NCBI RefSeq assembly: GCF_030209445.1
Contig: NZ_JARVSD010000008.1
Coordinates: 372,001 to 436,000 of the forward strand
Source of the DNA: Promicromonospora sp. MEB111
Lineage (GTDB): Bacteria > Actinomycetota > Actinomycetes > Actinomycetales > Cellulomonadaceae
Direction: 5' to 3'
Length of the DNA: 64,000 nucleotides
Below are positions 1-64,000 of the stretch, piece by piece (position 1 is the stretch's first letter; each line of letters begins with the position of its first letter). The notes below the pieces were generated by a model, which saw only the letters and a program-made list of their open reading frames with translations, made no database searches and had not been told where the DNA came from. A program made the position numbers and the translations under genes.

Positions 1-621
1 CTTCGTGACGGACGTCTCGGCGATGCTCGCCGCGGCGGCGCGAGCGGTCGCCGTGTCGGGGCCCGGCTGCGCGGGGAACAGGACCTCGCGGTAGTAGCGC
101 AGCTCGTCGATCGACTCCAGGATGTCGGCCAGCGCGCGGTGCCCGCCGTCCTTCTTGGGCGAGGCGAAGTAGACGCGCGGGTACCAGCGGCGCGAGAGCT
201 CCTTGATCGACGACACGTCGATGATCCGGTAGTGCAGGTACTCCACCAGCTCGGGCATGTGCAGGTCGAGGAACGACTTGTCGGTGCCGACGGAGTTGCC
301 GGCCAGCGGAGCCTTGCCCGGCTCGGGCACCCACTCGCGGATGTAGGCCAGGATCTGCTCCTGGGCCTCCTCGAGGGTCAGGCCCTCGTCGAGCTCCTCG
401 AGCAGGCCGGACGTGGTGTGCATGGTGCGGACGAAGTCGTTCATCTGCGCCAGCGCCTCGGCGGGTGGCTTGACGAGGACATCGACACCGGTGCCCAGGA
501 CGTTGAGATCGGAGTCGGTGACGATCGCGGCGACCTCGATCAGCGCGTCGGCGCGCAGGTCGAGGCCGGTCATCTCGCAGTCGATCCAGACGATGCGCTC
601 GTTGGGGTTGGGAAGGCTCAC
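1..621 (-). CDS. orn: oligoribonuclease (C-terminus cut by window edge)
   Basis: 3'-5' exoribonuclease that finishes RNA decay by degrading 2-5 nt fragments, including linearised c-di-GMP, in the cytoplasm. From the GTG at 621 there are 207 codons without a stop, so almost the whole protein (family about 180-220 aa) is present and only the tail is lost past position 1. The DEDDh exonuclease pattern is visible: Asp14 and Glu16 in WIDCEMTGLDL, then GNSVGTDKSFLDLHMPEL, RIIDVSSIKELSRRWYP and HRALADILESI. The start is supported by a TAGGCT -10-like hexamer at 628-633 only 6 nt upstream, which suggests a leaderless message. No ribosome site is seen. Identification is firm; the exact start is less so. 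Confidence 0.93.
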   Translation of the reverse strand, partial: MSLPNPNERIVWIDCEMTGLDLRADALIEVAAIVTDSDLNVLGTGVDVLVKPPAEALAQMNDFVRTMHTTSGLLEELDEGLTLEEAQEQILAYIREWVPEPGKAPLAGNSVGTDKSFLDLHMPELVEYLHYRIIDVSSIKELSRRWYPRVYFASPKKDGGHRALADILESIDELRYYREVLFPAQPGPDTATARAAAASIAETSVTK

Positions 622-777
622 CGGCCCAGCCTATTCCGTCCGGCGCGCGGCGGGTGTGCACGGTTGCGGTACGGGGTGGAAGCGGGCGGAGGAGGGTGGT
701 TCGCGGTGGTCCGAGGCCGGCGCTGAGGTCGCGAGGCGGGCTCGCGGCGTCGGCAGTTCGCCTCGCCTGTCGGCAGT

Positions 778-819
778 TGGCATCGAGATCGGTACAGGCC
801 TGTGCCGATCTCGATGCCA
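778..819. repeat. 42-bp near-perfect palindrome in intergenic region
   Basis: Fifteen-bp perfect arms (778-792 and 805-819, TGGCATCGAGATCGG and its complement) enclose a second palindrome, ACAGGCCTGT, so almost the whole 42 bp folds back on itself. Just upstream GTCGGCAGTT occurs twice (749-758 and 769-778). The element lies in the 354-bp gap between the oligoribonuclease start and a small minus-strand gene. No other gene is seen in that gap. A regulatory or terminator role is possible but unproven. Confidence 0.6.
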
Positions 820-901
820 CGTGCCGAGTTTGCAGTGCAAAGTGCCGCGCGGGATGGCGGACGGCGGCTCTGCCCGTGCGCACGGGCGGCGGGTGCACGA
901 A

Positions 902-942
902 GGCCCTTCCGCGGAACGACCGTGGTCGTCCGGGGAAGGGCC
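902..942 (-). terminator. hairpin downstream of the 49-aa gene
   Basis: Nine-bp perfect outer arms GGCCCTTCC / GGAAGGGCC (902-910 and 934-942), with further inner pairing around CGACCGTGGTCG. It lies 34 bp past the stop of the small minus-strand gene. There is no U tract, which is common for terminators in very GC-rich actinobacteria. Confidence 0.55.
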
Positions 943-975
943 AGGATGTGCGACGTCGGGCCAGTGGGCCGACGG

Positions 976-1125
976 TCAGATCAGGCGGAACCGCTTGGTG
1001 CGCCTGGCCGTGCCGCGCTCGGGGCGCTCGCGCAGAGCGCGCTCCTGGGCCTCGGCGACCTCGGCGCGGCGGGCGATCTCGGCGACCTGTGCGCGGCTGA
1101 TGTAGTAGGCGGTCTCGGCGTGCAT
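976..1125 (-). CDS. 49-aa basic hypothetical protein
   Basis: A small gene too short for routine calling. It starts with ATG at 1125, preceded at good spacing by AAGGA. The product begins MHAETAYYISRAQ, is rich in Arg, Ala and Glu, and looks mostly alpha-helical with a strongly basic tail (ARRTKRFRLI). It is followed by its own hairpin at 902-942 and lies upstream of nothing obvious on its strand. It resembles the next small gene (1416-1592) in size, in the MHxE opening, in the AAGG-type ribosome site and in having a private hairpin. Function is unknown; a nucleic-acid or ribosome partner is only a guess from charge. Confidence 0.6.
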   Translation of the reverse strand: MHAETAYYISRAQVAEIARRAEVAEAQERALRERPERGTARRTKRFRLI

Positions 1126-1327
1126 GTCCGTGGTCCTTCCAGGGGTGGGGAGAGGTGACGGGCGCAGCGGGCGTGCTCCGGCCGGGTCGCGGTCCGGTGC
1201 TCCTCAGTGTTTCCGTCGTGTTACATCATCCCTGATTCCGGAAATGCCGCGCAAGGCGGACAGGGGTGATCTGCAGCACCCTTCCGCAGGTCAGCGGCCC
1301 GCTGGGAGGTCGCGCCCGCACAAACGA

Positions 1328-1364
1328 CGAAGCAGAGCGTGTGACGGGCACACGCTCTGCTTCG
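1328..1364 (-). terminator. strong hairpin terminator, 16-bp perfect stem
   Basis: Perfect 16-bp arms (1328-1343 and 1349-1364; CGAAGCAGAGCGTGTG and its complement) with a 5-nt loop. It lies 51 bp beyond the stop of the small minus-strand gene ending at 1416, so it most likely terminates that transcript. Confidence 0.7.
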
Positions 1365-1415
1365 GGATGCCGGACGCGCCGGTCGCCGGAGGAGCTCCGG
1401 CGGGCGCCGTACGGG

Positions 1416-1592
1416 TCATGCGGACCGCACGCGCAGGGCGGGTGCCGGTGCGCGGTGGTCGCGGTGTGCGGCGCGGGCCTCGGCCCTGCGTCGCTTCTGC
1501 TCCTCGCGGAGCCTGCGAGAACGCCTGTGTTCCTCGGCGTCCTGGAGGCGCTCCCGGTGAAGGGCCTGCGCCAGTTCGTACTCGGTGTGCAC
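1416..1592 (-). CDS. 58-aa highly charged small protein
   Basis: Starts at a GTG (1592) with GAAAGG 6 nt upstream; longer in-frame extensions have no ribosome site. The product starts MHTEYELAQALHRERLQDAE and continues as a single charged amphipathic helix full of Arg and Glu (RRSRRLREEQKRRRAEAR), then a short Ala/Pro tail ending VRSA. No known domain is recognised. It has a strong private terminator (1328-1364) and a sibling-like small gene at 976-1125. Such short Arg-rich proteins are common and unannotated in actinobacteria. The coding call rests on the ribosome site, the consistent third-position GC and the terminator. Confidence 0.6.
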   Translation of the reverse strand: MHTEYELAQALHRERLQDAEEHRRSRRLREEQKRRRAEARAAHRDHRAPAPALRVRSA

Positions 1593-1718
1593 GTGAGTGC
1601 CTTTCGTGACGCTGGATTGCCGGTCTCCCGACAGGAGGGTCTGGCCGGACCCTGTCCACCGCCCGGTATGGGACCGGACGGACGTCACCGCGGTGTGCCT
1701 TGAGCCTCCCAGGAGACG

Positions 1719-1741
1719 GCCGTGCCGCGCACGGCTTTTTT
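1719..1741 (+). terminator. rho-independent terminator with U tract, no upstream gene
   Basis: GCCGTG-CCGCG-CACGGC stem-loop (1719-1735) followed by six T residues (1736-1741). It points along the plus strand, yet no plus-strand gene lies upstream and the next one starts at 1855. It therefore probably ends a short non-coding or attenuated transcript arising in 1593-1718. Confidence 0.6.
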
Positions 1742-1801
1742 CGCGTACGTCTCGGACGCCCGGCCCGGACGCCTGGCCTGGGCCCCCGACCCGCCCGGGC
1801 A

Positions 1802-1849
1802 AAGACGCTAGAGATTCCTTGCGCAAGTTCTCTTTAGCGTCTTACGCTC
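1802..1849 (+). promoter_or_regulatory. operator and leaderless promoter of the HTH regulator
   Basis: Inverted 9-mers AAGACGCTA (1802-1810) and TAGCGTCTT (1835-1843) flank an inner perfect palindrome CTTGCGCAAG (1818-1827). A TACGCT -10-like hexamer follows at 1844-1849, 5 nt before the ATG at 1855, with no ribosome site, which suggests a leaderless message. The nested dyad over the promoter fits autoregulation by the ArsR/HTH product. The assignment is inferred from position. Confidence 0.5.
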
Positions 1850-1854
1850 GGCGC

Positions 1855-2484
1855 ATGCCCGAGCAGATGCAGCCAGAGACCCAGGGGTTCACCCGGCCGA
1901 CGCCGCCGGAGGATGCCGTCATCTCACAGGCCGACGCCATCAAGGCCATGACCCACCCGCTGCGCATCCGCCTGCTCGGCCTGTTCCGTCCCGGGGTGGA
2001 GCTCACCGCCACCCAGTGCGCCGAGCGCACGGGCGAGTCGGTGGCGAGCTGCTCGTTCCACCTGCGCCAGCTCGAGAAGTACGGGCACGTCGAGCGCGCC
2101 GAGGCACACGGCAAGGAGCGCCCGTGGCGGGCCGTGAGCAGGGGGTTCAGCGTGCGCCCCGACCTCGCCGACCCCGAGTCGTGGCCCGCCGCCCAGGCGT
2201 TCGGCAGCATGTTCGTGGCCGAGCAGTTCGCCGCCCTGCAGCGCTGGCTCGCCGACGCCGGACGGGACGACCCGGCCTGGGTGTTCGCCAGCACCCAGAC
2301 GGCCCAGGAGTTCTGGGCGACGCGCGACGAGCTGGACGATCTCTCCCGGCGGCTGGAGGAGATCACCGCGCCGTTCCGCGGCCGCGCGGTGGACCCCGGC
2401 AAGCGTCCGGAGTGCGCGCGGCGCGCGCACCTGTTCGGCGCGGTCTGGGCCGAGATCCCGGAGCCGGAGGGCGAGGACGCATGA
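1855..2484 (+). CDS. ArsR-like winged-helix transcriptional regulator
   Basis: Cytoplasmic DNA-binding regulator, 209 aa. The winged-helix lies at about residues 22-85: MTHPLRIRLLGLF, then the recognition-helix stretch ATQCAERTGESVASCSFHL and the wing. This pattern (tests for 'lower-level' family HTH_20/ArsR) is common for proteins that control a neighbouring exporter. The C-terminal half is Trp-rich and helical and may bind a ligand; no metal-binding cysteine cluster of classic ArsR is seen. The stop overlaps the start of the MFS gene by 4 bp (ATGA), so the two are translationally coupled. A palindromic operator overlaps its own promoter (1802-1843). The inducing compound is unknown. Confidence 0.85.
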   Translation: MPEQMQPETQGFTRPTPPEDAVISQADAIKAMTHPLRIRLLGLFRPGVELTATQCAERTGESVASCSFHLRQLEKYGHVERAEAHGKERPWRAVSRGFSVRPDLADPESWPAAQAFGSMFVAEQFAALQRWLADAGRDDPAWVFASTQTAQEFWATRDELDDLSRRLEEITAPFRGRAVDPGKRPECARRAHLFGAVWAEIPEPEGEDA

Positions 2485-3779
2485 CCACCACCGGACCGAC
2501 CGTGCCGGGTGACGGCGCCGCCCCGGGCGACCCGTCCGCCCTCGGGCAGCCTGTGCCGGCGGACCCCGCCCGGTACCTGCGGACCCCACTCTTCCGGACC
2601 CTCGTGGTGGGCTGGACGCTCGCGAACGTGGCGGACTCGCTGCTCACGCTGCTCATGGCGGTCTGGGTCGCGGACCTGACGGGCAGCGCCGCGCTCGGCG
2701 GTGCGACGTTCGCCCTGCTGGGCCTGCCCGCGCTCGCCTCGCCGTTCCTGGGGTACCTCGCGGACCGGGTGTCCCGGCGGCGCATGCTCGTGGTCGCCTA
2801 CGTGGTGGGCGCGCTCGGGCTGGTGCCGCTGTTCTGGGTGACCCGGGCGGACCAGGTCTGGATCGTCTTCGCGGCCACGCTGGTGTACTCGGCGGTCGCG
2901 TACGTGACGGGCGCCTGCCAGTCGGGTCTGCTCAAGGACCTCCTGCCGACCGAGGCCCTGGGCCACGCCAACGGGCGCCTGTCGATGATCGACCAGGTGT
3001 TCCGCGTGGCCCTGCCGCTGCTCGGCGCGGCGGTCTACGCCCTGGTGGGCGTGGTGCCGCTGGTCGTGGTGGCCATCGCGGGGTTCGTGGGCGCGGCGGT
3101 CGTGCTCGGCCTCGTGCGGATCACCGAGTCGCGGTTCGAGGGTGAGCCGGGCGAGTCGTACCTGGCGGCGACGACGGCCGGGTTCCGCCACCTGTTCGGC
3201 ACCCAGCCGCTCGGCGGGATGACGTGGAACGCCGTGATCGTGTTCGCGTCGGTCGGCCTCGTGAACGCCGTCGCGTTCGCCGTGCTGGAGGGGCTGGGGC
3301 TGCCCGCGGCCTGGCTCGGCCCGCTCACGGTGCTGCAGGGGGTGACCGGGTTCGTCGCCGGGGCGGTCACGCCGCGCCTCATGCTGCGGTTCGGCCGGCC
3401 GCGCGTCTACGCGGTGGGGATCCTCGCCGCGGGCGTGGCCCTGGTGCCGCTCATGTTCGGCTGGGTGATCCCCGCGATCGCGGGTCAGGCCCTGCTCGGC
3501 TTCGGGGTGACGGCCGCGATCATCGCGTGGGTCACCGAGCGCCAGGTCCGGACGCCGGAACGGCTCCAGGGCCGGGTCGCCGCCGCCGGGCACCTGGTCA
3601 ACAACCTGCCGGGCACCGTGGTGACGGCGATCGGCGCGGGGCTGCTCGCGGTCGTGGACTACCGGCTGCTGGTGCTCGCCAACGTCGTGGTGGTGGTCGG
3701 GGCCGGGCTGGTCGCGCTGCGCCTGCGCCACGCGGCCGACCCGGACGTGTCAGACGCTCAGGTCACCCGGGTGACCTGA
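2481..3779 (+). CDS. major facilitator superfamily transporter
   Basis: Inner-membrane secondary transporter, 432 aa, with about ten to twelve hydrophobic helices after a 30-residue Pro/Gly-rich cytoplasmic N-terminus. The MFS motif A is seen as GYLADRVSRRRML between helices 2 and 3. The gene starts inside the stop of the regulator (ATGA), so it is probably the regulator's main target and an exporter of the drug or metabolite sensed. A role in import cannot be excluded. Its last codons form one arm of a 50-bp palindrome (3744-3793) that separates it from the convergent PknG operon. Confidence 0.88.
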   Translation: MTTTGPTVPGDGAAPGDPSALGQPVPADPARYLRTPLFRTLVVGWTLANVADSLLTLLMAVWVADLTGSAALGGATFALLGLPALASPFLGYLADRVSRRRMLVVAYVVGALGLVPLFWVTRADQVWIVFAATLVYSAVAYVTGACQSGLLKDLLPTEALGHANGRLSMIDQVFRVALPLLGAAVYALVGVVPLVVVAIAGFVGAAVVLGLVRITESRFEGEPGESYLAATTAGFRHLFGTQPLGGMTWNAVIVFASVGLVNAVAFAVLEGLGLPAAWLGPLTVLQGVTGFVAGAVTPRLMLRFGRPRVYAVGILAAGVALVPLMFGWVIPAIAGQALLGFGVTAAIIAWVTERQVRTPERLQGRVAAAGHLVNNLPGTVVTAIGAGLLAVVDYRLLVLANVVVVVGAGLVALRLRHAADPDVSDAQVTRVT

Positions 3780-3793
3780 GCGTCTGACACGTC
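3744..3793. terminator. bidirectional terminator, 24-bp perfect stem
   Basis: A perfect inverted repeat with 24-bp arms and only 2 nt between them. It includes the last 12 codons of the MFS gene and ends 4 bp before the stop of the convergent FHA gene, so it can stop transcription from both sides. Confidence 0.75.
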
Positions 3794-3796
3794 AGG

Positions 3797-4693
3797 TCAG
3801 GCCTCGCCCGGGAGGGCCTTGCGGATCACCAGACGTGTCCACGCGCCGAGGAAGACCCGGTCGTTCTCCTCGATCTCGCGGCGCACGCCCTGGTTCAGCG
3901 GGCCGTCCGGGAGCGGGTCACCCGCCGCCGCCACGAAGGTCCCGTTCGACGAGCCGAGATCCTCGACCCACCAGCGCTGACCGTCCGTCGTGAGCTGGCA
4001 GTGCCGCCGGGACACCCCGGGGTCGCTGCCGCAGTCGATGTCGGGCCGGATGCCGCGCGACCTCGACGGCCGCCCCACGAGCAGGCTGCGCTGCCGCAGC
4101 GTGACGAGGCCGGGCAGGCCCGCGGACGGCATCGGGTCCTCCGGGCGCTCGTGCGCGTACCAGTCGGGGTCCACCCAGATCTCGGCCACCCAGGCGTCCT
4201 CGCCCGGGACGGGCGGCGCGGCCAGGCCGCCGCCGTCCGGCGACGGCGCGGGCGCGGGCGACGGCGCAGGGGCGGGCGCGGGCGCGGGGACTCCCGCCGA
4301 CACCGGTGCCGAACCCGCCGACGCCGCACCGGCCTCCGCCACGGAACCGCTCGCGGGCTGTGTGGCGTCCAGGTCGCCGAGGTCCAGGCCGGACGTCGGC
4401 GGGGGCGGCGGAGCCGGCGTCCCGGTGGTGAAGTCGTACCCGCAGTTCTCGCAGAACAGGGAGTCGGCGGGGGACAGGTCGCCGCAGTTCGGGCAGGTCA
4501 CGGGGCCGGCGGAGGCCTCCGTGGGCGCGGCCGGCGCACCACCGGACGCTCCGGTGCCGGTCGCGACGCTCCCGGGTGCGGCGCCGGACCCGCCGGACGA
4601 CGCGGCGCCGGCGCCCGCGGGGATCGGCGTGCCGCAGACGTCGCAGTAGTCCGTGGACTGGCTGGTGTGTCCCTCCGGACAGACGACGGTCAT
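3797..4693 (-). CDS. zinc-ribbon plus FHA-domain protein (phosphothreonine reader)
   Basis: Cytoplasmic adaptor, 298 aa. N-terminal knuckle with Cys5, His9, Cys17 and Cys20 (TDYCDVCGTP), then a second ribbon with Cys67/70/81/84 (CPNCGDL, FCENCGYDF), a long Ala/Pro linker (about 90-160), and a C-terminal FHA domain (about 195-295) with the hallmark GRP, SRRH and SSNGT segments that bind phosphothreonine. It is the last gene of the PknG operon and overlaps the VWA gene by 4 bp. It is a natural reader of PknG phosphorylation, like GarA/OdhI, but lacks the N-terminal ETTSV-type phosphorylation motif known from GarA, so it is probably not the orthologue. A GDLDAT segment (106-111) also occurs in this locus's PknG. 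Confidence 0.88.
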   Translation of the reverse strand: MTVVCPEGHTSQSTDYCDVCGTPIPAGAGAASSGGSGAAPGSVATGTGASGGAPAAPTEASAGPVTCPNCGDLSPADSLFCENCGYDFTTGTPAPPPPPTSGLDLGDLDATQPASGSVAEAGAASAGSAPVSAGVPAPAPAPAPSPAPAPSPDGGGLAAPPVPGEDAWVAEIWVDPDWYAHERPEDPMPSAGLPGLVTLRQRSLLVGRPSRSRGIRPDIDCGSDPGVSRRHCQLTTDGQRWWVEDLGSSNGTFVAAAGDPLPDGPLNQGVRREIEENDRVFLGAWTRLVIRKALPGEA

Positions 4694-6009
4694 GCGCGCC
4701 GGACCCGGGTCGTCTTGGTGGAGGCGGTGTCGAGTGCCATCTCATCCAGCTTGGCGGTGTTCCGCTTGAGCCGCACGGTGCCCTCCTCCTCGTTCTCCAC
4801 GTCCACGATCTTGCGCAGGCGCGACGTGGCCTCGTCGTTGCCGGTCTCGGCGGCGAGCTGCACGGCGCGGCCGAGCTTCACGGTCGCCGTCGCCTCGTCG
4901 CCGGCGGCCTTGGCCGCGAGGCCCTCCTGGATGGCCGAGGCGAGCTCGGCCTGGCCCGTGTAGTGCGCCACCTCGGGGCTGATCCGGGCGGTGAGCGTGG
5001 AGTCGTCCGACCACTTGGCCTTGACCAGGCCCGACGCCTGCACCTCGCCGCCCACCGCGACCTGCACCCGCGCCGCGAGCTGCTCCGAGCCCACGGGCTT
5101 CGCCGCCACGCGCACGGCCACGTGGTAGTCGCGGGTCTCGTCGGCCCACGCGCCGGTGGGGTACCCGCTGGTCAGCGGGTTCACCTCGGTACGACGGCCC
5201 GTCAGGTCGTCGACCTCGGGGGCCACCTGCTTGACGAACAGGACCTGCGACCCCTGCGGCGCCCACACCCGCAGGTCCACCGAGGCGACGCCGCGCGCCA
5301 TCGACTTGCGCACCAGGGCCGCGAAGTCCTCGGCGATGTCCTCCGGGCGCGCGATGAGGTCGACGGTGCCCAGCAGCGCCGTCGAGATCTTGCGCAGCTC
5401 CTCGACCACCCAGCGGTCGCCCACGCCGCGGGCGTCGCACTGGAAGTGGCCCGTGACGTCGGCGATCATCCGGTCCAGGTGCATCGACGGCTCGGACTCG
5501 TTCTTGCCGTCGGTCAGCAGGATCAGGTGCTTCTGCGCCGCCGGGACCGTGGCGAAGAGGTCGTCCGCGAGCCGCAGCCACGTCGAGATGGCCGTGCCGC
5601 CGCTGGCCGACATCGTGGAGATGGCGCGCTTGGCCTCGTTGCGGGCGCCCGGCTCCATGGCCACCATCGGCACCCGGGCGTTGGGGTAGGGGAAGATCCG
5701 GGTGGCCACGTGCGAGCCGCCGATGATCGCGAACAGCGTGCCGTCCGGGATCTGGTCCACGGCCACGGCGGCGGCGTGCTTGGCGGCCTCCATGTTGCGG
5801 CCCTGCATGGATCCGGACGTGTCGACGGCGACGATCTCGGCGACCTGTCCCGCGCCGACGGCGTCGGTGGTGGCGCTCGCGCCCGCGGTGACGCCGACGG
5901 CCCCGGCCGCCCCGGCGCCGGCGCAGGTCACGGACACGATGGCGTGCACGTCGGTGCCGCCGTCGGACAGGAACTCGTTCTGGAAGACCTCGGCGGAGAA
6001 CTCGGCCAC
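4690..6009 (-). CDS. von Willebrand factor A domain protein
   Basis: 439 aa with a VWA domain from about residue 55 to 240. The MIDAS metal site is seen as DTSGS at 63-67, with LLTDGKNE farther on; VWA domains bind partner proteins through a bound divalent ion. The rest is a beta-rich middle region and a C-terminal helical part that may act as a scaffold. It starts with GTG at 6009 behind a GAGGAG ribosome site and overlaps the FHA gene by 4 bp. VWA proteins often act with AAA ATPases as chaperone-like pairs. An AAA gene is in the same operon (13012-14409), so a VWA-AAA pair is a reasonable inference. No signal peptide is seen, so it is cytoplasmic. Confidence 0.85.
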   Translation of the reverse strand: MAEFSAEVFQNEFLSDGGTDVHAIVSVTCAGAGAAGAVGVTAGASATTDAVGAGQVAEIVAVDTSGSMQGRNMEAAKHAAAVAVDQIPDGTLFAIIGGSHVATRIFPYPNARVPMVAMEPGARNEAKRAISTMSASGGTAISTWLRLADDLFATVPAAQKHLILLTDGKNESEPSMHLDRMIADVTGHFQCDARGVGDRWVVEELRKISTALLGTVDLIARPEDIAEDFAALVRKSMARGVASVDLRVWAPQGSQVLFVKQVAPEVDDLTGRRTEVNPLTSGYPTGAWADETRDYHVAVRVAAKPVGSEQLAARVQVAVGGEVQASGLVKAKWSDDSTLTARISPEVAHYTGQAELASAIQEGLAAKAAGDEATATVKLGRAVQLAAETGNDEATSRLRKIVDVENEEEGTVRLKRNTAKLDEMALDTASTKTTRVRRA

Positions 6010-6034
6010 GGTGGCTCCTCTCGGTTACGGCAGG

Positions 6035-7150
6035 CTAGCGCTGCTCGGTGACAGTCGGGGCGATCCGGGCGAGCGCGGCGGTGATGTTGTCGCGCCCTCC
6101 CTGGGCGTTGGCCCAGCGGACGAGCGCCGCCGCGGCGGCGTGGGGCTCGCCGCAGCCGGCGAACCGGCGCACGAGCTCGCCCATCTCGTGCGCGTCGGAG
6201 CAGTAGTTCCACAGGCCGTCCGAGCAGACCAGCAGCCAGCCGGGCCCGGACGGGACGGTCGCGGCGCAGCGCGCGTCGGTGTCGGCGGCGTCGGGGCCGA
6301 GCCAGCGGGTGATGGCGTGCGCCTGCGGCGACGTCTCGGCCTGGGCGCGCGGCACGCCCGCCGCGATCATCTCCTGCGCCCACGAGTCGTCGACGCTGAG
6401 CTGCTCGGCCGGACCGGCGTCCGGCAGCCAGTACACGCGGGAGTCGCCCAGCCAGCCGGCGACGATCAGGTCGCGGTCCACGACGGCGGCCACGAAGGTG
6501 CACGACGGCGGGTCGTCCGCCACGTTCGTCCCCTTGGTCGCGGCGAGCTGCTCCGCCGCGCCCCGCACCGCCTGGCCCGCCGCGCGCGACGCGGCGACCA
6601 TGGCGTCGGTCCAGCCGGCGATGCGCCGGCTGGTGGCACCCGCGACCGAGCTCGACCCCTCGGGCCCGTAGGCCACGAGCACGTCCCGGGCCGCGCGGCT
6701 CGCGGCGAGCGAGGCGACGTCGGAGTCCGGGGCGCTGGAGACGCCGTCGCACACCACGAGCGCCGCGAAGGTGCTGCTCGCGGCCAGCGCCATCGCGTCC
6801 TCGTTGCGGGCGTGCCGGATGCCCCGGTCGCAGACGCCGGCCACCCAGGCCGCCGGGCGCTCCTCGAAGTGGTCGCGCTCGGACTGGCCGGGGGTGCCGC
6901 AGTCGGCGCAGTAGCCGTCGTCGGCGATGAGGCCGCCGCAGGCCGCGCACCTGCGCCGCCCGGCCTCGCCCGTCGGCGGGTCGAGGTCCAGCACGGTGGG
7001 TGCCACGTCCAGGGTCACCTCGGACGGCAGGGACGGGTCGTCCGCGACGGGGCCCAGCGCCGTGCCGCAGTTCTCGCAGAACCTGGCGCGGGGTGCCGCG
7101 CTCTCTCCACAGCTCGGGCAACGGACGAGGACGCTGTCGTCGGCGGTCAT
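6035..7150 (-). CDS. PP2C-family Ser/Thr protein phosphatase with two zinc knuckles
   Basis: 371 aa. N-terminal ribbons carry Cys11/14/25/28 and Cys68/71/81/84; the second ends DDGYCADCGTP, matching the knuckles of PknG and the FHA protein in this operon. The PP2C domain (about 95-365) shows RHARNEDAM, VCDGVSS and WLGDSRVYW, which supply the metal-binding acidic residues. It would dephosphorylate PknG or its targets in the cytoplasm. It starts with ATG at 7150 behind GGAG, 111 bp after pknG ends, with a hairpin between (7222-7241). This is the widest gap in the operon, so the phosphatase, VWA and FHA genes may be expressed at a different level from the upstream part. Confidence 0.9.
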   Translation of the reverse strand: MTADDSVLVRCPSCGESAAPRARFCENCGTALGPVADDPSLPSEVTLDVAPTVLDLDPPTGEAGRRRCAACGGLIADDGYCADCGTPGQSERDHFEERPAAWVAGVCDRGIRHARNEDAMALAASSTFAALVVCDGVSSAPDSDVASLAASRAARDVLVAYGPEGSSSVAGATSRRIAGWTDAMVAASRAAGQAVRGAAEQLAATKGTNVADDPPSCTFVAAVVDRDLIVAGWLGDSRVYWLPDAGPAEQLSVDDSWAQEMIAAGVPRAQAETSPQAHAITRWLGPDAADTDARCAATVPSGPGWLLVCSDGLWNYCSDAHEMGELVRRFAGCGEPHAAAAALVRWANAQGGRDNITAALARIAPTVTEQR

Positions 7151-7221
7151 GTCGGGGTCGATCTCCTTGCCTTCGTCAGGGCTCCCGCCCCGCGACTGTG
7201 GTTCAGCGGGTCTCCGGCTGC

Positions 7222-7241
7222 GGGCGCCGTCGGTGGCGCCC
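7222..7241 (-). terminator. small intercistronic hairpin after pknG
   Basis: Seven-bp perfect stem GGGCGCC / GGCGCCC with a 6-nt loop, 21 bp past the pknG stop. It may be a partial terminator or an RNA processing site that lowers expression of the downstream phosphatase-VWA-FHA genes. Confidence 0.4.
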
Positions 7242-7261
7242 GGTCCGGCCCGGCGGGGCGC

Positions 7262-9553
7262 TCATCGCCACGTCCACTGCCGTACGGAGTTTGCCCGGTC
7301 CACGAGCGCGACGCGCTCCGAGCGCTCGTCGGTGAGGTGGGCGAGGTTGCGCAGGGCGAGCTCCAGGCGGTCCCGCAGCTCGTGCTCCTCGGCGCTCGCA
7401 CCGGCCACCCGCACGCTCGGGACGGGCCCGTCGCGCAGCACGATGTCGAGCGCCTCGTCGAGGGCCTCGACGGTGACCTGGGCCTTGGGCCGGTCGGGGA
7501 TGTGGGCGGCGTCGAGCCCGGCGACGGCGTCGGCCAGGTCGAGCAGCGTGCGGTGCGCGGAGACGAGGAGCCGGGCCCGCTGCAGGCGGGCGTCCGGGAA
7601 GGACCCGCGCGTGGGGCCCACCAGCTCCAGTGCGTCGAGGGCGCCGTCGAGCTCGCCGCCGCCGGACCGCACGCGGGCGAGGCCGAACGCGGCGGCGCCG
7701 GTGTAGTTGGCGTCGGCCCGGGCGATGGTGCCGTAGAGCTGCTCGGCGACGCCGGGCTCGCCCGAGAGCTCGCAGCTCGTGGCGAGCGCGAGCTTGGGCG
7801 CCGGCTCGCCGGGCACCTGCCCGTAGACGGCGTTGAACGACGCGCGGGCCGCGGCGGCGTTGCCCGACGCGAGGTGCCCGAGGCCCTCCATCCAGGCGGC
7901 GCGCCACTCCCACGCGTCGTCCTCCAGGATCTGCGCCACGGTGGTGCGCAGCAGCGCGGCGTCGTCCGCCTCGATCGCGGCGCGGGCGACGGCGAGGCGC
8001 ACCTCGACGGTGTGCTCGTCCGGGTCGGCCAGGGCCTTGATGCGCTCCACGGGGTCGGCGACGTTGACGCCGGCCAGCCAGGAGGCCATCGGGTCGGCGG
8101 AGTCGACCTTCAGGAGCGGCAGCTCGTTCCAGTCGAGGGCGCCGTCGGCGCCGTCGAGCGGCGGCACGCCGAACAGGAGCGACTCGGCGGACGTCGTGGC
8201 GGTGTACCCGGGACCCTTGTCGGTGGCGACCACCTCGCGCAGCACGCCCAGGAGCTGGACCCGGGCCTCGTCCACGGTCCCGAACCGGTCGGCGGGATCG
8301 GGGGCGCACGCCTTGGCGAGCCAGCGGTAGAACGAGTCGTACTTCTGGAAGACCGGGGTGTCGGCCACGGGCGGGAACGACGCCTGGTAGACGGTGGTGT
8401 TGCCGCGGAAGTCCAGCACGAGGGACGCCAGGGTGCGGCCGAGCGTGAAGATGTCGGACGCCACGGACGGCCCGACCTCCGGCACCTCGGGCGCCTGGTA
8501 GCCGACGGTGCCGTAGATGGCCGACGTCAGGTCGTCGGTGCGGCGCACGCCACCCATGTCGATCAGCTTGACGCCGTCGCCTTGGGCGATGATGTTGTCC
8601 GGCTTGAAGTCGCAGTACAGCAGGTCGTGGTCGTGCAGGTAGCTGAACGCGGGCAGCACCTCGAGGATGTAGGCGATGGCCTGGTCCACGGGCAGCGGGC
8701 GGGGCTGCCCGCCGTCCTGCTCGCGGCGGTCCTTGAGCACGTCCTTGAGCGACCGGCCGCCCACGAACTCCATGACGGTGTAGCCGAGGCCCTCGTGGAG
8801 CACGAAGTTGAAGATCTCGACGATCAGCGGGTGCTCGACCTCGGCCAGGAACTGGCGCTCGGCGACCGCGGCCTCGTACGCCTCGGTGTCGCCCGCGTTG
8901 AGCAGGCCCTTGAGCACCACCCAGCGGCCGCTGACGTTGCGGTCGCGGGCCAGGTAGATCCAGCCGAGCCCGCCGTGGGCGAGGCAGCCCACCACCTCGT
9001 ACTGCCCGGCGACGAGGTCGCCGGCCTTGAGCGCGGGGGCGAAGTCGTACCGCGCGCCGCAGTGGCCGCAGAACCCGGCGATGCGGCCGGGCACGCCGTC
9101 CCTGGCGCGGCCGACCGGCTGCCCGCACGTGGGGCAGTACCGCTTGGACTCGGCGAGCTCGGGCGTCTCCATGACGGCCTGCAGCGGGTCGGCCACCGGC
9201 GTGTGCGGCACGGTGGTCAGGCCCGCCCCGAGCCGGTGCCCGCGCAGGCGGGTGGACCCGGTGCCGACCCGGCGGGTCTGCCGGGTGCCGCCCGTCACGC
9301 GCGCCGAGCCCAGGGCGGTGGACGCGAGGCGCGACGAGCTGGTGCGCCCGGTCGTCGGCTCGGCCATGGCGCTCGGCACGGAACCCGAGGAGCGGACGGT
9401 CGTCGCGTCGAGGTCGCCGTCGGCCCAGGACGCCGCGACGGCGGCGAGCCCGTCGCCGGCCGGGTTGCCGCCGGCGGGCGTACCGCACACGTTGCAGTAG
9501 CCGTCCTCGATGGTGCCGGTGCAGCCCGGCTCGGCGCAGGCCTGTTCAGTCAT
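7262..9553 (-). CDS. pknG: Ser/Thr protein kinase PknG (rubredoxin-kinase-TPR)
   Basis: Soluble kinase that in mycobacteria and corynebacteria links external amino-acid sensing to 2-oxoglutarate metabolism. 763 aa. Order: an N-terminal knuckle (Cys6/11/20/23, DGYCNVCGTP), a linker with GDLDATT (46-52), a rubredoxin-like domain (Cys140/143/162/165), a kinase domain (about 183-440) with ATP lysine 215 in VVLKG, catalytic loop YCDFKPDN and DMG in place of DFG, then helical TPR repeats to the end (NSVRQWTWR). The catalytic loop and IDMG variant match the unusual PknG pattern. Start ATG 9553 overlaps the upstream stop (ATGA). The extra N-terminal knuckle is not in the M. tuberculosis protein as I recall it. 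Confidence 0.95.
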   Translation of the reverse strand: MTEQACAEPGCTGTIEDGYCNVCGTPAGGNPAGDGLAAVAASWADGDLDATTVRSSGSVPSAMAEPTTGRTSSSRLASTALGSARVTGGTRQTRRVGTGSTRLRGHRLGAGLTTVPHTPVADPLQAVMETPELAESKRYCPTCGQPVGRARDGVPGRIAGFCGHCGARYDFAPALKAGDLVAGQYEVVGCLAHGGLGWIYLARDRNVSGRWVVLKGLLNAGDTEAYEAAVAERQFLAEVEHPLIVEIFNFVLHEGLGYTVMEFVGGRSLKDVLKDRREQDGGQPRPLPVDQAIAYILEVLPAFSYLHDHDLLYCDFKPDNIIAQGDGVKLIDMGGVRRTDDLTSAIYGTVGYQAPEVPEVGPSVASDIFTLGRTLASLVLDFRGNTTVYQASFPPVADTPVFQKYDSFYRWLAKACAPDPADRFGTVDEARVQLLGVLREVVATDKGPGYTATTSAESLLFGVPPLDGADGALDWNELPLLKVDSADPMASWLAGVNVADPVERIKALADPDEHTVEVRLAVARAAIEADDAALLRTTVAQILEDDAWEWRAAWMEGLGHLASGNAAAARASFNAVYGQVPGEPAPKLALATSCELSGEPGVAEQLYGTIARADANYTGAAAFGLARVRSGGGELDGALDALELVGPTRGSFPDARLQRARLLVSAHRTLLDLADAVAGLDAAHIPDRPKAQVTVEALDEALDIVLRDGPVPSVRVAGASAEEHELRDRLELALRNLAHLTDERSERVALVDRANSVRQWTWR

Positions 9554-10653
9554 CGGTGTCCCTCCGGGAGATCGCGCACGAGCGTCTCGAGCTGCTCGGT
9601 GAAGTGCCGGGCCAGGGCCAGGTCGCAGGGGGTCGCGTCGAGCGTCTCGCGCACCTCGTCCTCGCCCGCCTTCACGGTGTACGACGACGCCCGCCCGTTG
9701 CCCTGGGCCTTCGTCATCAGGTTCTTCACGCGGTAGCGCAGCTCGGCGCGCTCCCGCAGGGGTGCGGTGTAGGCGTCCTCGACCTGCTCCATGGCGCGCT
9801 CGACGGAGCCCAGCCGCTGGACGTAGGTCGTGAGCCGCGCCGGCTCGTCCGGGACCTCGCCGAGGCGGTGCACGTCCGGGATCGCGAGCCGTGGCGGGAC
9901 GGCGATCTCCCGGCGGCAGCGCTCGGCGAGCTGCGCGAGCCGGGGCGCCCGGTCGGCCAGGGCGGCACGCAGCTCGACGGCGCGCTGCCGGTCCTTGGCG
10001 AGCGACCGGCTCCGGGCGGCGTGCACGATGAGGTCGCGCTCGGTGCGCGCGACCTCGTCCTCCAGCGCGCCGAGGGGGCCCGTGACGTCGGCGCCGCGGG
10101 CGGCGTCGGCCTTGAGCCGGGCGTGCCGGTCGCGCAGGCGGGCGACGGCGGCGTCGTCCTCCGTCGCGGCCGTGGCCCGCGCGGCGTCCTCCGCCCGGAC
10201 GATCCCGGCGGCCAGCGCCCGGAACCGGGCGGTGACGTCGGCCGCGTGCGGGTCGAACGAGAGCCGGGAGGCGAGCTGGTCGGCCTGGGCGTCGCACAGG
10301 CGTGCGGCGTCGACCAGGGACAGGAGCGACGTGGCGGGGTCACCGCCGAGCCGGCCCCAGACGAGCTGCGACATGCGTTCGCGCGCCACGGCGTCCGCCC
10401 GGCCCGAGTCCCACACCTCGACCAGCTCGTCCGTGCGCGTGCGCACGGCCTGCCACAGGGTCAGGGCGAGCACCACGTCGGCGGTGACGGCGTCCGCGCC
10501 GGACTGCCGGGCCGCGGCGTCGAGCCGGTCCAGGTCGGCGCGGCGCACGTCGAGCCACGCCTGCAGGTCGGACAGGTACGCCAGCAGCGCGGCCGGCTCG
10601 GCCGCCACCCCCAGGGCGCCCGGCGGCGCGGGCGCGCGCTGCGTCCGGCTCAC
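9550..10653 (-). CDS. coiled-coil protein of unknown function in the PknG operon
   Basis: 367 aa, almost entirely alpha-helical with long charged stretches (for example LEDEVARTERDLIVHAARS) that look like coiled coil at about 140-300. No signal peptide, membrane helix or enzyme motif is seen. It starts at GTG 10653, overlapping the stop of the GlnH-like gene (GTGA), and ends overlapping the pknG start (ATGA). It therefore sits exactly between the sensor lipoprotein and the kinase, a place that is empty in the mycobacterial glnX-glnH-pknG order. It could bridge the membrane sensor to PknG. I do not recognise the family. Confidence 0.8.
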   Translation of the reverse strand: MSRTQRAPAPPGALGVAAEPAALLAYLSDLQAWLDVRRADLDRLDAAARQSGADAVTADVVLALTLWQAVRTRTDELVEVWDSGRADAVARERMSQLVWGRLGGDPATSLLSLVDAARLCDAQADQLASRLSFDPHAADVTARFRALAAGIVRAEDAARATAATEDDAAVARLRDRHARLKADAARGADVTGPLGALEDEVARTERDLIVHAARSRSLAKDRQRAVELRAALADRAPRLAQLAERCRREIAVPPRLAIPDVHRLGEVPDEPARLTTYVQRLGSVERAMEQVEDAYTAPLRERAELRYRVKNLMTKAQGNGRASSYTVKAGEDEVRETLDATPCDLALARHFTEQLETLVRDLPEGHR

Positions 10654-11687
10654 GGCGTCCGTCCGTACACGGGCTCGGGCGCGGACGGCGCCGCGCCGAG
10701 CGCGTCGCCCAGCCAGCGGTCGTAGGACTCCTCCCACTGCCCGCCCGCGACCATGTCCTCCAGCACGCCGTTGACGAACCGCACCATGTCCGCGTTGCCG
10801 GCGGGGATGCCCACGCCGTACGGCTCGTCGCTCACGGCGTCGCCGACGACCTTGGCGTAGGGGTCCTGGGCGGCGAAGCCCGCCAGGACGGTGTCGTCAC
10901 CCGTGATGGCGTCCACCGCACCCTGCTGGAACAGCACCAGGCACGTGGTGTGCGTGGCGGCGGGCACCGCCTCGACGCCCTCCCACTGCTCCAGCCGCTC
11001 CAGGGTGGTGGTGCCCTCGGGCGCGCACACGCGCTGCCCGTCCAGGTCGTCGATGCTCTCCACCTTCGACGTCGACGGCACCAGCAGCTTCTGCCCCGCG
11101 TGGTAGTACTCCGCGGAGAACGCGATGTTCTCCCACCGGTCGCAGTTGATCGTGAACGCGCGGGTCACGATGTCGACGTCGCCGTCCTCCAGGACGGCCT
11201 CCCGGTCGCCCGACGTGATGACCCGGTACTGGATCTTCTCCGGGTCGCCCAGGATCGCGTCGGCGATCTGCCGGGCCACGTCGATGTCGAAGCCCTCGAT
11301 GTCGCCCGTGAACGGGTTGCGCGAGCCCATGAGCAGCGTGTCCGCCGAGACGCCCACCCGGAGGGTCCCGCGCTCGCGGATCTCGGCCATCGTGGAGCCG
11401 GACGTCACCTCCGGGCTGCCGCCCGGGTCGATCGACGCGACGGGCGGCAGCCCGTCGCTGCAGTCCTCCGCGGCCGTGGCCGTGCCCGACGTCGTCGCGC
11501 CCGCCGCCGCCTTCGGCGCAGAGTCCTGAGCGGAGTCCCGCACCGACTCCTGCGCGGCCGAGCCCGCCCCGGCCGCGCCCGTCAGGAGCTGCGTCGTGGG
11601 CTGGGGCGCGCACGCCGCCGTCGTGCCGACGAGGGCCAGCGCCACCAGGGCGGTGACGATCGGTCTGCGGGCTGCGCGCGTGCTCAT
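10650..11687 (-). CDS. glnH: GlnH-like glutamate/glutamine-binding lipoprotein
   Basis: Solute-binding lipoprotein of SBP family 3, 345 aa. A lipoprotein signal peptide ends at Cys26 (VGTTAAC). After a low-complexity linker to about residue 80 comes the binding fold: GTLRVGVSADTLLMG, GFDIDVARQIADAILG and CAPEGTTTLERLEQW. In mycobacteria GlnH binds Asp/Glu/Gln and signals through GlnX to PknG rather than feeding a transporter. No permease or ATPase is next to this gene, which fits a sensor. It starts at ATG 11687, overlapping the glnX-like stop (ATGA). Ligand is inferred from context. Confidence 0.87.
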   Translation of the reverse strand: MSTRAARRPIVTALVALALVGTTAACAPQPTTQLLTGAAGAGSAAQESVRDSAQDSAPKAAAGATTSGTATAAEDCSDGLPPVASIDPGGSPEVTSGSTMAEIRERGTLRVGVSADTLLMGSRNPFTGDIEGFDIDVARQIADAILGDPEKIQYRVITSGDREAVLEDGDVDIVTRAFTINCDRWENIAFSAEYYHAGQKLLVPSTSKVESIDDLDGQRVCAPEGTTTLERLEQWEGVEAVPAATHTTCLVLFQQGAVDAITGDDTVLAGFAAQDPYAKVVGDAVSDEPYGVGIPAGNADMVRFVNGVLEDMVAGGQWEESYDRWLGDALGAAPSAPEPVYGRTP

Positions 11688-13015
11688 CGGTACTCCTTCA
11701 GGCGGACGTTCATCCCGGCGGCCGCGGCGACGGCGCCGGCGACACCGAGCACGAGGGCGACCCAGGCCGCGATCTGGGCGGTGGTCGCCGCGGAGCCGAG
11801 CCGGTCCACCGCGGCGGTGCTCGTGGTCTCGACGTCGGCGTGGGCCTGGTCGGAGAACGCCGTGAAGGCCGCGCCCGCCGAGTCGTCGGCCGTGGACGTC
11901 GCGGCGTCGACCGCCTCGTCCCACTGGCCGCCGTCGTCCAGCGCGCGGATCTCGGCGTGCTTCTCGTCCCAGGCGTTCAGCAGGGCCAGCGGGTCGGAGC
12001 CGGTGTCCGAGGCGTCCTGCGCCTCGGTCAGCAGGTCGCGGGCCTGGGCGACCGAGGTCTGGTAGGACTCCTCGAACTCGGCGCCGGAACCGCGCTTGAT
12101 CAGCGTGAACGACTCCATCGACTTGGCGTCCGTGGCGAGCGACAGGGCCTGCGACGTGGCGACCGTGGCCGCGTACGGGCCGCTCGCCACCGACCGGGCC
12201 ACGCCGTTGCCGCCCAGCACCGCCACCGTCGCCACGATGCCGCCCACCAGCAGGGCGACGCTCGCGGCCGCCAGCCCCAGGTTCAGCCGGCGGTGCGTGC
12301 GGCGCGCCAGCCAGAGCTGGACGGCGGCCAGCGCCACGAGGCCGAGCAGCACGAACAGCAGCAGCGCCTGGCTCAGGGAGACGGAGGTCAGGTCGTCGTC
12401 CACCCGCTCGGACGTCGAGACCGCCACGTCGTCGAGCGTGGGCAGCACCTCGTCGCGCAACGCGGCGGAGGCCTGGTCCAGGTAGGCCGCGCCGACCGGG
12501 AAACCCTGCCGGTTGTTCGCCCGGGCCGACTCGACCAGGCCCGCGTACCGCTGCACCGAGTCCGACACCGTGGCCAGGTCCGCGGTCTCGTCCGCCCCCT
12601 GCGCCGTCGACGCAAGCGCCGGCAGCGCCTCCGCGGCCTCGGACACGCTCGCCTCGTAGCGCTCGCGGGCCTCCGTGGGCTCCAGCCCGCCGACGAGGAA
12701 CGCGTTGGTCGCCGTCGCGTCCGCCGACACCAGGTCGTTGCGCAGCTCCTGCGTGCCGACGAGCTGCGCGGCGTCCCGCTGCGCGTCCCGCAGGGCCGCC
12801 GACTGGCTGCTGCCCGCCAGGAACCCGGTGACCGCCAGCAGCAGGCACGCCACCACGGCCACGGCGGTGGCCAGCGCCAGCCGGCCCGGCGTGGTCGCGA
12901 GCTCCGCGGTGATCCGGTCCCGGACGGAGGTGCGCGCGGGGCCGTCGTCCGGGGCCCCGGACGCCGGGCCCGGCTCGCTCCGGGGCGGGCCCGTGGTGGT
13001 CAGGGGTGCCGTCAC
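11684..13015 (-). CDS. glnX: GlnX-like four-helix membrane sensor protein
   Basis: 443 aa integral membrane protein. Hydrophobic segments are seen at about 46-66, 210-235, 240-265 and 405-430. Between helices 1-2 and 3-4 are two extracytoplasmic helical domains of about 140 residues, similar in layout to four-helix-bundle ligand sensors. The order glnX-glnH-(gene)-pknG is conserved with mycobacteria, where GlnX passes the GlnH signal across the membrane. The cytoplasmic N-terminus is Pro/Gly-rich and the C-terminus is a short basic tail (NVRLKEYR). Start GTG 13015 overlaps the AAA stop. Identification rests on topology and gene order more than on motifs. Confidence 0.8.
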   Translation of the reverse strand: MTAPLTTTGPPRSEPGPASGAPDDGPARTSVRDRITAELATTPGRLALATAVAVVACLLLAVTGFLAGSSQSAALRDAQRDAAQLVGTQELRNDLVSADATATNAFLVGGLEPTEARERYEASVSEAAEALPALASTAQGADETADLATVSDSVQRYAGLVESARANNRQGFPVGAAYLDQASAALRDEVLPTLDDVAVSTSERVDDDLTSVSLSQALLLFVLLGLVALAAVQLWLARRTHRRLNLGLAAASVALLVGGIVATVAVLGGNGVARSVASGPYAATVATSQALSLATDAKSMESFTLIKRGSGAEFEESYQTSVAQARDLLTEAQDASDTGSDPLALLNAWDEKHAEIRALDDGGQWDEAVDAATSTADDSAGAAFTAFSDQAHADVETTSTAAVDRLGSAATTAQIAAWVALVLGVAGAVAAAAGMNVRLKEYR

Positions 13016-14409
13016 AGGGTGGCCTCGCTGTCTGTCCCGATGTCCACGACGTCCTCCAGGTCTTCCGGGACCAGCGTGCGCAGCTGGTCCACCGTCGGTC
13101 GTTCAACGTCCCGCAGGCGCCAGGCGTGCCGGGCGATCGCGGAGTCGAGCACGTTGCGTGCCCAGCGGCCGTTGCCGAAGCCCTCGCTGCGCACCTGGTC
13201 CGCCACGAGGCGGTCGAAGCGGTCGAGGGTGGCGGGCTCCGGCTCGAAGTCGGCGGCCCCGGCCATGGCCGCGAAGATCTGCCGCAGCTCGGCGGCGGAG
13301 TAGTCCTCGAACGTGATGGTCCGCGAGAACCGGCTCTCCAGGCCCGGGTTGGTGCCGACGAACCGGGCCATCGGGCCCGGGTAGCCCGCCACGATCACCA
13401 CGAGGTCGTCGCGGTGGTCCTCCATGTCCTTGACCAGGGTGTCCACCGCCTCGCGGCCGTACTGGTCCTCGGCCAGCGCGTACGCCTCGTCGATGAACAG
13501 CACGCCGCCCAGGGCGCGCTGCACCACAGCCGTCGTCTTCTCCGCGGTCTGGCCCAGGTAGCCCGCCACCAGCTCGGACCGGTCGACCTCCACGAGGTGG
13601 CCCTTGTCCAGCAGCCCGAGTGCGCGGTAGATCCCGGCCACGAGGCGGCCCACCGTGGTCTTGCCCGTGCCGGGGTTGCCGACGAACACCAGGTGGCGGG
13701 TGAGCGTGGGGGAGGTGAGGCCGGCCTCGGCGCGGAGGCGCTCGATGCGCAGCAGCTCGGTCTGCCGGTGGATCTCGTCCTTGACCCGGCCCAGGCCGAT
13801 GAGCTGGTCCAGCTCGTCGAGCAGCTCGGCCAGCGGGCGGGGCTCGTCCGCGGGTTCCGGCTCGGGTTCGGTCCCGGCGGCCTGGGTGGCCGGCTCGGGC
13901 TCCGTGGCGGACGGCGTGGGGGCCGGTGCGCCGAGCCTGAGCCCGGGGTCGGCGCCGGCCCGGGGCGCCGTCTCGCGGCCCGCCGCAGCGCTGCGGTGGA
14001 CTGCTTTCGTGCCCTCTGCGGCGGCTATGGCGCTGATGCTCGGGTCGCCCAGGGTGGCGGCCGCGTCGACGACGGCGGCCAGGGCGTCGGCGTAGCCCGG
14101 GGCGTGCTGCGGGGCGGTCGTGATGAGGTGCTCGAGCAGGTCGGTCGGGGCGGAGCGCCAGCGGCGCGCGCTCACGGCGGCGTCGAAGAACGGCTGGAGC
14201 GTGGACGACGTCGGGCGGCCGGTGCTTCCTTCCGGGCCGACGTCGGCGGCGGTGGCCTTGAGCCAGTCCGTCGGGGCGCCGGGGGACGACTCCGCCACCG
14301 CGGCGGCCAGCCGCTCGCCCTCGGCGCGCGCTTCCGGGCCGCCGAGGCCGGTTGCGGTGCCGGCTGCGGCCAGGGCGTCGAGGGCGGTGGCCAGCGCCGT
14401 CGTGGTCAC
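13012..14409 (-). CDS. CbbX-type AAA+ ATPase
   Basis: 465 aa. The N-terminal ~190 residues are helical and variable and end in an acidic Pro/Glu linker; the AAA+ module follows at about 205-460. Walker A is GNPGTGKTT and Walker B is GVLFIDEAY. The RFSRTITF segment carries the arginine-finger region and GRWARNVLD the sensor-2 region. This is the CbbX/EccA/stage V K subfamily, which remodels protein complexes in the cytoplasm. It is coupled by GTGA overlaps at both ends. In this operon it could remodel the TelA, VWA or PknG complex. The substrate is unknown. Confidence 0.88.
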   Translation of the reverse strand: MTTTALATALDALAAAGTATGLGGPEARAEGERLAAAVAESSPGAPTDWLKATAADVGPEGSTGRPTSSTLQPFFDAAVSARRWRSAPTDLLEHLITTAPQHAPGYADALAAVVDAAATLGDPSISAIAAAEGTKAVHRSAAAGRETAPRAGADPGLRLGAPAPTPSATEPEPATQAAGTEPEPEPADEPRPLAELLDELDQLIGLGRVKDEIHRQTELLRIERLRAEAGLTSPTLTRHLVFVGNPGTGKTTVGRLVAGIYRALGLLDKGHLVEVDRSELVAGYLGQTAEKTTAVVQRALGGVLFIDEAYALAEDQYGREAVDTLVKDMEDHRDDLVVIVAGYPGPMARFVGTNPGLESRFSRTITFEDYSAAELRQIFAAMAGAADFEPEPATLDRFDRLVADQVRSEGFGNGRWARNVLDSAIARHAWRLRDVERPTVDQLRTLVPEDLEDVVDIGTDSEATL

Positions 14410-15008
14410 GGGGCCTCCAGGGGGCCGGGGCCCGCCGTCGGGCCCGGGCCTGCCGTGCCCGGACCTGGCAGTGGCTGGCCCGGCTGGGGCTGGCCGGACG
14501 GCGACTGGCCGGCGCTCGGGAGGGTGAGGCTGCCCGAGGTGCCGAACTTCTCCTCCAGGAACCGGCCGTGCGCCACGAGGGCCACCGCGTCGGCGCGGGA
14601 GACGGCGTCGGAGATCTTGTCGAGCGTGGCGCCCAGGAGGTCCAGCTGGTCGCACAGGATTAGGAGCGACGTCTTGCCGCGGTCCACGACGCGCCGGTCG
14701 GCGAAGTCGCGCGGCAGCCGCAGGTAGGCGTCGACGGCCTCCGGCAGGTAGCTCGTCGCCGTCGCCACCACGGTGTGTGCCTGCTGGGAGCCCGCGCCGA
14801 GCCGGTCCAGCCGCGGCGCCATCTCGTGCACGGTCTCGGCGACGCGCTGCACCCGGGCCGTGACGGCAGCGGGGGCCTTCCCGGACGCGCGCGCCAGCAC
14901 GGCGTCGACGGACGTGACGATCTGCTCGGTCGTGGGCGGCGCCGGGATCGCGAGGGGCGGCTCCGCCTCGGTGCGTCCGCCGCCGAAGACCCGCTGCCAC
15001 CAACCCAT
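14406..15008 (-). CDS. hypothetical helical protein between TelA and AAA genes
   Basis: 200 aa from ATG 15008, which has GGGGG five bases upstream; a GTG at 15035 overlapping the TelA stop is the alternative and would add nine residues. The product begins MGWWQRVFGGG, has a helical core at about 30-150 (SLLILCDQLDLLGATLDKIS) and a Pro/Gly-rich tail. No domain is recognised. Its place directly after telA and before the AAA ATPase in a tightly overlapping operon suggests it works with them. TelA-linked partners in other bacteria (for example XpaC-like proteins) are also small helical proteins, but no similarity was established here. Confidence 0.75.
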   Translation of the reverse strand: MGWWQRVFGGGRTEAEPPLAIPAPPTTEQIVTSVDAVLARASGKAPAAVTARVQRVAETVHEMAPRLDRLGAGSQQAHTVVATATSYLPEAVDAYLRLPRDFADRRVVDRGKTSLLILCDQLDLLGATLDKISDAVSRADAVALVAHGRFLEEKFGTSGSLTLPSAGQSPSGQPQPGQPLPGPGTAGPGPTAGPGPLEAP

Positions 15009-15031
15009 GCGTTCCCCCGTGCCCGCTGCCG

Positions 15032-16249
15032 TCACCGGTTGCCGAGGTCGAGGGAGCCGCTCGCCACGCCGTCGGTGTTGGTGCGCCGGGCCCGCTCGAC
15101 GTACTCGGAGGCCTTGGTCGTCTCGGTCTGCAGCACGCCGATGGTCTGCGACATCGAGTCCAGCGCGCGGGTCTTGAACTCGCTGATGGAGTCCATCGTC
15201 GCGTAGATGTTGGCGAACGCCGACTGGAGCTGCTCGATGCCCACGGTCGAGCTCGCGGCCTGCTCCTGGATGGTCGCGGACTGGTCGGCGAGCATCTTGG
15301 ACGTGGACGCGATCATGTTCGACGTCGTGGTGTTCAGGGCGCCGATCTGGTCCAGCACGAGCTTCTGGTTAGCGAGGGCCTGCGCCACGATGACGGCGGT
15401 GCGCAGCGCCGAGACCGTGGTCGTGGTGGCGCGGTCGACGCCCTTGGTGAGCTCGACGTTGTTCTTGATGATGATGTCGATCGCGAGGTAGCCCTGGATC
15501 GAGACCGCGAGCTGGGTGAGCAGGTCCTGGTGCTTCTGGCGCACGTAGAACAGCACGTCCTCGGACAGCGCCTTGGCCCGCTCGGGCTCGGCGATCTGCA
15601 GCTCGGCGATCTTCGCGGAGAGCTGGGCGTCGAGCCGCTCGGCCACGTAGATGTACTGGTTGAGCCGCGTCATCGTGTCCCAGAGGTTCTGCTTCTCCAG
15701 GTTGAGCGCGGCGTTGTCCTTGCGCAACTCGTCCTGCCCGTTGTAGAGGGCCTGGATGATGGCGTTGAGCTGGCCCTGGGCGGACTCGTAGCGGCGGAAG
15801 TAGTCCTGGATCTTGTCGCCGAACGGGATGACGCCGAGGATCTTGCGGCCCACGCTCGCCTCGGACGGGTCCAGGTCCTCCACCGTGCGGCGCAGCTCCA
15901 GGAGGGTCTGGCCCACCTTCGAGCCGTCGGCGAGGCCGCCCTCCTTCAGGGCGCGGACCGGCGTGGCCAGCAGGCGGTTGCTGGAGTCGGCGGCCTGCCG
16001 GATGTCCTGGTCGCCCATGGTGCGCACGTCGTCGGCGCGCCGGGCGAACTCGGGGGACCGGGTGTCGGTGCCGAGCAGGCCGTCGAGGTAGGTCGTGACC
16101 TTCTGGTCGAGCGCGGGCGCCACGGCGGGGTCGACCTTGGGCGCCATCTTGGGCGCCTGCGTCGCGGGCACGGCCTGCACCGGGTCGGGCGCCGTGAGCA
16201 CGAGCGGCTCTGCTGGCGCGGGGGGTTGAAGCGGCATCGGCTCGGTCAT
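15032..16249 (-). CDS. telA: TelA-family (toxic anion resistance) protein
   Basis: 405 aa cytoplasmic helical protein, first gene of the PknG operon. After a Pro/Ala-rich 60-residue N-terminus comes the long coiled TelA region: FGDKIQDYFRRYESAQGQL, NLWDTMTRLNQYIYVAERLD, RQKHQDLLTQLAVSIQGYLA and the QTTTVSALRTAV-type stretch. TelA proteins are linked to tellurite and stress tolerance and are often next to TerD, VWA and PP2C genes, but their biochemical role is unsettled. The ATG at 16249 is chosen over upstream possibilities because GAGGAG lies 6 nt before it and a good -10 (TATACT) at 16290-16285. Confidence 0.9.
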   Translation of the reverse strand: MTEPMPLQPPAPAEPLVLTAPDPVQAVPATQAPKMAPKVDPAVAPALDQKVTTYLDGLLGTDTRSPEFARRADDVRTMGDQDIRQAADSSNRLLATPVRALKEGGLADGSKVGQTLLELRRTVEDLDPSEASVGRKILGVIPFGDKIQDYFRRYESAQGQLNAIIQALYNGQDELRKDNAALNLEKQNLWDTMTRLNQYIYVAERLDAQLSAKIAELQIAEPERAKALSEDVLFYVRQKHQDLLTQLAVSIQGYLAIDIIIKNNVELTKGVDRATTTTVSALRTAVIVAQALANQKLVLDQIGALNTTTSNMIASTSKMLADQSATIQEQAASSTVGIEQLQSAFANIYATMDSISEFKTRALDSMSQTIGVLQTETTKASEYVERARRTNTDGVASGSLDLGNR

Positions 16250-16284
16250 CGGTGCTCCTCGAGATAGGGCGTCCGAACGCGGCG

Positions 16285-16290
16285 AGTATA
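16285..16290 (-). promoter_or_regulatory. -10 element of the TelA-PknG operon promoter
   Basis: TATACT read on the minus strand, 35 nt upstream of the telA start and standing out in a very GC-rich region. It lies in an imperfect dyad (CGCGGC...GCCGCG). The -35 is weak (TCGTCG at 16-nt spacing), which suggests activator dependence or an alternative sigma factor. Confidence 0.5.
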
Positions 16291-16467
16291 TGCCGCGGGC
16301 TACCGTCGACGAGGGGCGGAAGCGCTGCTCGGCGGGGTGAGAACGAGGGGGCGGCGGACAGAGTTCCCGGGGCGGCGGGTGACTGCTCGGTGTGGTGCGC
16401 CTCACCCGGCGTCCTCTCGCGGAATAGGCCCGCCGGGCCCCGAGGTTTGGGAGCATGAACGGAGTCG

Positions 16468-16496
16468 TTCGGACACCCTTCCAGACAGGATGTACA
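16468..16496 (+). promoter_or_regulatory. promoter of the ABC importer operon
   Basis: TTCGGA (16468-16473), 17-nt spacer, TGTACA (16491-16496), then only 7 nt to the ATG at 16504. There is no ribosome site, so the transcript is probably leaderless. Confidence 0.45.
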
Positions 16497-16503
16497 CGAA
16501 GCC

Positions 16504-18183
16504 ATGCCCTCGCGCCGGTTCTCCCGCCCGCGTGCCGCCGTCGTCGTCACGGCCGCCGTCGCCCTGCTGCTCGCCGCCTGTTCTCCCGGGGGAGGGACCA
16601 GCGGCGAACCGTCCGGTGAACCCGTCACGGGCGGCACGCTGACCTACGCGTCGGGCGACGCCGAGCCGTCCTGCCTCGACCCGCACGTCGGCGGCAACTA
16701 CCCGCAGGCGCTCATCGCCACCCAGTACCTGGAGTCGCTGGTCTCGCTCGACGAGGACGGCGAGGTCATCCCGTGGCTCGCCACCGAGTGGGACGTGAGC
16801 GACGACGGCCTGGAGTGGGAGTTCACGCTCCGCGACGACGTGACGTTCACCGACGGCACCCCGTTCGACGCCGAGGCCGTGGCCGCGAACATCGCGCACG
16901 TGCAGGACCCCGCCACGGCGTCGTCCACCGGGTACCTCGCGCTGGCGAAGATCAAGGACGTCGTCGCCGTCGACGACCACCTGGTCCGGCTCGAGATGAG
17001 CGCCCCCGACTCCGCGCTGCTGGAGTCGCTGTCCCAGGTCTGGGTCGCGATGGAGTCGCCGAAGGCCCTGGAGCGCAGCCAGGAGGAGAACTGCGCCGCG
17101 CCCGTCGGCACCGGCCCGTTCGTCGTCGACACGTGGGAGCGCCAGGACTCGGTGACCCTGGTGCGCAACGACGACTACAACTCGCCGCCGGCCGACGTCG
17201 CCGAGGCGACCGAGGGCAGCGACCTGCCGTACCTCGACTCGATCGTGTGGCGGTTCATCCCCGACTCCGCGAGCCGCTACGCCGCGCTGCAGTCCGGCGA
17301 GGTCCAGGTCATCGACAACGCGCAGCCGGACACCATCCGGTCCGCCGAGTCGGACGACGCGATCGAGGAGCTCGACGCCCCGCGCCCGGGCGCCGCCAAC
17401 CGCATCGAGCTCAACTCGGGCAAGGCGCCGTTCGACGACGAGCGCGTGCGCGAGGCGTTCATCCGCTCCGTGAACGTGGACGACGGCATCCAGAGCCTGT
17501 TCTTCGGTACTGCCGAGCGGTCGTACTCGCCGCTGTCCAGCGTCGAGCCGCTGGGGCTGAGCCTGCCCGACCTGTTCACGGTCGACTTCACGGTCGACAC
17601 CGACGCGGCGTCCGACCTGCTGGACGACGCCGGCTGGGCCGAGCGCGACGCCGACGGCTACCGCGTCAAGGACGGTGAGCGCCTCAGCCTCGACTTCCCG
17701 GTGAGCACCAACCAGTCGATCCCCGCCGAGCAGTCCCTGTTCGAGCAGATCCAGGCGGACGCCAAGACCGCCGGCTTCGAGGTCAACCTCCAGCCCCTCG
17801 ACCTGTCGAGCTGGTACGGCGTGCTCGCCGAGAACGACTACGACCTGGTCAGCGCCCCGTACACGAAGGTGGGCCCGGACGTGCTGCGCATCCTGTACCA
17901 CTCGGACTCGATCACCCCGGCGCCGAGCGGCTACTTCGCGAACCTCGCGCAGGTGGACGACGCCGAGCTGGACGACCTGCTCACCCAGGCCTCCGCGACC
18001 AGCGACGCCGACGAGCGGGCCGCGCTCTACGAGCAGGCGCAGCAGATCATCCTGGAGGGCTACTACATCCTGCCGCTGTACGACCAGCAGAACCACTTCC
18101 TGCGCTCGTCCACCGTGCAGGGGCTGCGGGCGATGCCGACGGTGTCGACGCCGACCTTCGCCGGGGCATGGCTGGCGCCTTGA
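16504..18183 (+). CDS. dipeptide/oligopeptide-type ABC transporter substrate-binding lipoprotein
   Basis: Extracytoplasmic SBP family 5 (DppA/OppA/NikA) lipoprotein, 559 aa. Signal peptide with lipobox ending at Cys26 (LLLAAC), then the family pattern: GGTLTYASGDAEPSCLDPH, WLATEWDVSDDGLEWEFTLR, DDVTFTDGTPFDAEAV and the late helical lobe with ERAALYEQAQQIILEGYYI. It captures the substrate for the two permeases that follow. Ligand cannot be told from sequence; peptides, nickel chelates and some sugars all use this family. The end overlaps the first permease by 16 bp. Confidence 0.93.
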   Translation: MPSRRFSRPRAAVVVTAAVALLLAACSPGGGTSGEPSGEPVTGGTLTYASGDAEPSCLDPHVGGNYPQALIATQYLESLVSLDEDGEVIPWLATEWDVSDDGLEWEFTLRDDVTFTDGTPFDAEAVAANIAHVQDPATASSTGYLALAKIKDVVAVDDHLVRLEMSAPDSALLESLSQVWVAMESPKALERSQEENCAAPVGTGPFVVDTWERQDSVTLVRNDDYNSPPADVAEATEGSDLPYLDSIVWRFIPDSASRYAALQSGEVQVIDNAQPDTIRSAESDDAIEELDAPRPGAANRIELNSGKAPFDDERVREAFIRSVNVDDGIQSLFFGTAERSYSPLSSVEPLGLSLPDLFTVDFTVDTDAASDLLDDAGWAERDADGYRVKDGERLSLDFPVSTNQSIPAEQSLFEQIQADAKTAGFEVNLQPLDLSSWYGVLAENDYDLVSAPYTKVGPDVLRILYHSDSITPAPSGYFANLAQVDDAELDDLLTQASATSDADERAALYEQAQQIILEGYYILPLYDQQNHFLRSSTVQGLRAMPTVSTPTFAGAWLAP

Positions 18184-19163
18184 CCCTTCCGGTCGCCACC
18201 ACCGGGGCGCGCAGGAGGCCGGTGCCGGGCAACCGGCACTGGCTGCTGCTGCGCGCCGGTGGCGTCGTCTTCGTCCTGTGGGCGGCCGCGACCATCACGT
18301 TCTTCGCCCTCCGGCTCGTCCCGGGCGACCCCGCCGAGGCGATCCTCGGCGGCCCCGGCTCGCAGGCCGGGCCGGAGGCGCTGGAGCAGGTACGCCGCGA
18401 GTACGGCCTCGACCAGCCGCTCGTCGTCCAGTACCTCACCTACCTCGGCCGGCTGGTGACCGGCGACCTCGGCCAGTCGTACTCGCTGCACAAGCCGGTG
18501 CTGACCGCGATCGGCGAGCAGTTCGGCGCCACGCTCACGCTGGCCCTGGTCTCCCTCGTGCTGGCCTGGGCGCTCGCCACGGGCCTGGCGGCATGGAGCG
18601 TGCGGGGCGGCCGGGTCGCCTGGGCCATCGGCTCCGGGCTGGAGCTCGTCGCCGCCGCCGTGCCGCACTTCTGGCTCGCGACCGTGCTCATCCTCTTCTT
18701 CAGCCTCACCCTCGGCATCCTCCCGCCGGTCAGCGTGCCCGGGCCGCTCGGCATCGTGCTGCCCGCGCTCACCATGGCGATCCCGCTCGCCGGGTTCCTC
18801 GGCCAGGTCATGCGCGAGTCCCTGCTCACGGCCATGGAGTCGCCGTTCGTCACCACGGCCCGGGCGCGCGGCGAGAGCGAGGTGCGGATCTTCTGGCGGC
18901 ACACCCTGCGGCACGCGGCCATCCCCGCCGTCGGCCTGTCCGGCTGGGCCTTCGGATCCCTGATCAGCGGCGCCGTGGTGGTCGAGTCCGTGTTCGCGCG
19001 GCAGGGGCTGGGGCGCAGCCTGCTGTCCGCCGTGCAGCTGCGCGACGTCACGCTCGTGACCGGGATCGTGCTGGTGGTGGCACTCGCGTACACGGTGATG
19101 ACCCTGGTCACCGACCTCGCCGACCGGGTCATCGACCCGCGCACCCGGGCGGTGGCCGAATGA
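18168..19163 (+). CDS. DppB-type ABC transporter permease
   Basis: 331 aa, inner-membrane permease with about six helices. The first periplasmic loop has the family feature LVPGDPAEAILGG and QVRREYGLDQPLVVQYLTYL, and the EAA loop is ATTARARGESEVRIFWRH-like (TARARGESEVRIFWRHTLRH). It forms a heterodimer with the next gene. A basic, non-helical 20-residue N-terminus (ALTLPVATTGARRRPVPGN) is longer than usual. Coupled to both neighbours by overlap. Confidence 0.93.
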   Translation: MAGALTLPVATTGARRRPVPGNRHWLLLRAGGVVFVLWAAATITFFALRLVPGDPAEAILGGPGSQAGPEALEQVRREYGLDQPLVVQYLTYLGRLVTGDLGQSYSLHKPVLTAIGEQFGATLTLALVSLVLAWALATGLAAWSVRGGRVAWAIGSGLELVAAAVPHFWLATVLILFFSLTLGILPPVSVPGPLGIVLPALTMAIPLAGFLGQVMRESLLTAMESPFVTTARARGESEVRIFWRHTLRHAAIPAVGLSGWAFGSLISGAVVVESVFARQGLGRSLLSAVQLRDVTLVTGIVLVVALAYTVMTLVTDLADRVIDPRTRAVAE

Positions 19164-19987
19164 GTCGCGCCCGGGTCGGCGGCCTCCGGTTCACCGTGGC
19201 CGAGGCGGTCGCCGCCGTCTTCCTGCTGCTGCTCGTGGTCGCCGCGCTGTGGCCTGGCCTGCTCGCCCCCGGCGACCCGCTCGCCGTCTCGCACGCCGAC
19301 GCCTTCCAGCCGCCGTCGCTCGCCCACCTCTTCGGGACCGACGAGTCCGGCCGCGACATCTACACCCGCGTGGTGCACGGGGCATCGGAGTCGCTCCGGA
19401 TCGGCGTGCTGGCCACGGCGATCGGCATCGGCCTGGCGATCGTCCTCGGCTTCGTGGCGGGCCTCGGTCCGCGCTGGCTCGACTTCGGCACCACCCGGGT
19501 GGTCGAGGTGCTGTTCGCGTTCCCCGGCCTGCTGCTCGCGCTGCTGTTCATCGTGGTCACGGGGCCGGGCCTGCTGAGCTCCACCATCGCCGTCGGCCTG
19601 GCCACGGCGCCCGGCTACGCGCGCATCATCCGCTCCCAGGTGCGCCGCACGGCGTCCGCCGAGTTCATCGAGGCCGCCCGGGTGCTGGGCCGCGGGCGGC
19701 TCTGGATCACCGCGCGCCACATCCTGCCGAACGTGACCGCCGCGCTGTTCGTGCTGGCCACGCTCGGTCTGGGGCAGGCGATCATCTGGGTGTCCTCCCT
19801 GAGCTACCTCGGCCTGGGGGCCGTGCCGCCCGCCGCGGAGTGGGGCGCGATGCTCGCCGCCGGGCGCACCTACATCGCGAACTTCTGGTGGATGACGTTC
19901 TTCCCGGGCCTCGCGATCGTGGCCAGCGCGGCCGCCGCGACGGTGATCGGCCGGGGCATCCAGAAGCGGAACAGGAGCGGCGCATGA
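19160..19987 (+). CDS. DppC-type ABC transporter permease
   Basis: 275 aa, second permease of the importer. The family features are the early HLFGTDESGRDIYTRVVHG segment and the EAA loop IEAARVLGRGRLWITARHIL, followed by LSYLGLGAVPPAAEWGAML near the last helices. ATGA overlaps join it to both neighbouring genes. Confidence 0.94.
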   Translation: MSRARVGGLRFTVAEAVAAVFLLLLVVAALWPGLLAPGDPLAVSHADAFQPPSLAHLFGTDESGRDIYTRVVHGASESLRIGVLATAIGIGLAIVLGFVAGLGPRWLDFGTTRVVEVLFAFPGLLLALLFIVVTGPGLLSSTIAVGLATAPGYARIIRSQVRRTASAEFIEAARVLGRGRLWITARHILPNVTAALFVLATLGLGQAIIWVSSLSYLGLGAVPPAAEWGAMLAAGRTYIANFWWMTFFPGLAIVASAAAATVIGRGIQKRNRSGA

Positions 19988-21702
19988 GCCGGGTGGAGGG
20001 GACGTCGGCGACGCCGGGCGAGGCGGTGCCGGACCGGCCCGTGCTGGACGTCCGCGACCTCGTCGTGTCGTTCTCCGGCCGGCGGGTGGTCGACGGTGTC
20101 AGCCTCCAGGTCGCGGCGGGCGAGTGCGTCGCGATCGTCGGCGAGTCCGGCTCGGGCAAGAGCGTCACCGCGCGGAGCGTCGTCGGCCTGGCAGGGGAGG
20201 GCGCGCGGGTCTCGGCGGCCCGGCTGTCCGTCGCGGGTCAGGACGTGCTGTCGCTGTCCGGGCGGCGGCTGCGGAAGCTGCGCGGCGGCACCGTCGGGCT
20301 CATCGCGCAGGACGCGCTCGTCTCCCTGGACCCCCTGCGCCCCGTCGGCCGCGAGATCGCCGACACGCTCGCCCTGCACACCGACCTCGACGCCGCCGCG
20401 CGCCGCGCGCGCACCGTCGCGCTCCTGGAGCGGGTCGGTCTGCCCGACGCCGAGCTCCGGGCCGGACAGCGCCCCGGCCAGCTCTCGGGCGGGCAGCGGC
20501 AGCGCGCCCTGATCGCCGCCGGCATCGCGGCCGACCCGCGCCTCGTCGTCGCCGACGAGCCCACCACGGCGCTCGACCAGCCCGTCCAGGCCGGTGTGCT
20601 CCGGCTGCTGGGGCAGCTGCGCGACGAGGGCACCGGCGTGCTGCTGATCAGCCACGACCTGTCAGTGGTGCTGGGCATCGCGGACCGGGTGCTCGTGATG
20701 ACCGACGGCGTGGTGGTCGAGGAGGGCACACCGGCCGAGGTGTTCGAGCGGCCCGGGCACCCGTACACGCGGAAGCTGGTCGACGCCGTCCCGGCGGGGC
20801 GGCCGCGGGGTGAGTCGCTGTCTGTGTCGGCGGGGGCTCTCCCGCCGTCGGCCGGGCCCGGCGTCGGCGAACGTAGTGATGGTCGCTCCAAGAGCGCTGA
20901 CACCGCGACGGACTCTACGTTCGACGGGACCGACGCCGGGGAGCGCGTGCTCGTCGAGGCGCGCGGGCTGTCGCGGGTCTTCCACGTCGGCGGGCGGGAG
21001 ATCGTCGCCACCGACGACGTGTCGTTCACGCTCCGCGCGGGCCGCACCCTGGGGCTCGTCGGCGAGTCCGGCTCGGGCAAGTCGACCACCGCGCGGCTCC
21101 TGCTCGGGCTCGAGCACCCCGACGCCGGCGAGGTCGCGCTGCTGGGCGAACCCTGGAACCCGCTCCCGGAGGCCAGACGCCGTCCGCGCCGGCACCTGAT
21201 CGGCGCGGTGTTCCAGGACGCCCTGAGCTCGTTCGACCCGCGCTGGACGGTCGGTGCCGTCCTGGCCGACGCGATCACCCGCGGCCGCTCGCTCCGGCCC
21301 GGACCCGTGCGCGCGCAGATCGCGGACCTGCTCAACACGGTGGGCCTCGACCCCGCGCTGGCTACCCGCCGTCCGCTGCACCTGTCGGGCGGGCAGCGGC
21401 AGCGCGTCTCGGTCGCGCGGGCGCTCGCGGCCGAGCCCCGGGTGCTCGTCCTGGACGAGCCGGTCTCGGCGCTCGACGTCTCGGTCCAGGCGCAGGTGCT
21501 CGACCTCCTGGACCGGCTCCAGCGGGAGCGCGACCTCGCGTACCTGCTGATCACGCACGACCTCGGCGTCGCGCTGCACATGAGCGACGACCTCGCCGTG
21601 ATGCAGGAGGGCCGCATCATCGAGCAGGGGCCCGCCTCGACGGTGTTCGAGGATGCCGAGCACCCCTACGCGAGGCAGCTCCGGGACGCCGTCCGGCTCT
21701 AG
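19984..21702 (+). CDS. fused DppD-DppF ABC ATPase
   Basis: 572 aa with two complete ATPase domains in one chain, replacing the usual separate DppD and DppF. Each half has Walker A GESGSGKS (about residues 57 and 363), signature LSGGQRQR and Walker B (VVADEPTTALD and LVLDEPVSALD). Both end with the oligopeptide-type segments (HPYTRKLVDA and HPYARQLRDA). The halves are joined by a ~45-residue Ser/Asp/Thr-rich linker encoded partly by an imperfect palindrome (20868-20923). The gene completes the importer, which is followed by a family B palindrome. Confidence 0.93.
   Translation: MSRVEGTSATPGEAVPDRPVLDVRDLVVSFSGRRVVDGVSLQVAAGECVAIVGESGSGKSVTARSVVGLAGEGARVSAARLSVAGQDVLSLSGRRLRKLRGGTVGLIAQDALVSLDPLRPVGREIADTLALHTDLDAAARRARTVALLERVGLPDAELRAGQRPGQLSGGQRQRALIAAGIAADPRLVVADEPTTALDQPVQAGVLRLLGQLRDEGTGVLLISHDLSVVLGIADRVLVMTDGVVVEEGTPAEVFERPGHPYTRKLVDAVPAGRPRGESLSVSAGALPPSAGPGVGERSDGRSKSADTATDSTFDGTDAGERVLVEARGLSRVFHVGGREIVATDDVSFTLRAGRTLGLVGESGSGKSTTARLLLGLEHPDAGEVALLGEPWNPLPEARRRPRRHLIGAVFQDALSSFDPRWTVGAVLADAITRGRSLRPGPVRAQIADLLNTVGLDPALATRRPLHLSGGQRQRVSVARALAAEPRVLVLDEPVSALDVSVQAQVLDLLDRLQRERDLAYLLITHDLGVALHMSDDLAVMQEGRIIEQGPASTVFEDAEHPYARQLRDAVRL
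20868..20923 (+). repeat. imperfect palindrome inside the ATPase linker
   Basis: CGAACGTAG (20868-20876) and CTACGTTCG (20915-20923) are perfect inverted arms; GTCGC/GCGAC (20882-20886 and 20905-20909) also pair. The stretch is visibly less GC-rich than the ABC domains on each side and codes for a polar, Ser/Asp-rich linker. It looks like an intergenic-type palindrome that has become coding. Confidence 0.45.
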
Positions 21703-21759
21703 GGCCGGCTGGGGACGCGGGCGCGGCGCCTGCCGACCTCCGGGGAGAGCTGTGCGCCC

Positions 21760-21810
21760 CCGGGTGGGTAACGCAGGGGTAGCACTGCTAGCTCAGCGTT
21801 ACCCACCCGG
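21760..21810. repeat. palindromic repeat family B, copy 1
   Basis: Perfect 15-bp arms CCGGGTGGGTAACGC / GCGTTACCCACCCGG around a core with TAGCACTGCTA. On the opposite strand the core reads GTAACGCTGAGCTAGCAGTG, the same as in the copy at 63136-63184. It lies 58 bp after the ABC importer operon and may act as its terminator. The rest of the 261-bp gap to the YCII gene holds nothing else obvious. Confidence 0.7.
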
Positions 21811-21963
21811 CGGCGTGCACCTTGCCTCGGAGCCGTCCGGATTCCGGGCCGGCCGGTGCCGGCTGGGAAGCGCTGGAGGGGCCACCCGATGAGTATCGCG
21901 GGCAAACGCCGTCCACCCCGCAGGAGATCGGCCCGATGGGCCGCCGAGACCCGGAGGACTGCG

Positions 21964-22302
21964 ATGCCGCGATATCTGATCTCGTTCGACGACGGCGCGA
22001 TGACGTTCCCGCAGGAGGACCTGCCCGCCGTGGCCGAGGCCTCGCACGCCGTCGTGCAGGCGGCCAAGGACGCCGGTGTGTGGATCTTCGGCGCCGGGCT
22101 GGAGCGCCAGCGGGCGTCGGTCGTCGCGACCGACGGCACCGTGACGGACGGCCCGTTCCCGGAGACGAAGGCCGTGATCGGCGGGTTCTCGATCCTCGAG
22201 GTGGCCAGCCGCGAGGAGGCGCTGAAGTGGGCGGCCCGGATCGCGGAGGGCTGCCGCTGCGCCCAGGAGGTCCGGGAGCTCATGTACGACCCGGAGTCCT
22301 GA
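21964..22302 (+). CDS. YCII-related domain protein
   Basis: 112 aa, dimeric alpha/beta-barrel fold of the YCII/DGPF type (MPRYLISFDDGAM, then TDGTVTDGPFPETKAVIGG and the helix REEALKWAARIAEG). Start ATG 21964 is chosen for GGAGG 6 nt upstream; longer in-frame forms lack a ribosome site. DGPF-domain proteins often pair with ECF sigma factors, but none is adjacent here. Biochemical role is unknown. Convergent with the DNA ligase; a 70-bp perfect palindrome lies between. Confidence 0.88.
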   Translation: MPRYLISFDDGAMTFPQEDLPAVAEASHAVVQAAKDAGVWIFGAGLERQRASVVATDGTVTDGPFPETKAVIGGFSILEVASREEALKWAARIAEGCRCAQEVRELMYDPES

Positions 22303-22360
22303 GCTCCGCCCCGGAGTCCTCAGCGGCGCGCGTCGTCCTCTTCCGGATGCGTGGCGCACA

Positions 22361-22430
22361 TCCCCTTTGAGGCCTAAGTTTCTTCGCTTTGAGCCGGCTC
22401 AAAGCGAAGAAACTTAGGCCTCAAAGGGGA
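22361..22430. repeat. palindromic repeat family A, copy 1 (70-bp perfect palindrome)
   Basis: Two 35-bp arms (22361-22395 and 22396-22430) that are exact reverse complements with no loop. The arm contains CTTTGAGGCC, then GTTTCTTCGCTTTGAGCC, shared with copies at 36093-36156 and 52809-52880. It sits between the convergent YCII and ligase genes, ending 4 bp before the ligase stop, as expected for a two-way terminator. Confidence 0.85.
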
Positions 22431-22434
22431 GCGG

Positions 22435-24051
22435 TCAGACGGCGAGCGAGCGGACCGTGTCGATCGTGTCGGCCTCCGCGGCGGTCTTGTCGTCGCGGTA
22501 GCGCAGCACGCGCGCGAACCGCAGCGCCAGGCCGCCGGGGTAGCGGGTCGAGCGCTGCAGGCCGTCGAACGCGATCTCCACGACCTGTTCCGGCCGGACG
22601 GTGACGACCCAGCCGTTGTCCTCGACCTCCAGCTCCCGGAACCGCTCGGTCTGCCACTCCAGCATCTGGTCGGTCATGCCCTTGAAGGTCTTGCCGAGCA
22701 TCACGAAGCCGCCCTCGGGGTCCCGCGCGCCCAGGTGGATGTTGGACAGCCACCCCTGACGGCGGCCCGAGCCGCGCTCGACCGCCAGCACCACGAGGTC
22801 CAGGGTCTTGCGGGGCTTGACCTTGACCCAGCCGGCGCCGCGTCGTCCGGCCGCGTAGGGGGCGTCCAGCGACTTGACCACCACGCCCTCCTGGCCCTCG
22901 CGGACCGCGCCCGCGAAGAACTCGGCCGCCGCCTCAGGGTCGGACGTCGTCAGACGGCGTACGGTGTGCGGCGCCGCGACCTCGTCGAGCACCGCCAGGC
23001 GGTCGCGCAGCGGGGCGTCGAGCAGGTCGCGGCCGTCGGCGTGCAGCACGTCGAAGAAGAACGGGGTGAGCTCGAACTGGTCGGCCAGCGCCTCCTCCGC
23101 CGACGTCGCCCGGGCCGGCCCGCGCGCCGAGCCGCGCGTCGACTCGTGGGTCGCCGAGCGTGCGGCCGTCTCCTGGAACGGCCGGGGGACGCCGTTCGGC
23201 CCGACGCCGAGCGCCTCGCCGTCCAGCACCAGCCGGTCCGACGGCAGGGCGCGCACCACCTCGACGATCTCGGGCACGCGCTCGGTGATGTCGTCCAGGG
23301 AGCGCGTGACCACCCGCACGTCGTCGCCGAGCCGGTGCACCTGGATGCGGATGCCGTCGAGCTTCACGTCCACGCACAGCTCACCGGGCTCGTCGCCGGA
23401 CGCAAGCTTCTCGAAGGCGGCCGCGATGTCCGGGGCGGACTGCGCGAGCATCGGCCGCACCGGCCGCCCCACCTCCAGGGTGAAGGCCGCCAGCGCGGCC
23501 GACGGGTCGTCCGCGAGGAGCGCGGCGCTCGCGACCGGCCCGGTGGCCCCGCGCAGCATGACGGCGCGGCGGACGGCGTCGGCGGGCGTCCCGGCGGCCT
23601 CCGCGACGGCGTCGACGACGACGGAGTCGAGCGCGCCCTGCCGCAGCTCGCCCGCGACCAGGCCGCGGAGGAACGCCTGCTCCCGCTCGGTCGCGGAGCC
23701 GAAGAGCTCCGCGGCCGCGGCGGAGCGCGCCTGGGCCGAGCCCGAACCCTCCAGGGCGGCCATCGCGGCGAACGCGGCGTCGACGTCGCGGACCGTGAGC
23801 GTGGGGTCTGCGGCCGGCGGCGGCAGATCGCGCAGCGCGGCGTAGCCGAGGCCCGTGCGGCGCTGGCGCAGTGCGCCGGCGAGGTAGGCGACGACGATCT
23901 CCAGGTCGTCGGCGACCGCTCCCGGGTTCGTGTCAGCGGCGCCGCCGTCCGCCGTCCGGCGCAGCAGGTCGGCGATGGCCGCACGCTTGGCCAGGCGCGA
24001 GCGCGTGGCGGCGACGGCGTCGGACGTGGCGGCGACCTCGGCGAGCAGCAT
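22435..24051 (-). CDS. ligB: ATP-dependent DNA ligase
   Basis: Accessory ATP-dependent ligase, 538 aa, with the N-terminal DNA-binding domain, nucleotidyltransferase domain and OB fold. The adenylated lysine is in [11 protein letters not shown] (motif I, KxDGxR form); [26 protein letters not shown] and WVKVKPRK supply motifs III, IIIa, IV and V. The order and size match the LigB type of mycobacteria and streptomycetes, distinct from the essential NAD-dependent LigA and from multi-domain LigD. No Ku gene is nearby, so a repair-specific role is not indicated by context. Start ATG at 24051; no clear ribosome site. Confidence 0.93.
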
Positions 24052-24093
24052 GCTCCATCTTGACCCGCCGCCCGACCAGCCGCGGCCTCAGGT

Positions 24094-24186
24094 GTTGACC
24101 ACAGCTGCTGCTGCCACGCCGGAGCCGGTTCTGGCAGGAACTGCTGTGGTCAGCACCGGAGCCTGGCAGCAACTGCTGTGGTCAAC
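24094..24186. repeat. three-armed repeat, one inverted and two direct copies
   Basis: A ~22-bp unit (CTGGCAG-AACTGCTGTGGTCA) occurs at 24131-24152 and 24163-24184 in direct orientation and, slightly diverged, inverted at 24094-24116. The inverted copy can pair with either direct copy. The element fills the space between the SnoaL-like stop and the ligase start. It could end the first transcript or regulate the ligase promoter. Confidence 0.6.
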
Positions 24187-24189
24187 GCA

Positions 24190-24594
24190 TCAGGCCCACC
24201 ACGTCAGGTGAGCAGGCGCCTCGGCGGTCGGCTCGATGAGCTCCCAGGCCTCGGCGATGCGGCCGTCCTCGAACCGCATGATGTCGACCACCGTGATCTC
24301 CGGCCCGGCGGGGAGCCGTCGCCGCGAGTGCAGCATGACGTGGTCGTCGCTCGCCAGGAGATGCACCAGCTCGACCTCCATACCCGCGATGTGCTCCAGC
24401 GAGCCGCGGACGGCGGCGAGCCACTCGGCCTTGGTCCGGGACAGCCCGTCGGGCCGGTGGTGGACGAAGCCGTCGCTGAGCACCCGCCCGACGGCGTCGA
24501 CGTCGCCCGTCTCGGTGAGGGCCGCGAAGGCGGCGGTGACGATGCTCGTGTTGTCGCCAGCGGTGCCCGGTGTGGTCGTGTCCTGTGTCGTCAT
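24190..24594 (-). CDS. SnoaL-like / NTF2-fold protein
   Basis: 134 aa, alpha+beta cone fold. Recognised from the pattern VLSDGFVHHRPDGLSRTKAEW, the central helix and strands ELVHLLASDDHVMLHSRRR and the terminal IMRFEDGRIAEAWELIEP. The family includes polyketide cyclases, ester cyclases and many small ligand binders; no specific reaction can be read. It is transcribed divergently from an XRE-MmyB regulator at 24683, and a palindrome (24630-24646) lies between, so the regulator probably controls it. Confidence 0.85.
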   Translation of the reverse strand: MTTQDTTTPGTAGDNTSIVTAAFAALTETGDVDAVGRVLSDGFVHHRPDGLSRTKAEWLAAVRGSLEHIAGMEVELVHLLASDDHVMLHSRRRLPAGPEITVVDIMRFEDGRIAEAWELIEPTAEAPAHLTWWA

Positions 24595-24629
24595 GCCCGC
24601 AGTCTTCGACAGCGCCGCGACGGTTGTCG

Positions 24630-24646
24630 ATGAACTGGGAGTTCAT
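24630..24646. promoter_or_regulatory. putative operator between SnoaL-like and XRE genes
   Basis: ATGAACT-GGG-AGTTCAT, a perfect 7-bp inverted repeat with a 3-bp spacer, centred in the 88-bp divergent promoter region. Its position suggests binding by the XRE regulator, controlling both directions. Confidence 0.5.
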
Positions 24647-24682
24647 GGCGCTCCGGCCCGCCGTGCACGACACTCGACGTCC

Positions 24683-25495
24683 ATGGGAACAGTGGGCGAG
24701 CTGCTGCGGCAGTGGCGGCAGCGCCGTCGGCTCAGCCAGCTCGATCTCGCGATCGCGGCCGACGTCTCGGCGCGGCACGTCAGCCTCGTGGAGACCGGGA
24801 AGTCCCGGCCGAGCGCCGACATGGTGCTCCGGCTCGCGGAGCAGCTCGACGTGCCGCTGCGCGACCGCAACCGGCTGCTGCTCGCCGCGGGGTTCGCGCC
24901 CCGGTACGACGAGCGTCCGCTCGGCACCGACGCGCTGGCTCCCGCCCGGGACGCCGTCGCGCGGGTGCTGCGGGCGCACGAGCCGTACCCGGCGCTGGTC
25001 TTCGACCGCGGGTGGAACATCCTGATGACCAACCGGGCCGTCGACCGCTTCTTCGCCGGGGTCGCGCCCGACCTGCTGCGCCCGCCGGTCAACCTCGTGC
25101 GCCTGGGCCTGGACCCGCGCGGGCTCGCCCCGCTCGTCGTCAACCTCGCCGACGTGCGTGCGGTGTTCCGTGCCCGGGTGCGGCGCCAGCTCGCCACCGT
25201 GCCCGACGCCGGGCTGACCGCCCTCTACGAGGAGCTGCTCGCGCCCGGCCGGGACGACGACGAACCCGGCCGGTCGATCGCGGCCGAGTCGGACGTGGTG
25301 ATCCCCATGATCATCCGGATCGACGGGCGGGAGCTGCGGCTCTTCTCGACGATCACCACGTTCGGCACCCCGATGGACATCACGCTCGACGAGGTGGCGA
25401 TCGAGTCGTACTACCCGGCCGACGCCGAGAGCGCCGCCTGGTTCACCGACGGCGCGGTCACCGACGGCGCCAGCACGGATCCGGCCGGGAACTAG
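24683..25495 (+). CDS. XRE-family regulator with MmyB-like ligand-binding domain
   Basis: 270 aa. N-terminal XRE helix-turn-helix (about 5-60: RRLSQLDLAIAADVSARHVS, LVETGKSRPSADMVLRLAEQ), followed by the MmyB-like PAS-type ligand-binding domain (from about 95: YPALVFDRGWNILMTNRAVD, and FSTITTFGTPMDITLDEVAI). These regulators bind small hydrophobic ligands and usually repress an adjacent oxidoreductase or cyclase. The divergent SnoaL-like gene fits that role. The stop is 4 bp from the convergent winged-helix stop, with no room for a terminator. Confidence 0.92.
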   Translation: MGTVGELLRQWRQRRRLSQLDLAIAADVSARHVSLVETGKSRPSADMVLRLAEQLDVPLRDRNRLLLAAGFAPRYDERPLGTDALAPARDAVARVLRAHEPYPALVFDRGWNILMTNRAVDRFFAGVAPDLLRPPVNLVRLGLDPRGLAPLVVNLADVRAVFRARVRRQLATVPDAGLTALYEELLAPGRDDDEPGRSIAAESDVVIPMIIRIDGRELRLFSTITTFGTPMDITLDEVAIESYYPADAESAAWFTDGAVTDGASTDPAGN

Positions 25496-25498
25496 GCC

Positions 25499-26650
25499 TC
25501 AACCCAGCGGCCACGCCGCCACCGCCTGCTCGACGGCGGTGCGGGCCGGTCCCGCGATCCCCGGCACGAGCTCGTACGGGGCCTCGCCGGCCTTGGGCGC
25601 GCGGCGCCACGTGCCGACCAGGCGTCCGTCGAGGAGCACCGCCGGCCGGAAGAGCCCGTTGGTGAACGGGACGACGGTCCGCATCGCCTCGGCGTCCGCG
25701 ACCAGGTCACGGTCCTGGTAGCCCAGCACGACCTCGTCGAACCCGGGCACGAGCAGGACGCCGCAGGGTTCGTCGAGCCCGGGCAGGCGCTCGGGCGCGA
25801 CCCCGGCGGCGGGCCCGTCCGCCGCGCGGCCCACGAGCATCATCTTCCCGTCGACCGTGACGTCGCCGACGGCGTCCGGCTCGGTCTCGCGCAGCGTGGC
25901 GACGGCGGCGCGTACAGGGGTCTTGGGCAGGCCGAGCCACCAGGCCAGGTCGTCCACCGAGGCGGGTCCGCGGCTCGCGAAGTAGGACCGGGCGATGCGG
26001 CGCAGAGCGACGTCGGGCTCCTCGGCCGGACCGCTTGCGGCGCCGCCGGCGCCCCCGGAACCACCCGCGCCCGGCGACGCGACCATCTTCTGCTGCGCCC
26101 CCGCGAACGGGCCCCAGTGCAGCACCCCGCGCAGTGCCAGCGTGACGATCAGGTGGTACCCGCGCTGCCCCTCGATGGGCACCCCGGCCTGCTGCCACAG
26201 GTCGATCATCTCGGCCCGCGTGAACCCGTCCGACACCGCCAGCACTTCCCGGGTGATCTTCTCCGCACGGTCCACGAGCGCGTCGTCCAGCCCCTCCGCC
26301 TCGCGGACGCGCCGGCCCAGATGGGTCACGCGCTCACCCGTCAGCGAGACGAGCGCGGCGAGGTTTCGCGGCGTGGTCGCGAAGAGGGTGCCGCGCTGGG
26401 TCCAGCCGCGGACCAGCTCGCCTCCGTCGAACGCGGCGCGCACGTCGTCGATCGTGGTGCCCGGGCGCGAGCGGACGGCGATCGCGCGCAGCACCGCGGG
26501 CAGGTCCTGCCCCTGCAGGGCCACCATCCGGCGGACGACGTCACCCGGCGTCGCGGAGCTCGGTCCGTCGTCGGGCAGCGCGAGTCCCTGCGTGCGCAGG
26601 CGCAGCCGGCGCGCGGCGTCGGGGGCGAGGTCCGTGGTTCCGGAGGGCAT
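25499..26650 (-). CDS. winged-helix DNA-binding domain protein (AlkZ/HTH_42 type)
   Basis: 383 aa. Contains several winged-helix units as in the AlkZ/YcaQ family, in which DNA glycosylases unhook alkylated or crosslinked bases. Seen: MVALQGQDLPAVLRAIAVRS near the start, RGWTQRGTLFATTPRNL, WQQAGVPIEGQRGYHLI, the SVDDLAWWLGLPKTPVRAAV unit and VPGFDEVVLGYQDRDLVAD close to the end. The LQGQD opening is typical of this family; the QxQ/QxD catalytic pair is compatible but not certain. Start is either ATG 26650 or GTG 26683; neither has a ribosome site. Confidence 0.85.
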   Translation of the reverse strand: MPSGTTDLAPDAARRLRLRTQGLALPDDGPSSATPGDVVRRMVALQGQDLPAVLRAIAVRSRPGTTIDDVRAAFDGGELVRGWTQRGTLFATTPRNLAALVSLTGERVTHLGRRVREAEGLDDALVDRAEKITREVLAVSDGFTRAEMIDLWQQAGVPIEGQRGYHLIVTLALRGVLHWGPFAGAQQKMVASPGAGGSGGAGGAASGPAEEPDVALRRIARSYFASRGPASVDDLAWWLGLPKTPVRAAVATLRETEPDAVGDVTVDGKMMLVGRAADGPAAGVAPERLPGLDEPCGVLLVPGFDEVVLGYQDRDLVADAEAMRTVVPFTNGLFRPAVLLDGRLVGTWRRAPKAGEAPYELVPGIAGPARTAVEQAVAAWPLG

Positions 26651-26847
26651 GCGGGAAGAGTACGTCGCGCCTGTGACACTCACCGGGCCCTGTGGGGGTC
26701 CGTGCCGGGCCCGACGCCGCAGTGTCTCCCGGGCACGGCCCGCCCCACCAGTGACGCCGTGTCATGGCGTGGCCTGCGGTATGTCACGGGGGAGCGGTGA
26801 CGCGGTCGCACTGGCGGGTACGGGCCCGGACCGATGGGATCGAGGGC

Positions 26848-28479
26848 ATGACCTCGACACCAGCGAACCCGGCCGACAGTCCCCGCGCCGACCGGCCCGG
26901 CGCCGTCGGACCCGAGGCCAGCAGCCCCGAGCCGACCCGACCGGGCAGGGTGACGCGCGTTTCCGTGCTGACCATCGCGGTGGCGCTCCTGGCGGCGACC
27001 CTGGCGCCGGGGACGGCGTCGTCCGCCCCGGCGTCGCCCGGAGCGAGGACGGCCACGACGCAGGCCGCTCTGACCTGGGGCGACTGCCCGGCGGCCGTGG
27101 CCGCGCCGGGACTGGAGTGCGGCACGATCGACGTGCCGCTGGACTACGCCGAGCCGGACGGGCGCACGATCGAGGTCGCCGTCTCGCGGCTGGCGAGCAC
27201 CGACCCGGAGCGGCGCCGCGGGGTGCTGCTGACCAACACCGGCGGCCCCGGCGGCGAGGGGCTGGCCTACCCGGCCGGGCTGCGCGACGTGCTGAAGCTG
27301 CCGCAGGAGATCCTGGACCAGTACGACGTGATCGGCATGGACCCGCGCGGTGTGGGCCACAGCACGCCGGTGACCTGCGACCTGGGTCCAGCGGAGCATC
27401 CGACCAACATCCCGATGTACGCGCGCGACGCCGCCGACGTGCGCAGCGAGGCCATCCGCGTGGCGGCGGTCGCCGAGAAGTGCGGGACCTCGCCGACGGC
27501 CGACCTGCTGCCGCACATCACCACGGCCAACACCGCTCGCGACATGGACCGGGTCCGCGCCGCCCTGGGCGAGGAGACGGTGTCCTACTTCGGCATCTCG
27601 TACGGCACCTACCTCGGCGCGGTCTACACCTCGATGTTCCCGGAGCGCAGCGACCGGTTCCTGCTCGACAGCGCCACCGGGCCCGGCGGCTGGGACCACT
27701 CGTTCTCGCGCCTGTTCGGGCAGGGCGTCGAGGACCGGTTCCCCGACTTCGCGACGTTCGCCGCCGAGCGTCCGGAGTACGGCCTCGGCGAGACGCCCCG
27801 CCAGGTGCGGGCCAAGTACTTCGAGCTCGCGGCACGCCTGGACCGGGCGCCGAGCCCGGACGGTTACACCGGCGCGGCCTTCCGATTCGCCACGTTCGCC
27901 GCCCTCTACTACGACTCGAGCCTGCCGGCGCTCGCCGAGACCTGGCGGGCGCTCGACCGGGGTGAGCCCGTCCCGGTGCCCGGTGCGCTCGCGGGCCCGA
28001 CGACGGAGCCTGCCGCGCCGTCGACCCCGGCGGACGTCGCGATCCCCGCCGACAACTACATCGCGAGCCAGCTCCACGTGATCTGCAACGACTCGGACTG
28101 GCCCGAGCAGGTGTGGCGCTACCAGGTCGACGTCGCGATCGACCGGATCCGCTACCCGATGTTCGGCGCGGCCGGGGCGAACATCACGCCGTGCGCCTTC
28201 TGGCCGTCCGAGCCGGCCGAGCCGCAGGTGGAGATCACCGACGACGGGCCGTCGAACGTGCTCATCCTGCAGAACCTGCGCGACCAGGCCACGCCGCTGT
28301 CCGGCGCGACGGCGCTGCGCGCGGCCTTCGGGGACCGGGCGCGCATGGTGACCGCCGACCAGGGTGGCCACCTGTCCTACCTGCGGCTGGGCAACGACTG
28401 CGCCGACGACCTCGCGACGGCGTTCCTGCGCACCGGCGAGCTGCCGGAGCGCGACGTCACCTGCGGGCCGCCGGCCTGA
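26848..28479 (+). CDS. secreted alpha/beta-hydrolase, tripeptidyl aminopeptidase type
   Basis: 543 aa. A long N-terminus, then a hydrophobic signal segment (VSVLTIAVALLAATLAPG) and cleavage after an Ala-rich stretch. The fold shows GTIDVPLDYAEPDGRTIEVAV, LLTNTGGPGGEGLAY and nucleophile elbow FGISYGTYLGAVY (GxSxG). The C-terminal TAP-like domain supplies the Asp (LRDQATPLSG) and His (DQGGHLSYL). S33 peptidases of this type release N-terminal tripeptides outside the cell. Start ATG 26848 gives a plausible secretion signal but a poor ribosome site. Confidence 0.9.
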   Translation: MTSTPANPADSPRADRPGAVGPEASSPEPTRPGRVTRVSVLTIAVALLAATLAPGTASSAPASPGARTATTQAALTWGDCPAAVAAPGLECGTIDVPLDYAEPDGRTIEVAVSRLASTDPERRRGVLLTNTGGPGGEGLAYPAGLRDVLKLPQEILDQYDVIGMDPRGVGHSTPVTCDLGPAEHPTNIPMYARDAADVRSEAIRVAAVAEKCGTSPTADLLPHITTANTARDMDRVRAALGEETVSYFGISYGTYLGAVYTSMFPERSDRFLLDSATGPGGWDHSFSRLFGQGVEDRFPDFATFAAERPEYGLGETPRQVRAKYFELAARLDRAPSPDGYTGAAFRFATFAALYYDSSLPALAETWRALDRGEPVPVPGALAGPTTEPAAPSTPADVAIPADNYIASQLHVICNDSDWPEQVWRYQVDVAIDRIRYPMFGAAGANITPCAFWPSEPAEPQVEITDDGPSNVLILQNLRDQATPLSGATALRAAFGDRARMVTADQGGHLSYLRLGNDCADDLATAFLRTGELPERDVTCGPPA

Positions 28480-28512
28480 TTCAGCCACCGGCCTGATTCA
28501 GCCGCCGGCCTG
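28471..28512. repeat. 2.5 copies of a 17-bp tandem repeat across two convergent stops
   Basis: CCGGCCTGATTCAGCC starts at 28471 and again at 28488, with a third partial unit from 28505. The first copy carries the stop of the peptidase gene and the second that of the convergent NAD(P)-binding protein. This looks like a recent slippage duplication at the junction of the two genes. Confidence 0.65.
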
Positions 28513-29349
28513 GTCCACGCCGCGTTCGAACAGTGCCCGATGGTCGATCGACCACTGTTCGAACGTGCGCGGGGGGCGCCCGAGAATCCGGCTGACGTGC
28601 TCGGTCATGTACTCGGCGCCCCCCGCGCTCGCCCAGTCGGCGCCGAGCTTGATCTGCGCGATCGCCCCGGCCGGCAGGCCCGCAGCCCCGAGCTGGGCCG
28701 ACAGGTCGACCTCGGCGTCCCGAAGGGGGCGGTCGAGCACACGTCCGAGGATCGCCACCTGGTCGGCGAAGCTGAGCAGGTCCGGTCCGGTCACGTCGTA
28801 GCGCCTGCCGTCGTGGACGTCGTCGAGCAGGGCCTCCACGGCGACCGCTGCGACGTCGCGCGGGTCGACGACCGGTTGCCTGGCACTCCCGAACACGTTC
28901 GGGACCGGGTCCCCGGCCTCGATGAACGACCGGTACCGCAGGAGGTTCGACGCGAAGCTCGGTGGACGAAGAACGGTCCACGCGAGGCCGCTCTCCGCGA
29001 CGGCCTCCTCCGCGGCGGCATGCCATGCCCCCACGGTGGCGCCCTCGAACTGTTCACCGGCGCCGGCGCCGGACAGCTTCACGATCTTCCGGACTCCCGC
29101 GGCACGGGCGGCGGCGACCAGTGCGACGTCGTGCTGCGCGGTCGGGACGGGTGGCACCGTGACCAGGAAGACGGCGTCGACCCCGGCGACCGCCGCGTCC
29201 AGCGACTCCGGGTCGGTGAAGTCCGCCCGTACGCCGTTCCGCACACCGGCGGGGTGACGGGACATGGCGCGAACGGGCACGCCGCGGTCGGTCAGGAGCC
29301 GGGCGACGTGGCCGCCGATGGTGCCGGTGGCACCGGTGACAAGGATCAT
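28498..29349 (-). CDS. NmrA/NAD(P)H-binding atypical SDR
   Basis: 283 aa Rossmann protein. The dinucleotide motif TGATGTIGGHVA is at residues 5-16, followed by FTDPESLDAAVAGVDAVFLV and VRKIVKLSGAGA. It lacks the Tyr-x-x-x-Lys catalytic pair of classic SDRs in the usual place, as do NmrA-type redox sensors and quinone oxidoreductases of the QorB type. The last stretch, TEHVSRILGRPPRTFEQW, is typical of the family. Divergent from an AraC-type regulator at 29435, which may control it. Confidence 0.88.
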   Translation of the reverse strand: MILVTGATGTIGGHVARLLTDRGVPVRAMSRHPAGVRNGVRADFTDPESLDAAVAGVDAVFLVTVPPVPTAQHDVALVAAARAAGVRKIVKLSGAGAGEQFEGATVGAWHAAAEEAVAESGLAWTVLRPPSFASNLLRYRSFIEAGDPVPNVFGSARQPVVDPRDVAAVAVEALLDDVHDGRRYDVTGPDLLSFADQVAILGRVLDRPLRDAEVDLSAQLGAAGLPAGAIAQIKLGADWASAGGAEYMTEHVSRILGRPPRTFEQWSIDHRALFERGVDQAGG

Positions 29350-29434
29350 GCCCCGAGCGTCGCCCTCGGCGAGCACCTCGCTCTAGGAGAAATCGGCACA
29401 GCCGGCTGTGGGTGGTCGAGGCTACCGTGGCGCC

Positions 29435-30142
29435 ATGGGAGAGCTGGTGGTGCCGGACGAGCTGCGGCCCTGGGTGGCGGGGATCGACGTGGCCGCGGCG
29501 TCCGGTGAGGACGTGGTGGACGTGCCCGACCACGCCACCACCCTCCTCGTGCGCACCGTTCCGGGCGAGCGGCGCGAGCTGGTCGTGCTGGGACCGCGGA
29601 CCCGTGCGCAATATCACGTCGCCGGTCCCGGCCCGTCCTGCGTGCGGGTACGGCTGCAGCCGGGGCGGGCGGCTGCGGTGCTCGGACAGTCCGTCCGGGA
29701 CCTGGCCGACCGGACGGCCCAGGTCCAGGGAATGCCTGGCCTCGACGTCGAAGGTCTGGTCGAGGACCCGGTCGGCGCGCTGGTGGGCGCGCTCGCGGGA
29801 CGTCGGGACGACGACGACGTCGTCGCGGCGGCGGCCGGGCTGCTGGTGGAGCAGAGCGTCGCGGACACCGCACGAAGGCTGCACGTCAGCGAGCGGCGAC
29901 TGCGGTCGCTGTTCATGGAGGGCTCCGGTCTCTCGCCGAAGCACTACGCACAGATCGCCCGGGTGCGGACGGTGCTCGCGGCCGAGGCCGAGGCCGTGTC
30001 CGGGCTGCGCTGGGCCGACGTCGCGGCATCCGCGGGCTACTACGACCAGTCGCACATGACCGGCGAGTTCCGCCGCCTCATGGGCGTGCCGCCCGCCGCG
30101 TTCGCCGCCGGCCGCCGTCCGCCCGCACGACGGTGCGGCTGA
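29435..30142 (+). CDS. AraC-family transcriptional regulator
   Basis: 235 aa. The C-terminal AraC double helix-turn-helix is clear: SVADTARRLHVSERRLRSLF and WADVAASAGYYDQSHMTGEF, ending FRRLMGVPPAAF. The N-terminal ~130 residues would sense a ligand; a small beta-rich fold with VVLGPRTRAQYHV. A TACCGT -10-like hexamer 7 nt before the ATG suggests a leaderless message. Divergent from the NAD(P)H-binding gene, the usual arrangement of a regulator and its target. Confidence 0.9.
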   Translation: MGELVVPDELRPWVAGIDVAAASGEDVVDVPDHATTLLVRTVPGERRELVVLGPRTRAQYHVAGPGPSCVRVRLQPGRAAAVLGQSVRDLADRTAQVQGMPGLDVEGLVEDPVGALVGALAGRRDDDDVVAAAAGLLVEQSVADTARRLHVSERRLRSLFMEGSGLSPKHYAQIARVRTVLAAEAEAVSGLRWADVAASAGYYDQSHMTGEFRRLMGVPPAAFAAGRRPPARRCG

Positions 30143-30180
30143 CGGCGGGATGCCGGAGCGCTCGTTCCCCATTTGGCATG

Positions 30181-30209
30181 GTCAAGACCGGCCCGGCCTA
30201 GGCTAAACT
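30181..30209 (+). promoter_or_regulatory. probable tRNA promoter
   Basis: TAAACT at 30204-30209 is a good -10, 10 nt before the tRNA. The -35 is weak (GTCAAG, 17-nt spacing); TTGGCA at 30173 is an alternative with a spacing that is too long. Confidence 0.4.
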
Positions 30210-30219
30210 CGGCTCGCTT

Positions 30220-30293
30220 GCCTCCGTAGCTCAGCTGGATAGAGCGGGTCACTTCTAATGACTAGGTCGCGGGTTCGAATCCTGCCGGGGGCA
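30220..30293 (+). tRNA. tRNA-Arg, anticodon UCU
   Basis: Full cloverleaf: acceptor GCCTCCG pairs with CGGGGGC and discriminator A. D arm GCTC...GAGC; anticodon stem GGTCA/TGACT with loop CTTCTAA, giving anticodon TCT (reads AGA/AGG). T arm GCGGG-TTCGAAT-CCTGC. No CCA is encoded. AGA and AGG codons are rare in this genome. No integrase or 3'-end duplication was found next to it. Confidence 0.95.
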
Positions 30294-30414
30294 CTGATCT
30301 GCTGTCGTCGGGCGCCGGAGACTCACTCCGGCGGCCTGCAGAGAACCTGTGTTTCTGCACACCCACCAGCCGCTACGGCTTGGCAGAACGATCTTGACCT
30401 ATCAGGATGAAGCC

Positions 30415-32094
30415 GTGACTCCAGGAACACGCTCCGCAGTGCTCGGCCGTCGGGGTGGTGTGGACCCGAACGTTGCGGAGCAGCTCGGCTTCACGGTGCA
30501 CGACGTCGTGCAGGACCTGCGCCGCGACGTCGCCGCGGCCACCCTGCCCCTGCCCGTCGACGGCGCCGAGGAGGCCGAGGCGTCCCGGGAGCGTCTCCTG
30601 GCCCAGCTCGACGAGCACCTGCTGCCGCGCCTCGCCGAGCTCTCCAGCCCCGCCGTCGTGGTGCTCGCGGGCTCCACGGGAGCCGGCAAGTCCACCCTCT
30701 TCAACAGCCTCCTGGGCGAGGAGGTGTCCGAGGCCGGGGTGCTGCGGCCCACCACCCGCGAGCCCGTCGTGGGCGTGCACCCGCGCGACGTCGACACGCT
30801 CACCACGGGTCCCGTCACCGAGCTCGCCCGGCTCGTCAAGCACGAGGGCGTGCCGCGCGGCACCGCGCTGATGGACGCGCCCGACCTCGACTCGCTCCTC
30901 AAGGAGAACCGCTCCACGGCCCACCAGCTGCTGGAGGCGGCCGACCTCTGGCTGTTCGTCACCACGGCCGCCCGCTACGGCGACGCGCTCCCGTGGCAGG
31001 CGCTCGACCGCGCCAAGGAGCGCGGCGCGAGCGTGGCCATGGTGCTCAACCGGGTACCCAGGGAGAACCTGACGACGGTCCGCACCGACCTCAACACCCG
31101 CATGAAGGAACGCGGGATGAAGGACGTCCCGCTGTTCATCGTGCCCGACGTCGGGCCGCACGAAGGGCTGCTCGACCCCAAGCTCGTGGCGCCCATCCAG
31201 CGCTGGCTCAACCTGATGGCCGGTCCCGAGCGCTCGCGCACCGTCATCCTGCGCACCCTCAAGGGCGCGATCGGCGCCCTCCCGGACTGGGTGACGGGGC
31301 TCGTCACCGCCGTGGAGCAGCAGGGCACCGCCGCGTTCGACCTGCGCAACGCCGTCCAGGCCGTGGTCCCGGACGCGCAGCTCGCCGCCCGGACCGCCGT
31401 CCTGTCGGGGACGTCCGGCGAGGGCACGGTCGCCGCACGGTTCGCCGAGATCGCCAGCACCGACCACATCTCCCGGGTCACCGTCCGCGACGGCATCGCG
31501 CGGACCACCAAGCGCGCCGGGAAGGCCCGCGAGGCGGCCCTGCTCCGGCTGCGCGAGGAGGTCGAGGCCACCGCGACCCGAGCGTTCGTGGCCGCCGGCG
31601 TGCGCACCGAGGAGAGCCTGCGCGGCGCACTGGCCGGCCCCGGAGCGCCGCCCGCCGGCGAGACGATCCTCCCGTCCGCCACGAGCCGCGCCAAGGAGCG
31701 CCTCGCCTGGGGCCAGAAGGCGGCCGCGGCCTGGTCCCGGCTGGCCGACGACGTCATCGGCCGGATGGCGGACGCCGACCCCGAGACGTCCGACGCCGAG
31801 GCGGTGGCCCGCGCCACCGGTGCCCGCAAGGCGTTCGGCGACGCCGGGCTCGCGACGCTCCTGCAGGCCGCCGCGCTCGGCAACGAGGACTCCCTGGCGC
31901 TCGTCGACCGCGTGCTCGGCGACAGCGCGGGGGACTCGATCGAGGAGCTGCAGGGCGAACTTGCCGACCAGGTCGCGCTAGCGGTTGCGGAAGAGGCCCG
32001 TTCTGTCCAGAGTGCCCTTGACGTCCCCGCGCTAGCCGACGACGCGGCCGCTCCGCTCCGCGTGCGGCTGGCCGAGCTCAGGAGGCTGACATGA
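30415..32094 (+). CDS. dynamin-like GTPase, pair 1 first member
   Basis: 559 aa from GTG 30415, which has AGGA nearby. P-loop GSTGAGKS at 86-93, G3-like LMDAPDLDS and a weak G4 (VLNRVPR in place of NKxD). Long helical C-terminal region with no clear membrane helix. The next gene overlaps by 4 bp and codes for a second GTPase with a membrane hairpin. Pairs of this sort resemble the dynamin-like DynA/DynB of Streptomyces and IniA/IniC of mycobacteria, which remodel membranes. A second copy of the pair is at 38263-42248. Role inferred from those families. Confidence 0.85.
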   Translation: MTPGTRSAVLGRRGGVDPNVAEQLGFTVHDVVQDLRRDVAAATLPLPVDGAEEAEASRERLLAQLDEHLLPRLAELSSPAVVVLAGSTGAGKSTLFNSLLGEEVSEAGVLRPTTREPVVGVHPRDVDTLTTGPVTELARLVKHEGVPRGTALMDAPDLDSLLKENRSTAHQLLEAADLWLFVTTAARYGDALPWQALDRAKERGASVAMVLNRVPRENLTTVRTDLNTRMKERGMKDVPLFIVPDVGPHEGLLDPKLVAPIQRWLNLMAGPERSRTVILRTLKGAIGALPDWVTGLVTAVEQQGTAAFDLRNAVQAVVPDAQLAARTAVLSGTSGEGTVAARFAEIASTDHISRVTVRDGIARTTKRAGKAREAALLRLREEVEATATRAFVAAGVRTEESLRGALAGPGAPPAGETILPSATSRAKERLAWGQKAAAAWSRLADDVIGRMADADPETSDAEAVARATGARKAFGDAGLATLLQAAALGNEDSLALVDRVLGDSAGDSIEELQGELADQVALAVAEEARSVQSALDVPALADDAAAPLRVRLAELRRLT

Positions 32095-33671
32095 CGAGCC
32101 ACGACGCGACCCTCGGCGCTCGGACCGAGGACCTCGGCCGAGCCCTCCAGATCGCCGGATCCCGCCTCGACGACACGGTCTTCGGCAAGGTCGCCAGCTC
32201 CGTGGCCGGGGTACGTGAACGGCTCGCGCTCGGTGTGGACCACACGGTGGTGGCGCTCGCGGGCGGCACCGGGTCGGGCAAGTCGAGCACGTTCAACAAG
32301 ATCTCCCGCCTCACCTTCGCCGACGTCGGCGTCAAGCGCCCCACCACCGCCAAGGTCACCGCCTGCTCGTGGAGCGACGACGCCGCCACGCTGCTGGACT
32401 GGCTCGGCGTGGAGCGGGAGCGCCGCATCACCCGGGCCGGCGAGCTGGACTCGGCGGACGAGGCCGCCCTGGGCGGGCTCGTGCTGCTGGACCTGCCCGA
32501 CCACGACTCGGTCGCGCCCGCCCACCGCGAGGTCGTGGACAAGGTGCTGCCGCTGGTCGACCTGCTGGTCTGGGTCGTGGACCCGCAGAAGTACGCCGAC
32601 GACGCCCTGCACACGGGCTACCTGCGCGACTCGTCCGGCATGCGGGCCTCGACCGTGGTGGTGCTCAACCAGATCGACACCGTGCCCGTGGGCCAGCGCG
32701 ACAACCTGGTCAACGACGTGAAGCGCCTGCTGCGCGACGACGGCCTGGACAACGTGCCGGTCATCGCGGCGTCGAGCAAGACGGACATCGGCATCGACGA
32801 CCTGCGCGGGCTGCTGGAGCAGACCGTGGCCCGCCGGTCCGTCTCGGCCGGCCGCGCCGCGGGCGAGCTGGACGCCGCCGCGACGCTGCTGCTCAGCCAG
32901 ACCCCGGCAGAGGTGCCGTGGCACATCGACACCGTCCTGGAGCGCGAGATCGACGCCCTCGCGCGGGCGGCCGGCCTGGAGTCCGTCGCCGCGCAGGTCG
33001 GCGCCGCGGTGCGCAACGGCTACGGCTCGCCCGAGTTCCGCAACCCGGACCCGGACTCGATCGCGCTGTCCCGCTCGCGCTGGCTCACCGGTTCCGGGGA
33101 GTCGCTGAAGCCGGGCTGGCAGCGTTCGCTCGCCGAGAGCGTGGCGAGCGCCCGCGACGTCACGAGCGCCGTGTCGACGGCGCTGCAGGGCGTCACCCTG
33201 GACACCCGCGGCCCGACGACGCAGCCGCTCACCCGCCGCCTGGCGCTCGGGGCGGTGCTGCTCGCGGTGCTGCTCGGGATCTGCACGGTGCTGGCCTCGA
33301 CGGGGATCCTGCCCGTGGGCGACACCTGGACCACCGTGCTCGGGGTGGCCGCCGTGGTCGCGGCGGTCGCGGCGCTCGTCGTGTTCCTCGTGGCGATGCA
33401 GATGCGCCGTGCGCTCGCCGCGCGCCGGGCGCAGGCCGTCATCGCGTCGGGCCGCGCCGCGCTCGAGCGGGTGCTGCGCCAGACCCTCGGCGTCCCCACC
33501 CAGCGCCTGCTCGACGAGCACCGCGCGGTGCGCGAGCTCGCACAGAGTGCGCGCGACGACGGACCCTCGATACCGCTTCGTGTGGAAGAGAACGCGACCA
33601 CAGGCAGCCAGATCCGGGTTGCGTCAACAGGTGACTTCGGACTGTCCGACCTGCGCTCCGTCCGCGCCTGA
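32091..33671 (+). CDS. membrane-bound dynamin-like GTPase, pair 1 second member
   Basis: 526 aa. P-loop GGTGSGKS at 58-65, G3 LLDLPDHDS, G4 VLNQIDT (NQxD instead of NKxD), G5 AASSKT. Two hydrophobic segments at about 380-400 and 410-430 (LALGAVLLAVLLGICTVLAS; GVAAVVAAVAALVVFLVAM) anchor it in the membrane, leaving a cytoplasmic C-terminal helix. The motif VDPQKYADDALH after G3 is kept exactly in the paralogue of pair 2, so the two pairs are related by duplication. ATGA overlap with the first member implies a heteromer. Confidence 0.87.
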   Translation: MTSHDATLGARTEDLGRALQIAGSRLDDTVFGKVASSVAGVRERLALGVDHTVVALAGGTGSGKSSTFNKISRLTFADVGVKRPTTAKVTACSWSDDAATLLDWLGVERERRITRAGELDSADEAALGGLVLLDLPDHDSVAPAHREVVDKVLPLVDLLVWVVDPQKYADDALHTGYLRDSSGMRASTVVVLNQIDTVPVGQRDNLVNDVKRLLRDDGLDNVPVIAASSKTDIGIDDLRGLLEQTVARRSVSAGRAAGELDAAATLLLSQTPAEVPWHIDTVLEREIDALARAAGLESVAAQVGAAVRNGYGSPEFRNPDPDSIALSRSRWLTGSGESLKPGWQRSLAESVASARDVTSAVSTALQGVTLDTRGPTTQPLTRRLALGAVLLAVLLGICTVLASTGILPVGDTWTTVLGVAAVVAAVAALVVFLVAMQMRRALAARRAQAVIASGRAALERVLRQTLGVPTQRLLDEHRAVRELAQSARDDGPSIPLRVEENATTGSQIRVASTGDFGLSDLRSVRA

Positions 33672-33723
33672 TGCTGGGTACGGGCCGGCCGCGAGGGCCG
33701 GTCCGGACACCCAGGAGGGCTCC

Positions 33724-34266
33724 ATGAACGACGTGACGGTGACTGTCTCCGGCTTCGCCGGCAATTCCCCGGCGCTGCACACGGGCACGGGCAAGCCGTT
33801 CGCCATGTTCCGCGTGGCCAGCACGCGGCGCTACGTGAACGACGCCGGCGAGTGGACCGACGGCGCGACGCTCTGGTTCACGGTGAAGGCGTGGCGGACG
33901 GCGGCGGTGAACCTGGTCCGGTCGGTCCGCAAGGGCGACCCCGTGGTCGTCACGGGCCGGCTCGAGATGGACGAGTGGGCGGGCCCGGACGGCGAGCCCC
34001 GGAGCGGGCTGGTGATCGCCGCGACGGGGGTCGGTGTGGACGCGACCCGCGGCAAGGTCGAGTTCTCGCGGCTCGTCCACCACGAGCCGATGCCCGGTTC
34101 CCCCGAGGAGGGCGGGCTGCCCGCGCTTCCGGGCGACGACGGGCTGGTCGCGGCGCGGGCGGGCGAGCCCGACCCGTTCGGCGTCGACCTGCCGGTCCCC
34201 GAGGGTGACGAGGAAGACCAGGGCGACGGGGCGGGCGTCGGGCAGCGGGAGCTCGTGACCGCGTAG
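33724..34266 (+). CDS. ssb: single-stranded DNA-binding protein paralogue
   Basis: 180 aa. OB-fold at about 1-110: VTVTVSGFAGNSPALHTG, PFAMFRVASTRRY, TLWFTVKAWRTAAVNLVRSV and KGDPVVVTGRLEMDEW. The start has AGGAGG upstream. The C-terminal part is acidic but ends GQRELVTA, without the DDDIPF-type tip that recruits DNA-repair partners to the main SSB. This is therefore probably an accessory SSB and not the replicative copy, which is usually next to rpsF/rpsR. It follows the GTPase pair by 52 bp. Confidence 0.9.
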   Translation: MNDVTVTVSGFAGNSPALHTGTGKPFAMFRVASTRRYVNDAGEWTDGATLWFTVKAWRTAAVNLVRSVRKGDPVVVTGRLEMDEWAGPDGEPRSGLVIAATGVGVDATRGKVEFSRLVHHEPMPGSPEEGGLPALPGDDGLVAARAGEPDPFGVDLPVPEGDEEDQGDGAGVGQRELVTA

Positions 34267-34293
34267 GCTGGTCCTAGTCGTGCTCAGCGGTCC

Positions 34294-34338
34294 GCGGGTG
34301 CCGGAGGCATCTCCTGCGCGGACGCCCCCGGCACCCGC
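34294..34338 (+). terminator. hairpin between ssb and ettA
   Basis: Perfect 11-bp arms GCGGGTGCCGG / CCGGCACCCGC separated by 23 nt, 28 bp after the ssb stop. It probably ends the GTPase-ssb transcript and isolates ettA. Confidence 0.5.
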
Positions 34339-34392
34339 TCCGTGCGAGCGCACCCATCCGACGTACCTTCTGTGAACGGTGGAACACAGGCA

Positions 34393-36075
<1,683 letters not shown>

Positions 36076-36092
36076 CGACAGACGGCTGATCC

Positions 36093-36156
36093 CCTTCGAG
36101 GCCCGAGTTTCTTGGCTTTGAGCCCGCTCAAAGCCAAGAAACTCGGGCCTCAAAGG
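36093..36156. repeat. palindromic repeat family A, copy 2
   Basis: Perfect 26-bp arms (36098-36123 and 36126-36151) with a 2-nt centre, extended by four more pairs after one mismatch. The arm GTTTCTTGGCTTTGAGC differs from copy 1 at one inner position, and the partner arm carries the matching change. It sits 18 bp after ettA on the same strand as the next gene, so here it would act as a one-way terminator. Confidence 0.85.
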
Positions 36157-36235
36157 TGAGCCGCCGCGCCCGCATAACGGGCGAATTTCGCATATGTTCC
36201 TTGCTGTCAGTAGGCATCTTCGACAGGATGCCGCA

Positions 36236-37189
36236 GTGAGCCCTGCCCTACGGCCCGGATGGCGAGAGCTTCCGCCCCTGCTGCGAGACCGCATCACCGA
36301 TCTGCTCGGCGCCCGTGTGATCGCTGCCAGACAACCGGACGACTCCGGGATCCTGCCCGGCGCGCGCTTCCAGGTGCAGACGACGAAGGGCCACGTCTTC
36401 GTCAAGGCGATCGGCACGGAGCAGCCGGGGCCGCTGAACTTCCTGCGGCAGGAGATCGCGCTGTCGCCGCTGCTGCCCGCCGCGGCCCCGCACCCGGAGC
36501 TCCTCTGGTCCCTCGACGACGTGCTGCCCAACCTCGGCACGTGGGTCGCCGTGGGCTACGCGATGAAGTCCAACGTGCGCCCGATCGACCCCTCCTGGCC
36601 CGACGAGGACGTCGCGACCATGGTCAAGGTGGTCCGGGGGATCGGCGAGATCGAGGCGCCGGGCGACCCCATGTTCCTGCCCGAGGAGAAGGTGTTCCCC
36701 ACGGACTCGTGGGAGTACCTCGCGGACAAGCGCCCCGCCGGGCTCGCGAACCACTCGCCGTGGCTCGCCAACCGCCTGGACGGTCTCGCGGAGATCGTGG
36801 CGCACGCCCCCGACGCGATCGCCGGCACGAGCCTGCAGCACGGCACCCTGCGGGTGCAGAACGTGATGCTGCCCGCGCGGCTGGGCGAGAAGCCGCTGGT
36901 GACGGACTGGATCCGGGGCAGCGTCGGGGCGCCGTACCTCGACCTGGTCTCGATGCTGCTGCACGTCCGCGCCAACGACGGCCCGCCGCCGGAGGCGACG
37001 CTGCGCCGGTACGGGCTGCCGCCCGGCACGGAGCGTGACGCCGTGACCTGCTGGATCGCGGTGCTCGCGGGCCACTACGTGAAGTCGTCGATGGACACGC
37101 CGCCCACGGACATGCCGGAGCTGCGCGCCTACCAGCACCGGCTGGCCCGCGCCGCTGTGTCGTGGCTGCAGACCAGGCTCGGTTTCTGA
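36236..37189 (+). CDS. APH-fold pseudokinase, tandem copy 1
   Basis: 317 aa from GTG 36236 with AGGA upstream. Overall fold of aminoglycoside/choline-type phosphotransferases. The ATP lysine is present (VFVKAIG, Lys57), Asn209 and the metal Asp224 (LVTDW) are kept, but the catalytic Asp of the HGD motif is Thr204 (QHGTLRVQNV). This should disable ordinary phosphotransfer. A closely related gene follows directly. Possibly a nucleotide-binding adaptor. The role is unknown; location between the two GTPase pairs is the only context. Confidence 0.75.
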   Translation: MSPALRPGWRELPPLLRDRITDLLGARVIAARQPDDSGILPGARFQVQTTKGHVFVKAIGTEQPGPLNFLRQEIALSPLLPAAAPHPELLWSLDDVLPNLGTWVAVGYAMKSNVRPIDPSWPDEDVATMVKVVRGIGEIEAPGDPMFLPEEKVFPTDSWEYLADKRPAGLANHSPWLANRLDGLAEIVAHAPDAIAGTSLQHGTLRVQNVMLPARLGEKPLVTDWIRGSVGAPYLDLVSMLLHVRANDGPPPEATLRRYGLPPGTERDAVTCWIAVLAGHYVKSSMDTPPTDMPELRAYQHRLARAAVSWLQTRLGF

Positions 37190-37255
37190 TCCACGTCGTT
37201 CCCGCAACACGTGCTGTGGTTTGCGGGTGAAAGCGCAGTTCGGCACACTCCGGCC

Positions 37256-38197
37256 ATGAGCGCTGTGCGGCGACCGGCTTGGTCCGATCTACCCCCGTCT
37301 GTCCGTTCTCGAGTCAGCGAGTCCATGGGGGGACGCGTGATCGGCTCGGCCCCCATGAGCGGCACGGATCTGGCCCCGCTCGACGTGCTGCAGACTGCGT
37401 CGGCCCGCTCGATCGTGCGGGCGGTGGGGCCGGATGCCCCGCTGACCCAGGACCGGATGGCCGCGGAGGCGGCCTCGCTGGCCACGCTGCCCGACGACGT
37501 GCCGAGCCTGGAGCGCGAGTGGTACGTCGACGAGGTGCTGCCCGGGGCGGGCCGCTGGGTGGTGCTCGGCTACCGGAACGAACCCATCCGGCCGCCGCAC
37601 GACCCCTGGGACGACGGCGACCTCGCCGCGGCGGTCGAGCTCGCGATCCAGATCGGCTCGACCGAGGCGCCCCCGGACCTGCCCGACGCGCTCGACCTGA
37701 TCGACGTGGACGCCTGGGCCACGATCGCCGCGATGCGGCCCGCCGGCCTGTCGGCCTTCACGCCGTGGCTCTCCGACAAGGTCGACCACCTCGCGGAGAT
37801 CGCCCGCTACGCCGGCGAGGCGATGTCCGGCAAGAGTCTGGTGCACGGCGCGCTGCGCCGGGAGTCGATCCTGATCACCGACCACGGCTGGGACGCGACC
37901 AGCGCGCATGCCGTCGACTGGTTCATGCCGTCCCACGGCGCGTCGTTCCTCGACGTCGTGCTGCTGCTGCCGTACCTGCGGGTCGACGGCGCTCCGCCGC
38001 CCGGGGTGGTGCTCGACCGGCACCCCCTGCCCGACGTCGACCCCGAGGCGTTGACCTGCGCCGTGACCGTGGTCGCCGGTGCGCTGGTGCTCGAGTCGAT
38101 GCGGCCGCCGGAGCCGGGCGCGCCCCACGGCCGCGCCGTGCAGCGCGAGGTGGCGCATGCCGCCCTCGACTGGCTGCGCTCGCGCCTCGGCGGCTGA
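37256..38197 (+). CDS. APH-fold pseudokinase, tandem copy 2
   Basis: 313 aa. Paralogue of the previous gene: both open MS...RP.W..LPP..R.R and share MRPAGLSAFTPWL/ KRPAGLANHSPWL regions. It is more degenerate: the ATP lysine is Arg55, the HGD Asp is Ala199 (VHGALRRES) and the Asn is Ser204. Only the DFG-like Asp221 (AVDW) is kept. It is likely inactive as a kinase and may pair with copy 1. Starts at ATG 37256, 66 bp after its neighbour. Confidence 0.75.
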   Translation: MSAVRRPAWSDLPPSVRSRVSESMGGRVIGSAPMSGTDLAPLDVLQTASARSIVRAVGPDAPLTQDRMAAEAASLATLPDDVPSLEREWYVDEVLPGAGRWVVLGYRNEPIRPPHDPWDDGDLAAAVELAIQIGSTEAPPDLPDALDLIDVDAWATIAAMRPAGLSAFTPWLSDKVDHLAEIARYAGEAMSGKSLVHGALRRESILITDHGWDATSAHAVDWFMPSHGASFLDVVLLLPYLRVDGAPPPGVVLDRHPLPDVDPEALTCAVTVVAGALVLESMRPPEPGAPHGRAVQREVAHAALDWLRSRLGG

Positions 38198-38262
38198 CGT
38201 CTTCACCCTGTTGCCACGCCACGGGCGCGCCTGACCTGCGCTGCTGCGGCAGACTGAGCGCC

Positions 38263-40479
38263 ATGACCGAGAAGCCCGACGACGGCGCGGTGACCGGCGG
38301 ACCGAACCCCGGTGCGAGCCCCTGGCAGACCGCCGGGCTGCCCGCGGGACCCGCTCCCGCGCCGTCCGCGGGACCCGCCGCCGGGACGCCTGCGGACCAG
38401 GCCGCGACGCCTGCGGACCAGGCCGCGACGCCTGCGGACGGGCCGGACAGGGGCACCACGACCGGGCCCGAGGCGCCCGTCGACGCGCCTGACACGGAAC
38501 CCGCCGCCGCTCCCACGCCCGCCGCGCCCCCCGCCCCCGACGAGGAGTCCGGTCTGACCGGCGCGCTGGAGGTGCTCCGGGCCCGGCTCGGCGCCCTGCG
38601 CCTGCCGCTGGAGACCACGGGCGTCGAGGCGGCGCGCACGGAGCTGCGCCGGTCCATGGACCAGCTCGACGACTACCTGCTGCCGCGGCTGCGGGCCCAG
38701 AAGGCTCCGCTGCTCGTCGTGGTCGGCGGGTCCACGGGCGCGGGCAAGTCGACGCTCGTGAACTCGGTGCTGGGCGAGCGGGTCACGCAGCCGGGCGTGC
38801 TGCGGCCCACCACGAAGGCACCCGTCCTGGTGCACCATCCGCTGGACGCGCGCTGGTTCTCGACCGACCGGGTGCTGCCGGGCCTGGCGCGCGTGACGGC
38901 GTCGGGCACCGGGACGCCGACCAGGTCCGCGGTGGGTCCCGCCGTCGCGGAGCAGGGCCACGGGACGCCGCACGACCCCTCCCGCACCCTGCGCCTGGTG
39001 CCCAGCGACTCGCTGCCCAAGGGCCTGGCGCTGCTGGACGCGCCGGACATCGACTCGGTCGACACCGCCAACCGCGAGCTCGCCGCCCAGCTCCTCGGCG
39101 CGGCCGACCTGTGGCTCTTCGTCACCACGTCGGCGCGCTACGCCGACGCGGTGCCGTGGGACCTGCTGAACCAGGCCGCCGCGCGCAAGGCGCAGGTGGC
39201 GATGGTGCTGGACCGGGTGGACCCGGGCGCGGAGGCCACGGCCGACGACCTGCGGGACATGATGGTCGAGCACGGGCTGACCGACAGCCCGCTGTTCGTC
39301 ATCCCCGAGGACAGCCTGTCCGACGACGGCATGCTGCCCGAGGACGCCGTCGGGGAGGTCTCGCGCTGGCTCACAGGGCTGGGCGGCGACGCCGACGCGC
39401 GTCGCCGGGTCATCGCCGCGACCCGCGACGGCGTGGTGGACTCCCTCGTCGTGCGGGCGGGCGGGCTGGCCGACGCCGCCGACGAGCAGCGGGCCGCCGA
39501 CGCACGGCTGCGGCACGTGGTGGACCGGGCCTACGCGGACGCGGTGGCGCACGTGGCCGCGGCGACGTCGGACGGCGCGCTGCTGCGCGGCGAGGTGCTC
39601 GCCCGGTGGCAGGACTTCGTGGGTACGGGCGAGTTCTTCCGCGCGGTCGAGGAGGGCATCGGGCGGTTCCGCGACGCGGTGAGCTCGTTCTTCCGCGGCA
39701 AGCCCCAGGAGGCGCCCCAGGTCGAGAAGGCGATCGCCCACGGCCTGGAGTCGGTGGTGCTGGACGCCGCCGAGGAGGCCGCCGAGCGTTCCTACCAGGG
39801 CTGGCGCGGCGACGCCGCGGGCACGGCCCTGCTGGAGGGCCTGGAGCTGTCGCGGACGCCGGCGGCGCTGCGCGCCGAGGTGGGCGAGCAGATCCGGGGC
39901 TGGCAGGGCGACGTCCTGGGGCTCGTGCGCGAGCAGGGCGAGTCCAAGCGCGGCAAGGCGCGTGCCCTGTCCTTCGGCGTGAACGGGCTGGGCGTGGCGC
40001 TGATGATCTTCGTGTTCGCCTCGACGGGCGGGCTCACCGGCATCGAGGTGGGCATCGCGGGCGGTTCGGCGGTGCTGGCCCAGCGGCTGCTGGAGGCCGT
40101 GTTCGGCGAGGACGCCGTGCGCCGGCTCGCCGTGCAGGCCCGCGACCGCCTGCGGGCCCGCATCCAGGCGGTCATGGACGGGCAGGCCGCCCGCTACACC
40201 GCGCAGCTCGACGCGCTCGGCTCCGCGGAGGCGGGCGGTTCCGCCCTGCGCACGGCGGCCGACGCCGTCGCCTCGGCCGCCGCGGCGGAGCGCCGGTCGC
40301 GGGCCCTTGAGACGGAAGCGGTGCCCGCGGGCGTCGGGGACCTGACCGAGAGCCGCGGGCTGCGGGGCGTCCGTTCGCCGTCGGGCGGCACGGGGCCGGC
40401 GGACGGCCGGGGCGACCTGGCCGAGGAGCCGGCGCGGAAGGGCTTCTGGAAGCGCCTGTTCGGGGACGGTGACCGGTGA
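38263..40479 (+). CDS. dynamin-like GTPase, pair 2 first member
   Basis: 738 aa. A 95-residue Pro/Ala/Asp-rich N-terminal tail with three copies of TPADQAA precedes the GTPase domain. P-loop GSTGAGKS (156-163), G3 LLDAPDIDS, G4-like VLDRVDP. Related to the gene at 30415 but with a C-terminal hydrophobic hairpin (about 580-625: GLGVALMIFVFASTGGL and a Gly-rich second half) and a basic end (KGFWKRLF) that could bind lipid. Overlaps the second member by 4 bp. Confidence 0.85.
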   Translation: MTEKPDDGAVTGGPNPGASPWQTAGLPAGPAPAPSAGPAAGTPADQAATPADQAATPADGPDRGTTTGPEAPVDAPDTEPAAAPTPAAPPAPDEESGLTGALEVLRARLGALRLPLETTGVEAARTELRRSMDQLDDYLLPRLRAQKAPLLVVVGGSTGAGKSTLVNSVLGERVTQPGVLRPTTKAPVLVHHPLDARWFSTDRVLPGLARVTASGTGTPTRSAVGPAVAEQGHGTPHDPSRTLRLVPSDSLPKGLALLDAPDIDSVDTANRELAAQLLGAADLWLFVTTSARYADAVPWDLLNQAAARKAQVAMVLDRVDPGAEATADDLRDMMVEHGLTDSPLFVIPEDSLSDDGMLPEDAVGEVSRWLTGLGGDADARRRVIAATRDGVVDSLVVRAGGLADAADEQRAADARLRHVVDRAYADAVAHVAAATSDGALLRGEVLARWQDFVGTGEFFRAVEEGIGRFRDAVSSFFRGKPQEAPQVEKAIAHGLESVVLDAAEEAAERSYQGWRGDAAGTALLEGLELSRTPAALRAEVGEQIRGWQGDVLGLVREQGESKRGKARALSFGVNGLGVALMIFVFASTGGLTGIEVGIAGGSAVLAQRLLEAVFGEDAVRRLAVQARDRLRARIQAVMDGQAARYTAQLDALGSAEAGGSALRTAADAVASAAAAERRSRALETEAVPAGVGDLTESRGLRGVRSPSGGTGPADGRGDLAEEPARKGFWKRLFGDGDR
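38386..38438 (+). repeat. 2.5 copies of a 21-bp tandem repeat in coding sequence
   Basis: Exact units ACGCCTGCGGACCAGGCC(GCG) at 38386 and 38407, with a partial third unit at 38428. They code for TPADQAA repeats in the disordered N-terminal tail of the GTPase. Identity at DNA level suggests recent expansion by slippage. Confidence 0.8.
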
Positions 40480-42248
40480 GCCGGCTCGACCTGGCCGACC
40501 GCACGACGGCCCTCGACACGGCGATCCGGGCCGCGGACGGCCGCATCGAGCCCGCGCTGCTGGACGAGGCGCGCGCCGTCGTCACCCGGGCGCGGGAGCG
40601 CGGCGGCCTCTCCGCGGAGCACACCGTCGTCGCGCTGGCCGGCGCCACGGGCTCGGGCAAGTCGTCGGTGCTGAACGCGGTGGCCGGCGCCGCGATCGCG
40701 CAGCCCGGCGTGCGGCGTCCGACGACGTCGCACCCGATGGCCGCGGTCTGGGGCGACGGCGCGGACCCGCTGCTGGACTGGCTGGAGGTGGGCCGCCGGC
40801 ACCACGTGGGGCCCCCGGCCGAGCCCGCTCCGGGCGGACAGGACGCGCCGAGAGTGCCCGACGAGCCCGCCGGCCGCGGGCCGTTCCGCCGTCGAACCCC
40901 TGCGGGGGACACGACCGGGCTGGTGCTGCTGGACCTGCCCGACCACGACTCGATCGTCACCGAGCACCGGATGCGCGCCGAGCGCCTGGTGCAGCGTGCC
41001 GACCTGCTGGTCTGGGTGGTGGACCCGCAGAAGTACGCGGACGCCGCGCTGCACGAGGGCTTCCTGCGCCCGCTCGCGGGGCGTGCCGAGGTGGTGGTCG
41101 TCGCGCTCAACCAGGCCGACCGGCTGACGGTGGAGGAGACGTCCGCGATGCTCGCCGACCTGAGGCGCCTCGTGGCCGAGGACGGCCTGGACGGCGCGCG
41201 GGTGCTGGCGGTGTCCGCGAAGACCGGTCAGGGCATCGACGACCTGCGCGGCCTGCTGGCCAGGGCGGCCGCGCGGCGCGAGGCCGCCACGGCCCGGCTC
41301 GCCGCGGACGAGCGGGTGGTGGCGCAGCGGATCGTCGACGAGTGCGGCACGCCGCCGCCGTCGCGCGCCGGGAGCCAGGCCACGGGCGACCTGGTGGCCG
41401 CCCTGGAGGACGCCGCGGGCGTGCCCACGGTGGTCGACGCCGTCCGCGTCTCCGCACGCCGGGACGCCCGGTCGGCGACCGGCTGGCCGTTGACGCGCTG
41501 GATCGGGCGGCTGCGCAAGGACCCGCTGCGACGGCTCGGGCTGCGGACGGCGGACCGGGAGCACCGGGCGCCGTCGGGCCGCGAGGACCTGGTGCGCACG
41601 TCGCTGCCGACGGCGCGGCCCGCCGTGCGGTCCACCGCGGCCTCGGCCGTGCGGCGCTACGTCGAGGAGGTGACGCGCGGCGTCGCGGACCCGTGGGTGC
41701 TGGCGGCACGCTCCCGCGGGCAGGCGGGGATCGACACGCTGCCCGACGCCCTGGACCAGGCCGTGGCCGCGACCCGGGTCGAGGCGCAGCGCCGCCCGAT
41801 GTGGTGGTCGCTGGTCAACGTGGTGCAGTGGCTCCTGGTCGTCGTGCTCGCGGCGGGCCTGCTGTGGCTGTTCGTGCTGTTCGGGTTCGCGTACCTGCAG
41901 CTCCCGCCGCCGCCCACGCCCGTGCTGTCGCTGCCGACCTGGTCGGGCGACGGTGTCGTGTTCCCGGGGGCGCCCGAGTCGGGCTCGGGCGAGGGCCTGG
42001 GCGTGGACCCGTTCACCATCCCGTGGCCCACCCTGATGGTGCTGGGTTCGGTGGTGCTCGGCCTGCTGGTCGCCCTGGTGTGCCGGATCTTCGGCGCCCT
42101 GGGCGCCCGCCGCCGGGCGAACGTGGCGCGCCGTCGGCTGCGGCAGTCGGTGGGCAAGGTCGCAGACCGGCTGGTGCGGGAGCCCGTGAGCGAGGAGCTC
42201 GCCCGGCTCGCGAGCTGCCGGACGGCGGCGACGGTCGCGGCGAGCTGA
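40476..42248 (+). CDS. membrane-bound dynamin-like GTPase, pair 2 second member
   Basis: 590 aa. P-loop GATGSGKS (56-63), G3 LLDLPDHDS, VDPQKYADAALH, G4 ALNQADR (NQxD), G5 VSAKTGQ. Two membrane helices (about 452-475: LLVVVLAAGLLWLFVLFGFA; and about 525-550: LMVLGSVVLGLLVALVC) with a ~50-residue extracytoplasmic loop that is much longer than in the pair 1 protein. A Pro/Arg-rich insert at about 105-145 is also missing from pair 1. Coupled to its partner by ATGA/GTGA overlap. Confidence 0.86.
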   Translation: MSRLDLADRTTALDTAIRAADGRIEPALLDEARAVVTRARERGGLSAEHTVVALAGATGSGKSSVLNAVAGAAIAQPGVRRPTTSHPMAAVWGDGADPLLDWLEVGRRHHVGPPAEPAPGGQDAPRVPDEPAGRGPFRRRTPAGDTTGLVLLDLPDHDSIVTEHRMRAERLVQRADLLVWVVDPQKYADAALHEGFLRPLAGRAEVVVVALNQADRLTVEETSAMLADLRRLVAEDGLDGARVLAVSAKTGQGIDDLRGLLARAAARREAATARLAADERVVAQRIVDECGTPPPSRAGSQATGDLVAALEDAAGVPTVVDAVRVSARRDARSATGWPLTRWIGRLRKDPLRRLGLRTADREHRAPSGREDLVRTSLPTARPAVRSTAASAVRRYVEEVTRGVADPWVLAARSRGQAGIDTLPDALDQAVAATRVEAQRRPMWWSLVNVVQWLLVVVLAAGLLWLFVLFGFAYLQLPPPPTPVLSLPTWSGDGVVFPGAPESGSGEGLGVDPFTIPWPTLMVLGSVVLGLLVALVCRIFGALGARRRANVARRRLRQSVGKVADRLVREPVSEELARLASCRTAATVAAS

Positions 42249-42276
42249 GGTCTGCCGCCGGGAGAGGATAGGGACC

Positions 42277-42777
42277 ATGACACGCCTGCACGTCCCCGTC
42301 ACGCTGCGCTGGTCCGACCTGGACGCCTACGCCCACGTCAACAACGTGGCGATGTTCCGCCTGCTGGAGGATGCCCGGATCACCGCCTTCTGGCAGCATC
42401 CCGAGGCGCCGGAGGGCGAGGCCTGGCCCACGGCCGTGGTGCCGACCGGACCCGACGCCGACTCCCACACGCTCGTGGCCGGCCAGCGCATCGAGTACCT
42501 GCGCCCGCTGCTGTTCACCCGCACGCCGGTGCGCGTGGAGATGTGGCTCGGCCGGATCGGCGGGGCGAGCGCCGAGGTCTGCTACGAGGTGCACGACGGC
42601 ACGGCGAGCATGGCGAAGACCGGCCCGACGTCGGGCGGCAAGCCCTACGCCCGGGCGACCACCACGCTCGTGTTCGTCGACGCCGCCACGGACCGGCCGC
42701 GCCGCCTCACCGAGGGGGAGCGCCTGGCGTGGAAGGAGTTCCAGGAGGACCCGATCACGTTCCGCCACCGCGGCTGA
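42277..42777 (+). CDS. acyl-CoA thioesterase, YbgC/FadM hot-dog type
   Basis: 166 aa hot-dog fold enzyme that hydrolyses acyl-CoA in the cytoplasm. Family pattern VTLRWSDLDAYAHVNNVAMF holds the catalytic Asp (4HBT, D-x-x-x-H-V-N-N), followed by IEYLRPLLF. Good ribosome site (GAGAGGA). It sits 28 bp after the GTPase pair, so it may be co-transcribed. A second, unrelated TesB-type thioesterase is at 43541. Confidence 0.92.
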   Translation: MTRLHVPVTLRWSDLDAYAHVNNVAMFRLLEDARITAFWQHPEAPEGEAWPTAVVPTGPDADSHTLVAGQRIEYLRPLLFTRTPVRVEMWLGRIGGASAEVCYEVHDGTASMAKTGPTSGGKPYARATTTLVFVDAATDRPRRLTEGERLAWKEFQEDPITFRHRG

Positions 42778-42855
42778 CGCGGGGCGCCGCTGAGTGGCCC
42801 TCAGTGTGTCCGAATTGCTAGATTCATCCCCCTTGGTTTCGGCCACGGAGGAACA

Positions 42856-43506
42856 GTGGATCTGCCCCAGCACTACCTTGACCCGGTCACCCTGCACGAG
42901 GTGTTCGACGACGTCCCGGCCGCCCGGGCGTATCTCGCCGAGCTGGCCGGGGGTCCGGCCCGCGACGAGCCGGCGCTGCTCGCCGTCCGGGTCCCGCTCA
43001 CCCGGGCCCTCGCCCCCGAGGCGGACGACCCCGACACGGAGCTGGCCGAGGCGGAGCGCCTCGGCTGGCTCGCCGTCGGCCTGGCGGGCGGTCCGGTGGA
43101 CGACGCCGCGGCCGCGCACTCGCACGCCGCCGACGTGCCCCTCGCCGCCGTGCCGCCCCTGCTGCGGCTGGGCCACGTGCTCCAGTGGCGGCACCGGTTC
43201 GCGGAGGCCGACCTGTTGTTCGGGCTCGCCCTGGAGGCCGCGCTCTACTACGGGGAGCACGCCGCGAGCATCGAGCACGCGCGCCGGCTGGAGTTCTTCG
43301 CCCTCCAGCACTGGGGCCGGTGCCGGTACGACCAGGCGCTCGAGGTGCACGCCGACCAGGCCCGCCCCTACCTCGGGGAGGCGCTGGCGCTGTTCGTGCG
43401 CGCCCTGGAGCAGCGGGTGGACGTCGCCGCGACGCCGGACGAGATCGGCACGGTCCGGCAGGCGGTACAGGCGGCCCGTGACCGGCTCGCGGAGCTCGGG
43501 GCGTAA
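42856..43506 (+). CDS. hypothetical helical protein
   Basis: 216 aa; GTG start with GGAGGAAC upstream. Mostly alpha-helical; the second half (RFAEADLLFGLALEAALYYG, FFALQHWGRCRYDQALEVHA) looks like a TPR-type helical array. Its neighbours are two thioesterases. Similar unannotated proteins are common beside thioesterases in related actinobacteria only as far as memory serves; I claim no function. Confidence 0.8.
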   Translation: MDLPQHYLDPVTLHEVFDDVPAARAYLAELAGGPARDEPALLAVRVPLTRALAPEADDPDTELAEAERLGWLAVGLAGGPVDDAAAAHSHAADVPLAAVPPLLRLGHVLQWRHRFAEADLLFGLALEAALYYGEHAASIEHARRLEFFALQHWGRCRYDQALEVHADQARPYLGEALALFVRALEQRVDVAATPDEIGTVRQAVQAARDRLAELGA

Positions 43507-43540
43507 CAGGACAGGCGGGCGGTGCCCCGGGCGGTGCGGG

Positions 43541-44497
43541 TCAGGCCGGCAGCCGGATCATGCCCTCCTGGCCCGCCGAGGCCACGAGCACGCCGTCCTG
43601 CGTGTAGACCTTGGCGGTGCCCAGGGCGCGGCCGCCCTGGGCCGTGGGCGAGGACTGCACGAACAGCATCCACTCGTCGACCTGGACGTCGCGGTGCCAC
43701 CACATGCCGTGGTCGAGGCTGGCCATGGGCACCGTGGCGGCGACGTCCTGCCAGGACTTGCCCGCCGCGCGCATGGCGGGCTCCAGCATGAGCTGGTCGC
43801 ACGCGTAGGCCAGCAGGGCGCGGTGCATCGACTGGTCCTTGATGCCGAGCGGACGGCGCGTGCGCATCCAGACGAGCTGCGTGGCGGGCGGGGTGCCGCC
43901 CTGGGCCACCGCGGCGTCCGGGTGCAGGTACAGCGACCCGCCCACGTGCCGCAGCTCGAACGGCGAGTCCGCCCAGAACTGGGCGCGGACGTCGGGGCCG
44001 TCCGGCAGGGACCCGAGCTCGTCGAAGGCGGAGCCGACCTCGTCGGGCGCGGGGACGCCGTCGGGCATCGGCATCGAGTGGTCGTAGCCCGGCTGATCCT
44101 CCTGGAAGGAGGCGATCATCGAGAGGATCGGCTTGCCGAACTGGATCGCGTGGGTGCGGCGCGCGCTGAACGAGCGCCCGTCGCGCAGCCGCTCCACCGC
44201 GAAGTCGATGGGCTCCTCGACCCGCCCCTCCCGCAGGAAGTAGCCGTGCAGGGAGTGGATCTGGCGGCCGTCGGGCACCGTCCGGTCCGCCGCCAGGATC
44301 GCCTGCGCGAGCACCTGACCGCCGTAGGCGCGGTTCGCCAGGGCGGGCATGCTGTTCCCGCGCAGCACGTCCTCCTCGCCGCGCGGTCCCCAGCCCTCCA
44401 GGTGCCGCAGGTCGAGCACCTGCAGCAGGCGGTCGAGCGCGTCGGGCGTGTGGTCCGACGTGGCGTCGCCGGCGATCAGGTCAGGGGTGGCGTCCAC
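43541..44497 (-). CDS. tesB: acyl-CoA thioesterase II
   Basis: 318 aa double hot-dog thioesterase that hydrolyses medium- and long-chain acyl-CoA. The family pattern is clear: GNSMPALANRAYGGQVLAQA, IHSLHGYFLREGRVEEPI, GRSFSARRTHAIQFGKPI, and the second domain LAYACDQLMLEPAM, MASLDHGMWWHRD, EWMLFVQSSPTAQGGRALG containing the Asp-Gln-Thr/Ser catalytic set. GTG start at 44497 behind GGAG. Confidence 0.94.
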   Translation of the reverse strand: MDATPDLIAGDATSDHTPDALDRLLQVLDLRHLEGWGPRGEEDVLRGNSMPALANRAYGGQVLAQAILAADRTVPDGRQIHSLHGYFLREGRVEEPIDFAVERLRDGRSFSARRTHAIQFGKPILSMIASFQEDQPGYDHSMPMPDGVPAPDEVGSAFDELGSLPDGPDVRAQFWADSPFELRHVGGSLYLHPDAAVAQGGTPPATQLVWMRTRRPLGIKDQSMHRALLAYACDQLMLEPAMRAAGKSWQDVAATVPMASLDHGMWWHRDVQVDEWMLFVQSSPTAQGGRALGTAKVYTQDGVLVASAGQEGMIRLPA

Positions 44498-44543
44498 GTG
44501 CGGGCGTCTCCTTCGGTTCTTCTGGGTCAGGCTTCGAGCGGGG

Positions 44544-44939
44544 TCAGTCTTCGAACGTGTTGATCATGCTGAAGGCCGCGCGCTCCAGGTAGTCCCACAG
44601 CTGCGACTCGTGGATCGGGGCGAGGCCCAGGGAGTCGACGGCGGTCCGCATGTGCGCGAGCCAGCGGTCGCGGGCGTCCGGGTTCACCTTGAACGGCGCG
44701 TGCCGCATCCGCAGGCGCGGGTGGCCGCGCTGCGCGGAATAGGTGCCGGGGCCGCCCCAGTACTGCTCGAGGAACAGCGTCAGACGCTCCTTGGCCGGCC
44801 CCAGGTCCTCCTCGGGGTACATGGGGCGCAGCACCGGGTCGTCCGCGACGCCGTCGTAGAACGCGTCGACGAGGCGCACGAACGTGTCGTGGCCGCCGAC
44901 GGCCTCGAAGAAGGAAGGTTCCTGTGTCACGCCAGTCAT
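44544..44939 (-). CDS. glbO: group II truncated hemoglobin (trHbO)
   Basis: 131 aa heme protein linked to oxygen or peroxide chemistry near the respiratory chain. Pattern of class [65 protein letters not shown] with the proximal His, and RDRWLAHM with the Trp of G8. The length is that of M. tuberculosis GlbO. Upstream of the tesB gene by 46 bp, so probably one transcript. Confidence 0.95.
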
Positions 44940-45072
44940 CCTGCCACCCGCCTATGACGGTCCGGTGAAACTCGGTCTCGTGTGAGCAAGTCGACAATTG
45001 CCCGGGCGAAGGGCTTGCCAGCACAGATAGGGTGGGGACAAACCTGCAGCGACGCACGGTGGGAGTTGAGAC

Positions 45073-45306
45073 ATGACCAAGGCTGACCAGATCCTTGCGG
45101 CACTCGGGGGAACCTCGAACGTCGTCGAGCTGGAACCGTGCATCACCCGGCTCCGAGTCGAGGTGAGCGACCCGTCCCTCGTGGACGAGCCCGGACTGAA
45201 GTCGTCGGGAGCGTTCGGCGTGGTGCGGTCGGGCAGGGTGGTTCAGGTGATCGTCGGCCCCGAGGCGGACAACCTCGCGGCCGAGCTCGACACGCTCAGG
45301 GTGTGA
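45073..45306 (+). CDS. stand-alone PTS EIIB domain (glucose/GlcNAc type)
   Basis: 77 aa. EIIB of the glucose family, normally fused to EIIC or EIIA. The phospho-accepting Cys23 is in ELEPCITRLRVEV, followed by AFGVVRSGRVVQVIVGPEAD. It has a GGGAGT ribosome site, its own hairpin terminator (45342-45368) and no PTS gene nearby. It presumably receives phosphate from an EIIA elsewhere and passes it to a separate EIIC sugar channel. Confidence 0.92.
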   Translation: MTKADQILAALGGTSNVVELEPCITRLRVEVSDPSLVDEPGLKSSGAFGVVRSGRVVQVIVGPEADNLAAELDTLRV

Positions 45307-45341
45307 TCACGAGGGCGTGAACCCGTAGAGAGTGACGTGCG

Positions 45342-45368
45342 CGGGCCCGGGACGAGCTCCCGGGCCCG
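45342..45368 (+). terminator. hairpin after the EIIB gene
   Basis: Perfect 11-bp arms CGGGCCCGGGA / TCCCGGGCCCG with a 5-nt loop, 36 bp past the stop. Confidence 0.65.
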
Positions 45369-45497
45369 TGATCTGCTCACTGCTGGTCGGCCGCGTGCAA
45401 CCGGGGCGCGAACGGGCTGTGAAGGTCGCGCAGTGGTCCCTCGGACGCGGCCGGAGATGTACCGGTCCGCAGGCTCGACCCGAGTAGGTTGGGGGCC

Positions 45498-46553
45498 GTG
45501 TTCGAGTCTCTTGCTGCCTCCGTGTTCGACAGCGCCGAGGATTTCTGGGCCTGGTTCGGTAACAAGCCCCTGAAGGTCATCCTGATCGTCGTGATCGGGA
45601 TGATCGCCATCGCCGTCCTCCGGCGGGTCGTCACCGCCCTCACCGAGCGCATCGCGATCGGCCAGAAGCCGCGCTCCGTGGTCGAGACGATGGCACCTCC
45701 GGTCGGCACCACCACGGGTGCGGTCCCGGTGACCACCCCGGGTGCCGCGCCCGGCACGAGTGGCAAGCGCAAGCGCAAGAACGTGCTGATGACCCCGCAG
45801 GCGCTGGCCGACGTCTTCGGCGCGGTCAACCCGCGTGCCGCCGAGCGGCGTGCCCAGCGCGCCCGGACCGTCGGCTCGGTGCTGAACTCGACCGTCAACA
45901 TCGTGATCGGCACGCTCATGGTGATGTCGATCCTGCAGGTGCTGGGCCTGAACCCTGCGGGGCTGATCGCCGGTGCCGGTGTGGTCGGCGTGGCCCTCGG
46001 TTTCGGCGCCCAGAGCCTGGTCAAGGACTTCATCTCCGGCGTGTTCCTGCTCATCGAGGACCAGTTCGGCGTGGGCGACAACGTGGACCTCGGCGCCGGC
46101 GTGGTCGGCACGGTCGAGGCCATGGGCCTGCGGCTGACCCAGGTCCGTGCGTTCGACGGCACCCTCTGGTACGTCCGCAACGGCGAGATCCTGCGCGCGG
46201 GCAACCGCACCCAGGAGTGGAGCCGCGCGGTCGCCCCGGTGCAGGTCCCGCTGGGGGCCGACATCGACGCCGTGCGCGCCGCGCTCGGCCGCGCCGTCGA
46301 CCGCGTCAAGAACGACCCCGAGCTGGCCGACAGCCTCCTGGAGACCCCGTCGGTGCGCGGCGTCGACGAGGTGGACCAGGGCGGCCTGACCTTCACGCTG
46401 CACGCCCAGGTGCGCCCGGCCCAGCAGTGGGCGGTCGCCCGGTCGCTGCGCGTGGCCGCGCACGCCGCCCTGCTGGACGCGGGGATCGTGGCGCGTTCCG
46501 CACCCGCCCTGTTCGAGGAGGGCGTCACGGGGGACACCCCCGGCGTCAGCTGA
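45498..46553 (+). CDS. small-conductance mechanosensitive channel (MscS family)
   Basis: 351 aa inner-membrane channel that opens on osmotic downshock. Helices at about 25-45, 130-150 and the pore-lining TM3 (VGVALGFGAQSLVKDFISGV), followed by the beta domain LIEDQFGVGDNVDL and WYVRNGEILRAGN. A 70-residue cytoplasmic loop between TM1 and TM2 is rich in Thr, Pro and basic residues (GKRKRKN) and longer than in E. coli MscS. GTG 45498 is preferred over TTG 45489. Confidence 0.93.
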   Translation: MFESLAASVFDSAEDFWAWFGNKPLKVILIVVIGMIAIAVLRRVVTALTERIAIGQKPRSVVETMAPPVGTTTGAVPVTTPGAAPGTSGKRKRKNVLMTPQALADVFGAVNPRAAERRAQRARTVGSVLNSTVNIVIGTLMVMSILQVLGLNPAGLIAGAGVVGVALGFGAQSLVKDFISGVFLLIEDQFGVGDNVDLGAGVVGTVEAMGLRLTQVRAFDGTLWYVRNGEILRAGNRTQEWSRAVAPVQVPLGADIDAVRAALGRAVDRVKNDPELADSLLETPSVRGVDEVDQGGLTFTLHAQVRPAQQWAVARSLRVAAHAALLDAGIVARSAPALFEEGVTGDTPGVS

Positions 46554-46620
46554 CGTGACACGGGGTTCTCGGGGCCGGGTTGCGCCCGGTACGGGTCGGT
46601 AGATGGCAGGATCTTTCCTT

Positions 46621-48885
46621 GTGACCGACGAACCGATGCCCGGGTCCACCGGAGACGGCTCCACCGTGCCGCAGGAGCTGGCCGAGCTGGCGACAGCCCA
46701 CGGCGTGCAGTGCGAGTACACCGACCACGACGGCCGCGTGCAGCAGGTCAGCCCTTCGACGCTCGTCGCGGTGCTGGAGGCGCTCGGGGTCCAGGCGTCG
46801 ACCCCCGGCGCCGTCACGGCCAGCCTGGAGCGCGCCCGCGACGACGAGTGGCGTGCCATGCTGCCGCCCACGGTGGTCACGCGCGAGGGCACCGAGGTAC
46901 AGGTCCCGGTGCACGTCGCCGACGGCGCGGACGTGACCGCGTGGGTCGAGCTCGAGCAGGCCGAGACGCCCGTCGTCCCGGCGAGCGCGACGCCCTGGCG
47001 GGTGACGGCGCCCGGAGCCGCCCCCACGTCCGGCTCGTTCGCCACCGTCCGGGGTGCCCGGGTGCAGCTGCGCCAGGCCGACGTCTACGCCGAGCCGCGC
47101 ACCGTGGACAGCCGCAAGGTCGGCCGGGCCACGTTCACGCTCCCGGACACCCTGCCGCTCGGCTGGCACACGCTGCACGCGGAGTCGGGTGGGCAGACGG
47201 CGCAGGCCTCGCTCGTGGTGACGCCCGCGCGGCTGGAGCTGCGCAAGAAGATCGCCCGCAAGCAGGCCTGGGGCTTCATGGTCCAGCTCTACTCGGTGCG
47301 GTCCCGGGACTCCTGGGGGATGGGCGACCTCGCCGACCTGGGCGACCTGGCCTGGCAGACGGCGCACAACGGCGGGGCCGACTTCGTCGCGATCAACCCG
47401 CTGCACGCGACCGAGCCCGTGCTGCCGGTGACCCCGAGCCCGTACCTGCCGACGTCGCGGCGGTTCATGTCGCCCCTCTACATCCGCGTCGAGGACATCC
47501 GTGAGACGGCGTATCTCTCCGCCGCCGACCGGTCGCTCGTGGAGTGGGCCGCCGAGCCCGTCCGGGAGCTGTCCGAGGACTCCGGGCCGATCGACCGGGA
47601 CGCCGTCTGGGAGGCCAAGAAGGCCGCGCTCGAGGTGGTCTACACAGCGCCGCGGTCGGCGGCCCGGCAGACGGCGTTCGACGAGTTCGTGCTGGCCCAG
47701 GGGCGCGGCCTGGTCGACTTCGCCACCTGGTGCGCCATCAAGGAGCACCTCGACGGCCGGGACTGGCCGGCGGAGCTCGCCGACCCGGGTTCGTCGGCCG
47801 TGCAGACCCTGCGCAACGCCCTGTCCGACCGGGTCCAGTTCTACTGCTGGCTGCAGTGGGTGGCCGACGAGCAGCTCCGCGCGGCCCACCGCGCCGGCCT
47901 CGACGCCGGCATGCGGCTGGGGGTGTTCAAGGACCTCGCCGTCGGCTCGTCCCCGGACGGCGCCGACGCCTGGGCGGACTCCGCCGTCCTCGCCCGCGGC
48001 GTGTCCGTGGGCGCCCCGCCGGACATGTACAACCAGCAGGGCCAGAACTGGTCCCAGCCCCCGTGGAACCCGCGGGCGCTCGCCAAGGTGGGCTACGCGC
48101 CGTACCGCGAGATGCTGCGCACCGTGCTGCGCCACTGCGGTGGCCTGCGGGTCGACCACGTGCTGGGGCTGTTCCGCCTGTGGTGGATCCCGGGTGGGGC
48201 GCGCGCGTCGGCGGGCGCGTACGTCACCTACGACCACGAGGCCCTGATCGGCATCCTGTGCCTGGAGGCGCACCGCGCCGGGGTGGCGATCGTGGGCGAG
48301 GACCTGGGCACGTTCGAGCCCTGGATCCGCGACTACCTCGCGGAGCGCGGCATCCTGGGCACGTCCGTGCTGCTGTTCGAGCGGGACGCCGCCGGGGCGC
48401 CGATCGAGCCGGAGGCCTACCGCAGCGCGGCCCTGGCCACCGTGACCACCCACGACCTGCCGCCCACCGCCGGGTACCTGGCGGGGGAGCACGTGGACCT
48501 GCGGGAGCGGCTCGGCCTGCTCACGGAGGACGCGACGATCCTGCGCGCGCGGGCCCGCCAGGAGCGGGAGTCGCTCGTGGAGGCGCTGTCGCGCCGCGGG
48601 CTGACGACGTTCGACCCGTCCGAGCGCGAGCTCGTCGAGGGCCTGCACCGCTACCTCAAGGACACGCCGTCCGCGCTGGTGGGGGTCTCCCTGGCCGACG
48701 CCGTGGGCGAGCGCCGCACGCAGAACCAGCCCGGCACCGACTCCGAGTACCCGAACTGGCGGGTGCCGCTCGCGGACTCGGCGGGCGCCGTGGTGCTGCT
48801 GGAGGACCTGTTCACCAACGCCCGCCTGCGCAGCCTCGTCACGGTGATGAACGAGGAGCCCCCGGAGCCGGAACCCGCGCGCTGA
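46621..48885 (+). CDS. malQ: 4-alpha-glucanotransferase
   Basis: 754 aa GH77 amylomaltase, which shuffles maltodextrins and glycogen breakdown products. Catalytic features: nucleophile Asp in LRVDHVLGLFRLWW, acid/base Glu in IVGEDLGTF and the transition-state Asp in TTHDLPPTAGYL. The N-terminal ~160 residues form the beta-rich extension usual in actinobacterial MalQ. GTG 46621 is preferred over ATG 46603 because AGGA lies 9 nt upstream. Ends facing the Q-rich membrane protein across a 71-bp hairpin. Confidence 0.95.
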   Translation: MTDEPMPGSTGDGSTVPQELAELATAHGVQCEYTDHDGRVQQVSPSTLVAVLEALGVQASTPGAVTASLERARDDEWRAMLPPTVVTREGTEVQVPVHVADGADVTAWVELEQAETPVVPASATPWRVTAPGAAPTSGSFATVRGARVQLRQADVYAEPRTVDSRKVGRATFTLPDTLPLGWHTLHAESGGQTAQASLVVTPARLELRKKIARKQAWGFMVQLYSVRSRDSWGMGDLADLGDLAWQTAHNGGADFVAINPLHATEPVLPVTPSPYLPTSRRFMSPLYIRVEDIRETAYLSAADRSLVEWAAEPVRELSEDSGPIDRDAVWEAKKAALEVVYTAPRSAARQTAFDEFVLAQGRGLVDFATWCAIKEHLDGRDWPAELADPGSSAVQTLRNALSDRVQFYCWLQWVADEQLRAAHRAGLDAGMRLGVFKDLAVGSSPDGADAWADSAVLARGVSVGAPPDMYNQQGQNWSQPPWNPRALAKVGYAPYREMLRTVLRHCGGLRVDHVLGLFRLWWIPGGARASAGAYVTYDHEALIGILCLEAHRAGVAIVGEDLGTFEPWIRDYLAERGILGTSVLLFERDAAGAPIEPEAYRSAALATVTTHDLPPTAGYLAGEHVDLRERLGLLTEDATILRARARQERESLVEALSRRGLTTFDPSERELVEGLHRYLKDTPSALVGVSLADAVGERRTQNQPGTDSEYPNWRVPLADSAGAVVLLEDLFTNARLRSLVTVMNEEPPEPEPAR

Positions 48886-48908
48886 CGCCGTCCGCCGGCC
48901 GGCCGAAG

Positions 48909-48979
48909 GTGCGCATCTACCCAGTCGCCGGGCCCGGAACCACGTGAGTTCCGGGCCCGACGACTGGGTCGATGCGCAC
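48909..48979. terminator. bidirectional terminator with 32-bp stem
   Basis: Arms 48909-48940 and 48948-48979 pair over 32 bp with two mismatches and a 7-nt loop. It lies between the convergent malQ and Q-rich protein genes. Confidence 0.75.
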
Positions 48980-49002
48980 TTCCCGATACCGGGTCGTGCG
49001 GG

Positions 49003-50016
49003 TCAGGCCGAGCCGATGCCCGCGCGGGCGATCGAGAAGCCGCTGCCTGTCGCGTCGGCCACGCAGGTCATGCCCGTGTCCGCGCTGGCGCACGTGAAGC
49101 CGTGCGCCTTCTTGGTCTGGCCGTAGTCGAGGATCGCGACGTCACCCTTGGCCTTCTTGGGCTGGTCGTTCTTGCTCACGCACGGCTGCGTCACGTTGCC
49201 GCTCGGGTCGACCTTCGCCACGTAGCCGGACGCACCGTCGCACGAGGCGTCGGGCGCGGGCTTCTGGGTGAGCTCCGCGATGCCGCACGTCGCGGCGTCG
49301 GCCGAGATGGTGCAGGTGATGTTGAGCGACGGCGCGGCGAACGTCTCGACGCCTGCCCCGCCGTCCGTCTCCAGGCCCTCCTCGGCCTCCGGCTCGGCCG
49401 ACTGCTCGGCGGCCGGGGACTCACCGCCGCCCGAGGCGGAGGTGTCGGGGGAGCCGAGCAGGTTCACGGCGAACACGATCGCGGCGATCACGAGCAGCAC
49501 GTCCAGGGCGATGAACGCGATCCAGCCGGGGCTGAGCTTGCGGCGCGGGGGCTCGGGCTCGTAACCGCCCGGCTGGCCCGCGTAGACGGGCTGGCCGTAC
49601 TGGTCGTAGCCCTGCGGCTGGTACTGAGCGGGCGGCTGGTACTGCCCGGGCTGCTGCTGGTACTGCCCACCCTGCTGGTACTGGCCCTGGTTGTACTGCC
49701 CGCCCTGCGGCGCCGCGTACCCCTGCTGGTACTGCTCGGGGTAGTACTGCTGCTGCATCGTCGGGTCGCCGCCGCGCTGCACGGACTGCACCATGGGAGC
49801 ACCCGGTGCAGCCGGCGCGGGGGTGACGGCCTGGGCGAACTGGTTGGTCGGCGAGATGGCGGGCGGCTTGCGCGTCGCCGCCGAGACACGCTGCACCGGC
49901 GCCTGCTGGACAGGCGTGGGCATGGTGGCGGGGTGCTGCTCCTGAAGGGGAGCGGTGGGCTCCTCGTCAGGGCTGCCGCCCGGTGGCGGTGGCGGGGGCG
50001 GCACAGTGCCGGACAT
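49003..50016 (-). CDS. membrane protein with Q/Y/P-rich cytoplasmic repeats
   Basis: 337 aa. Residues 1-165 are disordered and rich in Pro, Gln, Tyr and Gly, with many QYQQ/GQYQ-type repeats (about 88-150). One membrane helix follows (GWIAFIALDVLLVIAAIVFA, about 165-187). The external part (about 225-337) has a compact domain with six cysteines that could form disulphides (NITCTISADAATCGIAEL, HGFTCASADTGMTC). No known domain is recognised. Similar layouts are widespread in actinobacteria. Good ribosome site GAGGAG. Confidence 0.85.
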   Translation of the reverse strand: MSGTVPPPPPPPGGSPDEEPTAPLQEQHPATMPTPVQQAPVQRVSAATRKPPAISPTNQFAQAVTPAPAAPGAPMVQSVQRGGDPTMQQQYYPEQYQQGYAAPQGGQYNQGQYQQGGQYQQQPGQYQPPAQYQPQGYDQYGQPVYAGQPGGYEPEPPRRKLSPGWIAFIALDVLLVIAAIVFAVNLLGSPDTSASGGGESPAAEQSAEPEAEEGLETDGGAGVETFAAPSLNITCTISADAATCGIAELTQKPAPDASCDGASGYVAKVDPSGNVTQPCVSKNDQPKKAKGDVAILDYGQTKKAHGFTCASADTGMTCVADATGSGFSIARAGIGSA

Positions 50017-50223
50017 CGGGCAACTCCTCAGCTCAAATCGGTCGGTCTGGGCGACCGCGGTCGATCGTACACAAAGGCGTTACTCGCTGTTACTCCTGCG
50101 TGGCATGATCGACGAGTCGTCGCAGGTAGTTCACACACCGGACGAGAAGCCAACCGATAAAGCGCGTTATTCGGACGCGCTGGGCGCCTTGGGTGCCCAT
50201 GAGCAGACAGACGTGGAGGGCCC

Positions 50224-52788
50224 GTGCCCGGAGAGAACCTGACCCGCGCCGAGGCGGTCGAACGAGCCGGCGTGGTATCGGTCGAGTCGTACGAGATCGC
50301 CCTGGACCTGACCACTGGTCCGGAGACCTTCGCGTCCGCCACGACGCTGCGCTTCACCGCCACGGAGGGTGCCTCGACCTTCGTGGACCTGGTCGCCCCC
50401 ACGGTGCGGTCCGTGGTGCTGAACGGCCGCGAGCTGGACCCGGCCGCCGTGTTCGCCGACTCCCGGATCGCCCTGGACGGGCTGGCCGAGGACAACGAGC
50501 TCGTCGTCGTCGCCGACTGCGGCTACACGAACACGGGCGAGGGCCTGCACCGCTTCGTGGACCCCGTGGACGGCGAGGTGTACCTCTACACCCAGTTCGA
50601 GGTGCCGGACGCGCGCCGCGTGTTCGCCTGCTTCGAGCAGCCCGACCTCAAGGCCACGTTCCAGTTCACGGTCACCGCGCCCGCCGCGTGGGAGGTCGTG
50701 AGCAACGAGCCGACACCGGAGCCGGCCGCGGCGCAGCACGCCACCGAGGCCGGTGTCGAGGCCGCCACGTGGACCTTCGAGCCCACGGGCCGTATCTCGA
50801 CCTACATCACGGCGCTGGTGGCCGGCCCGTACGCGGTGGTCCGCTCGTCGCTGACGTCGTCGGACGGCCGCGAGATCCCGCTCGGCGCGTTCTGCCGCAA
50901 GTCGCTGTCGGCGCACTTCGACGCCGACTACATCTTCGAGAAGACCCGCCAGGGCTTCGAGTTCTACGAGTCGACGTTCGGCGTGCCGTACCCGTTCACC
51001 AAGTACGACCAGCTCTTCGTGCCCGAGTACAACATGGGCGCCATGGAGAACGCGGGCTGCGTGACCTTCACGGAGTCGTACGTGTTCCGCTCCAAGGTGA
51101 CCGAGGCCGTGCGCGAGCGCCGCGTCGTGACGATCCTGCACGAGCTGGCGCACATGTGGTTCGGCGACCTGGTCACCATGAAGTGGTGGAACGACCTGTG
51201 GCTCAACGAGTCGTTCGCCGAGTACGCCTCGACGCTCGCCACGGCCGAGGCCACAGAGTGGGAGGCGGCCTGGACCACGTTCTCCGCGATGGAGAAGTCC
51301 TGGGCCTACAAGCAGGACCAGCTGCCGTCCACGCACCCGATCGTCGCGGAGATCAAGGACCTGGAGGACGTCCAGGTCAACTTCGACGGCATCACCTACG
51401 CCAAGGGCGCCTCGGTGCTCAAGCAGCTCGTGGCCTGGGTGGGCCGGGACGCCTTCGTCGCGGGCGTCTCCGCCTACTTCGGCAAGCACGCGTGGGGCAA
51501 CACGGAGCTGCCGGACCTGCTGACCGAGCTCGAGGCCACCAGCGGCCGCGACCTCAAGGCCTGGTCCAAGCTCTGGCTGGAGACCGCGGGCGTGAACACG
51601 CTGCGCCCCGTCATCGAGACGGACAGCCACGGCCGCATCATGTCGTTCGTCGTGGAGCAGACGGCCCCTGCCGAGTGGCCCACGATCCGCCCGCACCGCC
51701 TCGGCATCGGCTTCTACAGCCTGTCCGACGCCGGGGAGCTCGCGCGCACCCACTTCGTCGAGGTCGACGTCGACGGCGCCCGGACGGACGTGAAGGAGCT
51801 CGTCGAGCTCGACCGCCCGGCCCTCGTGCTGCTCAACGACGCGGACCTTGCGTACGCGAAGATCCGGCTCGACCCGGCCTCGCTCGCGGTGGCGCTGGAG
51901 CACCTGGCCGACATCGCGGACCCGCTGGCCCGCTCCCTGGTGTGGGGATCGGTCTGGGACGCGGTGCGCGACGGCGAGGTGCCGGCGTCGGAGTACGTGA
52001 AGCTCGTGCTGGGCGGCATCGCCGGCGAGACCGAGTCGACCACGCTGCGCACCACGCTCAACCAGATGGTGCTGGCCGCCAAGCAGTTCGTGGCGCCGTC
52101 GGCCCGTGCGGAGACGCTCGCAGAAGTGGGCGACACGCTCTGGTCCCTGGTGGGCGACGCCGAGGCCGCCTCGGACACGCAGTTCCAGCTCGTGAAGTTC
52201 TTCGCGCACGTGGCCTCCACGCCCGCGCACGTGGCCACGCTGTCCGGGCTGCTGGACGGCTCGGTCGCGCTCGACGGGCTGGAGATCGACACCGACCTGC
52301 GCTGGGAGCTGCTGGAGGGCCTGGTGCTCAACGGCGCGGCGGGCGACGCGGAGATCGACACCACGCTGGCCGCCGACGACACCGCGACGGGCCGCCAGTC
52401 CGCCGCGCGCGCCCGGGCCGCCAAGCCCACGGTCGAGGGCAAGCTGGCCGCGCTGTCCTCGGTGGTGGACGCCGCCGACGTGCCGAACGCGATCATCCGG
52501 AACACCGGCCTCGGGTTCCTGCACGTGAACGACCCGGCCCCGCTGGCCGACGTCGTGCAGCCCTACCTGGACGCCGTGCTCAAGGTGTGGGACGAACGCA
52601 GCTACCACATCGCCGAGGAGATCATCGAGGGCTTCTACCCGGCCCCGCTGGCCTCGCCGGAGCTGCGGGACGCCACCGCGGCGTGGCTGCAGACGAACGC
52701 GGACGCGGCCCCGGCGCTGCGCCGTCTGGTCGTCGAGGCCCTGGCGGGCACGGAGCGGGCGCTGAAGGCCCAGGCCAAGGACGCCTGA
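50224..52788 (+). CDS. pepN: aminopeptidase N, M1 family
   Basis: 854 aa cytoplasmic zinc aminopeptidase removing N-terminal residues from peptides. The substrate motif GAMENAG and zinc site HELAHMWFGD followed by WLNESFAEY (third ligand Glu) are complete. Size and C-terminal helical ERAP1-like domain are as in actinobacterial PepN. GTG start has GGAGG at good spacing. Convergent with another zinc peptidase, with family A palindrome copy 3 between. Confidence 0.96.
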   Translation: MPGENLTRAEAVERAGVVSVESYEIALDLTTGPETFASATTLRFTATEGASTFVDLVAPTVRSVVLNGRELDPAAVFADSRIALDGLAEDNELVVVADCGYTNTGEGLHRFVDPVDGEVYLYTQFEVPDARRVFACFEQPDLKATFQFTVTAPAAWEVVSNEPTPEPAAAQHATEAGVEAATWTFEPTGRISTYITALVAGPYAVVRSSLTSSDGREIPLGAFCRKSLSAHFDADYIFEKTRQGFEFYESTFGVPYPFTKYDQLFVPEYNMGAMENAGCVTFTESYVFRSKVTEAVRERRVVTILHELAHMWFGDLVTMKWWNDLWLNESFAEYASTLATAEATEWEAAWTTFSAMEKSWAYKQDQLPSTHPIVAEIKDLEDVQVNFDGITYAKGASVLKQLVAWVGRDAFVAGVSAYFGKHAWGNTELPDLLTELEATSGRDLKAWSKLWLETAGVNTLRPVIETDSHGRIMSFVVEQTAPAEWPTIRPHRLGIGFYSLSDAGELARTHFVEVDVDGARTDVKELVELDRPALVLLNDADLAYAKIRLDPASLAVALEHLADIADPLARSLVWGSVWDAVRDGEVPASEYVKLVLGGIAGETESTTLRTTLNQMVLAAKQFVAPSARAETLAEVGDTLWSLVGDAEAASDTQFQLVKFFAHVASTPAHVATLSGLLDGSVALDGLEIDTDLRWELLEGLVLNGAAGDAEIDTTLAADDTATGRQSAARARAAKPTVEGKLAALSSVVDAADVPNAIIRNTGLGFLHVNDPAPLADVVQPYLDAVLKVWDERSYHIAEEIIEGFYPAPLASPELRDATAAWLQTNADAAPALRRLVVEALAGTERALKAQAKDA

Positions 52789-52808
52789 CGCCGGCGGCTG
52801 GACCTCCG

Positions 52809-52880
52809 CTCACCTTTGAGGCCCGGGTTTCTTCGCTTTGAGCCATCTCAAAGCGAAGAAACCCGGGCCTCAAGGGTGAG
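52809..52880. repeat. palindromic repeat family A, copy 3
   Basis: Arms of 34 bp (52809-52842 and 52847-52880) with one G-T mismatch and a 4-nt loop. The core GTTTCTTCGCTTTGAG is identical to copy 1. It fills the space between the convergent pepN and M13 peptidase genes, ending 6 bp before the latter's stop. Confidence 0.85.
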
Positions 52881-52886
52881 GGGCGA

Positions 52887-54908
52887 CTACCAGATGCGGA
52901 CCCGGTCCTCCGGGGCCAGGTAGAGCGCGTCGCCCGGCTGGACGTCGTAGGTCGCGTAGAACTCGTCCACGTTGCTCACCACGCCGTTGCAGCGGAACTC
53001 GTTGGGGGAGTGCGGGTCCGTCGCGAGGCGGCGGAGCACCTCCTCGTCGCGGCCCTTGGACTGCCAGACCTGGGCCCAGCCGAGGAAGATCCGCTCCAGG
53101 GCGGTCAGGCCGTCCACGACGGGCGCCTCGTCCAGCGGCTTGCCGAGCGCGATCCGGTAGGCCTTGATCGCGATCGACAGCCCGCCCAGGTCGCCGATGT
53201 TCTCGCCGATGGTCAGGCTGCCGTTGACGTGGCCCTCCGCGGCGGCCTCCCCTGCGGTACCTGCCCCTTCGCCGACGGCGGACGCCGCCAGCTGCGCCGG
53301 CCGGAACGCGTCGTACTGCGCGATCAGCGCGCTCGTACGCTTCTCGAACTCGGTCCGGTCCGTGTCGGTCCACCAGTCCTCGAGGCGGCCGTCGCCGTCG
53401 TACTTGGAGCCCTGGTCGTCGAACCCGTGCCCGATCTCGTGCCCGATGACGCCGCCGATCCCGCCGAAGTTCACGGCGTCGTCGGCCTCGGGGTCGAAGA
53501 ACGGGGGCTGCAGGATCGCCGCGGGGAACACGATCTCGTTCATGCCCGGGTTGTAGTAGGCGTTGACGGTCTGCGGCGTCATGAACCACTCGTCGCGGTC
53601 CAGCGGCTTGCCGATCTTGGCCAGCTCGTAGTCCTGGTCGAACGCGTTGGAGCGGCGCACGTTGCCGAGCACGTCGGCGGCGTCCACCTCCAGGCCCGAG
53701 TAGTCGCGCCAGCGCACCGGGTAGCCCACCTTGGGGGTGAACTTCTCCAGCTTGGTCAGCGCCTTCGCCTTGGTCTCGTCGGTCATCCAGTCGAGGCCTT
53801 CGATCGACTCCCGGTAGGCGGCGACCAGCGCCTCCACGAGGCGGTCCATCCGGGCCTTGTTCGACGGCGGGAAGTGCCGCGCGACGTACTCCGCGCCGAC
53901 GACCTCGCCCAGCGCGCCCTCGACCAGCGCCACGCCGCGCTTCCAACGCTCGCGCACCTCCTGCGCTCCGGTGAGGGTGCGACCGTAGAAGTCGAAGTTG
54001 GCCTCGACGATCTCGTCGGTGAGGTACGGCGCCCGGGCGCTGACCACGTGGTACGTCATCCAGAGCTGCCAGTCGAGCAGCGACAGCTCGCTCCAGAGGG
54101 CGGCGAACCCGGTCGCGAAGTCGGGCTCGCGCACCACGATGTCGTCGAACGACCCGGCCGGCACGCCCAGCGCCTCGGCCCAGGCCACCCAGTCGAAGCC
54201 CGGCGCGGAGTCGACGAGCGCGGCCAGCGTCATCGGGTTGTAGGTGAGCGTCGCGTCGCGGTCGCGCACCACGTCCCAGTGGTGGCCGGCGAGCTGCTTC
54301 TCGACGTCGTACACGCGCTGCGCGGCGTCCTCGGGCGTGATGCCCCACGTCTCCTGGACCGGGGCGAAGCCCAGCATCCGGGCCACGTGCGGCACGTACT
54401 TCTTGCGCAGCTCGGCGTACTGCTCCTCGCGGTAGTACGCCTCGTCGGGCAGGCCGAGCCCGGACTGCCGCAGGTAGACGACGTACTTCTCCGGGTCGGA
54501 CGCGTCGTTGTCCACCCAGAAGCGCACGCCGGCGGTGCCGCCCGTGCGCTGCAGCGCACCCAGCGCGCGGGTCAGCGCGGCGGCGTCCCCGGCGTCCTTG
54601 ATCAGGGCGAAGTCCTCGTCCAGGGGTGTCGTGCCGAGCTCGGCGATGCGCTCGGTGTCCATGAAGCTGGCGTACAGGTCGCCGATCGTGGAGCCGGTGG
54701 GCGCGTCCTGGATGATCTCCCGGACGTGCACCTCGGCCTGGTCGTAGAGAGCGCGGAACGCCCCGTCCATCGCGCGGTCGGCGGGGATCTCGTGCCCGTC
54801 GATCCACCTCCCGTTCACGTGGCGGTACAGGTCGTCCTGCGGTCGGGTTGCGGGGTCGAGCGCGTCGAGGTCGATCCCCGACGTGAGTCCCGTGGCGTCG
54901 GTGGTCAT
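52887..54908 (-). CDS. M13 (neprilysin-type) metallopeptidase
   Basis: 673 aa zinc endopeptidase. HEIGHGFDDQGSKYDGDG is the HExxH region, with NAYYNPGMNEIVFPAA upstream and the third ligand Glu in TIGENIGDLGG; the carboxyl tail RVRIW matches the family CxxW/RVW end. There is no signal peptide or membrane helix, so it acts inside the cell, like the mycobacterial Zmp1 form. Starts with ATG 54908. Confidence 0.95.
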   Translation of the reverse strand: MTTDATGLTSGIDLDALDPATRPQDDLYRHVNGRWIDGHEIPADRAMDGAFRALYDQAEVHVREIIQDAPTGSTIGDLYASFMDTERIAELGTTPLDEDFALIKDAGDAAALTRALGALQRTGGTAGVRFWVDNDASDPEKYVVYLRQSGLGLPDEAYYREEQYAELRKKYVPHVARMLGFAPVQETWGITPEDAAQRVYDVEKQLAGHHWDVVRDRDATLTYNPMTLAALVDSAPGFDWVAWAEALGVPAGSFDDIVVREPDFATGFAALWSELSLLDWQLWMTYHVVSARAPYLTDEIVEANFDFYGRTLTGAQEVRERWKRGVALVEGALGEVVGAEYVARHFPPSNKARMDRLVEALVAAYRESIEGLDWMTDETKAKALTKLEKFTPKVGYPVRWRDYSGLEVDAADVLGNVRRSNAFDQDYELAKIGKPLDRDEWFMTPQTVNAYYNPGMNEIVFPAAILQPPFFDPEADDAVNFGGIGGVIGHEIGHGFDDQGSKYDGDGRLEDWWTDTDRTEFEKRTSALIAQYDAFRPAQLAASAVGEGAGTAGEAAAEGHVNGSLTIGENIGDLGGLSIAIKAYRIALGKPLDEAPVVDGLTALERIFLGWAQVWQSKGRDEEVLRRLATDPHSPNEFRCNGVVSNVDEFYATYDVQPGDALYLAPEDRVRIW

Positions 54909-54957
54909 TGCGCCAGCGTACGCAACGTGGACCTCGTGCATGAGGGAAGATGGGGCC

Positions 54958-55410
54958 ATGCGTCTCCACATCGCCGCCGACCACGCCGGGTACGACCTCA
55001 AGCAGCACCTGGTGGGCCATCTCACCGCGGCCGGGCACGAGGTCGTCGACCACGGTGCCCACGAGCTCGACCCCCAGGACGACTACCCGTCCTTCTGCCT
55101 CTCCGCCGGTGAGGCAGTCGTGGCCGAGCCGGGCTCGCTCGGCATCGTGATCGGTGGATCGGGCAACGGCGAGCAGATCGCCGCCAACAAGGTGACCGGG
55201 GTCCGGGCGGTGCTCGCCTGGTCGCTGGAGACCGCGAGGCTGGGCCGCCAGCACAACGACGCGAACGTGATCGCCGTGGGCGGGCGCATGCACTCCGTGG
55301 AGGAGGCGACGTCGTTCGTCGAGGCCTTCGTGGCCGAGCCGTTCAGCGGCGACGCGCGGCACCAGCGCCGCATCGACCAGCTCGCCGAGTACGAGAGCAA
55401 GCGTGCCTGA
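54958..55410 (+). CDS. rpiB: ribose-5-phosphate isomerase B
   Basis: 150 aa LacA/RpiB enzyme of the pentose phosphate pathway, interconverting ribose 5-phosphate and ribulose 5-phosphate. Start HIAADHAGYDLK, active site GGSGNGEQIAANK and LARLGRQHNDANVIAVGGR-type segment; it has the family's Asn/His. The glycosylase gene overlaps its end by 8 bp, so the two are co-translated. Confidence 0.95.
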   Translation: MRLHIAADHAGYDLKQHLVGHLTAAGHEVVDHGAHELDPQDDYPSFCLSAGEAVVAEPGSLGIVIGGSGNGEQIAANKVTGVRAVLAWSLETARLGRQHNDANVIAVGGRMHSVEEATSFVEAFVAEPFSGDARHQRRIDQLAEYESKRA

Positions 55411-56428
55411 GGGGCACACCGTCCACCGCCTCGCGCGGACGTTCTCGTCGCTGTTCGCGGGGCAGGTCCTGTTGGTGAGCAGCCCGCAGGGGCGGTTCGC
55501 GGACGGCGCGGCCGTGCTCGACGGCCGCCGTCTGGTGGCGAGCGAGGCCTGGGGCAAGCAGCTCTTCCTGGGCTTCGCGGCGGCCGACGCGCCGGGTGCT
55601 GCCGCCGCCGGCTCCCGCGCGGCCGACGTCCTGTGGCTGCGCACGCACCTCGGGCTGTACGGCGCGTGGACGTTCGCCGGCGCCCCGGACGCACCCGAGG
55701 TCGCGCACGCGATCGGCGCGCCCCGGCGTCGGATCGGGGAGCGGGACTCGGTGCCGGCGCCGCCCGGCCCGGACGTTCTGCCGACGGACGCGGCGCCGTC
55801 CGACGCCTGGGAGGTGCCCGAGCCGCGCGGGCAGGTGCGCGTGCGCCTGCTCGGCGCGCACGCCGTGGCCGACCTCACGGGTCCGACGGCGTGCGAGGTG
55901 ATCACCGCCGACGAGAAGAAGGCGGTCGAGGCCCGGCTGGGCCCCGACCCCATCCGGGACGACGGCGACCCCGACGCGTTCGTGGCCGCCGTGGGCCGGT
56001 CGCGCGTGACGATCGGGCAGCAGCTCATGGACCAGGCCGTCGTCGCCGGCGTCGGGAACATCTACCGCGCCGAGGTGCTGTTCCGCGCCGGCGTCGACCC
56101 GCTGCGCCCGGGGCGCGACGTGCCCGCCGCGGCCGTCCGCGCGATCTGGGACGACCTCGTGGTCCTCATGCGCGACGGCGCCGACCGGGGCGCGATCGTC
56201 ACGACGCGACCGGCGGACCGGGCGGACGGCGGCGCCGAGCCCGTCCCGGCGCCCGGCCGCGGCCGGACCCGGCAGAACACCGACGGCTCGCCGGGGTCGG
56301 TGCCCTCCGACCAGGCCTTCTACGTGTACCACCGCGACGGGCTGGCCTGCCGGGTGTGCGGGTCGCCGGTGCTGGTCAAGGAGCTGGCGGGCCGCAACCT
56401 GTTCTGGTGCGGTACCTGTCAGGCCTGA
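55403..56428 (+). CDS. nei: Fpg/Nei-family DNA glycosylase (Nei2-like)
   Basis: 341 aa base-excision repair enzyme that removes oxidised pyrimidines and nicks the strand. It starts MPEGHTVHRLARTF (catalytic Pro2-Glu3; PEGHT is the Nei2 form). Helix-two-turn-helix QQLMDQAVVAGVGNIYRAE and C-terminal zinc finger CRVCGSPV...FWCGTCQ are intact. Two insertions rich in Ala/Pro (about 100-145, 260-305) lengthen it. It shares 8 bp with rpiB and its last 10 bp overlap the convergent kinase. Confidence 0.95.
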   Translation: MPEGHTVHRLARTFSSLFAGQVLLVSSPQGRFADGAAVLDGRRLVASEAWGKQLFLGFAAADAPGAAAAGSRAADVLWLRTHLGLYGAWTFAGAPDAPEVAHAIGAPRRRIGERDSVPAPPGPDVLPTDAAPSDAWEVPEPRGQVRVRLLGAHAVADLTGPTACEVITADEKKAVEARLGPDPIRDDGDPDAFVAAVGRSRVTIGQQLMDQAVVAGVGNIYRAEVLFRAGVDPLRPGRDVPAAAVRAIWDDLVVLMRDGADRGAIVTTRPADRADGGAEPVPAPGRGRTRQNTDGSPGSVPSDQAFYVYHRDGLACRVCGSPVLVKELAGRNLFWCGTCQA

Positions 56429-57399
56429 TCGCGCGCCACCTCGTCGAGCACCCGCGCGAGGTGGCGGGCGGGCGCCTCACCCCAGTCCGCCCACTCCGCG
56501 TCGGAGGCCTCGCCGAGGGCGTCCCACCACGACGACGAGCGGTTGACCGCGTGGGTCACCGCGGCGGCACGCAGCAGCTCGTCGAGCGCTCCGGCGTCGA
56601 GGGGTACGTCCCACTCCGCGAGGAACGCGGCCTGGACCGGCTCCCAGGGCACCTGGCCGTCGTGCTCCACGACCGCCCGCGGCACCATGAGCGTCTCCAG
56701 CGGGTGTGCCCACTGGGCGTCGCCGAAGTCGAAGACCCGCAGGTCCCCGTCGACCACGAAGACGTTGCCCGGATGCAGGTCGCCGTGCTGCAGCGACGTC
56801 GGGAAGGGGCCCGCCGCCAGCGTGCCGGACGCGCGCTCGACGACCGGGTACGCCTCGCGCAGACGCGCCGCGACGTCGTCCGCGAGCCGGGCCGGATGGC
56901 CCGGCGGGAGGGTGGCGAGGCGGTCCAGCATCGCGCCGAACCGGTCCGCGGTCCCCTGCGGCGCGCGGTCGGGCAGCCCGGTGTCCTGTGCCTCGTCCGC
57001 ATGCCGCGCGACGTGCCGCTGGAGGCGGGCCCAGGTCCGCAGCACGGAGACCCAGTCGTCGAGGACGGGCTCGTGCGAGTCGGCCAGGGTGCTGCCCCGG
57101 TCCACGGTGAGCATCCAGCCCCGGTCGGGCGCGGCGGCAACCGGACCGTCCACGTCGTGGGGCACCAGCCGGGCCAGGAGCGTCTGGAGCCCGGGTTCGA
57201 ACGTCATCGCCGCACAGCCCGCCTTGAACCAGAGACGTCCGCCTGTGGTCTCGACCGCGAGCTGGGTCGACCACGGGCGCACCCGCGGCTGCGCGACGGA
57301 CGTCACCTCGTGGCCCCGTCGTGCGACGACGTCGGCGACCCAGGACTCGGCCTCGGCGCGCCACGCGTCTCCGGTGACCACCGCGGAGAACGCCGGCAT
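56419..57399 (-). CDS. APH-fold phosphotransferase (active-site intact)
   Basis: 326 aa aminoglycoside/choline kinase fold. Unlike the two tandem pseudokinases at 36236-38197 it keeps LQHGDLHPGNVFV (catalytic Asp and Asn) and RVFDFGDAQWAHP (metal Asp). The N-terminal lobe has LWFKAGC with the ATP lysine. Substrate unknown. Starts at ATG 57399 within the stop of the Eis-like gene (TGATG), so the two form an operon. Confidence 0.88.
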   Translation of the reverse strand: MPAFSAVVTGDAWRAEAESWVADVVARRGHEVTSVAQPRVRPWSTQLAVETTGGRLWFKAGCAAMTFEPGLQTLLARLVPHDVDGPVAAAPDRGWMLTVDRGSTLADSHEPVLDDWVSVLRTWARLQRHVARHADEAQDTGLPDRAPQGTADRFGAMLDRLATLPPGHPARLADDVAARLREAYPVVERASGTLAAGPFPTSLQHGDLHPGNVFVVDGDLRVFDFGDAQWAHPLETLMVPRAVVEHDGQVPWEPVQAAFLAEWDVPLDAGALDELLRAAAVTHAVNRSSSWWDALGEASDAEWADWGEAPARHLARVLDEVARDQA

Positions 57400-58715
57400 C
57401 AGAACACCCAGGACGCACCCGGCGCGACCGGCCAGCCGAACGCGGTGCTCGCGCGCGCCAGCACGCCGGGCCGCTGCCCGGGCCGGGGATGCACCGTGAC
57501 GAGGCCCGCCGCTGCCAACGTCGCGAGCGACGTGCCCCCGAGGTAGGCGGCGCCCAGCTCGCGGACGTCGAGCGACAGGTCGGGCGCCTCGAACTCCGGG
57601 TCGACCCGCTCCACCGACGCCGGCCCGAACGCCTCCGCCCGGAGCCGGTACACGCCGGCGTTCGCCGGGAGGCGGGAGTCGGTCACGGCGAGCGTGACGT
57701 CGACGTCGGCGGCGTACTGCCGCCCCGCGAGGGCGGCGGGGACGTCGACCAGCCGGACCCACAGGTTGTCCGGGGTGCGCGGCGCGGCGGCGCGCAGGTT
57801 CACGAGGAGCTGCGTGATCACGTCGTCCACGGGGAGGATGAACGGGCTGACCTCGTTGGTCAGGTCGAGGTCCAGCAGCACGCCCCACAGGGCACGGGCC
57901 GCCGGGGCGTCGAGCGCCACGACCTCGCCCGCGCTGACCTGGCCGCGCGGGCCGGTCGGCTCCCAGGAGAGGTTGCGCCGGAACGTCACGTAGCCGCGGG
58001 GCTCCCCGTCGAGCTCGACGACGATGATGCGGCGCGACTCGCGCCCGCCGCGATGGATCGGGGCGTCGTCCCAGAGGACGGCCTGCAGCTCCTCGGTCTC
58101 ACGCGTGACCCAGCCGGGCCGGTTGATGCCCGGCTCCCCGGTCGGCACGGCGCCGGCCGCGCGGTGCAGGCGGTCGACGAGCTCGCCGTGGCGCTCGCGG
58201 GAGGCCACCTCGACCCGGACCGTGTGCCGCTCCGCGCCCGGCACGTCGCGCAGTGCCGCGCCGCGCGGGATGTCGAGACGCAGGTCGTCGGCCGCGTGGC
58301 CGTAGCCGAACCGGCCGTAGATCGGGGCCTCCGCGGCGAACAGGGCGCTGAGCGGTTCGCCCCGCTCGGCGGAGCGCGCCAGGTGCAGGTTGATCATCGC
58401 GGTCAGCAGGCCGCGGCGGCGGTGCTGCGGGTGCACGCCCACCCAGGTCAGGCCCGCCGTCGGCAGCTCGGCGCCGGGCACGGGGAACTGCCCGAACGGG
58501 TAGGACGCGTGCATGGCCACCAGGCCGTCCACGCCGTCCGCCTCGATGGCCAGGGCGCGCTCCCAGGTCAGCGGGGACGGGGTGGCGTCGAGGTCGTCGT
58601 GGGCGTGGCCCGTCGGGAAGGCCCAGGTGTCGAGCTCGGTCACGAGGCGCTGGTCGTCGGAGGTCAGCGTGCGCCAGCGGTAGCCCGCCGGCAGGGCGAT
58701 CTGGGGAAGTGCCAT
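57399..58715 (-). CDS. Eis-like GNAT N-acetyltransferase
   Basis: 438 aa, double GNAT domain plus an SCP2-like C-terminal domain as in mycobacterial Eis. AcCoA site WVGVHPQHRRRGLLTAMINL and the catalytic region APIYGRFGYGHA with the general-acid Tyr are present. It ends in Phe, whose terminal carboxylate is the catalytic base in Eis. Such enzymes acetylate amines, including aminoglycosides and host proteins. Its operon partner is an APH-fold kinase, so together they might modify the same aminocyclitol or amine, by inference. Confidence 0.92.
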   Translation of the reverse strand: MALPQIALPAGYRWRTLTSDDQRLVTELDTWAFPTGHAHDDLDATPSPLTWERALAIEADGVDGLVAMHASYPFGQFPVPGAELPTAGLTWVGVHPQHRRRGLLTAMINLHLARSAERGEPLSALFAAEAPIYGRFGYGHAADDLRLDIPRGAALRDVPGAERHTVRVEVASRERHGELVDRLHRAAGAVPTGEPGINRPGWVTRETEELQAVLWDDAPIHRGGRESRRIIVVELDGEPRGYVTFRRNLSWEPTGPRGQVSAGEVVALDAPAARALWGVLLDLDLTNEVSPFILPVDDVITQLLVNLRAAAPRTPDNLWVRLVDVPAALAGRQYAADVDVTLAVTDSRLPANAGVYRLRAEAFGPASVERVDPEFEAPDLSLDVRELGAAYLGGTSLATLAAAGLVTVHPRPGQRPGVLARASTAFGWPVAPGASWVF

Positions 58716-58800
58716 GCGTCGATCGTCGCACCCGTCGGCAAGCGGAAATTAGCCGGTCGGACGGCGGCCGATGTCGGTGTCCGCGTCTACGATCGCATCC

Positions 58801-59247
58801 GTGACCCCGCCGCCGCCCGGACCCCCGCTCACCGATGTCGAGGAGTACGCCGCCGCCGTGCTCGACGTCGTCCGGCGCATCCCGTCCGGCCGCGCGATGA
58901 CGTACGGCCTGATCGCGGAGATCGTCGGTGAGGAGCTCGGCCGGGGCGGCCCGCGCCAGGTCGGGAGCGTCATGGCCGGCTCGGGGAGCAGGTACGCGCA
59001 CCTGGTCCCGGACGACGGCGAGGCCGGGCCCGGTGCGGAGGGCGCCGACGCACCGCCGTCGGACGGCGACCGCGTGCCCTGGTGGCGTGTGGTCAACGCG
59101 GCCGGATCACCGCCCCAGCACTTCCTGACCGAGGCCCTCGACGCGCTGCGCGCCGAGGGCTGCCCGCTGTCCAAGGACGGCCGCCGCGTGAACCTGAGAC
59201 GCGCGGTCTGGTTCCCCGAGGACGAGGAGCCGCCGCACGACGCCTGA
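58801..59247 (+). CDS. alkyltransferase-like (ATL/MGMT-fold) protein
   Basis: 148 aa of the MGMT DNA-binding fold (PSGRAMTYGLIAEIVG, GGPRQVGSVM), but the PCHR active centre is VPWWRVVNAAGSP, so the alkyl-accepting Cys is a Trp (residue 94 or 95). ATL proteins bind O6-alkylguanine without repairing it and hand the site to nucleotide excision repair. A TACGAT -10-like hexamer 6 nt before the GTG suggests leaderless translation. Convergent with the LLM gene across a 57-bp hairpin. Confidence 0.88.
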   Translation: MTPPPPGPPLTDVEEYAAAVLDVVRRIPSGRAMTYGLIAEIVGEELGRGGPRQVGSVMAGSGSRYAHLVPDDGEAGPGAEGADAPPSDGDRVPWWRVVNAAGSPPQHFLTEALDALRAEGCPLSKDGRRVNLRRAVWFPEDEEPPHDA

Positions 59248-59315
59248 CCGGCCCCGCGCCGTCGGCACGATCGACGTCACGCCGGACGGCCCCATCACGG
59301 TCCCGCCGCAGCCGC

Positions 59316-59372
59316 TGAGTGCTGGGTATTCGCCCTTTTTCGTGTGCCAGAAGGGCGAATATCCAGCACTCA
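59316..59372. terminator. bidirectional terminator with 22-bp stem
   Basis: Arms 59316-59337 and 59351-59372 pair over 22 bp with a single G-T. On the plus strand the loop begins with a T run (CTTTTTCG). It lies between the convergent ATL and LLM genes. Confidence 0.75.
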
Positions 59373-59392
59373 ACGACCGGAGAGGGCGGGGA

Positions 59393-60505
59393 TCAGACCT
59401 TGGACGGGGCGACCTTCGCGAGGAGGGAGCCCGCCGTCGAACGGGCACGGCCGGCCAGGGACGCGTCCTGCGTCGCGGCCAGCAGCGCGAGCATGGAGGC
59501 CGGGTCGCCCTGGACGAGCAGGGTCGTGATCGCGGTGCTCTCCCAGGTGGGCAGCTCGCGGCGGATCTTCTCGATCGGCCCGACCAGCGCGATCTCCTCC
59601 ACGAGCTGCGTCGGCACGGCCGCGGCAGCCTCCTCCTTGCGCCCGGCGAGGTACAGCTCCTGCACCTTGTCGAGCGGCTCCTGGTAGCCGAGCCGGTCGA
59701 GCGACTGCTTGTGGAAGTTCGCCTCCTTCGCACCCATCCCGCCCGCGTACAGGGCGATGTGGGGGCGGATCACGTCGGCGGCGGCCTCGACGTCGTCCCG
59801 GACGACGACGGGGACCGTGGCGCACACCTCGAACCGGTCGGTGGCCGAACGTTCCTCCGAGCGGGCGTCGAAGCCCTCGGCGAGCAGCGCGCGGAACTCG
59901 TCGTCCATGCGCGGCGCGTAGAAGCCGGCCATCCAGCCGTCGGCGATCTCGGCGGCCAGGGCCACGTTCTTGGGGCCCTGCGCGGCCAGCACGATCGGGA
60001 TCTCGGGGCGGAACGGGTGCACGGTCGGCTTGAGCGCCTTGCCGAGCCCCGTCGCGCCGGGCGCCTCGGCGGGCAGGGGGAGCTGGTAGAACGAGCCGTC
60101 GTGGGTCACGGGCGCCTCGCGACGCATGACCTGCCGCACGATGTCCACGTACTCGCGCGTCCGGGCGAGCGGCCGCTTGTACGGCTGCCCGTACCAGCCC
60201 TCGACGACCTGCGGGCCGGAGGCGCCGAGCCCCAGCACGAACCGGCCCCGGGACAGGTGGTCCATCGTGAGGGCCTGCATGGCGGTGGCCGTCGGCGTCC
60301 GGGCGGAGAGCTGGGCGATGCCCGTGCCCAGCCGCACGTTCCTGGTCCGCGAGCCCCACCAGGCCAGCGGCGTGAACGCGTCGGACCCGTAGGCCTCCGC
60401 GGTCCAGACCGAGTCGAGGCCCAGCTTGTCGGCGGCAACGATGAACTGCTGGATGCCCTTCGGGGGCCTGCGGGACCAGTAACCGGTCTGGAATCCGATG
60501 CGCAT
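59393..60505 (-). CDS. LLM-class F420-dependent oxidoreductase
   Basis: 370 aa luciferase-like monooxygenase fold that in actinobacteria mostly uses coenzyme F420. Start [65 protein letters not shown] and [19 protein letters not shown] are family features. The substrate is unknown. Ribosome site GAGGTGA. A 23-bp palindrome (60534-60556) is in its promoter region, shared with the divergent YjbR gene. Confidence 0.93.
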
Positions 60506-60533
60506 GGGGTTCACCTCGTCGTGGGAACGGCTT

Positions 60534-60556
60534 ACCTGGGACGGCGCGTCCCAGGT
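60534..60556. promoter_or_regulatory. palindromic operator between LLM and YjbR genes
   Basis: ACCTGGGACG-GCG-CGTCCCAGGT, perfect 10-bp arms in the 104-bp divergent promoter region. It is the size of a TetR- or MarR-type site. No regulator gene is adjacent. Confidence 0.55.
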
Positions 60557-60609
60557 ACTGGCCCACACCTTACCGGTCCTGCGGCGCCCGTTGTGGCTAC
60601 GGTGGACTC

Positions 60610-61002
60610 GTGGCCACCTACGACGACGTCGCCCGGCTCGCCCTCGCGCTGCCCGAGACGGCCGAGGGTTCGAGCTATCGCCACCGCGCCTGGTCCGTCG
60701 GGACCAAGGCGTTCGCCTGGGAGCGCCCCTTCACCAAGGCCGACCTCAAGCGGTTCGGCGACGAGCCGGTGCCGCGGGGCCCGATCCTCGGTGTGCGGGT
60801 CGAGGACCTGGGGGAGAAGGAGGCGATCCTGGCCGAGGGGCGGCCCGGGTTCTTCACCATCACGCACTTCGACGGCTTCGCCGGGATGCTGATCCAGCTC
60901 GACGTCATCGCCGAGGCCGGGCTGCGCGAGGCCCTGGTCGACGCCTGGCTGGCGACGGCGCCGCCCGGGCTCGCGGAGCAGCACGCCGACCGCCTGCGCT
61001 GA
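60610..61002 (+). CDS. MmcQ/YjbR family DNA-binding protein
   Basis: 130 aa, CyaY-like fold. [21 protein letters not shown] and [20 protein letters not shown] are typical. The family has a tyrosine-rich face and may bind DNA, but its function is not known. The GTG start follows a TACGGT -10-like hexamer, so the message may be leaderless. Confidence 0.9.
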
Positions 61003-61065
61003 GGCCCTGCGCTGACCGGCGGGCCGGTGATCCCGTCACGCTGCCCAGCCGAGGGCCTGGGCTCG

Positions 61066-61662
61066 TCAGATGGAGTACTCGATGAGCTCCGACGGGTCCT
61101 CGTTGCGGGAGCGCTCCGCGACGGGCGCCTTCGGCACCCGGATCCGCGCGGGGATGCCCACCGCGACGGCTCCTGCGGGAACGTCCTTGACGACGACGGC
61201 GTTGGCGCCGATCTGCGCGTCGTCGCCCACCCAGACGGGGCCCAGCACCTTGGCGCCGGCGCCCACGGTCACGCGGTCCCCGAGCGTCGGGTGCCGCTTG
61301 CCGCGGTTGAGCGACCGGCCGCCGAGCGTGACGCCGTGGTAGAGCATCACGTCGTCGCCCACCACCGCCGTCTCGCCGATCACCACGCCCATGCCGTGGT
61401 CGATGAACATCCTTCGTCCCAGCCGGGCCCCCGGGTGGATCTCGACCCCGGTCGCCGCCCGCGCGAGCTGCGAGAGCAGCCGCGCGGGCAGGCGCAGGGC
61501 CGGCACCCGCCAGAGCCGGTGCGCGGCCCGGTGCGCCCAGAGGGCGTGCACGCCCGGGTAGGCGAGCGCGACCTCCAGGCGGGACCGCGCGGCCGGGTCG
61601 TGGGCGCGCGCGGCGTCGAGGTCCTCGGAGAGGACCCCGAGCAGCCCGCGCCCCTTCGCCAT
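61066..61662 (-). CDS. cysE: serine O-acetyltransferase (EpsC/CysE short form)
   Basis: 198 aa. Makes O-acetylserine from serine and acetyl-CoA, the substrate of CysK. Left-handed beta-helix hexapeptide repeats with [39 protein letters not shown] and [18 protein letters not shown]. The ATG overlaps the cysK stop by 1 bp (TGATG), so both are made from one transcript. The C-terminal tail ends ELIEYSI; a terminal Ile is the usual CysK-binding residue in the cysteine synthase complex. Confidence 0.95.
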
Positions 61663-62597
61663 CAGTCGACCAGACCCTCGAACAGCGGCGTGGACAGGTA
61701 GCGCTCGCCGAAGTCGGGAATGATCACGACGATCGTCTTGCCGGCGTTCTCCGGGCGCTTCGCGACCTCCAGGGCCGCCGAGAGCGCGGCGCCGGACGAG
61801 GTGCCGACCAGCAGGCCCTCCTCCTTGGCGGCGCGCCGGGCCGCGTCGATCGCGGTGGCGAGGTTGACGTCGATGACCTCGTCGTAGACCTCGCGGTCCA
61901 GGATGTCGGGCACGAAGTTGGCGCCGATGCCCTGGATCTTGTGCGGGCCGGGCTGGCCGCCGTTCAGGATCGGCGACTCCTCGGGCTCGACCGCGATGAC
62001 CTTGACCTCGGGCTTGCGCTCCTTGAGCACCTGGCCGACGCCGGTGATGGTGCCGCCCGTGCCGATGCCGGCCACGAGGATGTCGACGGCGCCGTCGGTG
62101 TCCGCCCAGATCTCCTCGGCGGTCGTGGCGCGGTGGATCGCCGGGTTGGCGGCGTTCGCGAACTGGCGGGCCAGCACGGCGCCCGGGCGCTCCTGCGCGA
62201 TCTTCTCGGTGGCGGCCACGGCGCCCTTCATGCCCTCGGCACCCGGCGTGAGCACCAGCTCGGCGCCGTAGGCGCGCAGCAGGGCGCGGCGCTCCTTGGA
62301 CATGGTCTCCGGCATCGCGAGGACCACCTTGTAACCGCGGGCCGCGCCCACCCAGGCCAGGGCGATGCCCGTGTTGCCCGAGGTGCCCTCGACGATCGTG
62401 CCGCCCTCCTTGAGCTCACCGGACGCCTCGGCGGCGTCGATGATGGACACGCCGATGCGGTCCTTCACGGAGTTGGCGGGGTTGTAGAACTCGAGCTTGC
62501 CGAGAACCGTCGCCTCGAGGCCGTCGGTCAGGCGGTTGAGCTTGACCAGGGGAGTGTTGCCGATGAGCTTGGTCGCGTCGTCGTAGATGCGGGCCAT
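61662..62597 (-). CDS. cysK: cysteine synthase A (O-acetylserine sulfhydrylase)
   Basis: 311 aa PLP enzyme that turns O-acetylserine and sulfide into cysteine. PLP lysine in [11 protein letters not shown], substrate loop [13 protein letters not shown], phosphate-binding [15 protein letters not shown] 62597 behind GAAGGAAG. Transcription appears to start about 350 bp upstream (62958-62986), leaving a long leader with a cysteine-rich leader peptide (62785-62880), which suggests control by cysteine supply. Confidence 0.96.
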
Positions 62598-62784
62598 TGT
62601 TCTTCCTTCGCTGGGTGGCGGGTCTGGCTTGGTTCGTGCGTTGCCCGACGTCGGCGCACCGGTCGTGCGGATGCGCGCCTCGGAGCCGGCGTCGAGCGTC
62701 TGGGGCTGGTGTCGGGGCCGGAGCGTCCCGCTGGCGACCTGGCCACGCGGCCGGTGCCGGCGTGGTCTGGCGCGTGCGGACGCT

Positions 62785-62880
62785 CTACAGACAGCCTCGG
62801 GGGCAGCGGCCGGTCTCGCACATCGAGCGTGCGTCGACGGCGAGGGCGCGGTCGGGGAGTGCGGAGCGCACGGTGCTCAA
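62785..62880 (-). CDS. cysteine-rich leader peptide of the cysK-cysE operon
   Basis: 31 codons from TTG 62880, with GGGAGGA five nt upstream (62885-62891), the best ribosome site in the region. The end reads [12 protein letters not shown], placing three Cys codons in the last eleven. Overall it resembles the R-x-x-VD-x-x-R...C leader peptides seen before sulfur genes in streptomycetes, as I remember them. The stop codon is the base of an 8-bp stem (GAGCGTCC with GGACGCTC, 62785-62778 and 62728-62721), and a second GACGCTC at 62700-62694 could replace it. Ribosome stalling at Cys codons could therefore change folding. An ATG at 62823 would give only the last 12 residues. Confidence 0.6.
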
Positions 62881-62957
62881 GACGTCCTCCCTGCGTGTGG
62901 CGACCGTGTGGTCGCGCGGCTGCGTGTCACGTGGCGAGCGGGTGGCTCGACTCGTGC

Positions 62958-62986
62958 AGGTTACGCGGGCAGCCACTGTGAGACAA
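62958..62986 (-). promoter_or_regulatory. promoter of the cysK-cysE operon
   Basis: TTGTCT (62986-62981), exact 17-nt spacer, TAACCT (62963-62958) on the minus strand. The predicted start is near 62951, about 70 nt before the leader peptide. The -35 lies inside a dyad (62980-62996). Confidence 0.6.
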
Positions 62987-63017
62987 GATCTGTCTCAGGT
63001 ATCGATCATGTCGATAC
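62980..63017. promoter_or_regulatory. two adjacent dyads over and above the cysK -35
   Basis: GAGACA-AGATC-TGTCTC (62980-62996) overlaps the -35, and GTATCGA-TCATG-TCGATAC (62999-63017) follows two bases later. Two different palindromes suggest a repressor and an activator, or two dimers. AGAC/GTCT half sites recall the McbR operator of corynebacteria, which is only a resemblance. Confidence 0.5.
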
Positions 63018-63135
63018 TTTGCGCTTGCTTGCCTCGTCCGTGAGCGCGGGAGCACCGCCGTCGTGCTCACACGGGGTGAAACAGTTGAGGCCGCGTCGCA
63101 TGTCTGGCAGGTCTCCGGGGAAGTGGTTGCGCAGT

Positions 63136-63184
63136 CGAGGGGGTAACGCTGAGCTAGCAGTGCTGCCTCAGCGTTACCCCCTCG
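63136..63184. repeat. palindromic repeat family B, copy 2
   Basis: Perfect 18-bp arms CGAGGGGGTAACGCTGAG / CTCAGCGTTACCCCCTCG around CTAGCAGTGCTGC. The core GTAACGCTGAGCTAGCAGTG matches copy 1 (21760-21810) read on the other strand. It is in the 5' region of the NTF2-like gene, in the ~390-bp gap that otherwise holds only the cysK promoter. Confidence 0.75.
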
Positions 63185-63269
63185 GCTGCACATGGCTTCC
63201 CCCGGCAGCCCTGCGCGGAGCGGCACGTCCTGCTTAAGGTCGGGGCAACCGAACGCCCAGGAGGCACTC

Positions 63270-63599
63270 ATGGCTGCTACCGAACTGCCCGCCGCGATCC
63301 AGGAGTTCATCGACGCGACCAACGCCGGCGACACCGAGCGCTTCGTCGCGACGTTCACCGACGACGCCTACCTGAACGACTGGGGCCGCGAGTTCCACGG
63401 CCCGGAGGGCGTGCGGAGCTGGAACGAGACCGACAACATCGGGATGAAGAGCCAGTTCGAGCTCGTATCCGTGGCGCCCGGGGACGGTCCGGACGCCTAC
63501 ACCGTCACGATCAAGGTGACGAGCAACCGGTTCAACGGGACGGGGCCGTTCAAGTTCGACCTGCGCGGCGGCAAGGTCGCGAGCCTCGTGCTGAGCTGA
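63270..63599 (+). CDS. NTF2-like / SnoaL-fold small protein
   Basis: 109 aa from ATG 63270 with GGAGG six nt upstream. Cone-shaped NTF2 fold: IQEFIDATNAGDTERFVATF, DAYLNDWGREFHGPEGVRSW and a final strand GGKVASLVLS. Function cannot be told from fold. Second protein of this fold in the window (other at 24190). Confidence 0.87.
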   Translation: MAATELPAAIQEFIDATNAGDTERFVATFTDDAYLNDWGREFHGPEGVRSWNETDNIGMKSQFELVSVAPGDGPDAYTVTIKVTSNRFNGTGPFKFDLRGGKVASLVLS

Positions 63600-63623
63600 G
63601 CGGGCGTCCGGACGAGCGGCGCA

Positions 63624-64000
63624 TCACCAGATCGCGACCTCCGCGCCCAGCTCCAGGCCCTTCTCGGTCGCGACCGCCGACGAGATCGTCACGTCGGTCT
63701 CGTCCTCGGGGAAGGCCACGCCCTCGACGAGCTGGTCGAGCTGGTCGTTGCCGAGCTGGTCGGCGAGCGTGGCGAGGGGGAGCGAGATCCCGGCGAACTC
63801 GACGGACTCCGCGCGCAGCACTGCCCGGCCGTTCTCGGCGGCCACGGAGAGGAGCACGTCCACGTTCTGCTCGCTGCCCGCGATCGAGAGCGGCACCTGC
63901 GCGACCAGGTTGCCGGACTGCGGCGTGACCTCGAGGTCCGGCAGGTCGGCGGCCGAGCGGGCCATGTCGGTGAGCGCCGCGGGCGAGACCTCCGCGCGCA
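63624..64000 (-). CDS. LmeA-like (DUF2993) phospholipid-binding protein, N-terminus cut by edge
   Basis: Open to the right edge, so only the C-terminal ~124 residues are visible. Features: VTPQSGNLVAQVPLSIAGSE, VEFAGISLPLATLADQL and the closing ATEKGLELGAEVAIW. The family includes mycobacterial LmeA, a lipid-binding protein for lipomannan elongation in the periplasm. No signal peptide can be checked here. Convergent with the NTF2-like gene, 24 bp apart. Confidence 0.75.
   Translation of the reverse strand, partial: RAEVSPAALTDMARSAADLPDLEVTPQSGNLVAQVPLSIAGSEQNVDVLLSVAAENGRAVLRAESVEFAGISLPLATLADQLGNDQLDQLVEGVAFPEDETDVTISSAVATEKGLELGAEVAIW

Follow-up and report, generated by a model that had tools for sequence, protein, structure and literature searches.

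A conserved ten-gene PknG locus of Promicromonospora sp. MEB111 as a candidate phosphothreonine switch

The closest described system is the GlnX-GlnH-PknG-GarA/OdhI cascade of Mycobacterium and Corynebacterium, of which GlnX, GlnH, and PknG form a known set in both groups (PMC6069109, PMC9769921), the GlnX-PknG interaction being presented as not demonstrated in the legend of Fig. 10 of PMC9769921. Other systems share parts of the locus considered here. The threonine phosphorylation pathway of the T6SS (PpkA, PppA, Fha1) is described as combining a Ser/Thr kinase, a PP2C phosphatase, an FHA protein, and a VWA domain in one locus, with an outside signal thought to feed the kinase (PMC3224232). 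The XpaC-TelA operon of Listeria (lmo1966-lmo1967) has been tied to envelope stress in a report that calls the mechanism of TelA/XpaC-type proteins unknown (PMC12791056). In GAP1-N2 neighborhoods, adjacent actinobacterial genes encode a zinc-ribbon kinase, an active PP2C, and a stand-alone vWA (PMC7159879).

The window, i.e. the whole stretch of 64,000 nucleotides analyzed, comes from a soil actinobacterium that groups with Promicromonospora and carries ten genes at positions 3797-16249. All are minus-strand genes, arranged as given below, with 4-bp overlaps at seven of the nine junctions, in line with the earlier note; the remaining two junctions are spacers, of 111 bp at PknG/PP2C and of 25 bp at PP2C/VWA. 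The Pfam and NCBIfam models upheld the previous identification of the TelA, AAA, GlnX, solute-binding, PknG, PP2C, VWA, and FHA proteins, and the gene calls bear out the presence of sensor, kinase, phosphatase, phosphothreonine reader, and TelA/AAA genes in a single string, which is presumably co-transcribed. The features are as follows.

15032..16249, minus: TelA-family protein, 405 aa, first gene (PF05816)
14406..15035, minus: Xpa, 209 aa, perhaps distantly related to XpaC and a partner of TelA (hhalign against PF10112-type proteins)
13012..14409, minus: AAA+ ATPase resembling the SpoVK/EccA/CbbX group, 465 aa (AAA, AAA_lid_6)
11684..13015, minus: GlnX-family membrane signal transducer, 443 aa (NF058618, hydropathy)
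10650..11687, minus: GlnH-like solute-binding protein, 345 aa, probable lipoprotein (SBP_bac_3, 6h1u)
9550..10653, minus: CC, predicted helical/coiled-coil protein, 367 aa, directly upstream of PknG (AF2 model)
7262..9553, minus: PknG kinase, 763 aa, with N-terminal zinc ribbon, rubredoxin, kinase, and TPR domains (PF16919, PF00069, PF16918)
9485..9538, minus: PknG N-terminal zinc ribbon (invariant C6, C11, C20, C23)
6035..7150, minus: PP2C phosphatase, 371 aa, two zinc ribbons (PP2C_2, DZR)
6899..6949, minus: PP2C zinc ribbon, DGYC-type (sequence alignment)
4690..6009, minus: VWA protein, 439 aa, intact MIDAS (DTSGS) and VWA_3_C (VWA_3, PF18571)
4702..4746, minus: C-terminal Thr tail of VWA, residues 422-436, proposed phospho-switch (conservation, AF2 pLDDT)
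3797..4693, minus: FHA-domain protein, 298 aa, two zinc ribbons, last gene (FHA, DZR)
4634..4681, minus: N-terminal zinc ribbon of the FHA protein, DYC-type (sequence alignment)
3744..3793, no strand: 50-bp palindrome without mismatches, in the interval where the FHA and MFS genes converge (sequence)

As in the mycobacterial and corynebacterial cascade, the locus encodes a GlnX-family protein, a GlnH whose best PDB match is M. tuberculosis GlnH (6h1u, E 8e-62), and a PknG with rubredoxin, kinase, and TPR domains, and a GarA homologue is present elsewhere in the genome. It differs by seven extra genes, an additional zinc ribbon at the N-terminus of PknG, and the residues A and H in place of T162 and W232 of GlnH. 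The T6SS pathway is compared for its mode of working only, homology not being claimed: no T6SS genes were found among the ten-gene string, and VWA is here a protein of its own that bears a tail motif, rather than an extracellular domain of the kinase as described in PMC3224232. The XpaC-TelA operon also pairs a TelA-family protein with an adjacent small protein, but in our locus an AAA+ gene follows and the pair is joined to a kinase gene string, an arrangement that differs from the operon as described in PMC12791056. The GAP1-N2 triads differ from our locus, which has a PknG-type kinase with TPR, a solute-binding sensor, an FHA reader, and TelA, and none of whose ten genes encodes a GAP1-N2 GTPase.

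The exact ten-gene order was found in 18 of the 22 PknG loci from other close-relative genomes and in 52 of 80 named loci, two sets with few genomes in common, and it holds across families. The earlier proposal, which named lack of conservation of this order in relatives as a refutation, is supported on this point. The four exceptions among the 22 comprise a cut contig (L061), an N-gapped scaffold (L058), and two short operons (L074 and L076). The flanks are mostly not kept: an OppA-like gene was detected at 11/74 loci, every one in the window's genus, and an MFS gene at 7/74 (five in the genus; L072 and L121 outside it). Thus, the ten-gene order is conserved beyond chance. PknG is present in 23/59 relatives, with a single copy in each of 13/13 genomes of the genus.

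PknG matched PF16919 (91.3 bits), PF00069 (90.3 bits), PF16918 (178.9 bits), and PDB entry 2pzi (E 7e-139). Residues K215, D315, N320, D332, and C140/143/162/165 are invariant in 16 sequences, as are the four cysteines of the N-terminal ribbon. The ribbon pattern was present in 97/98 type A and 0/9 type D proteins and, searched as one pattern, in 111/117 proteins of types A, B, and C versus 0/13 of type D or short operons; none of the PknG proteins examined from three-gene operons showed it. An exception to this contrast is L109, whose PknG has a variant ribbon and whose locus lacks PP2C, VWA, and FHA. Similar zinc ribbons are shared by PknG, PP2C (PP2C_2, 55 bits; DZR), and the FHA protein (FHA, 45 bits; DZR). 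The metal-binding Asp motifs of PP2C are present among the rows listed of the 14 aligned sequences. The FHA core (GR, SRR, NG) is present in 14/14 aligned sequences, with Q replacing the H of SRRH in L056 and L089 and NGS replacing NGT in L090. The catalytic and phosphothreonine-binding motifs are intact in the three proteins.

The VWA protein matched VWA_3 and PF18571. Its AF2 model was closest to 4fx5 (TM 0.88, 43% identity), a von Willebrand factor type A protein of Catenulispora acidiphila whose PDB listing gives a title only and which has the VWA fold and the same kind of C-terminal motif. In 31 sequences, 10 of the 15 positions of the tail (residues 422-436) are invariant, and mean conservation is 0.96 in the tail versus 0.75 overall. 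Residues 433-439 have pLDDT<50 and are predicted to be disordered. The tail motif, LDTASTKTTRV here, recurs throughout types A, B, and C, the first Thr being absent in 6/15 type B proteins. T433 is followed by V or I at +3 in 31/31 aligned sequences, a spacing preferred by many FHA domains. T428 is directly preceded by an acidic residue, as is the Thr of the ETTS site of GarA/OdhI (PMC8546545).

GlnX scored above the cut-off of NF058618 (296.7 versus 250 bits) and below that of the PknG-activating equivalog NF041460 (128 versus 780 bits); by these scores it is a relative of the equivalog rather than a member. Its hydropathy profile contains four hydrophobic segments (peaks at 48-66, 218-236, 248-266, and 415-433). 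GlnH matched SBP_bac_3 and is a probable lipoprotein, with a Cys right after the hydrophobic segment (9-27) at its N-terminus. In M. tuberculosis GlnH, R147, T162, and W232 touch the ligand side chain (PMC6069109). At 11/11 loci of the window's genus, R147 is kept, T162 is replaced by A, and W232 by H; in type A, W232 is replaced by H in 68/79 and T162 by A or N in 64/79. The protein therefore departs from the Asp/Glu pocket, and amino-acid sensing, as proposed earlier, cannot be assumed for Asp/Glu because two of the three side-chain contact residues are replaced. GlnH was not found at 11/80 named loci, each with GlnX adjoining CC, and neither GlnX nor GlnH was found in L192. Thus, the sensor block is exchangeable or not essential. 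Profile searches of CC and its homologues revealed no Pfam match, and CC had no PDB match at E<=0.001; its AF2 model (pLDDT 93.7) is almost entirely helical.

TelA, the sole TelA match in the genome, scored 312 bits over residues 66-385 (PF05816, cut-off 30). No convincing Pfam match was obtained for 18 members of the Xpa family, and PF10112 (XpaC) matched 0/18 members and 0/6 wider relatives; no hydrophobic segment was detected in the window's protein. In hhalign comparisons with PF10112-type proteins, the broad Xpa family gave a pairwise E of 2.9e-4 (probability 40%) and the close set 0.003 (probability 10%), versus 0.34 for the helical control CC. Xpa is listed as a possible remote XpaC relative. 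The ATPase (AAA, 61 bits; AAA_lid_6, 54 bits) contains the Walker motifs GNPGTGKT and LFIDEA. Its description as CbbX-type is only approximate: CbbX is among the best NCBIfam models, but all scores were far under the cut-offs (SpoVK, 249 of 423 bits; EccA, 236 of 467; CbbX, 220 of 459), indicating resemblance to this group only. The same domains exclude a MoxR identity, as in the vWA-MoxR ternary system. TelA and Xpa also occur on either side of a solute-binding/VWA protein in several other clusters, located away from PknG, which connects TelA-Xpa a second time with solute-binding and VWA domains.

We propose, with a probability of roughly 45%, that the ten genes form one signalling operon of three blocks: a GlnH-GlnX sensor, a switch comprising PknG, the VWA tail, FHA, and PP2C, and a TelA/XpaC-like/AAA+ output. 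The lipoprotein GlnH would bind a small extracellular solute, probably an acidic one, and relay its own state to GlnX; this membrane protein of four helices would in turn control PknG via the TPR domain, with CC as a probable adaptor. PknG would phosphorylate at least one Thr in the flexible VWA tail; the FHA protein would bind the phosphorylated tail, and PP2C would strip the phosphate, resetting the switch. The zinc ribbons may tether the kinase, the phosphatase, and the FHA protein to one shared scaffold, for which VWA is the probable candidate. The VWA-FHA complex might then drive or recruit the TelA/XpaC-like pair and the ATPase at the membrane, in an envelope-stress or membrane-remodelling response linked to nutrient state, and GarA may serve as a second output, on metabolism. 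This model is suggested by the kept gene order, the co-occurrence of VWA_3_C and PknG (below), the near-invariant tail, the shared ribbons, the intact motifs, the XpaC-TelA-envelope stress link, and the other TelA-Xpa/VWA clusters. Against it stand the GlnH/GlnX losses, the type B tails devoid of the first Thr, the variant PknG ribbon at L109, and PP2C-VWA-FHA clusters of family f36 in which no PknG match was found within the 18 kb read (L262-L264).

It is unlikely, though worth weighing, that GlnH, GlnX, and PknG act only on GarA, setting 2-oxoglutarate flux, with PP2C resetting GarA alone and with VWA, FHA, and TelA-XpaC-like-AAA co-expressed and functionally separate. The PknG domains are those of the M. 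tuberculosis enzyme, the sensor-kinase set is the known one, and the GarA/OdhI homologue (G000:C34:208013-208360, with 156.5 bits against an NCBIfam cut-off of 200) has an acidic-Thr-Thr site, DTT, at its N-terminus, so this textbook output may coexist with the extended operon. The TT motif is kept in genomes with and without PknG; GarA could accordingly be the only target. However, the OdhI model matched 58/59 relatives (none above the curated cut-off) versus 23/59 for PknG, indicating that GarA does not need PknG in these relatives, and neither the conserved order between mostly variable flanks nor the near restriction of VWA_3_C to PknG genomes favors mere passengers.

We give a similarly low likelihood to the FHA protein reading an autophosphorylated Thr in the N-terminus of PknG, as GarA does, with the VWA tail binding constitutively, as a peptide or anchor, and VWA acting as a chaperone-like assembly factor. 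The invariant tail could indeed bind something without phosphorylation, the sequence DATTVR is present in the N-terminus of PknG here, and N-terminal phosphothreonines of M. tuberculosis and C. glutamicum PknG are described as recruiting the FHA substrate (PMC8546545); yet DATTVR is kept in only 2/16 aligned type A PknGs, whereas the VWA tail is near-invariant. A biological-conflict or defence system sensing envelope attack, related to the GAP1-N2 triads (PMC7159879) or to Ter systems (a TerD gene follows TelA-Xpa homologues in L216 by Pfam, and a TerD-like sequence lies near them in L227 by eye), is improbable, since PADLOC recognized no known anti-phage system (its output was limited to generic kinase matches of the PD-T4-6 type, generic AAA matches, and a weak match of TelA to JetA at 17 bits), PknG is single-copy in the genus, the ATPase is not MoxR, and no GTPase or effector gene lies within the ten.

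Returning to the phospho-switch, 97 of the 101 genomes with VWA_3_C also matched the PknG rubredoxin domain, and VWA_3_C was found in 95/110 PknG genomes outside family f22 (probably Mycobacteriaceae), in counts from genomes that are not phylogenetically independent. Among 99 strong VWA_3_C places, 78 follow a listed PknG on the same strand, at a downstream distance of 3.1-6.3 kb; such places were found in 76/89 genomes. The sequence around six of the 21 unlinked places was retrieved, and PP2C, VWA, and FHA occurred together in 6/6. PknG with a VWA partner is thus the usual form outside f22, and the three-gene operon looks like an exception rather than the rule. The VWA partner set is not the local novelty that had been supposed; only TelA-XpaC-like-AAA is clade-specific, as a single gain on the PknG tree, joined to a core of PknG and its VWA partners. 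The mycobacterial version may have been cut down from a larger machine. Somewhat more tentatively than the model itself, native PknG can be read as a phospho-switch on the tail of a dedicated VWA scaffold, with an FHA reader and a PP2C eraser of its own assembled through the shared zinc ribbons, rather than a three-gene GarA kinase; the mycobacterial operon would be a remnant that lost VWA, FHA, PP2C, and the PknG ribbon, and one large actinobacterial clade would have added a TelA-XpaC-like-AAA membrane-stress machine.

The extended operon is a variant of the known PknG operon and, as the word undescribed in the earlier note implied, did not turn up in the literature searched, which covers a minority of the subscription journals. 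PknG has been much studied in mycobacteria, and the extended operon supplies candidate partners still encoded together, in soil bacteria (Promicromonospora, Cellulomonas) that could serve as hosts for its study. The VWA tail is a short peptide directly testable in vitro, and TelA/XpaC-type proteins gain a regulatory context.

Downstream of the FHA gene, no T-run site was detected by terminator scan at the 50-bp palindrome. As minus-strand RNA, the palindrome forms a predicted hairpin of -59.7 kcal/mol (z -9.1) and is a possible shared terminator of the FHA and MFS genes.

The host genome is 6.23 Mb in size, and the window lies within its contig C11. The PknG locus has the following features:

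3797-16249, minus strand: ten genes encoding, first to last, TelA, Xpa, AAA+, GlnX, GlnH, CC, PknG, PP2C, VWA and FHA proteins, with 4-bp overlaps at 7 of the 9 junctions
7203-7265: mini-ORF of 20 codons, its start overlapping the PknG stop (ATGA); the PP2C start is located 115 bp later, in another frame
3744-3793: perfect 50-bp palindrome where the FHA and MFS genes converge; it overlaps the stop codon of MFS, and 3 bp separate its end from the stop of FHA

Searches with Pfam and NCBIfam models identified TelA, AAA+ (SpoVK/EccA/CbbX group), GlnX (scoring above the NCBIfam NF058618 cut-off), a GlnH-type solute-binding protein, PknG, PP2C, VWA, and FHA. Xpa (209 residues) and CC (a 367-residue helical or coiled-coil protein encoded before PknG) were orphans in these searches, and a fold search for CC returned no match. 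PknG and TelA each have a single match in the whole host genome. Scans of the locus for sigma-70 promoters and for intrinsic terminators of the T-run type found none. The palindrome, which is predicted to fold into a very strong hairpin devoid of a T-run (-59.7 kcal/mol, z -9.1), may form the end of the operon.

The earlier note had read these ten genes as a signalling operon built around PknG. The operon is real and conserved. The PknG rubredoxin match was found in 23 of 59 genomes of close relatives, the host included, distributed as 13/13 in the same genus (again with the host), 8/24 in the rest of the family, and 2/22 in the rest of the order. When the window was left out, all ten genes were in order at 18 of the 22 PknG loci of these relatives. 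The remaining four were a locus on a cut contig (L061), a locus on an N-gapped scaffold (L058), and two short operons, GlnX-GlnH-PknG-PP2C (L074) and GlnX-GlnH-PknG-FHA (L076). The ten genes were also in order at 52 of 80 named loci, which are the best matches to PknG of the ten-gene form among the matches listed and are therefore biased towards that form. The named and unnamed sets overlap, since L115-L118, at least, come from the same genomes as L071, L065, L068, and L069. The other 28 named loci comprised 6 full-length variants, one N-gapped locus (L129), and 21 loci on stretches of less than 22 kb, mostly ended by a contig edge, including one with everything except GlnH (L190). The broken order in L058 and L129 was not counted as evidence because their scaffolds contain eight runs of N. 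Among 37 loci chosen by hand from a class-wide sample of listed matches (L078-L114), four were complete (L089, L090, L092, and L112). Complete loci are found in, among others, Cellulomonas, Cellulosimicrobium, Oerskovia, Kineosporia, Kribbella, Nocardioides, Terrabacter, and Intrasporangium.

GlnX adjoined CC, with no GlnH match, in 11 of the 80 named loci. The full-length variants lacked GlnH (L171, L174, L183, and L184), GlnH and AAA (L193), or GlnX and GlnH (L192), the absent genes being called by HMM and the intervening genes inspected in L171, L183, L184, L192, and L193 only. In L192 (Ornithinimicrobium cerasi, 5755-8815), GlnX and GlnH are replaced by a charged protein of 528 residues, perhaps a different sensor.

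Start/stop overlaps of 4 bp were frequent in the named loci for PknG (71/76), PP2C (66/74), GlnX (64/68), GlnH (58/59), CC (47/60), FHA (47/64), and AAA (43/64), and rare for Xpa (6/63) and VWA (5/68); these counts lean towards coupling, as the script favoured a 4-bp overlap wherever a start codon allowed it. The flanking genes mostly do not travel with the operon: an OppA-like gene was present in 11 of 74 loci, all from the genus of the window, and an MFS gene in 7 of 74, including two from other genera, some genomes being counted twice in both cases.

Four gene arrangements were distinguished among PknG loci of the class. The ten-gene form is termed type A. Type B (families f36 and f37) is typically GlnX-GlnH-(weak CC match)-PknG-PP2C-VWA-FHA, and type C (family f35) is typically (weak CC match)-PknG-PP2C-VWA-FHA-GlnX-GlnH. 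Type D (family f22) is GlnX-GlnH-PknG alone, with a GlnH sequence that is almost that of Mycobacterium tuberculosis. We infer that f22 is Mycobacteriaceae and that f37 is Streptomyces-like. In 394 genomes of the class, PknG was detected in 144, the VWA_3_C domain of the VWA protein (PF18571) in 101, and both in 97. VWA_3_C was present in 95 of the 110 PknG-containing genomes outside f22 versus 2 of the 34 within it, and both of the latter carry additional copies of PknG, located in complete type B clusters (L268 and L269). The VWA-bearing core, the proposed switch, is the usual form outside one family. At least 78 of the 99 strong VWA_3_C places, in 76 of 89 genomes, have a listed PknG 3.1-6.3 kb upstream in the same orientation, a lower bound obtained from the typed part of the listed places. 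Six of the 21 unlinked places were examined (L262-L267), and all six held PP2C, VWA, and FHA together, L267 having in addition a PknG-like frame. A simple kinase motif pattern detected no kinase in the six places but also missed the PknG-like frame of L267, and was thus uninformative.

Three of these places, all from f36 (L262-L264), combine PP2C-VWA-FHA clusters retaining the conserved C-terminal VWA segment described below with no PknG match nearby. One f22 genome (G409, with L079, L080, and L268) has four PknG rubredoxin matches, including three-gene, lone, and full type B copies. An apparent PknG-PP2C fusion in L172 was rejected: the two share a frame, but the sequence is a MAG fragment in which the PknG match stops early, making a frameshift error likelier.

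In a tree of 58 PknG sequences, type D formed one clade (100/100), with two extended f22 copies as its sister (pair 100/99), and type A and the two short loci from the family of the window together formed one clade (100/100). Based on these clades, TelA-Xpa-AAA was probably gained once, and L074 and L076 are probably loci that lost parts. The three-gene form is plausibly reduced or derived, a reading that depends on the root. Since the tree was midpoint-rooted, on the long branch of L111, and since hand parsimony with a root inside the three-gene clade required about the same number of changes, the derived status of the three-gene form is likely at most.

The main new, indirect evidence for a phospho-switch is the conserved tail of the VWA protein, a C-terminal segment containing threonines (residues 422-436; DEMALDTASTKTTRV in the window). 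Ten of its 15 positions were invariant in 31 VWA sequences, and its mean conservation was 0.96 versus 0.75 for the protein overall in the same set. Of 425 segments of equal length, 10 were as conserved: two belonged to the tail, and the other eight fell within a single helix (343-366). In the AF2 model, residues 420-429 are helical and residues 433-439 have a pLDDT below 50. The model matches a known VWA fold, that of 4fx5 from Catenulispora (TM 0.88, 43% identity), the sequence of which has a tail of like kind. The motif L[DE]TxS[TSV]xT was found in 89 of 90 type A VWA proteins, the exception (L177) being on a cut contig, in 9/10 type C proteins, and in 9/15 type B proteins, or 15/15 when A, S, or V is also accepted in place of the first Thr. 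In the two cases of PknG-VWA pairs without an FHA match (L099 and L111), the motif was altered or lost. A phospho-switch would be expected to show such features: a conserved, Thr-rich peptide in a flexible tail, whose gene lies between those of a kinase/phosphatase pair and that of a phosphothreonine reader.

We tentatively propose, with a probability of about 0.45, that GlnH and GlnX control PknG, that PknG phosphorylates the VWA tail, that FHA reads and PP2C erases this mark, and that TelA, Xpa, and AAA form the output. In its manner of working, this scheme would resemble the threonine phosphorylation pathway that triggers type VI secretion, which comprises PpkA, with its extracellular VWA domain, PppA, and Fha1 (PMC3224232, in the part consulted); a kinase, a PP2C, an FHA, a VWA, and an outside sensor are common to both, and no kinship is claimed. 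The kinase-PP2C-vWA triads of GAP1-N2 systems, as presented in the consulted part of PMC7159879, are a relative of the operon by composition. The extended PknG operon is conserved and informative. The portions consulted of the literature on PknG (GlnX/GlnH, VWA/PP2C/FHA/TelA, and Streptomyces clusters), drawn mostly from outside subscription journals, describe the three-gene operon only (PMC6069109, PMC8546545, PMC9769921), and none turned up on PknG together with a toxic anion resistance protein; Fig. 2B of PMC6069109 is a STRING neighbourhood plot, which may show neighbours.

A zinc ribbon ending in D(G)YCxxCG is common to PknG, PP2C, and FHA. Its pattern was detected in PknG from 97/98 type A, 6/8 type B, 8/11 type C, 0/9 type D, and 0/4 short loci, and in FHA from 86/86 type A loci, using one regular expression that misses variant ribbons and is loose for PP2C. 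Variant ribbons were read by eye in PknG of L109, PP2C of L074, and FHA of L076, that of L109 being present although PP2C, VWA, and FHA are absent from the locus. The trend is compatible with a docking role of the ribbons within the extended complex, with exceptions.

The nearest PDB entry to GlnH is GlnH of M. tuberculosis (E 8e-62), in which the side chains of R147, T162, and W232 contact the ligand, according to the portion of PMC6069109 consulted. In type A GlnH, R147 was kept in 78/79 sequences, W232 was replaced by His in 68/79, and T162 by Ala or Asn in 64/79; in the genus of the window, the T162/W232 pair was Ala/His at each of 11 loci. Because T162 and W232 are mostly replaced, the ligand, which may be acidic, would not necessarily be Asp or Glu. 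The TT motif of the GarA homologue was found in 26 of 28 frames (31 GarA loci scanned), both in genomes that have PknG and in genomes that lack it, indicating that GarA is available as a substrate independently of PknG.

Xpa matches were present in 54 of the 394 class genomes; 11 were strong (E <1e-70, the host included), all in genomes with PknG, and the others were distant. TelA was also found in 13 of 19 regions with distant Xpa matches. In six Pfam-tested clusters from other actinobacteria, a VWA protein is encoded between TelA and Xpa. This protein has an SBP_bac_11 match in four of them (L220, L222, L223, and L224), whereas in L214 and L230 such a match is absent or below threshold. Elsewhere, a protein of solute-binding/VWA type precedes Xpa with no TelA match (L218), TerD follows TelA-Xpa (L216), and a protein with a hydrophobic N-terminus and no Pfam match precedes TelA in several distant clusters. 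In Listeria, XpaC-TelA is a putative operon, and disruption of lmo1967 led to higher sensitivity to nisin and tellurite (PMC12791056, in the part consulted). These clusters away from PknG and the Listeria phenotype together suggest that TelA-Xpa may serve as a membrane-stress output in different settings, in partnership with solute-binding sensors and VWA proteins.

Xpa itself was rejected as a plain XpaC, since the Pfam model fails and the profile match is weak. In L219 (6508-9048), one of the 13 regions with both TelA and a distant Xpa match, TelA and an Xpa-like segment share one open frame of 847 residues from stop to stop, possibly a fusion or an assembly artefact in this one draft genome. 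In L271, from the same phylum, a PF10112 (XpaC) match adjoins a frame that reads by eye like a VWA domain.

What the first reader, a model, noticed from the sequence alone, without database searches (positions are those of the whole stretch)
3797..16249. Ten-gene signalling operon built around PknG
Seen: ten minus-strand genes, nearly all overlapping by 4 bp, encode TelA, an unknown, CbbX-type AAA, GlnX-like, GlnH-like, coiled-coil, PknG, PP2C, VWA and FHA proteins. Known: in mycobacteria only glnX-glnH-pknG form a sensor-to-kinase path. Inference: here the same sensor is wired to its own phosphatase, phosphothreonine reader and a TelA/VWA/AAA machine. This may be an undescribed amino-acid or stress-sensing complex.
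Basis: partly seen in the sequence, partly recalled or inferred. Interest (0 to 1): 0.78.

Follow-up and report, generated by a model that had tools for sequence, protein, structure and literature searches.

The report
Expanded PknG amino-acid signalling operon
Ten tightly packed bacterial genes form a conserved operon-like unit that joins a known amino-acid-sensing kinase pathway to its own phosphatase, phosphate reader and a cell-envelope stress module, suggesting that the textbook three-gene version in mycobacteria is a trimmed-down form.

Summary
Ten minus-strand genes (3797-16249) encode TelA, an unknown helical protein, an AAA ATPase, GlnX, GlnH, a coiled-coil protein, PknG, PP2C, VWA and zinc-ribbon-FHA; 7 of 9 junctions overlap by 4 bp. 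The host is probably Promicromonospora. Of loci L051-L170, 53 hold all ten families and 53 of 53 keep order and strand (49 distinct PknG), while flanking genes recur in at most 3 of 53. Streptomycetaceae, Actinoplanes, Actinomadura and others keep seven genes without TelA-unknown-AAA; a family I take for mycobacteria keeps GlnX-GlnH-PknG. A quick PknG tree puts the three-gene type beside a seven-gene Nocardia locus, so the studied version looks reduced. TelA and gene 2 also pair in TerD/TerC operons of relatives, yet this genome has no TerD. Best reading: an amino-acid-gated phospho-switch (writer, eraser, reader) driving a Ter-derived sub-membrane effector. Sensor-to-kinase is by homology; the output is inferred. 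GlnH keeps backbone contacts but not the Asp side-chain pocket. I found no description in the library searched. New variant of a known kind.

The parts
15032..16249 (-). Gene 1, TelA (405 aa), the only TelA match in this genome
   Evidence: PF05816 312 bits; single match; ATG at 16249
14406..15035 (-). Gene 2, unknown helical protein (209 aa), partner of TelA
   Evidence: No Pfam/NCBIfam family over cut-off; AlphaFold mean pLDDT 82, helical; relatives lie beside TelA also in Ter operons
13012..14409 (-). Gene 3, AAA ATPase of the SpoVK/EccA/CbbX kind (465 aa)
   Evidence: PF00004, PF17866; TIGR02881 249 bits, below its cut-off
11684..13015 (-). Gene 4, GlnX-family transducer, four hydrophobic stretches (443 aa)
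   Evidence: NF058618 296.7 bits, cut-off 250; hydropathy; alignment A4
10650..11687 (-). Gene 5, GlnH-like solute-binding lipoprotein (345 aa)
   Evidence: PF00497; best solved relative is the GlnH chain 6h1u, E 8e-62; N-terminal hydrophobic stretch followed by Cys
9550..10653 (-). Gene 6, coiled-coil helical protein (367 aa)
   Evidence: No family over cut-off; AlphaFold mean pLDDT 92, long helices
7262..9553 (-). Gene 7, PknG: N-terminal zinc-ribbon-like Cys pairs, Ser/Thr/Arg-rich arm, rubredoxin, kinase, TPR (763 aa)
   Evidence: PF16919, PF00069, PF16918; best solved relative PknG 2pzi, E 7e-139; catalytic residues invariant
6035..7150 (-). Gene 8, double-zinc-ribbon PP2C phosphatase (371 aa)
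   Evidence: PF13672, PF12773; three other PP2C_2 matches in the genome
4690..6009 (-). Gene 9, VWA protein with an intact-looking metal site motif (439 aa)
   Evidence: PF13768, PF18571; DxSxS motif read from the translation
3797..4693 (-). Gene 10, double-zinc-ribbon FHA protein (298 aa)
   Evidence: PF00498, PF12773; not OdhI: 26.4 bits against a cut-off of 200
3731..3806 (.). Palindrome between the convergent FHA and MFS genes, perhaps a two-way terminator
   Evidence: Two 38-nt arms, 87% complementary, no spacer; the terminator scan, which asks for a T run, found nothing

Best explanation
A single conserved unit for amino-acid-gated phospho-signalling at the membrane. GlnH (lipoprotein) binds an amino acid outside the cell, GlnX (four-helix transducer) passes this across the membrane, and PknG (via its TPR domain) is the writer. 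The operon supplies its own eraser (zinc-ribbon PP2C) and reader (zinc-ribbon FHA), which I expect to bind PknG's own phosphorylated Ser/Thr/Arg-rich N-terminal arm or its substrates; the coiled-coil protein and VWA act as scaffold. In most Micrococcales, Propionibacteriales and Kineosporiaceae loci examined the unit also carries a Ter-type TelA-gene 2 pair plus an AAA ATPase, which I read as its effector: a sub-membrane assembly built or taken apart according to phosphorylation. Shown: the genes, their linkage, co-inheritance, intact catalytic motifs, and that TelA-gene 2 is a pair in Ter operons too. By homology: GlnH-GlnX-PknG signalling. Inferred: every contact, the substrates, the single transcript and the effector role.
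For: 53 of 53 loci with all ten families colinear on one strand; flanking genes recur in 1 to 3 of 53; 49 distinct PknG, in Micrococcales, Propionibacteriales, Kineosporiales and others. A 4-bp overlap is possible at AAA-GlnX and GlnX-GlnH in 52 of 53 each. GlnX cut-off passed; GlnX R242, N245 invariant and R438, E441, Y442 nearly so over 31 sequences, four of family f7 included. PknG K215, E232, D315, N320, D332 invariant in 19 of 19. TelA is in 19 of 19 order-sample genomes with PknG over cut-off and in 38 of 130 others, Fisher p 1.3e-9, not corrected for kinship; in one of the 19 (G404) the TelA is a Ter-type copy away from PknG. TelA-gene 2 pairs sit with TerD or TerC in 8 of 8 order-sample loci whose neighbours were scanned. 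TelA and TerF VWA are described as forming sub-membrane structures (passage in PMC7824862); a TelA disruption in Listeria raised nisin and tellurite susceptibility (Collins 2010 as cited in a passage of PMC12791056).
Against: No expression, interaction or phosphorylation data. Five Propionibacteriaceae loci lack glnH, so the unit can do without that sensor; the seven-gene type lacks the TelA set, so that set is not needed for the core. Inside the ten-gene group of the PknG tree, L052, L060 and L136 have shed most partners, L137 has only the seven, and L149 has the AAA but no TelA or gene 2 found. Gap of 111 bp before PP2C here; a 4-bp overlap at TelA-gene 2, as in the window, is possible in only 4 of 53 loci and at PP2C-VWA in 2 of 53. 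No conserved Thr motif stood out by eye in the PP2C and FHA linkers. Correlated gene distances (r 0.61-0.92) are expected from shared ancestry alone.
Confidence: 0.5

Rival explanations
1. The pathway is the known one: PknG phosphorylates OdhI/GarA and so tunes 2-oxoglutarate dehydrogenase, and the extra genes only adjust this (PP2C in place of Ppp, FHA as competitor, the rest scaffolding).
For: A GarA/OdhI relative lies elsewhere in the genome (156.5 bits, under the cut-off of 200) and keeps two adjacent Thr near its N-terminus. The GlnX-GlnH-PknG part is clearly the same.
Against: The GarA relative is in 147 of 149 genomes of the order whether or not PknG is there, and the paired Thr occur with and without PknG (25 of 28 N-termini read), so PknG is not tied to it. 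It does not explain a TelA-gene 2 pair and an AAA.
Confidence: 0.27
2. Two units lie side by side: a Ter-type TelA-gene 2-AAA stress module and the PknG module share a transcript for dosage reasons but not a mechanism.
For: TelA-gene 2 occurs as a pair elsewhere and the seven-gene unit exists without it.
Against: The junction is fixed in 53 of 53 loci with all ten families. In the TelA tree 12 of 19 rows from outside the operon form a starred branch without operon TelA; of the other seven, two are operon fragments and one an orphan lying among operon TelA, one joins the 12 weakly and three are unplaced. The AAA profile found nothing at the Ter-type loci. This genome lacks TerD.
Confidence: 0.17
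3. It is an anti-phage defence system using a kinase and a Ter-like membrane effector.
For: PknG matches PADLOC kinase models (best 2.2e-33), and Ter systems are described as keeping out phages or xenobiotics (passage in PMC7824862).
Against: The PADLOC matches cover the kinase domain that Hanks kinases share; of the nine other proteins six have no match at E 0.01 and TelA, AAA and PP2C have weak ones (best 3.5e-6). Steady gene order and co-inheritance over orders are unlike a fast-turning defence locus.
Confidence: 0.04

Closest known systems
GlnH-GlnX-PknG-OdhI/GarA pathway of Corynebacterium and Mycobacterium (passages in PMC9769921, PMC6069109, PMC8546545)
   Same: GlnX, GlnH and PknG in the same order; PknG with rubredoxin, kinase and TPR; GlnH contacts for the amino-acid backbone kept
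   Different: Seven more genes in the unit; extra N-terminal Cys pairs in PknG; Asp side-chain pocket changed (W232 to H, T162 to A, K161 to R, M. tuberculosis numbering); substrate unknown
Ter stress system (TelA, TerD, TerC; Anantharaman 2012 recalled and not held; summary passage read in PMC7824862)
   Same: TelA with the gene 2 family beside it, and a VWA protein in the same unit
   Different: No TerD or TerC among the ten proteins and no TerD in the genome; a PknG sensor kinase instead
TerY-P triad (VWA + PP2C + kinase; recalled, not read here)
   Same: VWA, PP2C and kinase in one unit, with zinc ribbons
   Different: Kinase is PknG with rubredoxin and TPR; comparison of sequences not made
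XpaC-YaaN(TelA) pair of Bacillus and Listeria (passage in PMC12791056)
   Same: TelA paired with another protein
   Different: Gene 2 family members gave no XpaC match among their Pfam hits

Membership tests
PknG kinase | Rubredoxin, kinase and PknG TPR domains in one protein | tested here: met
   PF16919 91.3, PF00069 90.3, PF16918 178.9 bits, all over cut-off
PknG kinase | Catalytic Lys, Glu, Asp, Asn, Asp and rubredoxin Cys | tested here: met
   K215, E232, D315, N320, D332, C140, C143, C162, C165 invariant in 19 of 19
PknG kinase | Phosphorylates OdhI/GarA under GlnH-GlnX control | not testable with these tools
   Only presence of a GarA relative shown
GlnX | NCBIfam GlnX-family score and four transmembrane helices | tested here: met
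   NF058618 296.7 against 250; four hydrophobic stretches at 48-66, 218-236, 248-266, 415-433
GlnX | Equivalog 'protein kinase G-activating protein GlnX' | tested here: not met
   NF041460 128 against 780, so family member, not the equivalog
GlnH Asp/Glu sensor | Residues binding the amino-acid backbone (S164, R169, D250) and R147, M. tuberculosis numbering | tested here: met
   T, R, D, R in the window; kept (S or T at 164) in 94 of 96 aligned rows, not in L142 and L060 (residues from a passage of PMC6069109)
GlnH Asp/Glu sensor | Side-chain pocket T162 and W232 | tested here: not met
   A and H in the window; H at 232 in 46 of 56 rows from loci with TelA; W in 8 of 8 rows of family f7 and in L145, L148, L163
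OdhI/GarA (gene 10) | OdhI equivalog score | tested here: not met
   26.4 bits against 200
Ter system | TelA present | tested here: met
   PF05816 312 bits
Ter system | TerD/TerC with TelA | tested here: not met
   None in the ten proteins; no TerD in the genome (TerC not searched genome-wide)
XpaC (gene 2) | Match to the XpaC Pfam family | tested here: not met
   Not among the matches of 26 members at E up to 1 nor of seven relatives at E up to 10; HMMER's filters drop most weak matches
TerY-P triad | VWA of the TerY clade with triad PP2C and kinase | not tested
   Source paper not held; named from recall

The most novel reading that the evidence does not exclude
The studied mycobacterial glnX-glnH-pknG operon is a stripped remnant. 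The older form was a seven-gene unit (GlnX, GlnH, coiled coil, PknG, PP2C, VWA, zinc-ribbon FHA) with its own writer, eraser and reader, and PknG's first partners were these, with GarA a later or additional target. One actinobacterial branch then captured a TelA-gene 2 pair from a Ter system and an AAA ATPase, making an amino-acid-gated envelope machine that works without TerD.
Probability: 0.45. Interest if true: 0.78.

Novelty: new variant of a known kind. Interest (0 to 1): 0.62.

Why it matters
PknG is a much-studied kinase. [quoted passage not shown] If the wider, probably older setting of PknG includes a dedicated phosphatase, an FHA reader and a VWA/coiled-coil scaffold, those are ready candidates for missing partners and can be tested in harmless actinomycetes. 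It would also give TelA, a stress protein whose mechanism is not known (passage in PMC12791056), a defined upstream signal.

Tried and rejected
Gene 2 as XpaC: not supported, no match. Gene 10 as GarA/OdhI: rejected on score. Genes 2 and 6 by fold: no PDB match at E 0.001 or better (best 0.38 and 0.64). Defence system: PADLOC gives generic kinase matches and weak ones. Linking PknG to GarA by co-occurrence: uninformative, GarA is in 147 of 149 genomes. Regulatory RNA: none over gathering score in 1500-20000. Sigma-70 promoter and T-run terminator scans of 3600-16600: none found, little weight at this G+C. The first profile round was swollen by antisense frames and was replaced by a trimmed one. 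The 80 named loci are the best 80 of 582 kept, so their counts favour the ten-gene type and are not frequencies. Two odd rows (L107, L143, long branches in the TelA tree) were dropped from the 49 distinct ten-gene loci for the distance test, leaving 47. The quick PknG tree (69 rows; 68 loci picked by hand plus the window) has no bootstrap and a weak base, and its label XHG for L164 is wrong, since no GlnH was found there. The TelA tree's bootstrap had not settled and it has long rows. In the seven-gene loci the coiled-coil protein, and often FHA, are assigned by profile only: the single-sequence search missed the coiled coil in the Streptomyces-type loci, and the match covers only part of the protein there.
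Full report
Observation. Ten minus-strand genes at 3797-16249 are present as described. Start and stop positions give 4-bp overlaps at 7 of 9 junctions; PknG-PP2C has a 111-bp gap and PP2C-VWA 25 bp. Pfam and NCBIfam identify eight of the ten; genes 2 and 6 have no match worth the name. The window lies in a 6.2-Mb genome in 35 contigs. Its nearest named PknG relatives are Promicromonospora, 84-90% identical in three records and 96% in the best segment of P. kroppenstedtii, so I take the host for a Promicromonospora.

Is the unit real? In a sample of 149 genomes of the same order, PknG is patchy: 19 genomes over the PF16919 cut-off, the own one included; in 296 genomes over the phylum also 19. 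I fetched 17 of the order sample's PknG loci in 20-kb stretches: 15 hold all ten families, and two (L052, L060) hold GlnX-GlnH-PknG only, L052 with the FHA gene. Two genomes with short contigs were not fetched around PknG (G329, G381); the second has TelA, AAA, GlnX, GlnH and coiled coil on another contig that ends there (L196). Of loci L051-L170, 53 have all ten families and 53 of 53 are colinear on one strand, 49 with distinct PknG. The window's neighbours recur in few of these 53: the MFS gene in 1, the upstream binding protein in 3, two permease frames in 2 each, all Promicromonospora (many loci hold only about 2-5 kb beyond TelA, so the permeases may be under-counted). A 4-bp overlap is possible in 52 of 53 at AAA-GlnX and at GlnX-GlnH, 45 at coiled coil-PknG, 43 at VWA-FHA, 41 at gene 2-AAA, 39 at GlnH-coiled coil, 37 at PknG-PP2C, but only 4 at TelA-gene 2 and 2 at PP2C-VWA.

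Variants. Among 115 distinct PknG loci, 49 have all ten families (47 well inside their contigs), 24 have the seven families without TelA, gene 2 and AAA (22 well inside: Streptomycetaceae, Micromonosporaceae, Thermomonosporaceae, a Nocardia, an Acidimicrobiaceae MAG and others; in the two Actinomadura GlnX-GlnH lie downstream), 9 have GlnX-GlnH-PknG only (8 of f7, and L060), and 5 Propionibacteriaceae lack GlnH only. The rest are partial, many cut by contig ends. These counts are not frequencies, as 80 loci came from a best-match list. In a quick PknG tree (69 rows) the ten f7 rows are sister to the seven-gene Nocardia xishanensis locus (SH-aLRT 99), and the 27 rows with TelA lie in one group of 32 (100) with two seven-gene, two GlnX-GlnH-PknG and one lone PknG row. 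At the base, rooted on a divergent Streptomyces-type kinase that also has a VWA gene beside it, five branches part: two pure seven-gene, the f7-Nocardia branch, the large mixed branch, and one Nocardia row (L164, GlnX but no GlnH found). Loss in the mycobacterial line is thus the simplest reading, but the base is unresolved.

Where TelA and gene 2 come from. TelA is in 57 of 149 order genomes, among them all 19 with PknG over cut-off (Fisher p 1.3e-9, not corrected for kinship); in G404 that TelA is a Ter-type copy on another contig. A gene 2 profile finds matches in 41 of 149, often right beside TelA. I scanned some neighbours of eight order-sample TelA-gene 2 loci outside the operon (L184-L190, L200; six in genomes without PknG over cut-off, two in G348 and G404): TerD in 7 and TerC/DUF475 in 2, at least one in 8 of 8. 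G348 has both the ten-gene operon and such a Ter pair. Two TelA-gene 2 loci from the plasmid collection showed no Ter domain among the few proteins scanned (L202, L204); L202, a Sphaerotilus plasmid, has TelA, a VWA gene and a gene 2 relative in a row. In the TelA tree 12 of 19 outside rows form a starred branch (98/94; eight of the 12 are the loci just named); two operon fragments (L195, L196) and one orphan (L191) fall among operon TelA, one row joins the 12 weakly and three are unplaced. The AAA profile matched none of the Ter-type loci. The window's genome has one TelA and no TerD. So the pair is most likely Ter-derived and now serves this operon. Gene 2 folds as a helical protein (mean pLDDT 82) and gene 6 as long helices (92); neither has a convincing PDB match.

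Sensor and kinase. GlnX passes its family cut-off, has four hydrophobic stretches like an f7 GlnX, and shares with four f7 sequences residues in the loop between stretches 2 and 3 and at the C-terminus that are invariant (R242, N245) or nearly so (R438, E441, Y442; 31 sequences). From the four-helix topology I take these to be cytoplasmic, so they are candidates for contact with PknG. PknG keeps the catalytic residues and rubredoxin cysteines (19 of 19) and, unlike the f7 rows, has N-terminal Cys pairs like a zinc ribbon and a Ser/Thr/Arg-rich arm. GlnH keeps the amino-acid backbone contacts, but of the side-chain contacts named in a passage of PMC6069109 T162 is A and W232 is H; K161 is R. 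H at 232 marks 46 of 56 rows from loci with TelA, Q 13 rows (11 of the seven-gene Streptomyces-type signature), W 8 of 8 f7 rows and three others. That paper predicts Asp/Glu specificity for PknG-linked GlnH within Actinomycetales; here I would expect an amino-acid ligand, possibly another one.

Output. The genome has a GarA/OdhI relative (156.5 bits against a cut-off of 200) with DTTANLG where, from recall, mycobacterial GarA has ETTSVF. It is in 147 of 149 order genomes, with paired Thr in 25 of the 28 N-termini that could be read of 30 loci fetched, the best-matching ones (8 of 8 with PknG over cut-off). PknG is thus not tied to it here. The operon's FHA protein is not OdhI but keeps the GR and S/R stretch of the FHA motif through the ten-gene rows shown. 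The operon PP2C is one of four PP2C_2 matches in the genome. In a passage of PMC7824862 TelA and TerF VWA are said to form sub-membrane structures; in a passage of PMC12791056 a TelA mutant of Listeria is more sensitive to nisin and tellurite. Hence the inference of an envelope effector under amino-acid-gated phosphorylation.

Known or new. PMC6069109 states that the glnX-glnH-pknG arrangement is conserved in Actinomycetales, with a figure made from STRING that I could not see (passage). Its main text and that of PMC9769921 do not contain VWA, Willebrand, PP2C, tellurite or toxic anion. Searches for PknG with von Willebrand factor and actinobacteria gave 0 papers, PknG with TelA one paper on another subject by its listing, and the listings show nothing on this gene set. 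I read passages of five papers and no paper in full. The Ter source paper is not held, so it could already note part of this. I therefore call it a new variant of a known kind, undescribed as far as these searches show.

Noticed in passing
window 3731-3806: Palindrome of two 38-nt arms, 87% complementary with no spacer, between the convergent FHA and MFS genes; perhaps a two-way terminator.
   Followed up: partly
L087, L088, L089: Three genomes of family f6 (Streptomyces-like) carry a second, divergent PknG-like kinase with a VWA gene beside it.
   Followed up: partly
L128, L130, L134, L135, L146: Five Propionibacteriaceae loci keep the operon but lack GlnH, so GlnX may take another input.
   Followed up: no
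   Followed up: no
L191 9034-10416: A TelA that falls among operon TelA, in a genome without PknG over cut-off and without gene 2 found beside it, perhaps a leftover.
   Followed up: no
L149: Phycicoccus elongatus locus with AAA and the seven genes but no TelA or gene 2 found.
   Followed up: no
L185, L200: Three gene 2 relatives in tandem beside TelA in Ter operons.
   Followed up: no
L202 5968-9498: Sphaerotilus plasmid with TelA, VWA and a gene 2 relative in a row: the pair also occurs outside Actinomycetota.
   Followed up: partly
L109: 'Streptomyces sp. SID13031' carries a ten-gene locus and its TelA groups with Kribbella, so the name may be wrong.
   Followed up: no
L204 (NZ_LT559118.1): An 11.85-Mb Nonomuraea record listed as a plasmid is presumably the chromosome.
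   Followed up: no
L101: Promicromonospora kroppenstedtii locus shows a broken pattern (AAA, GlnX and VWA not found), perhaps an assembly fault.
   Followed up: no
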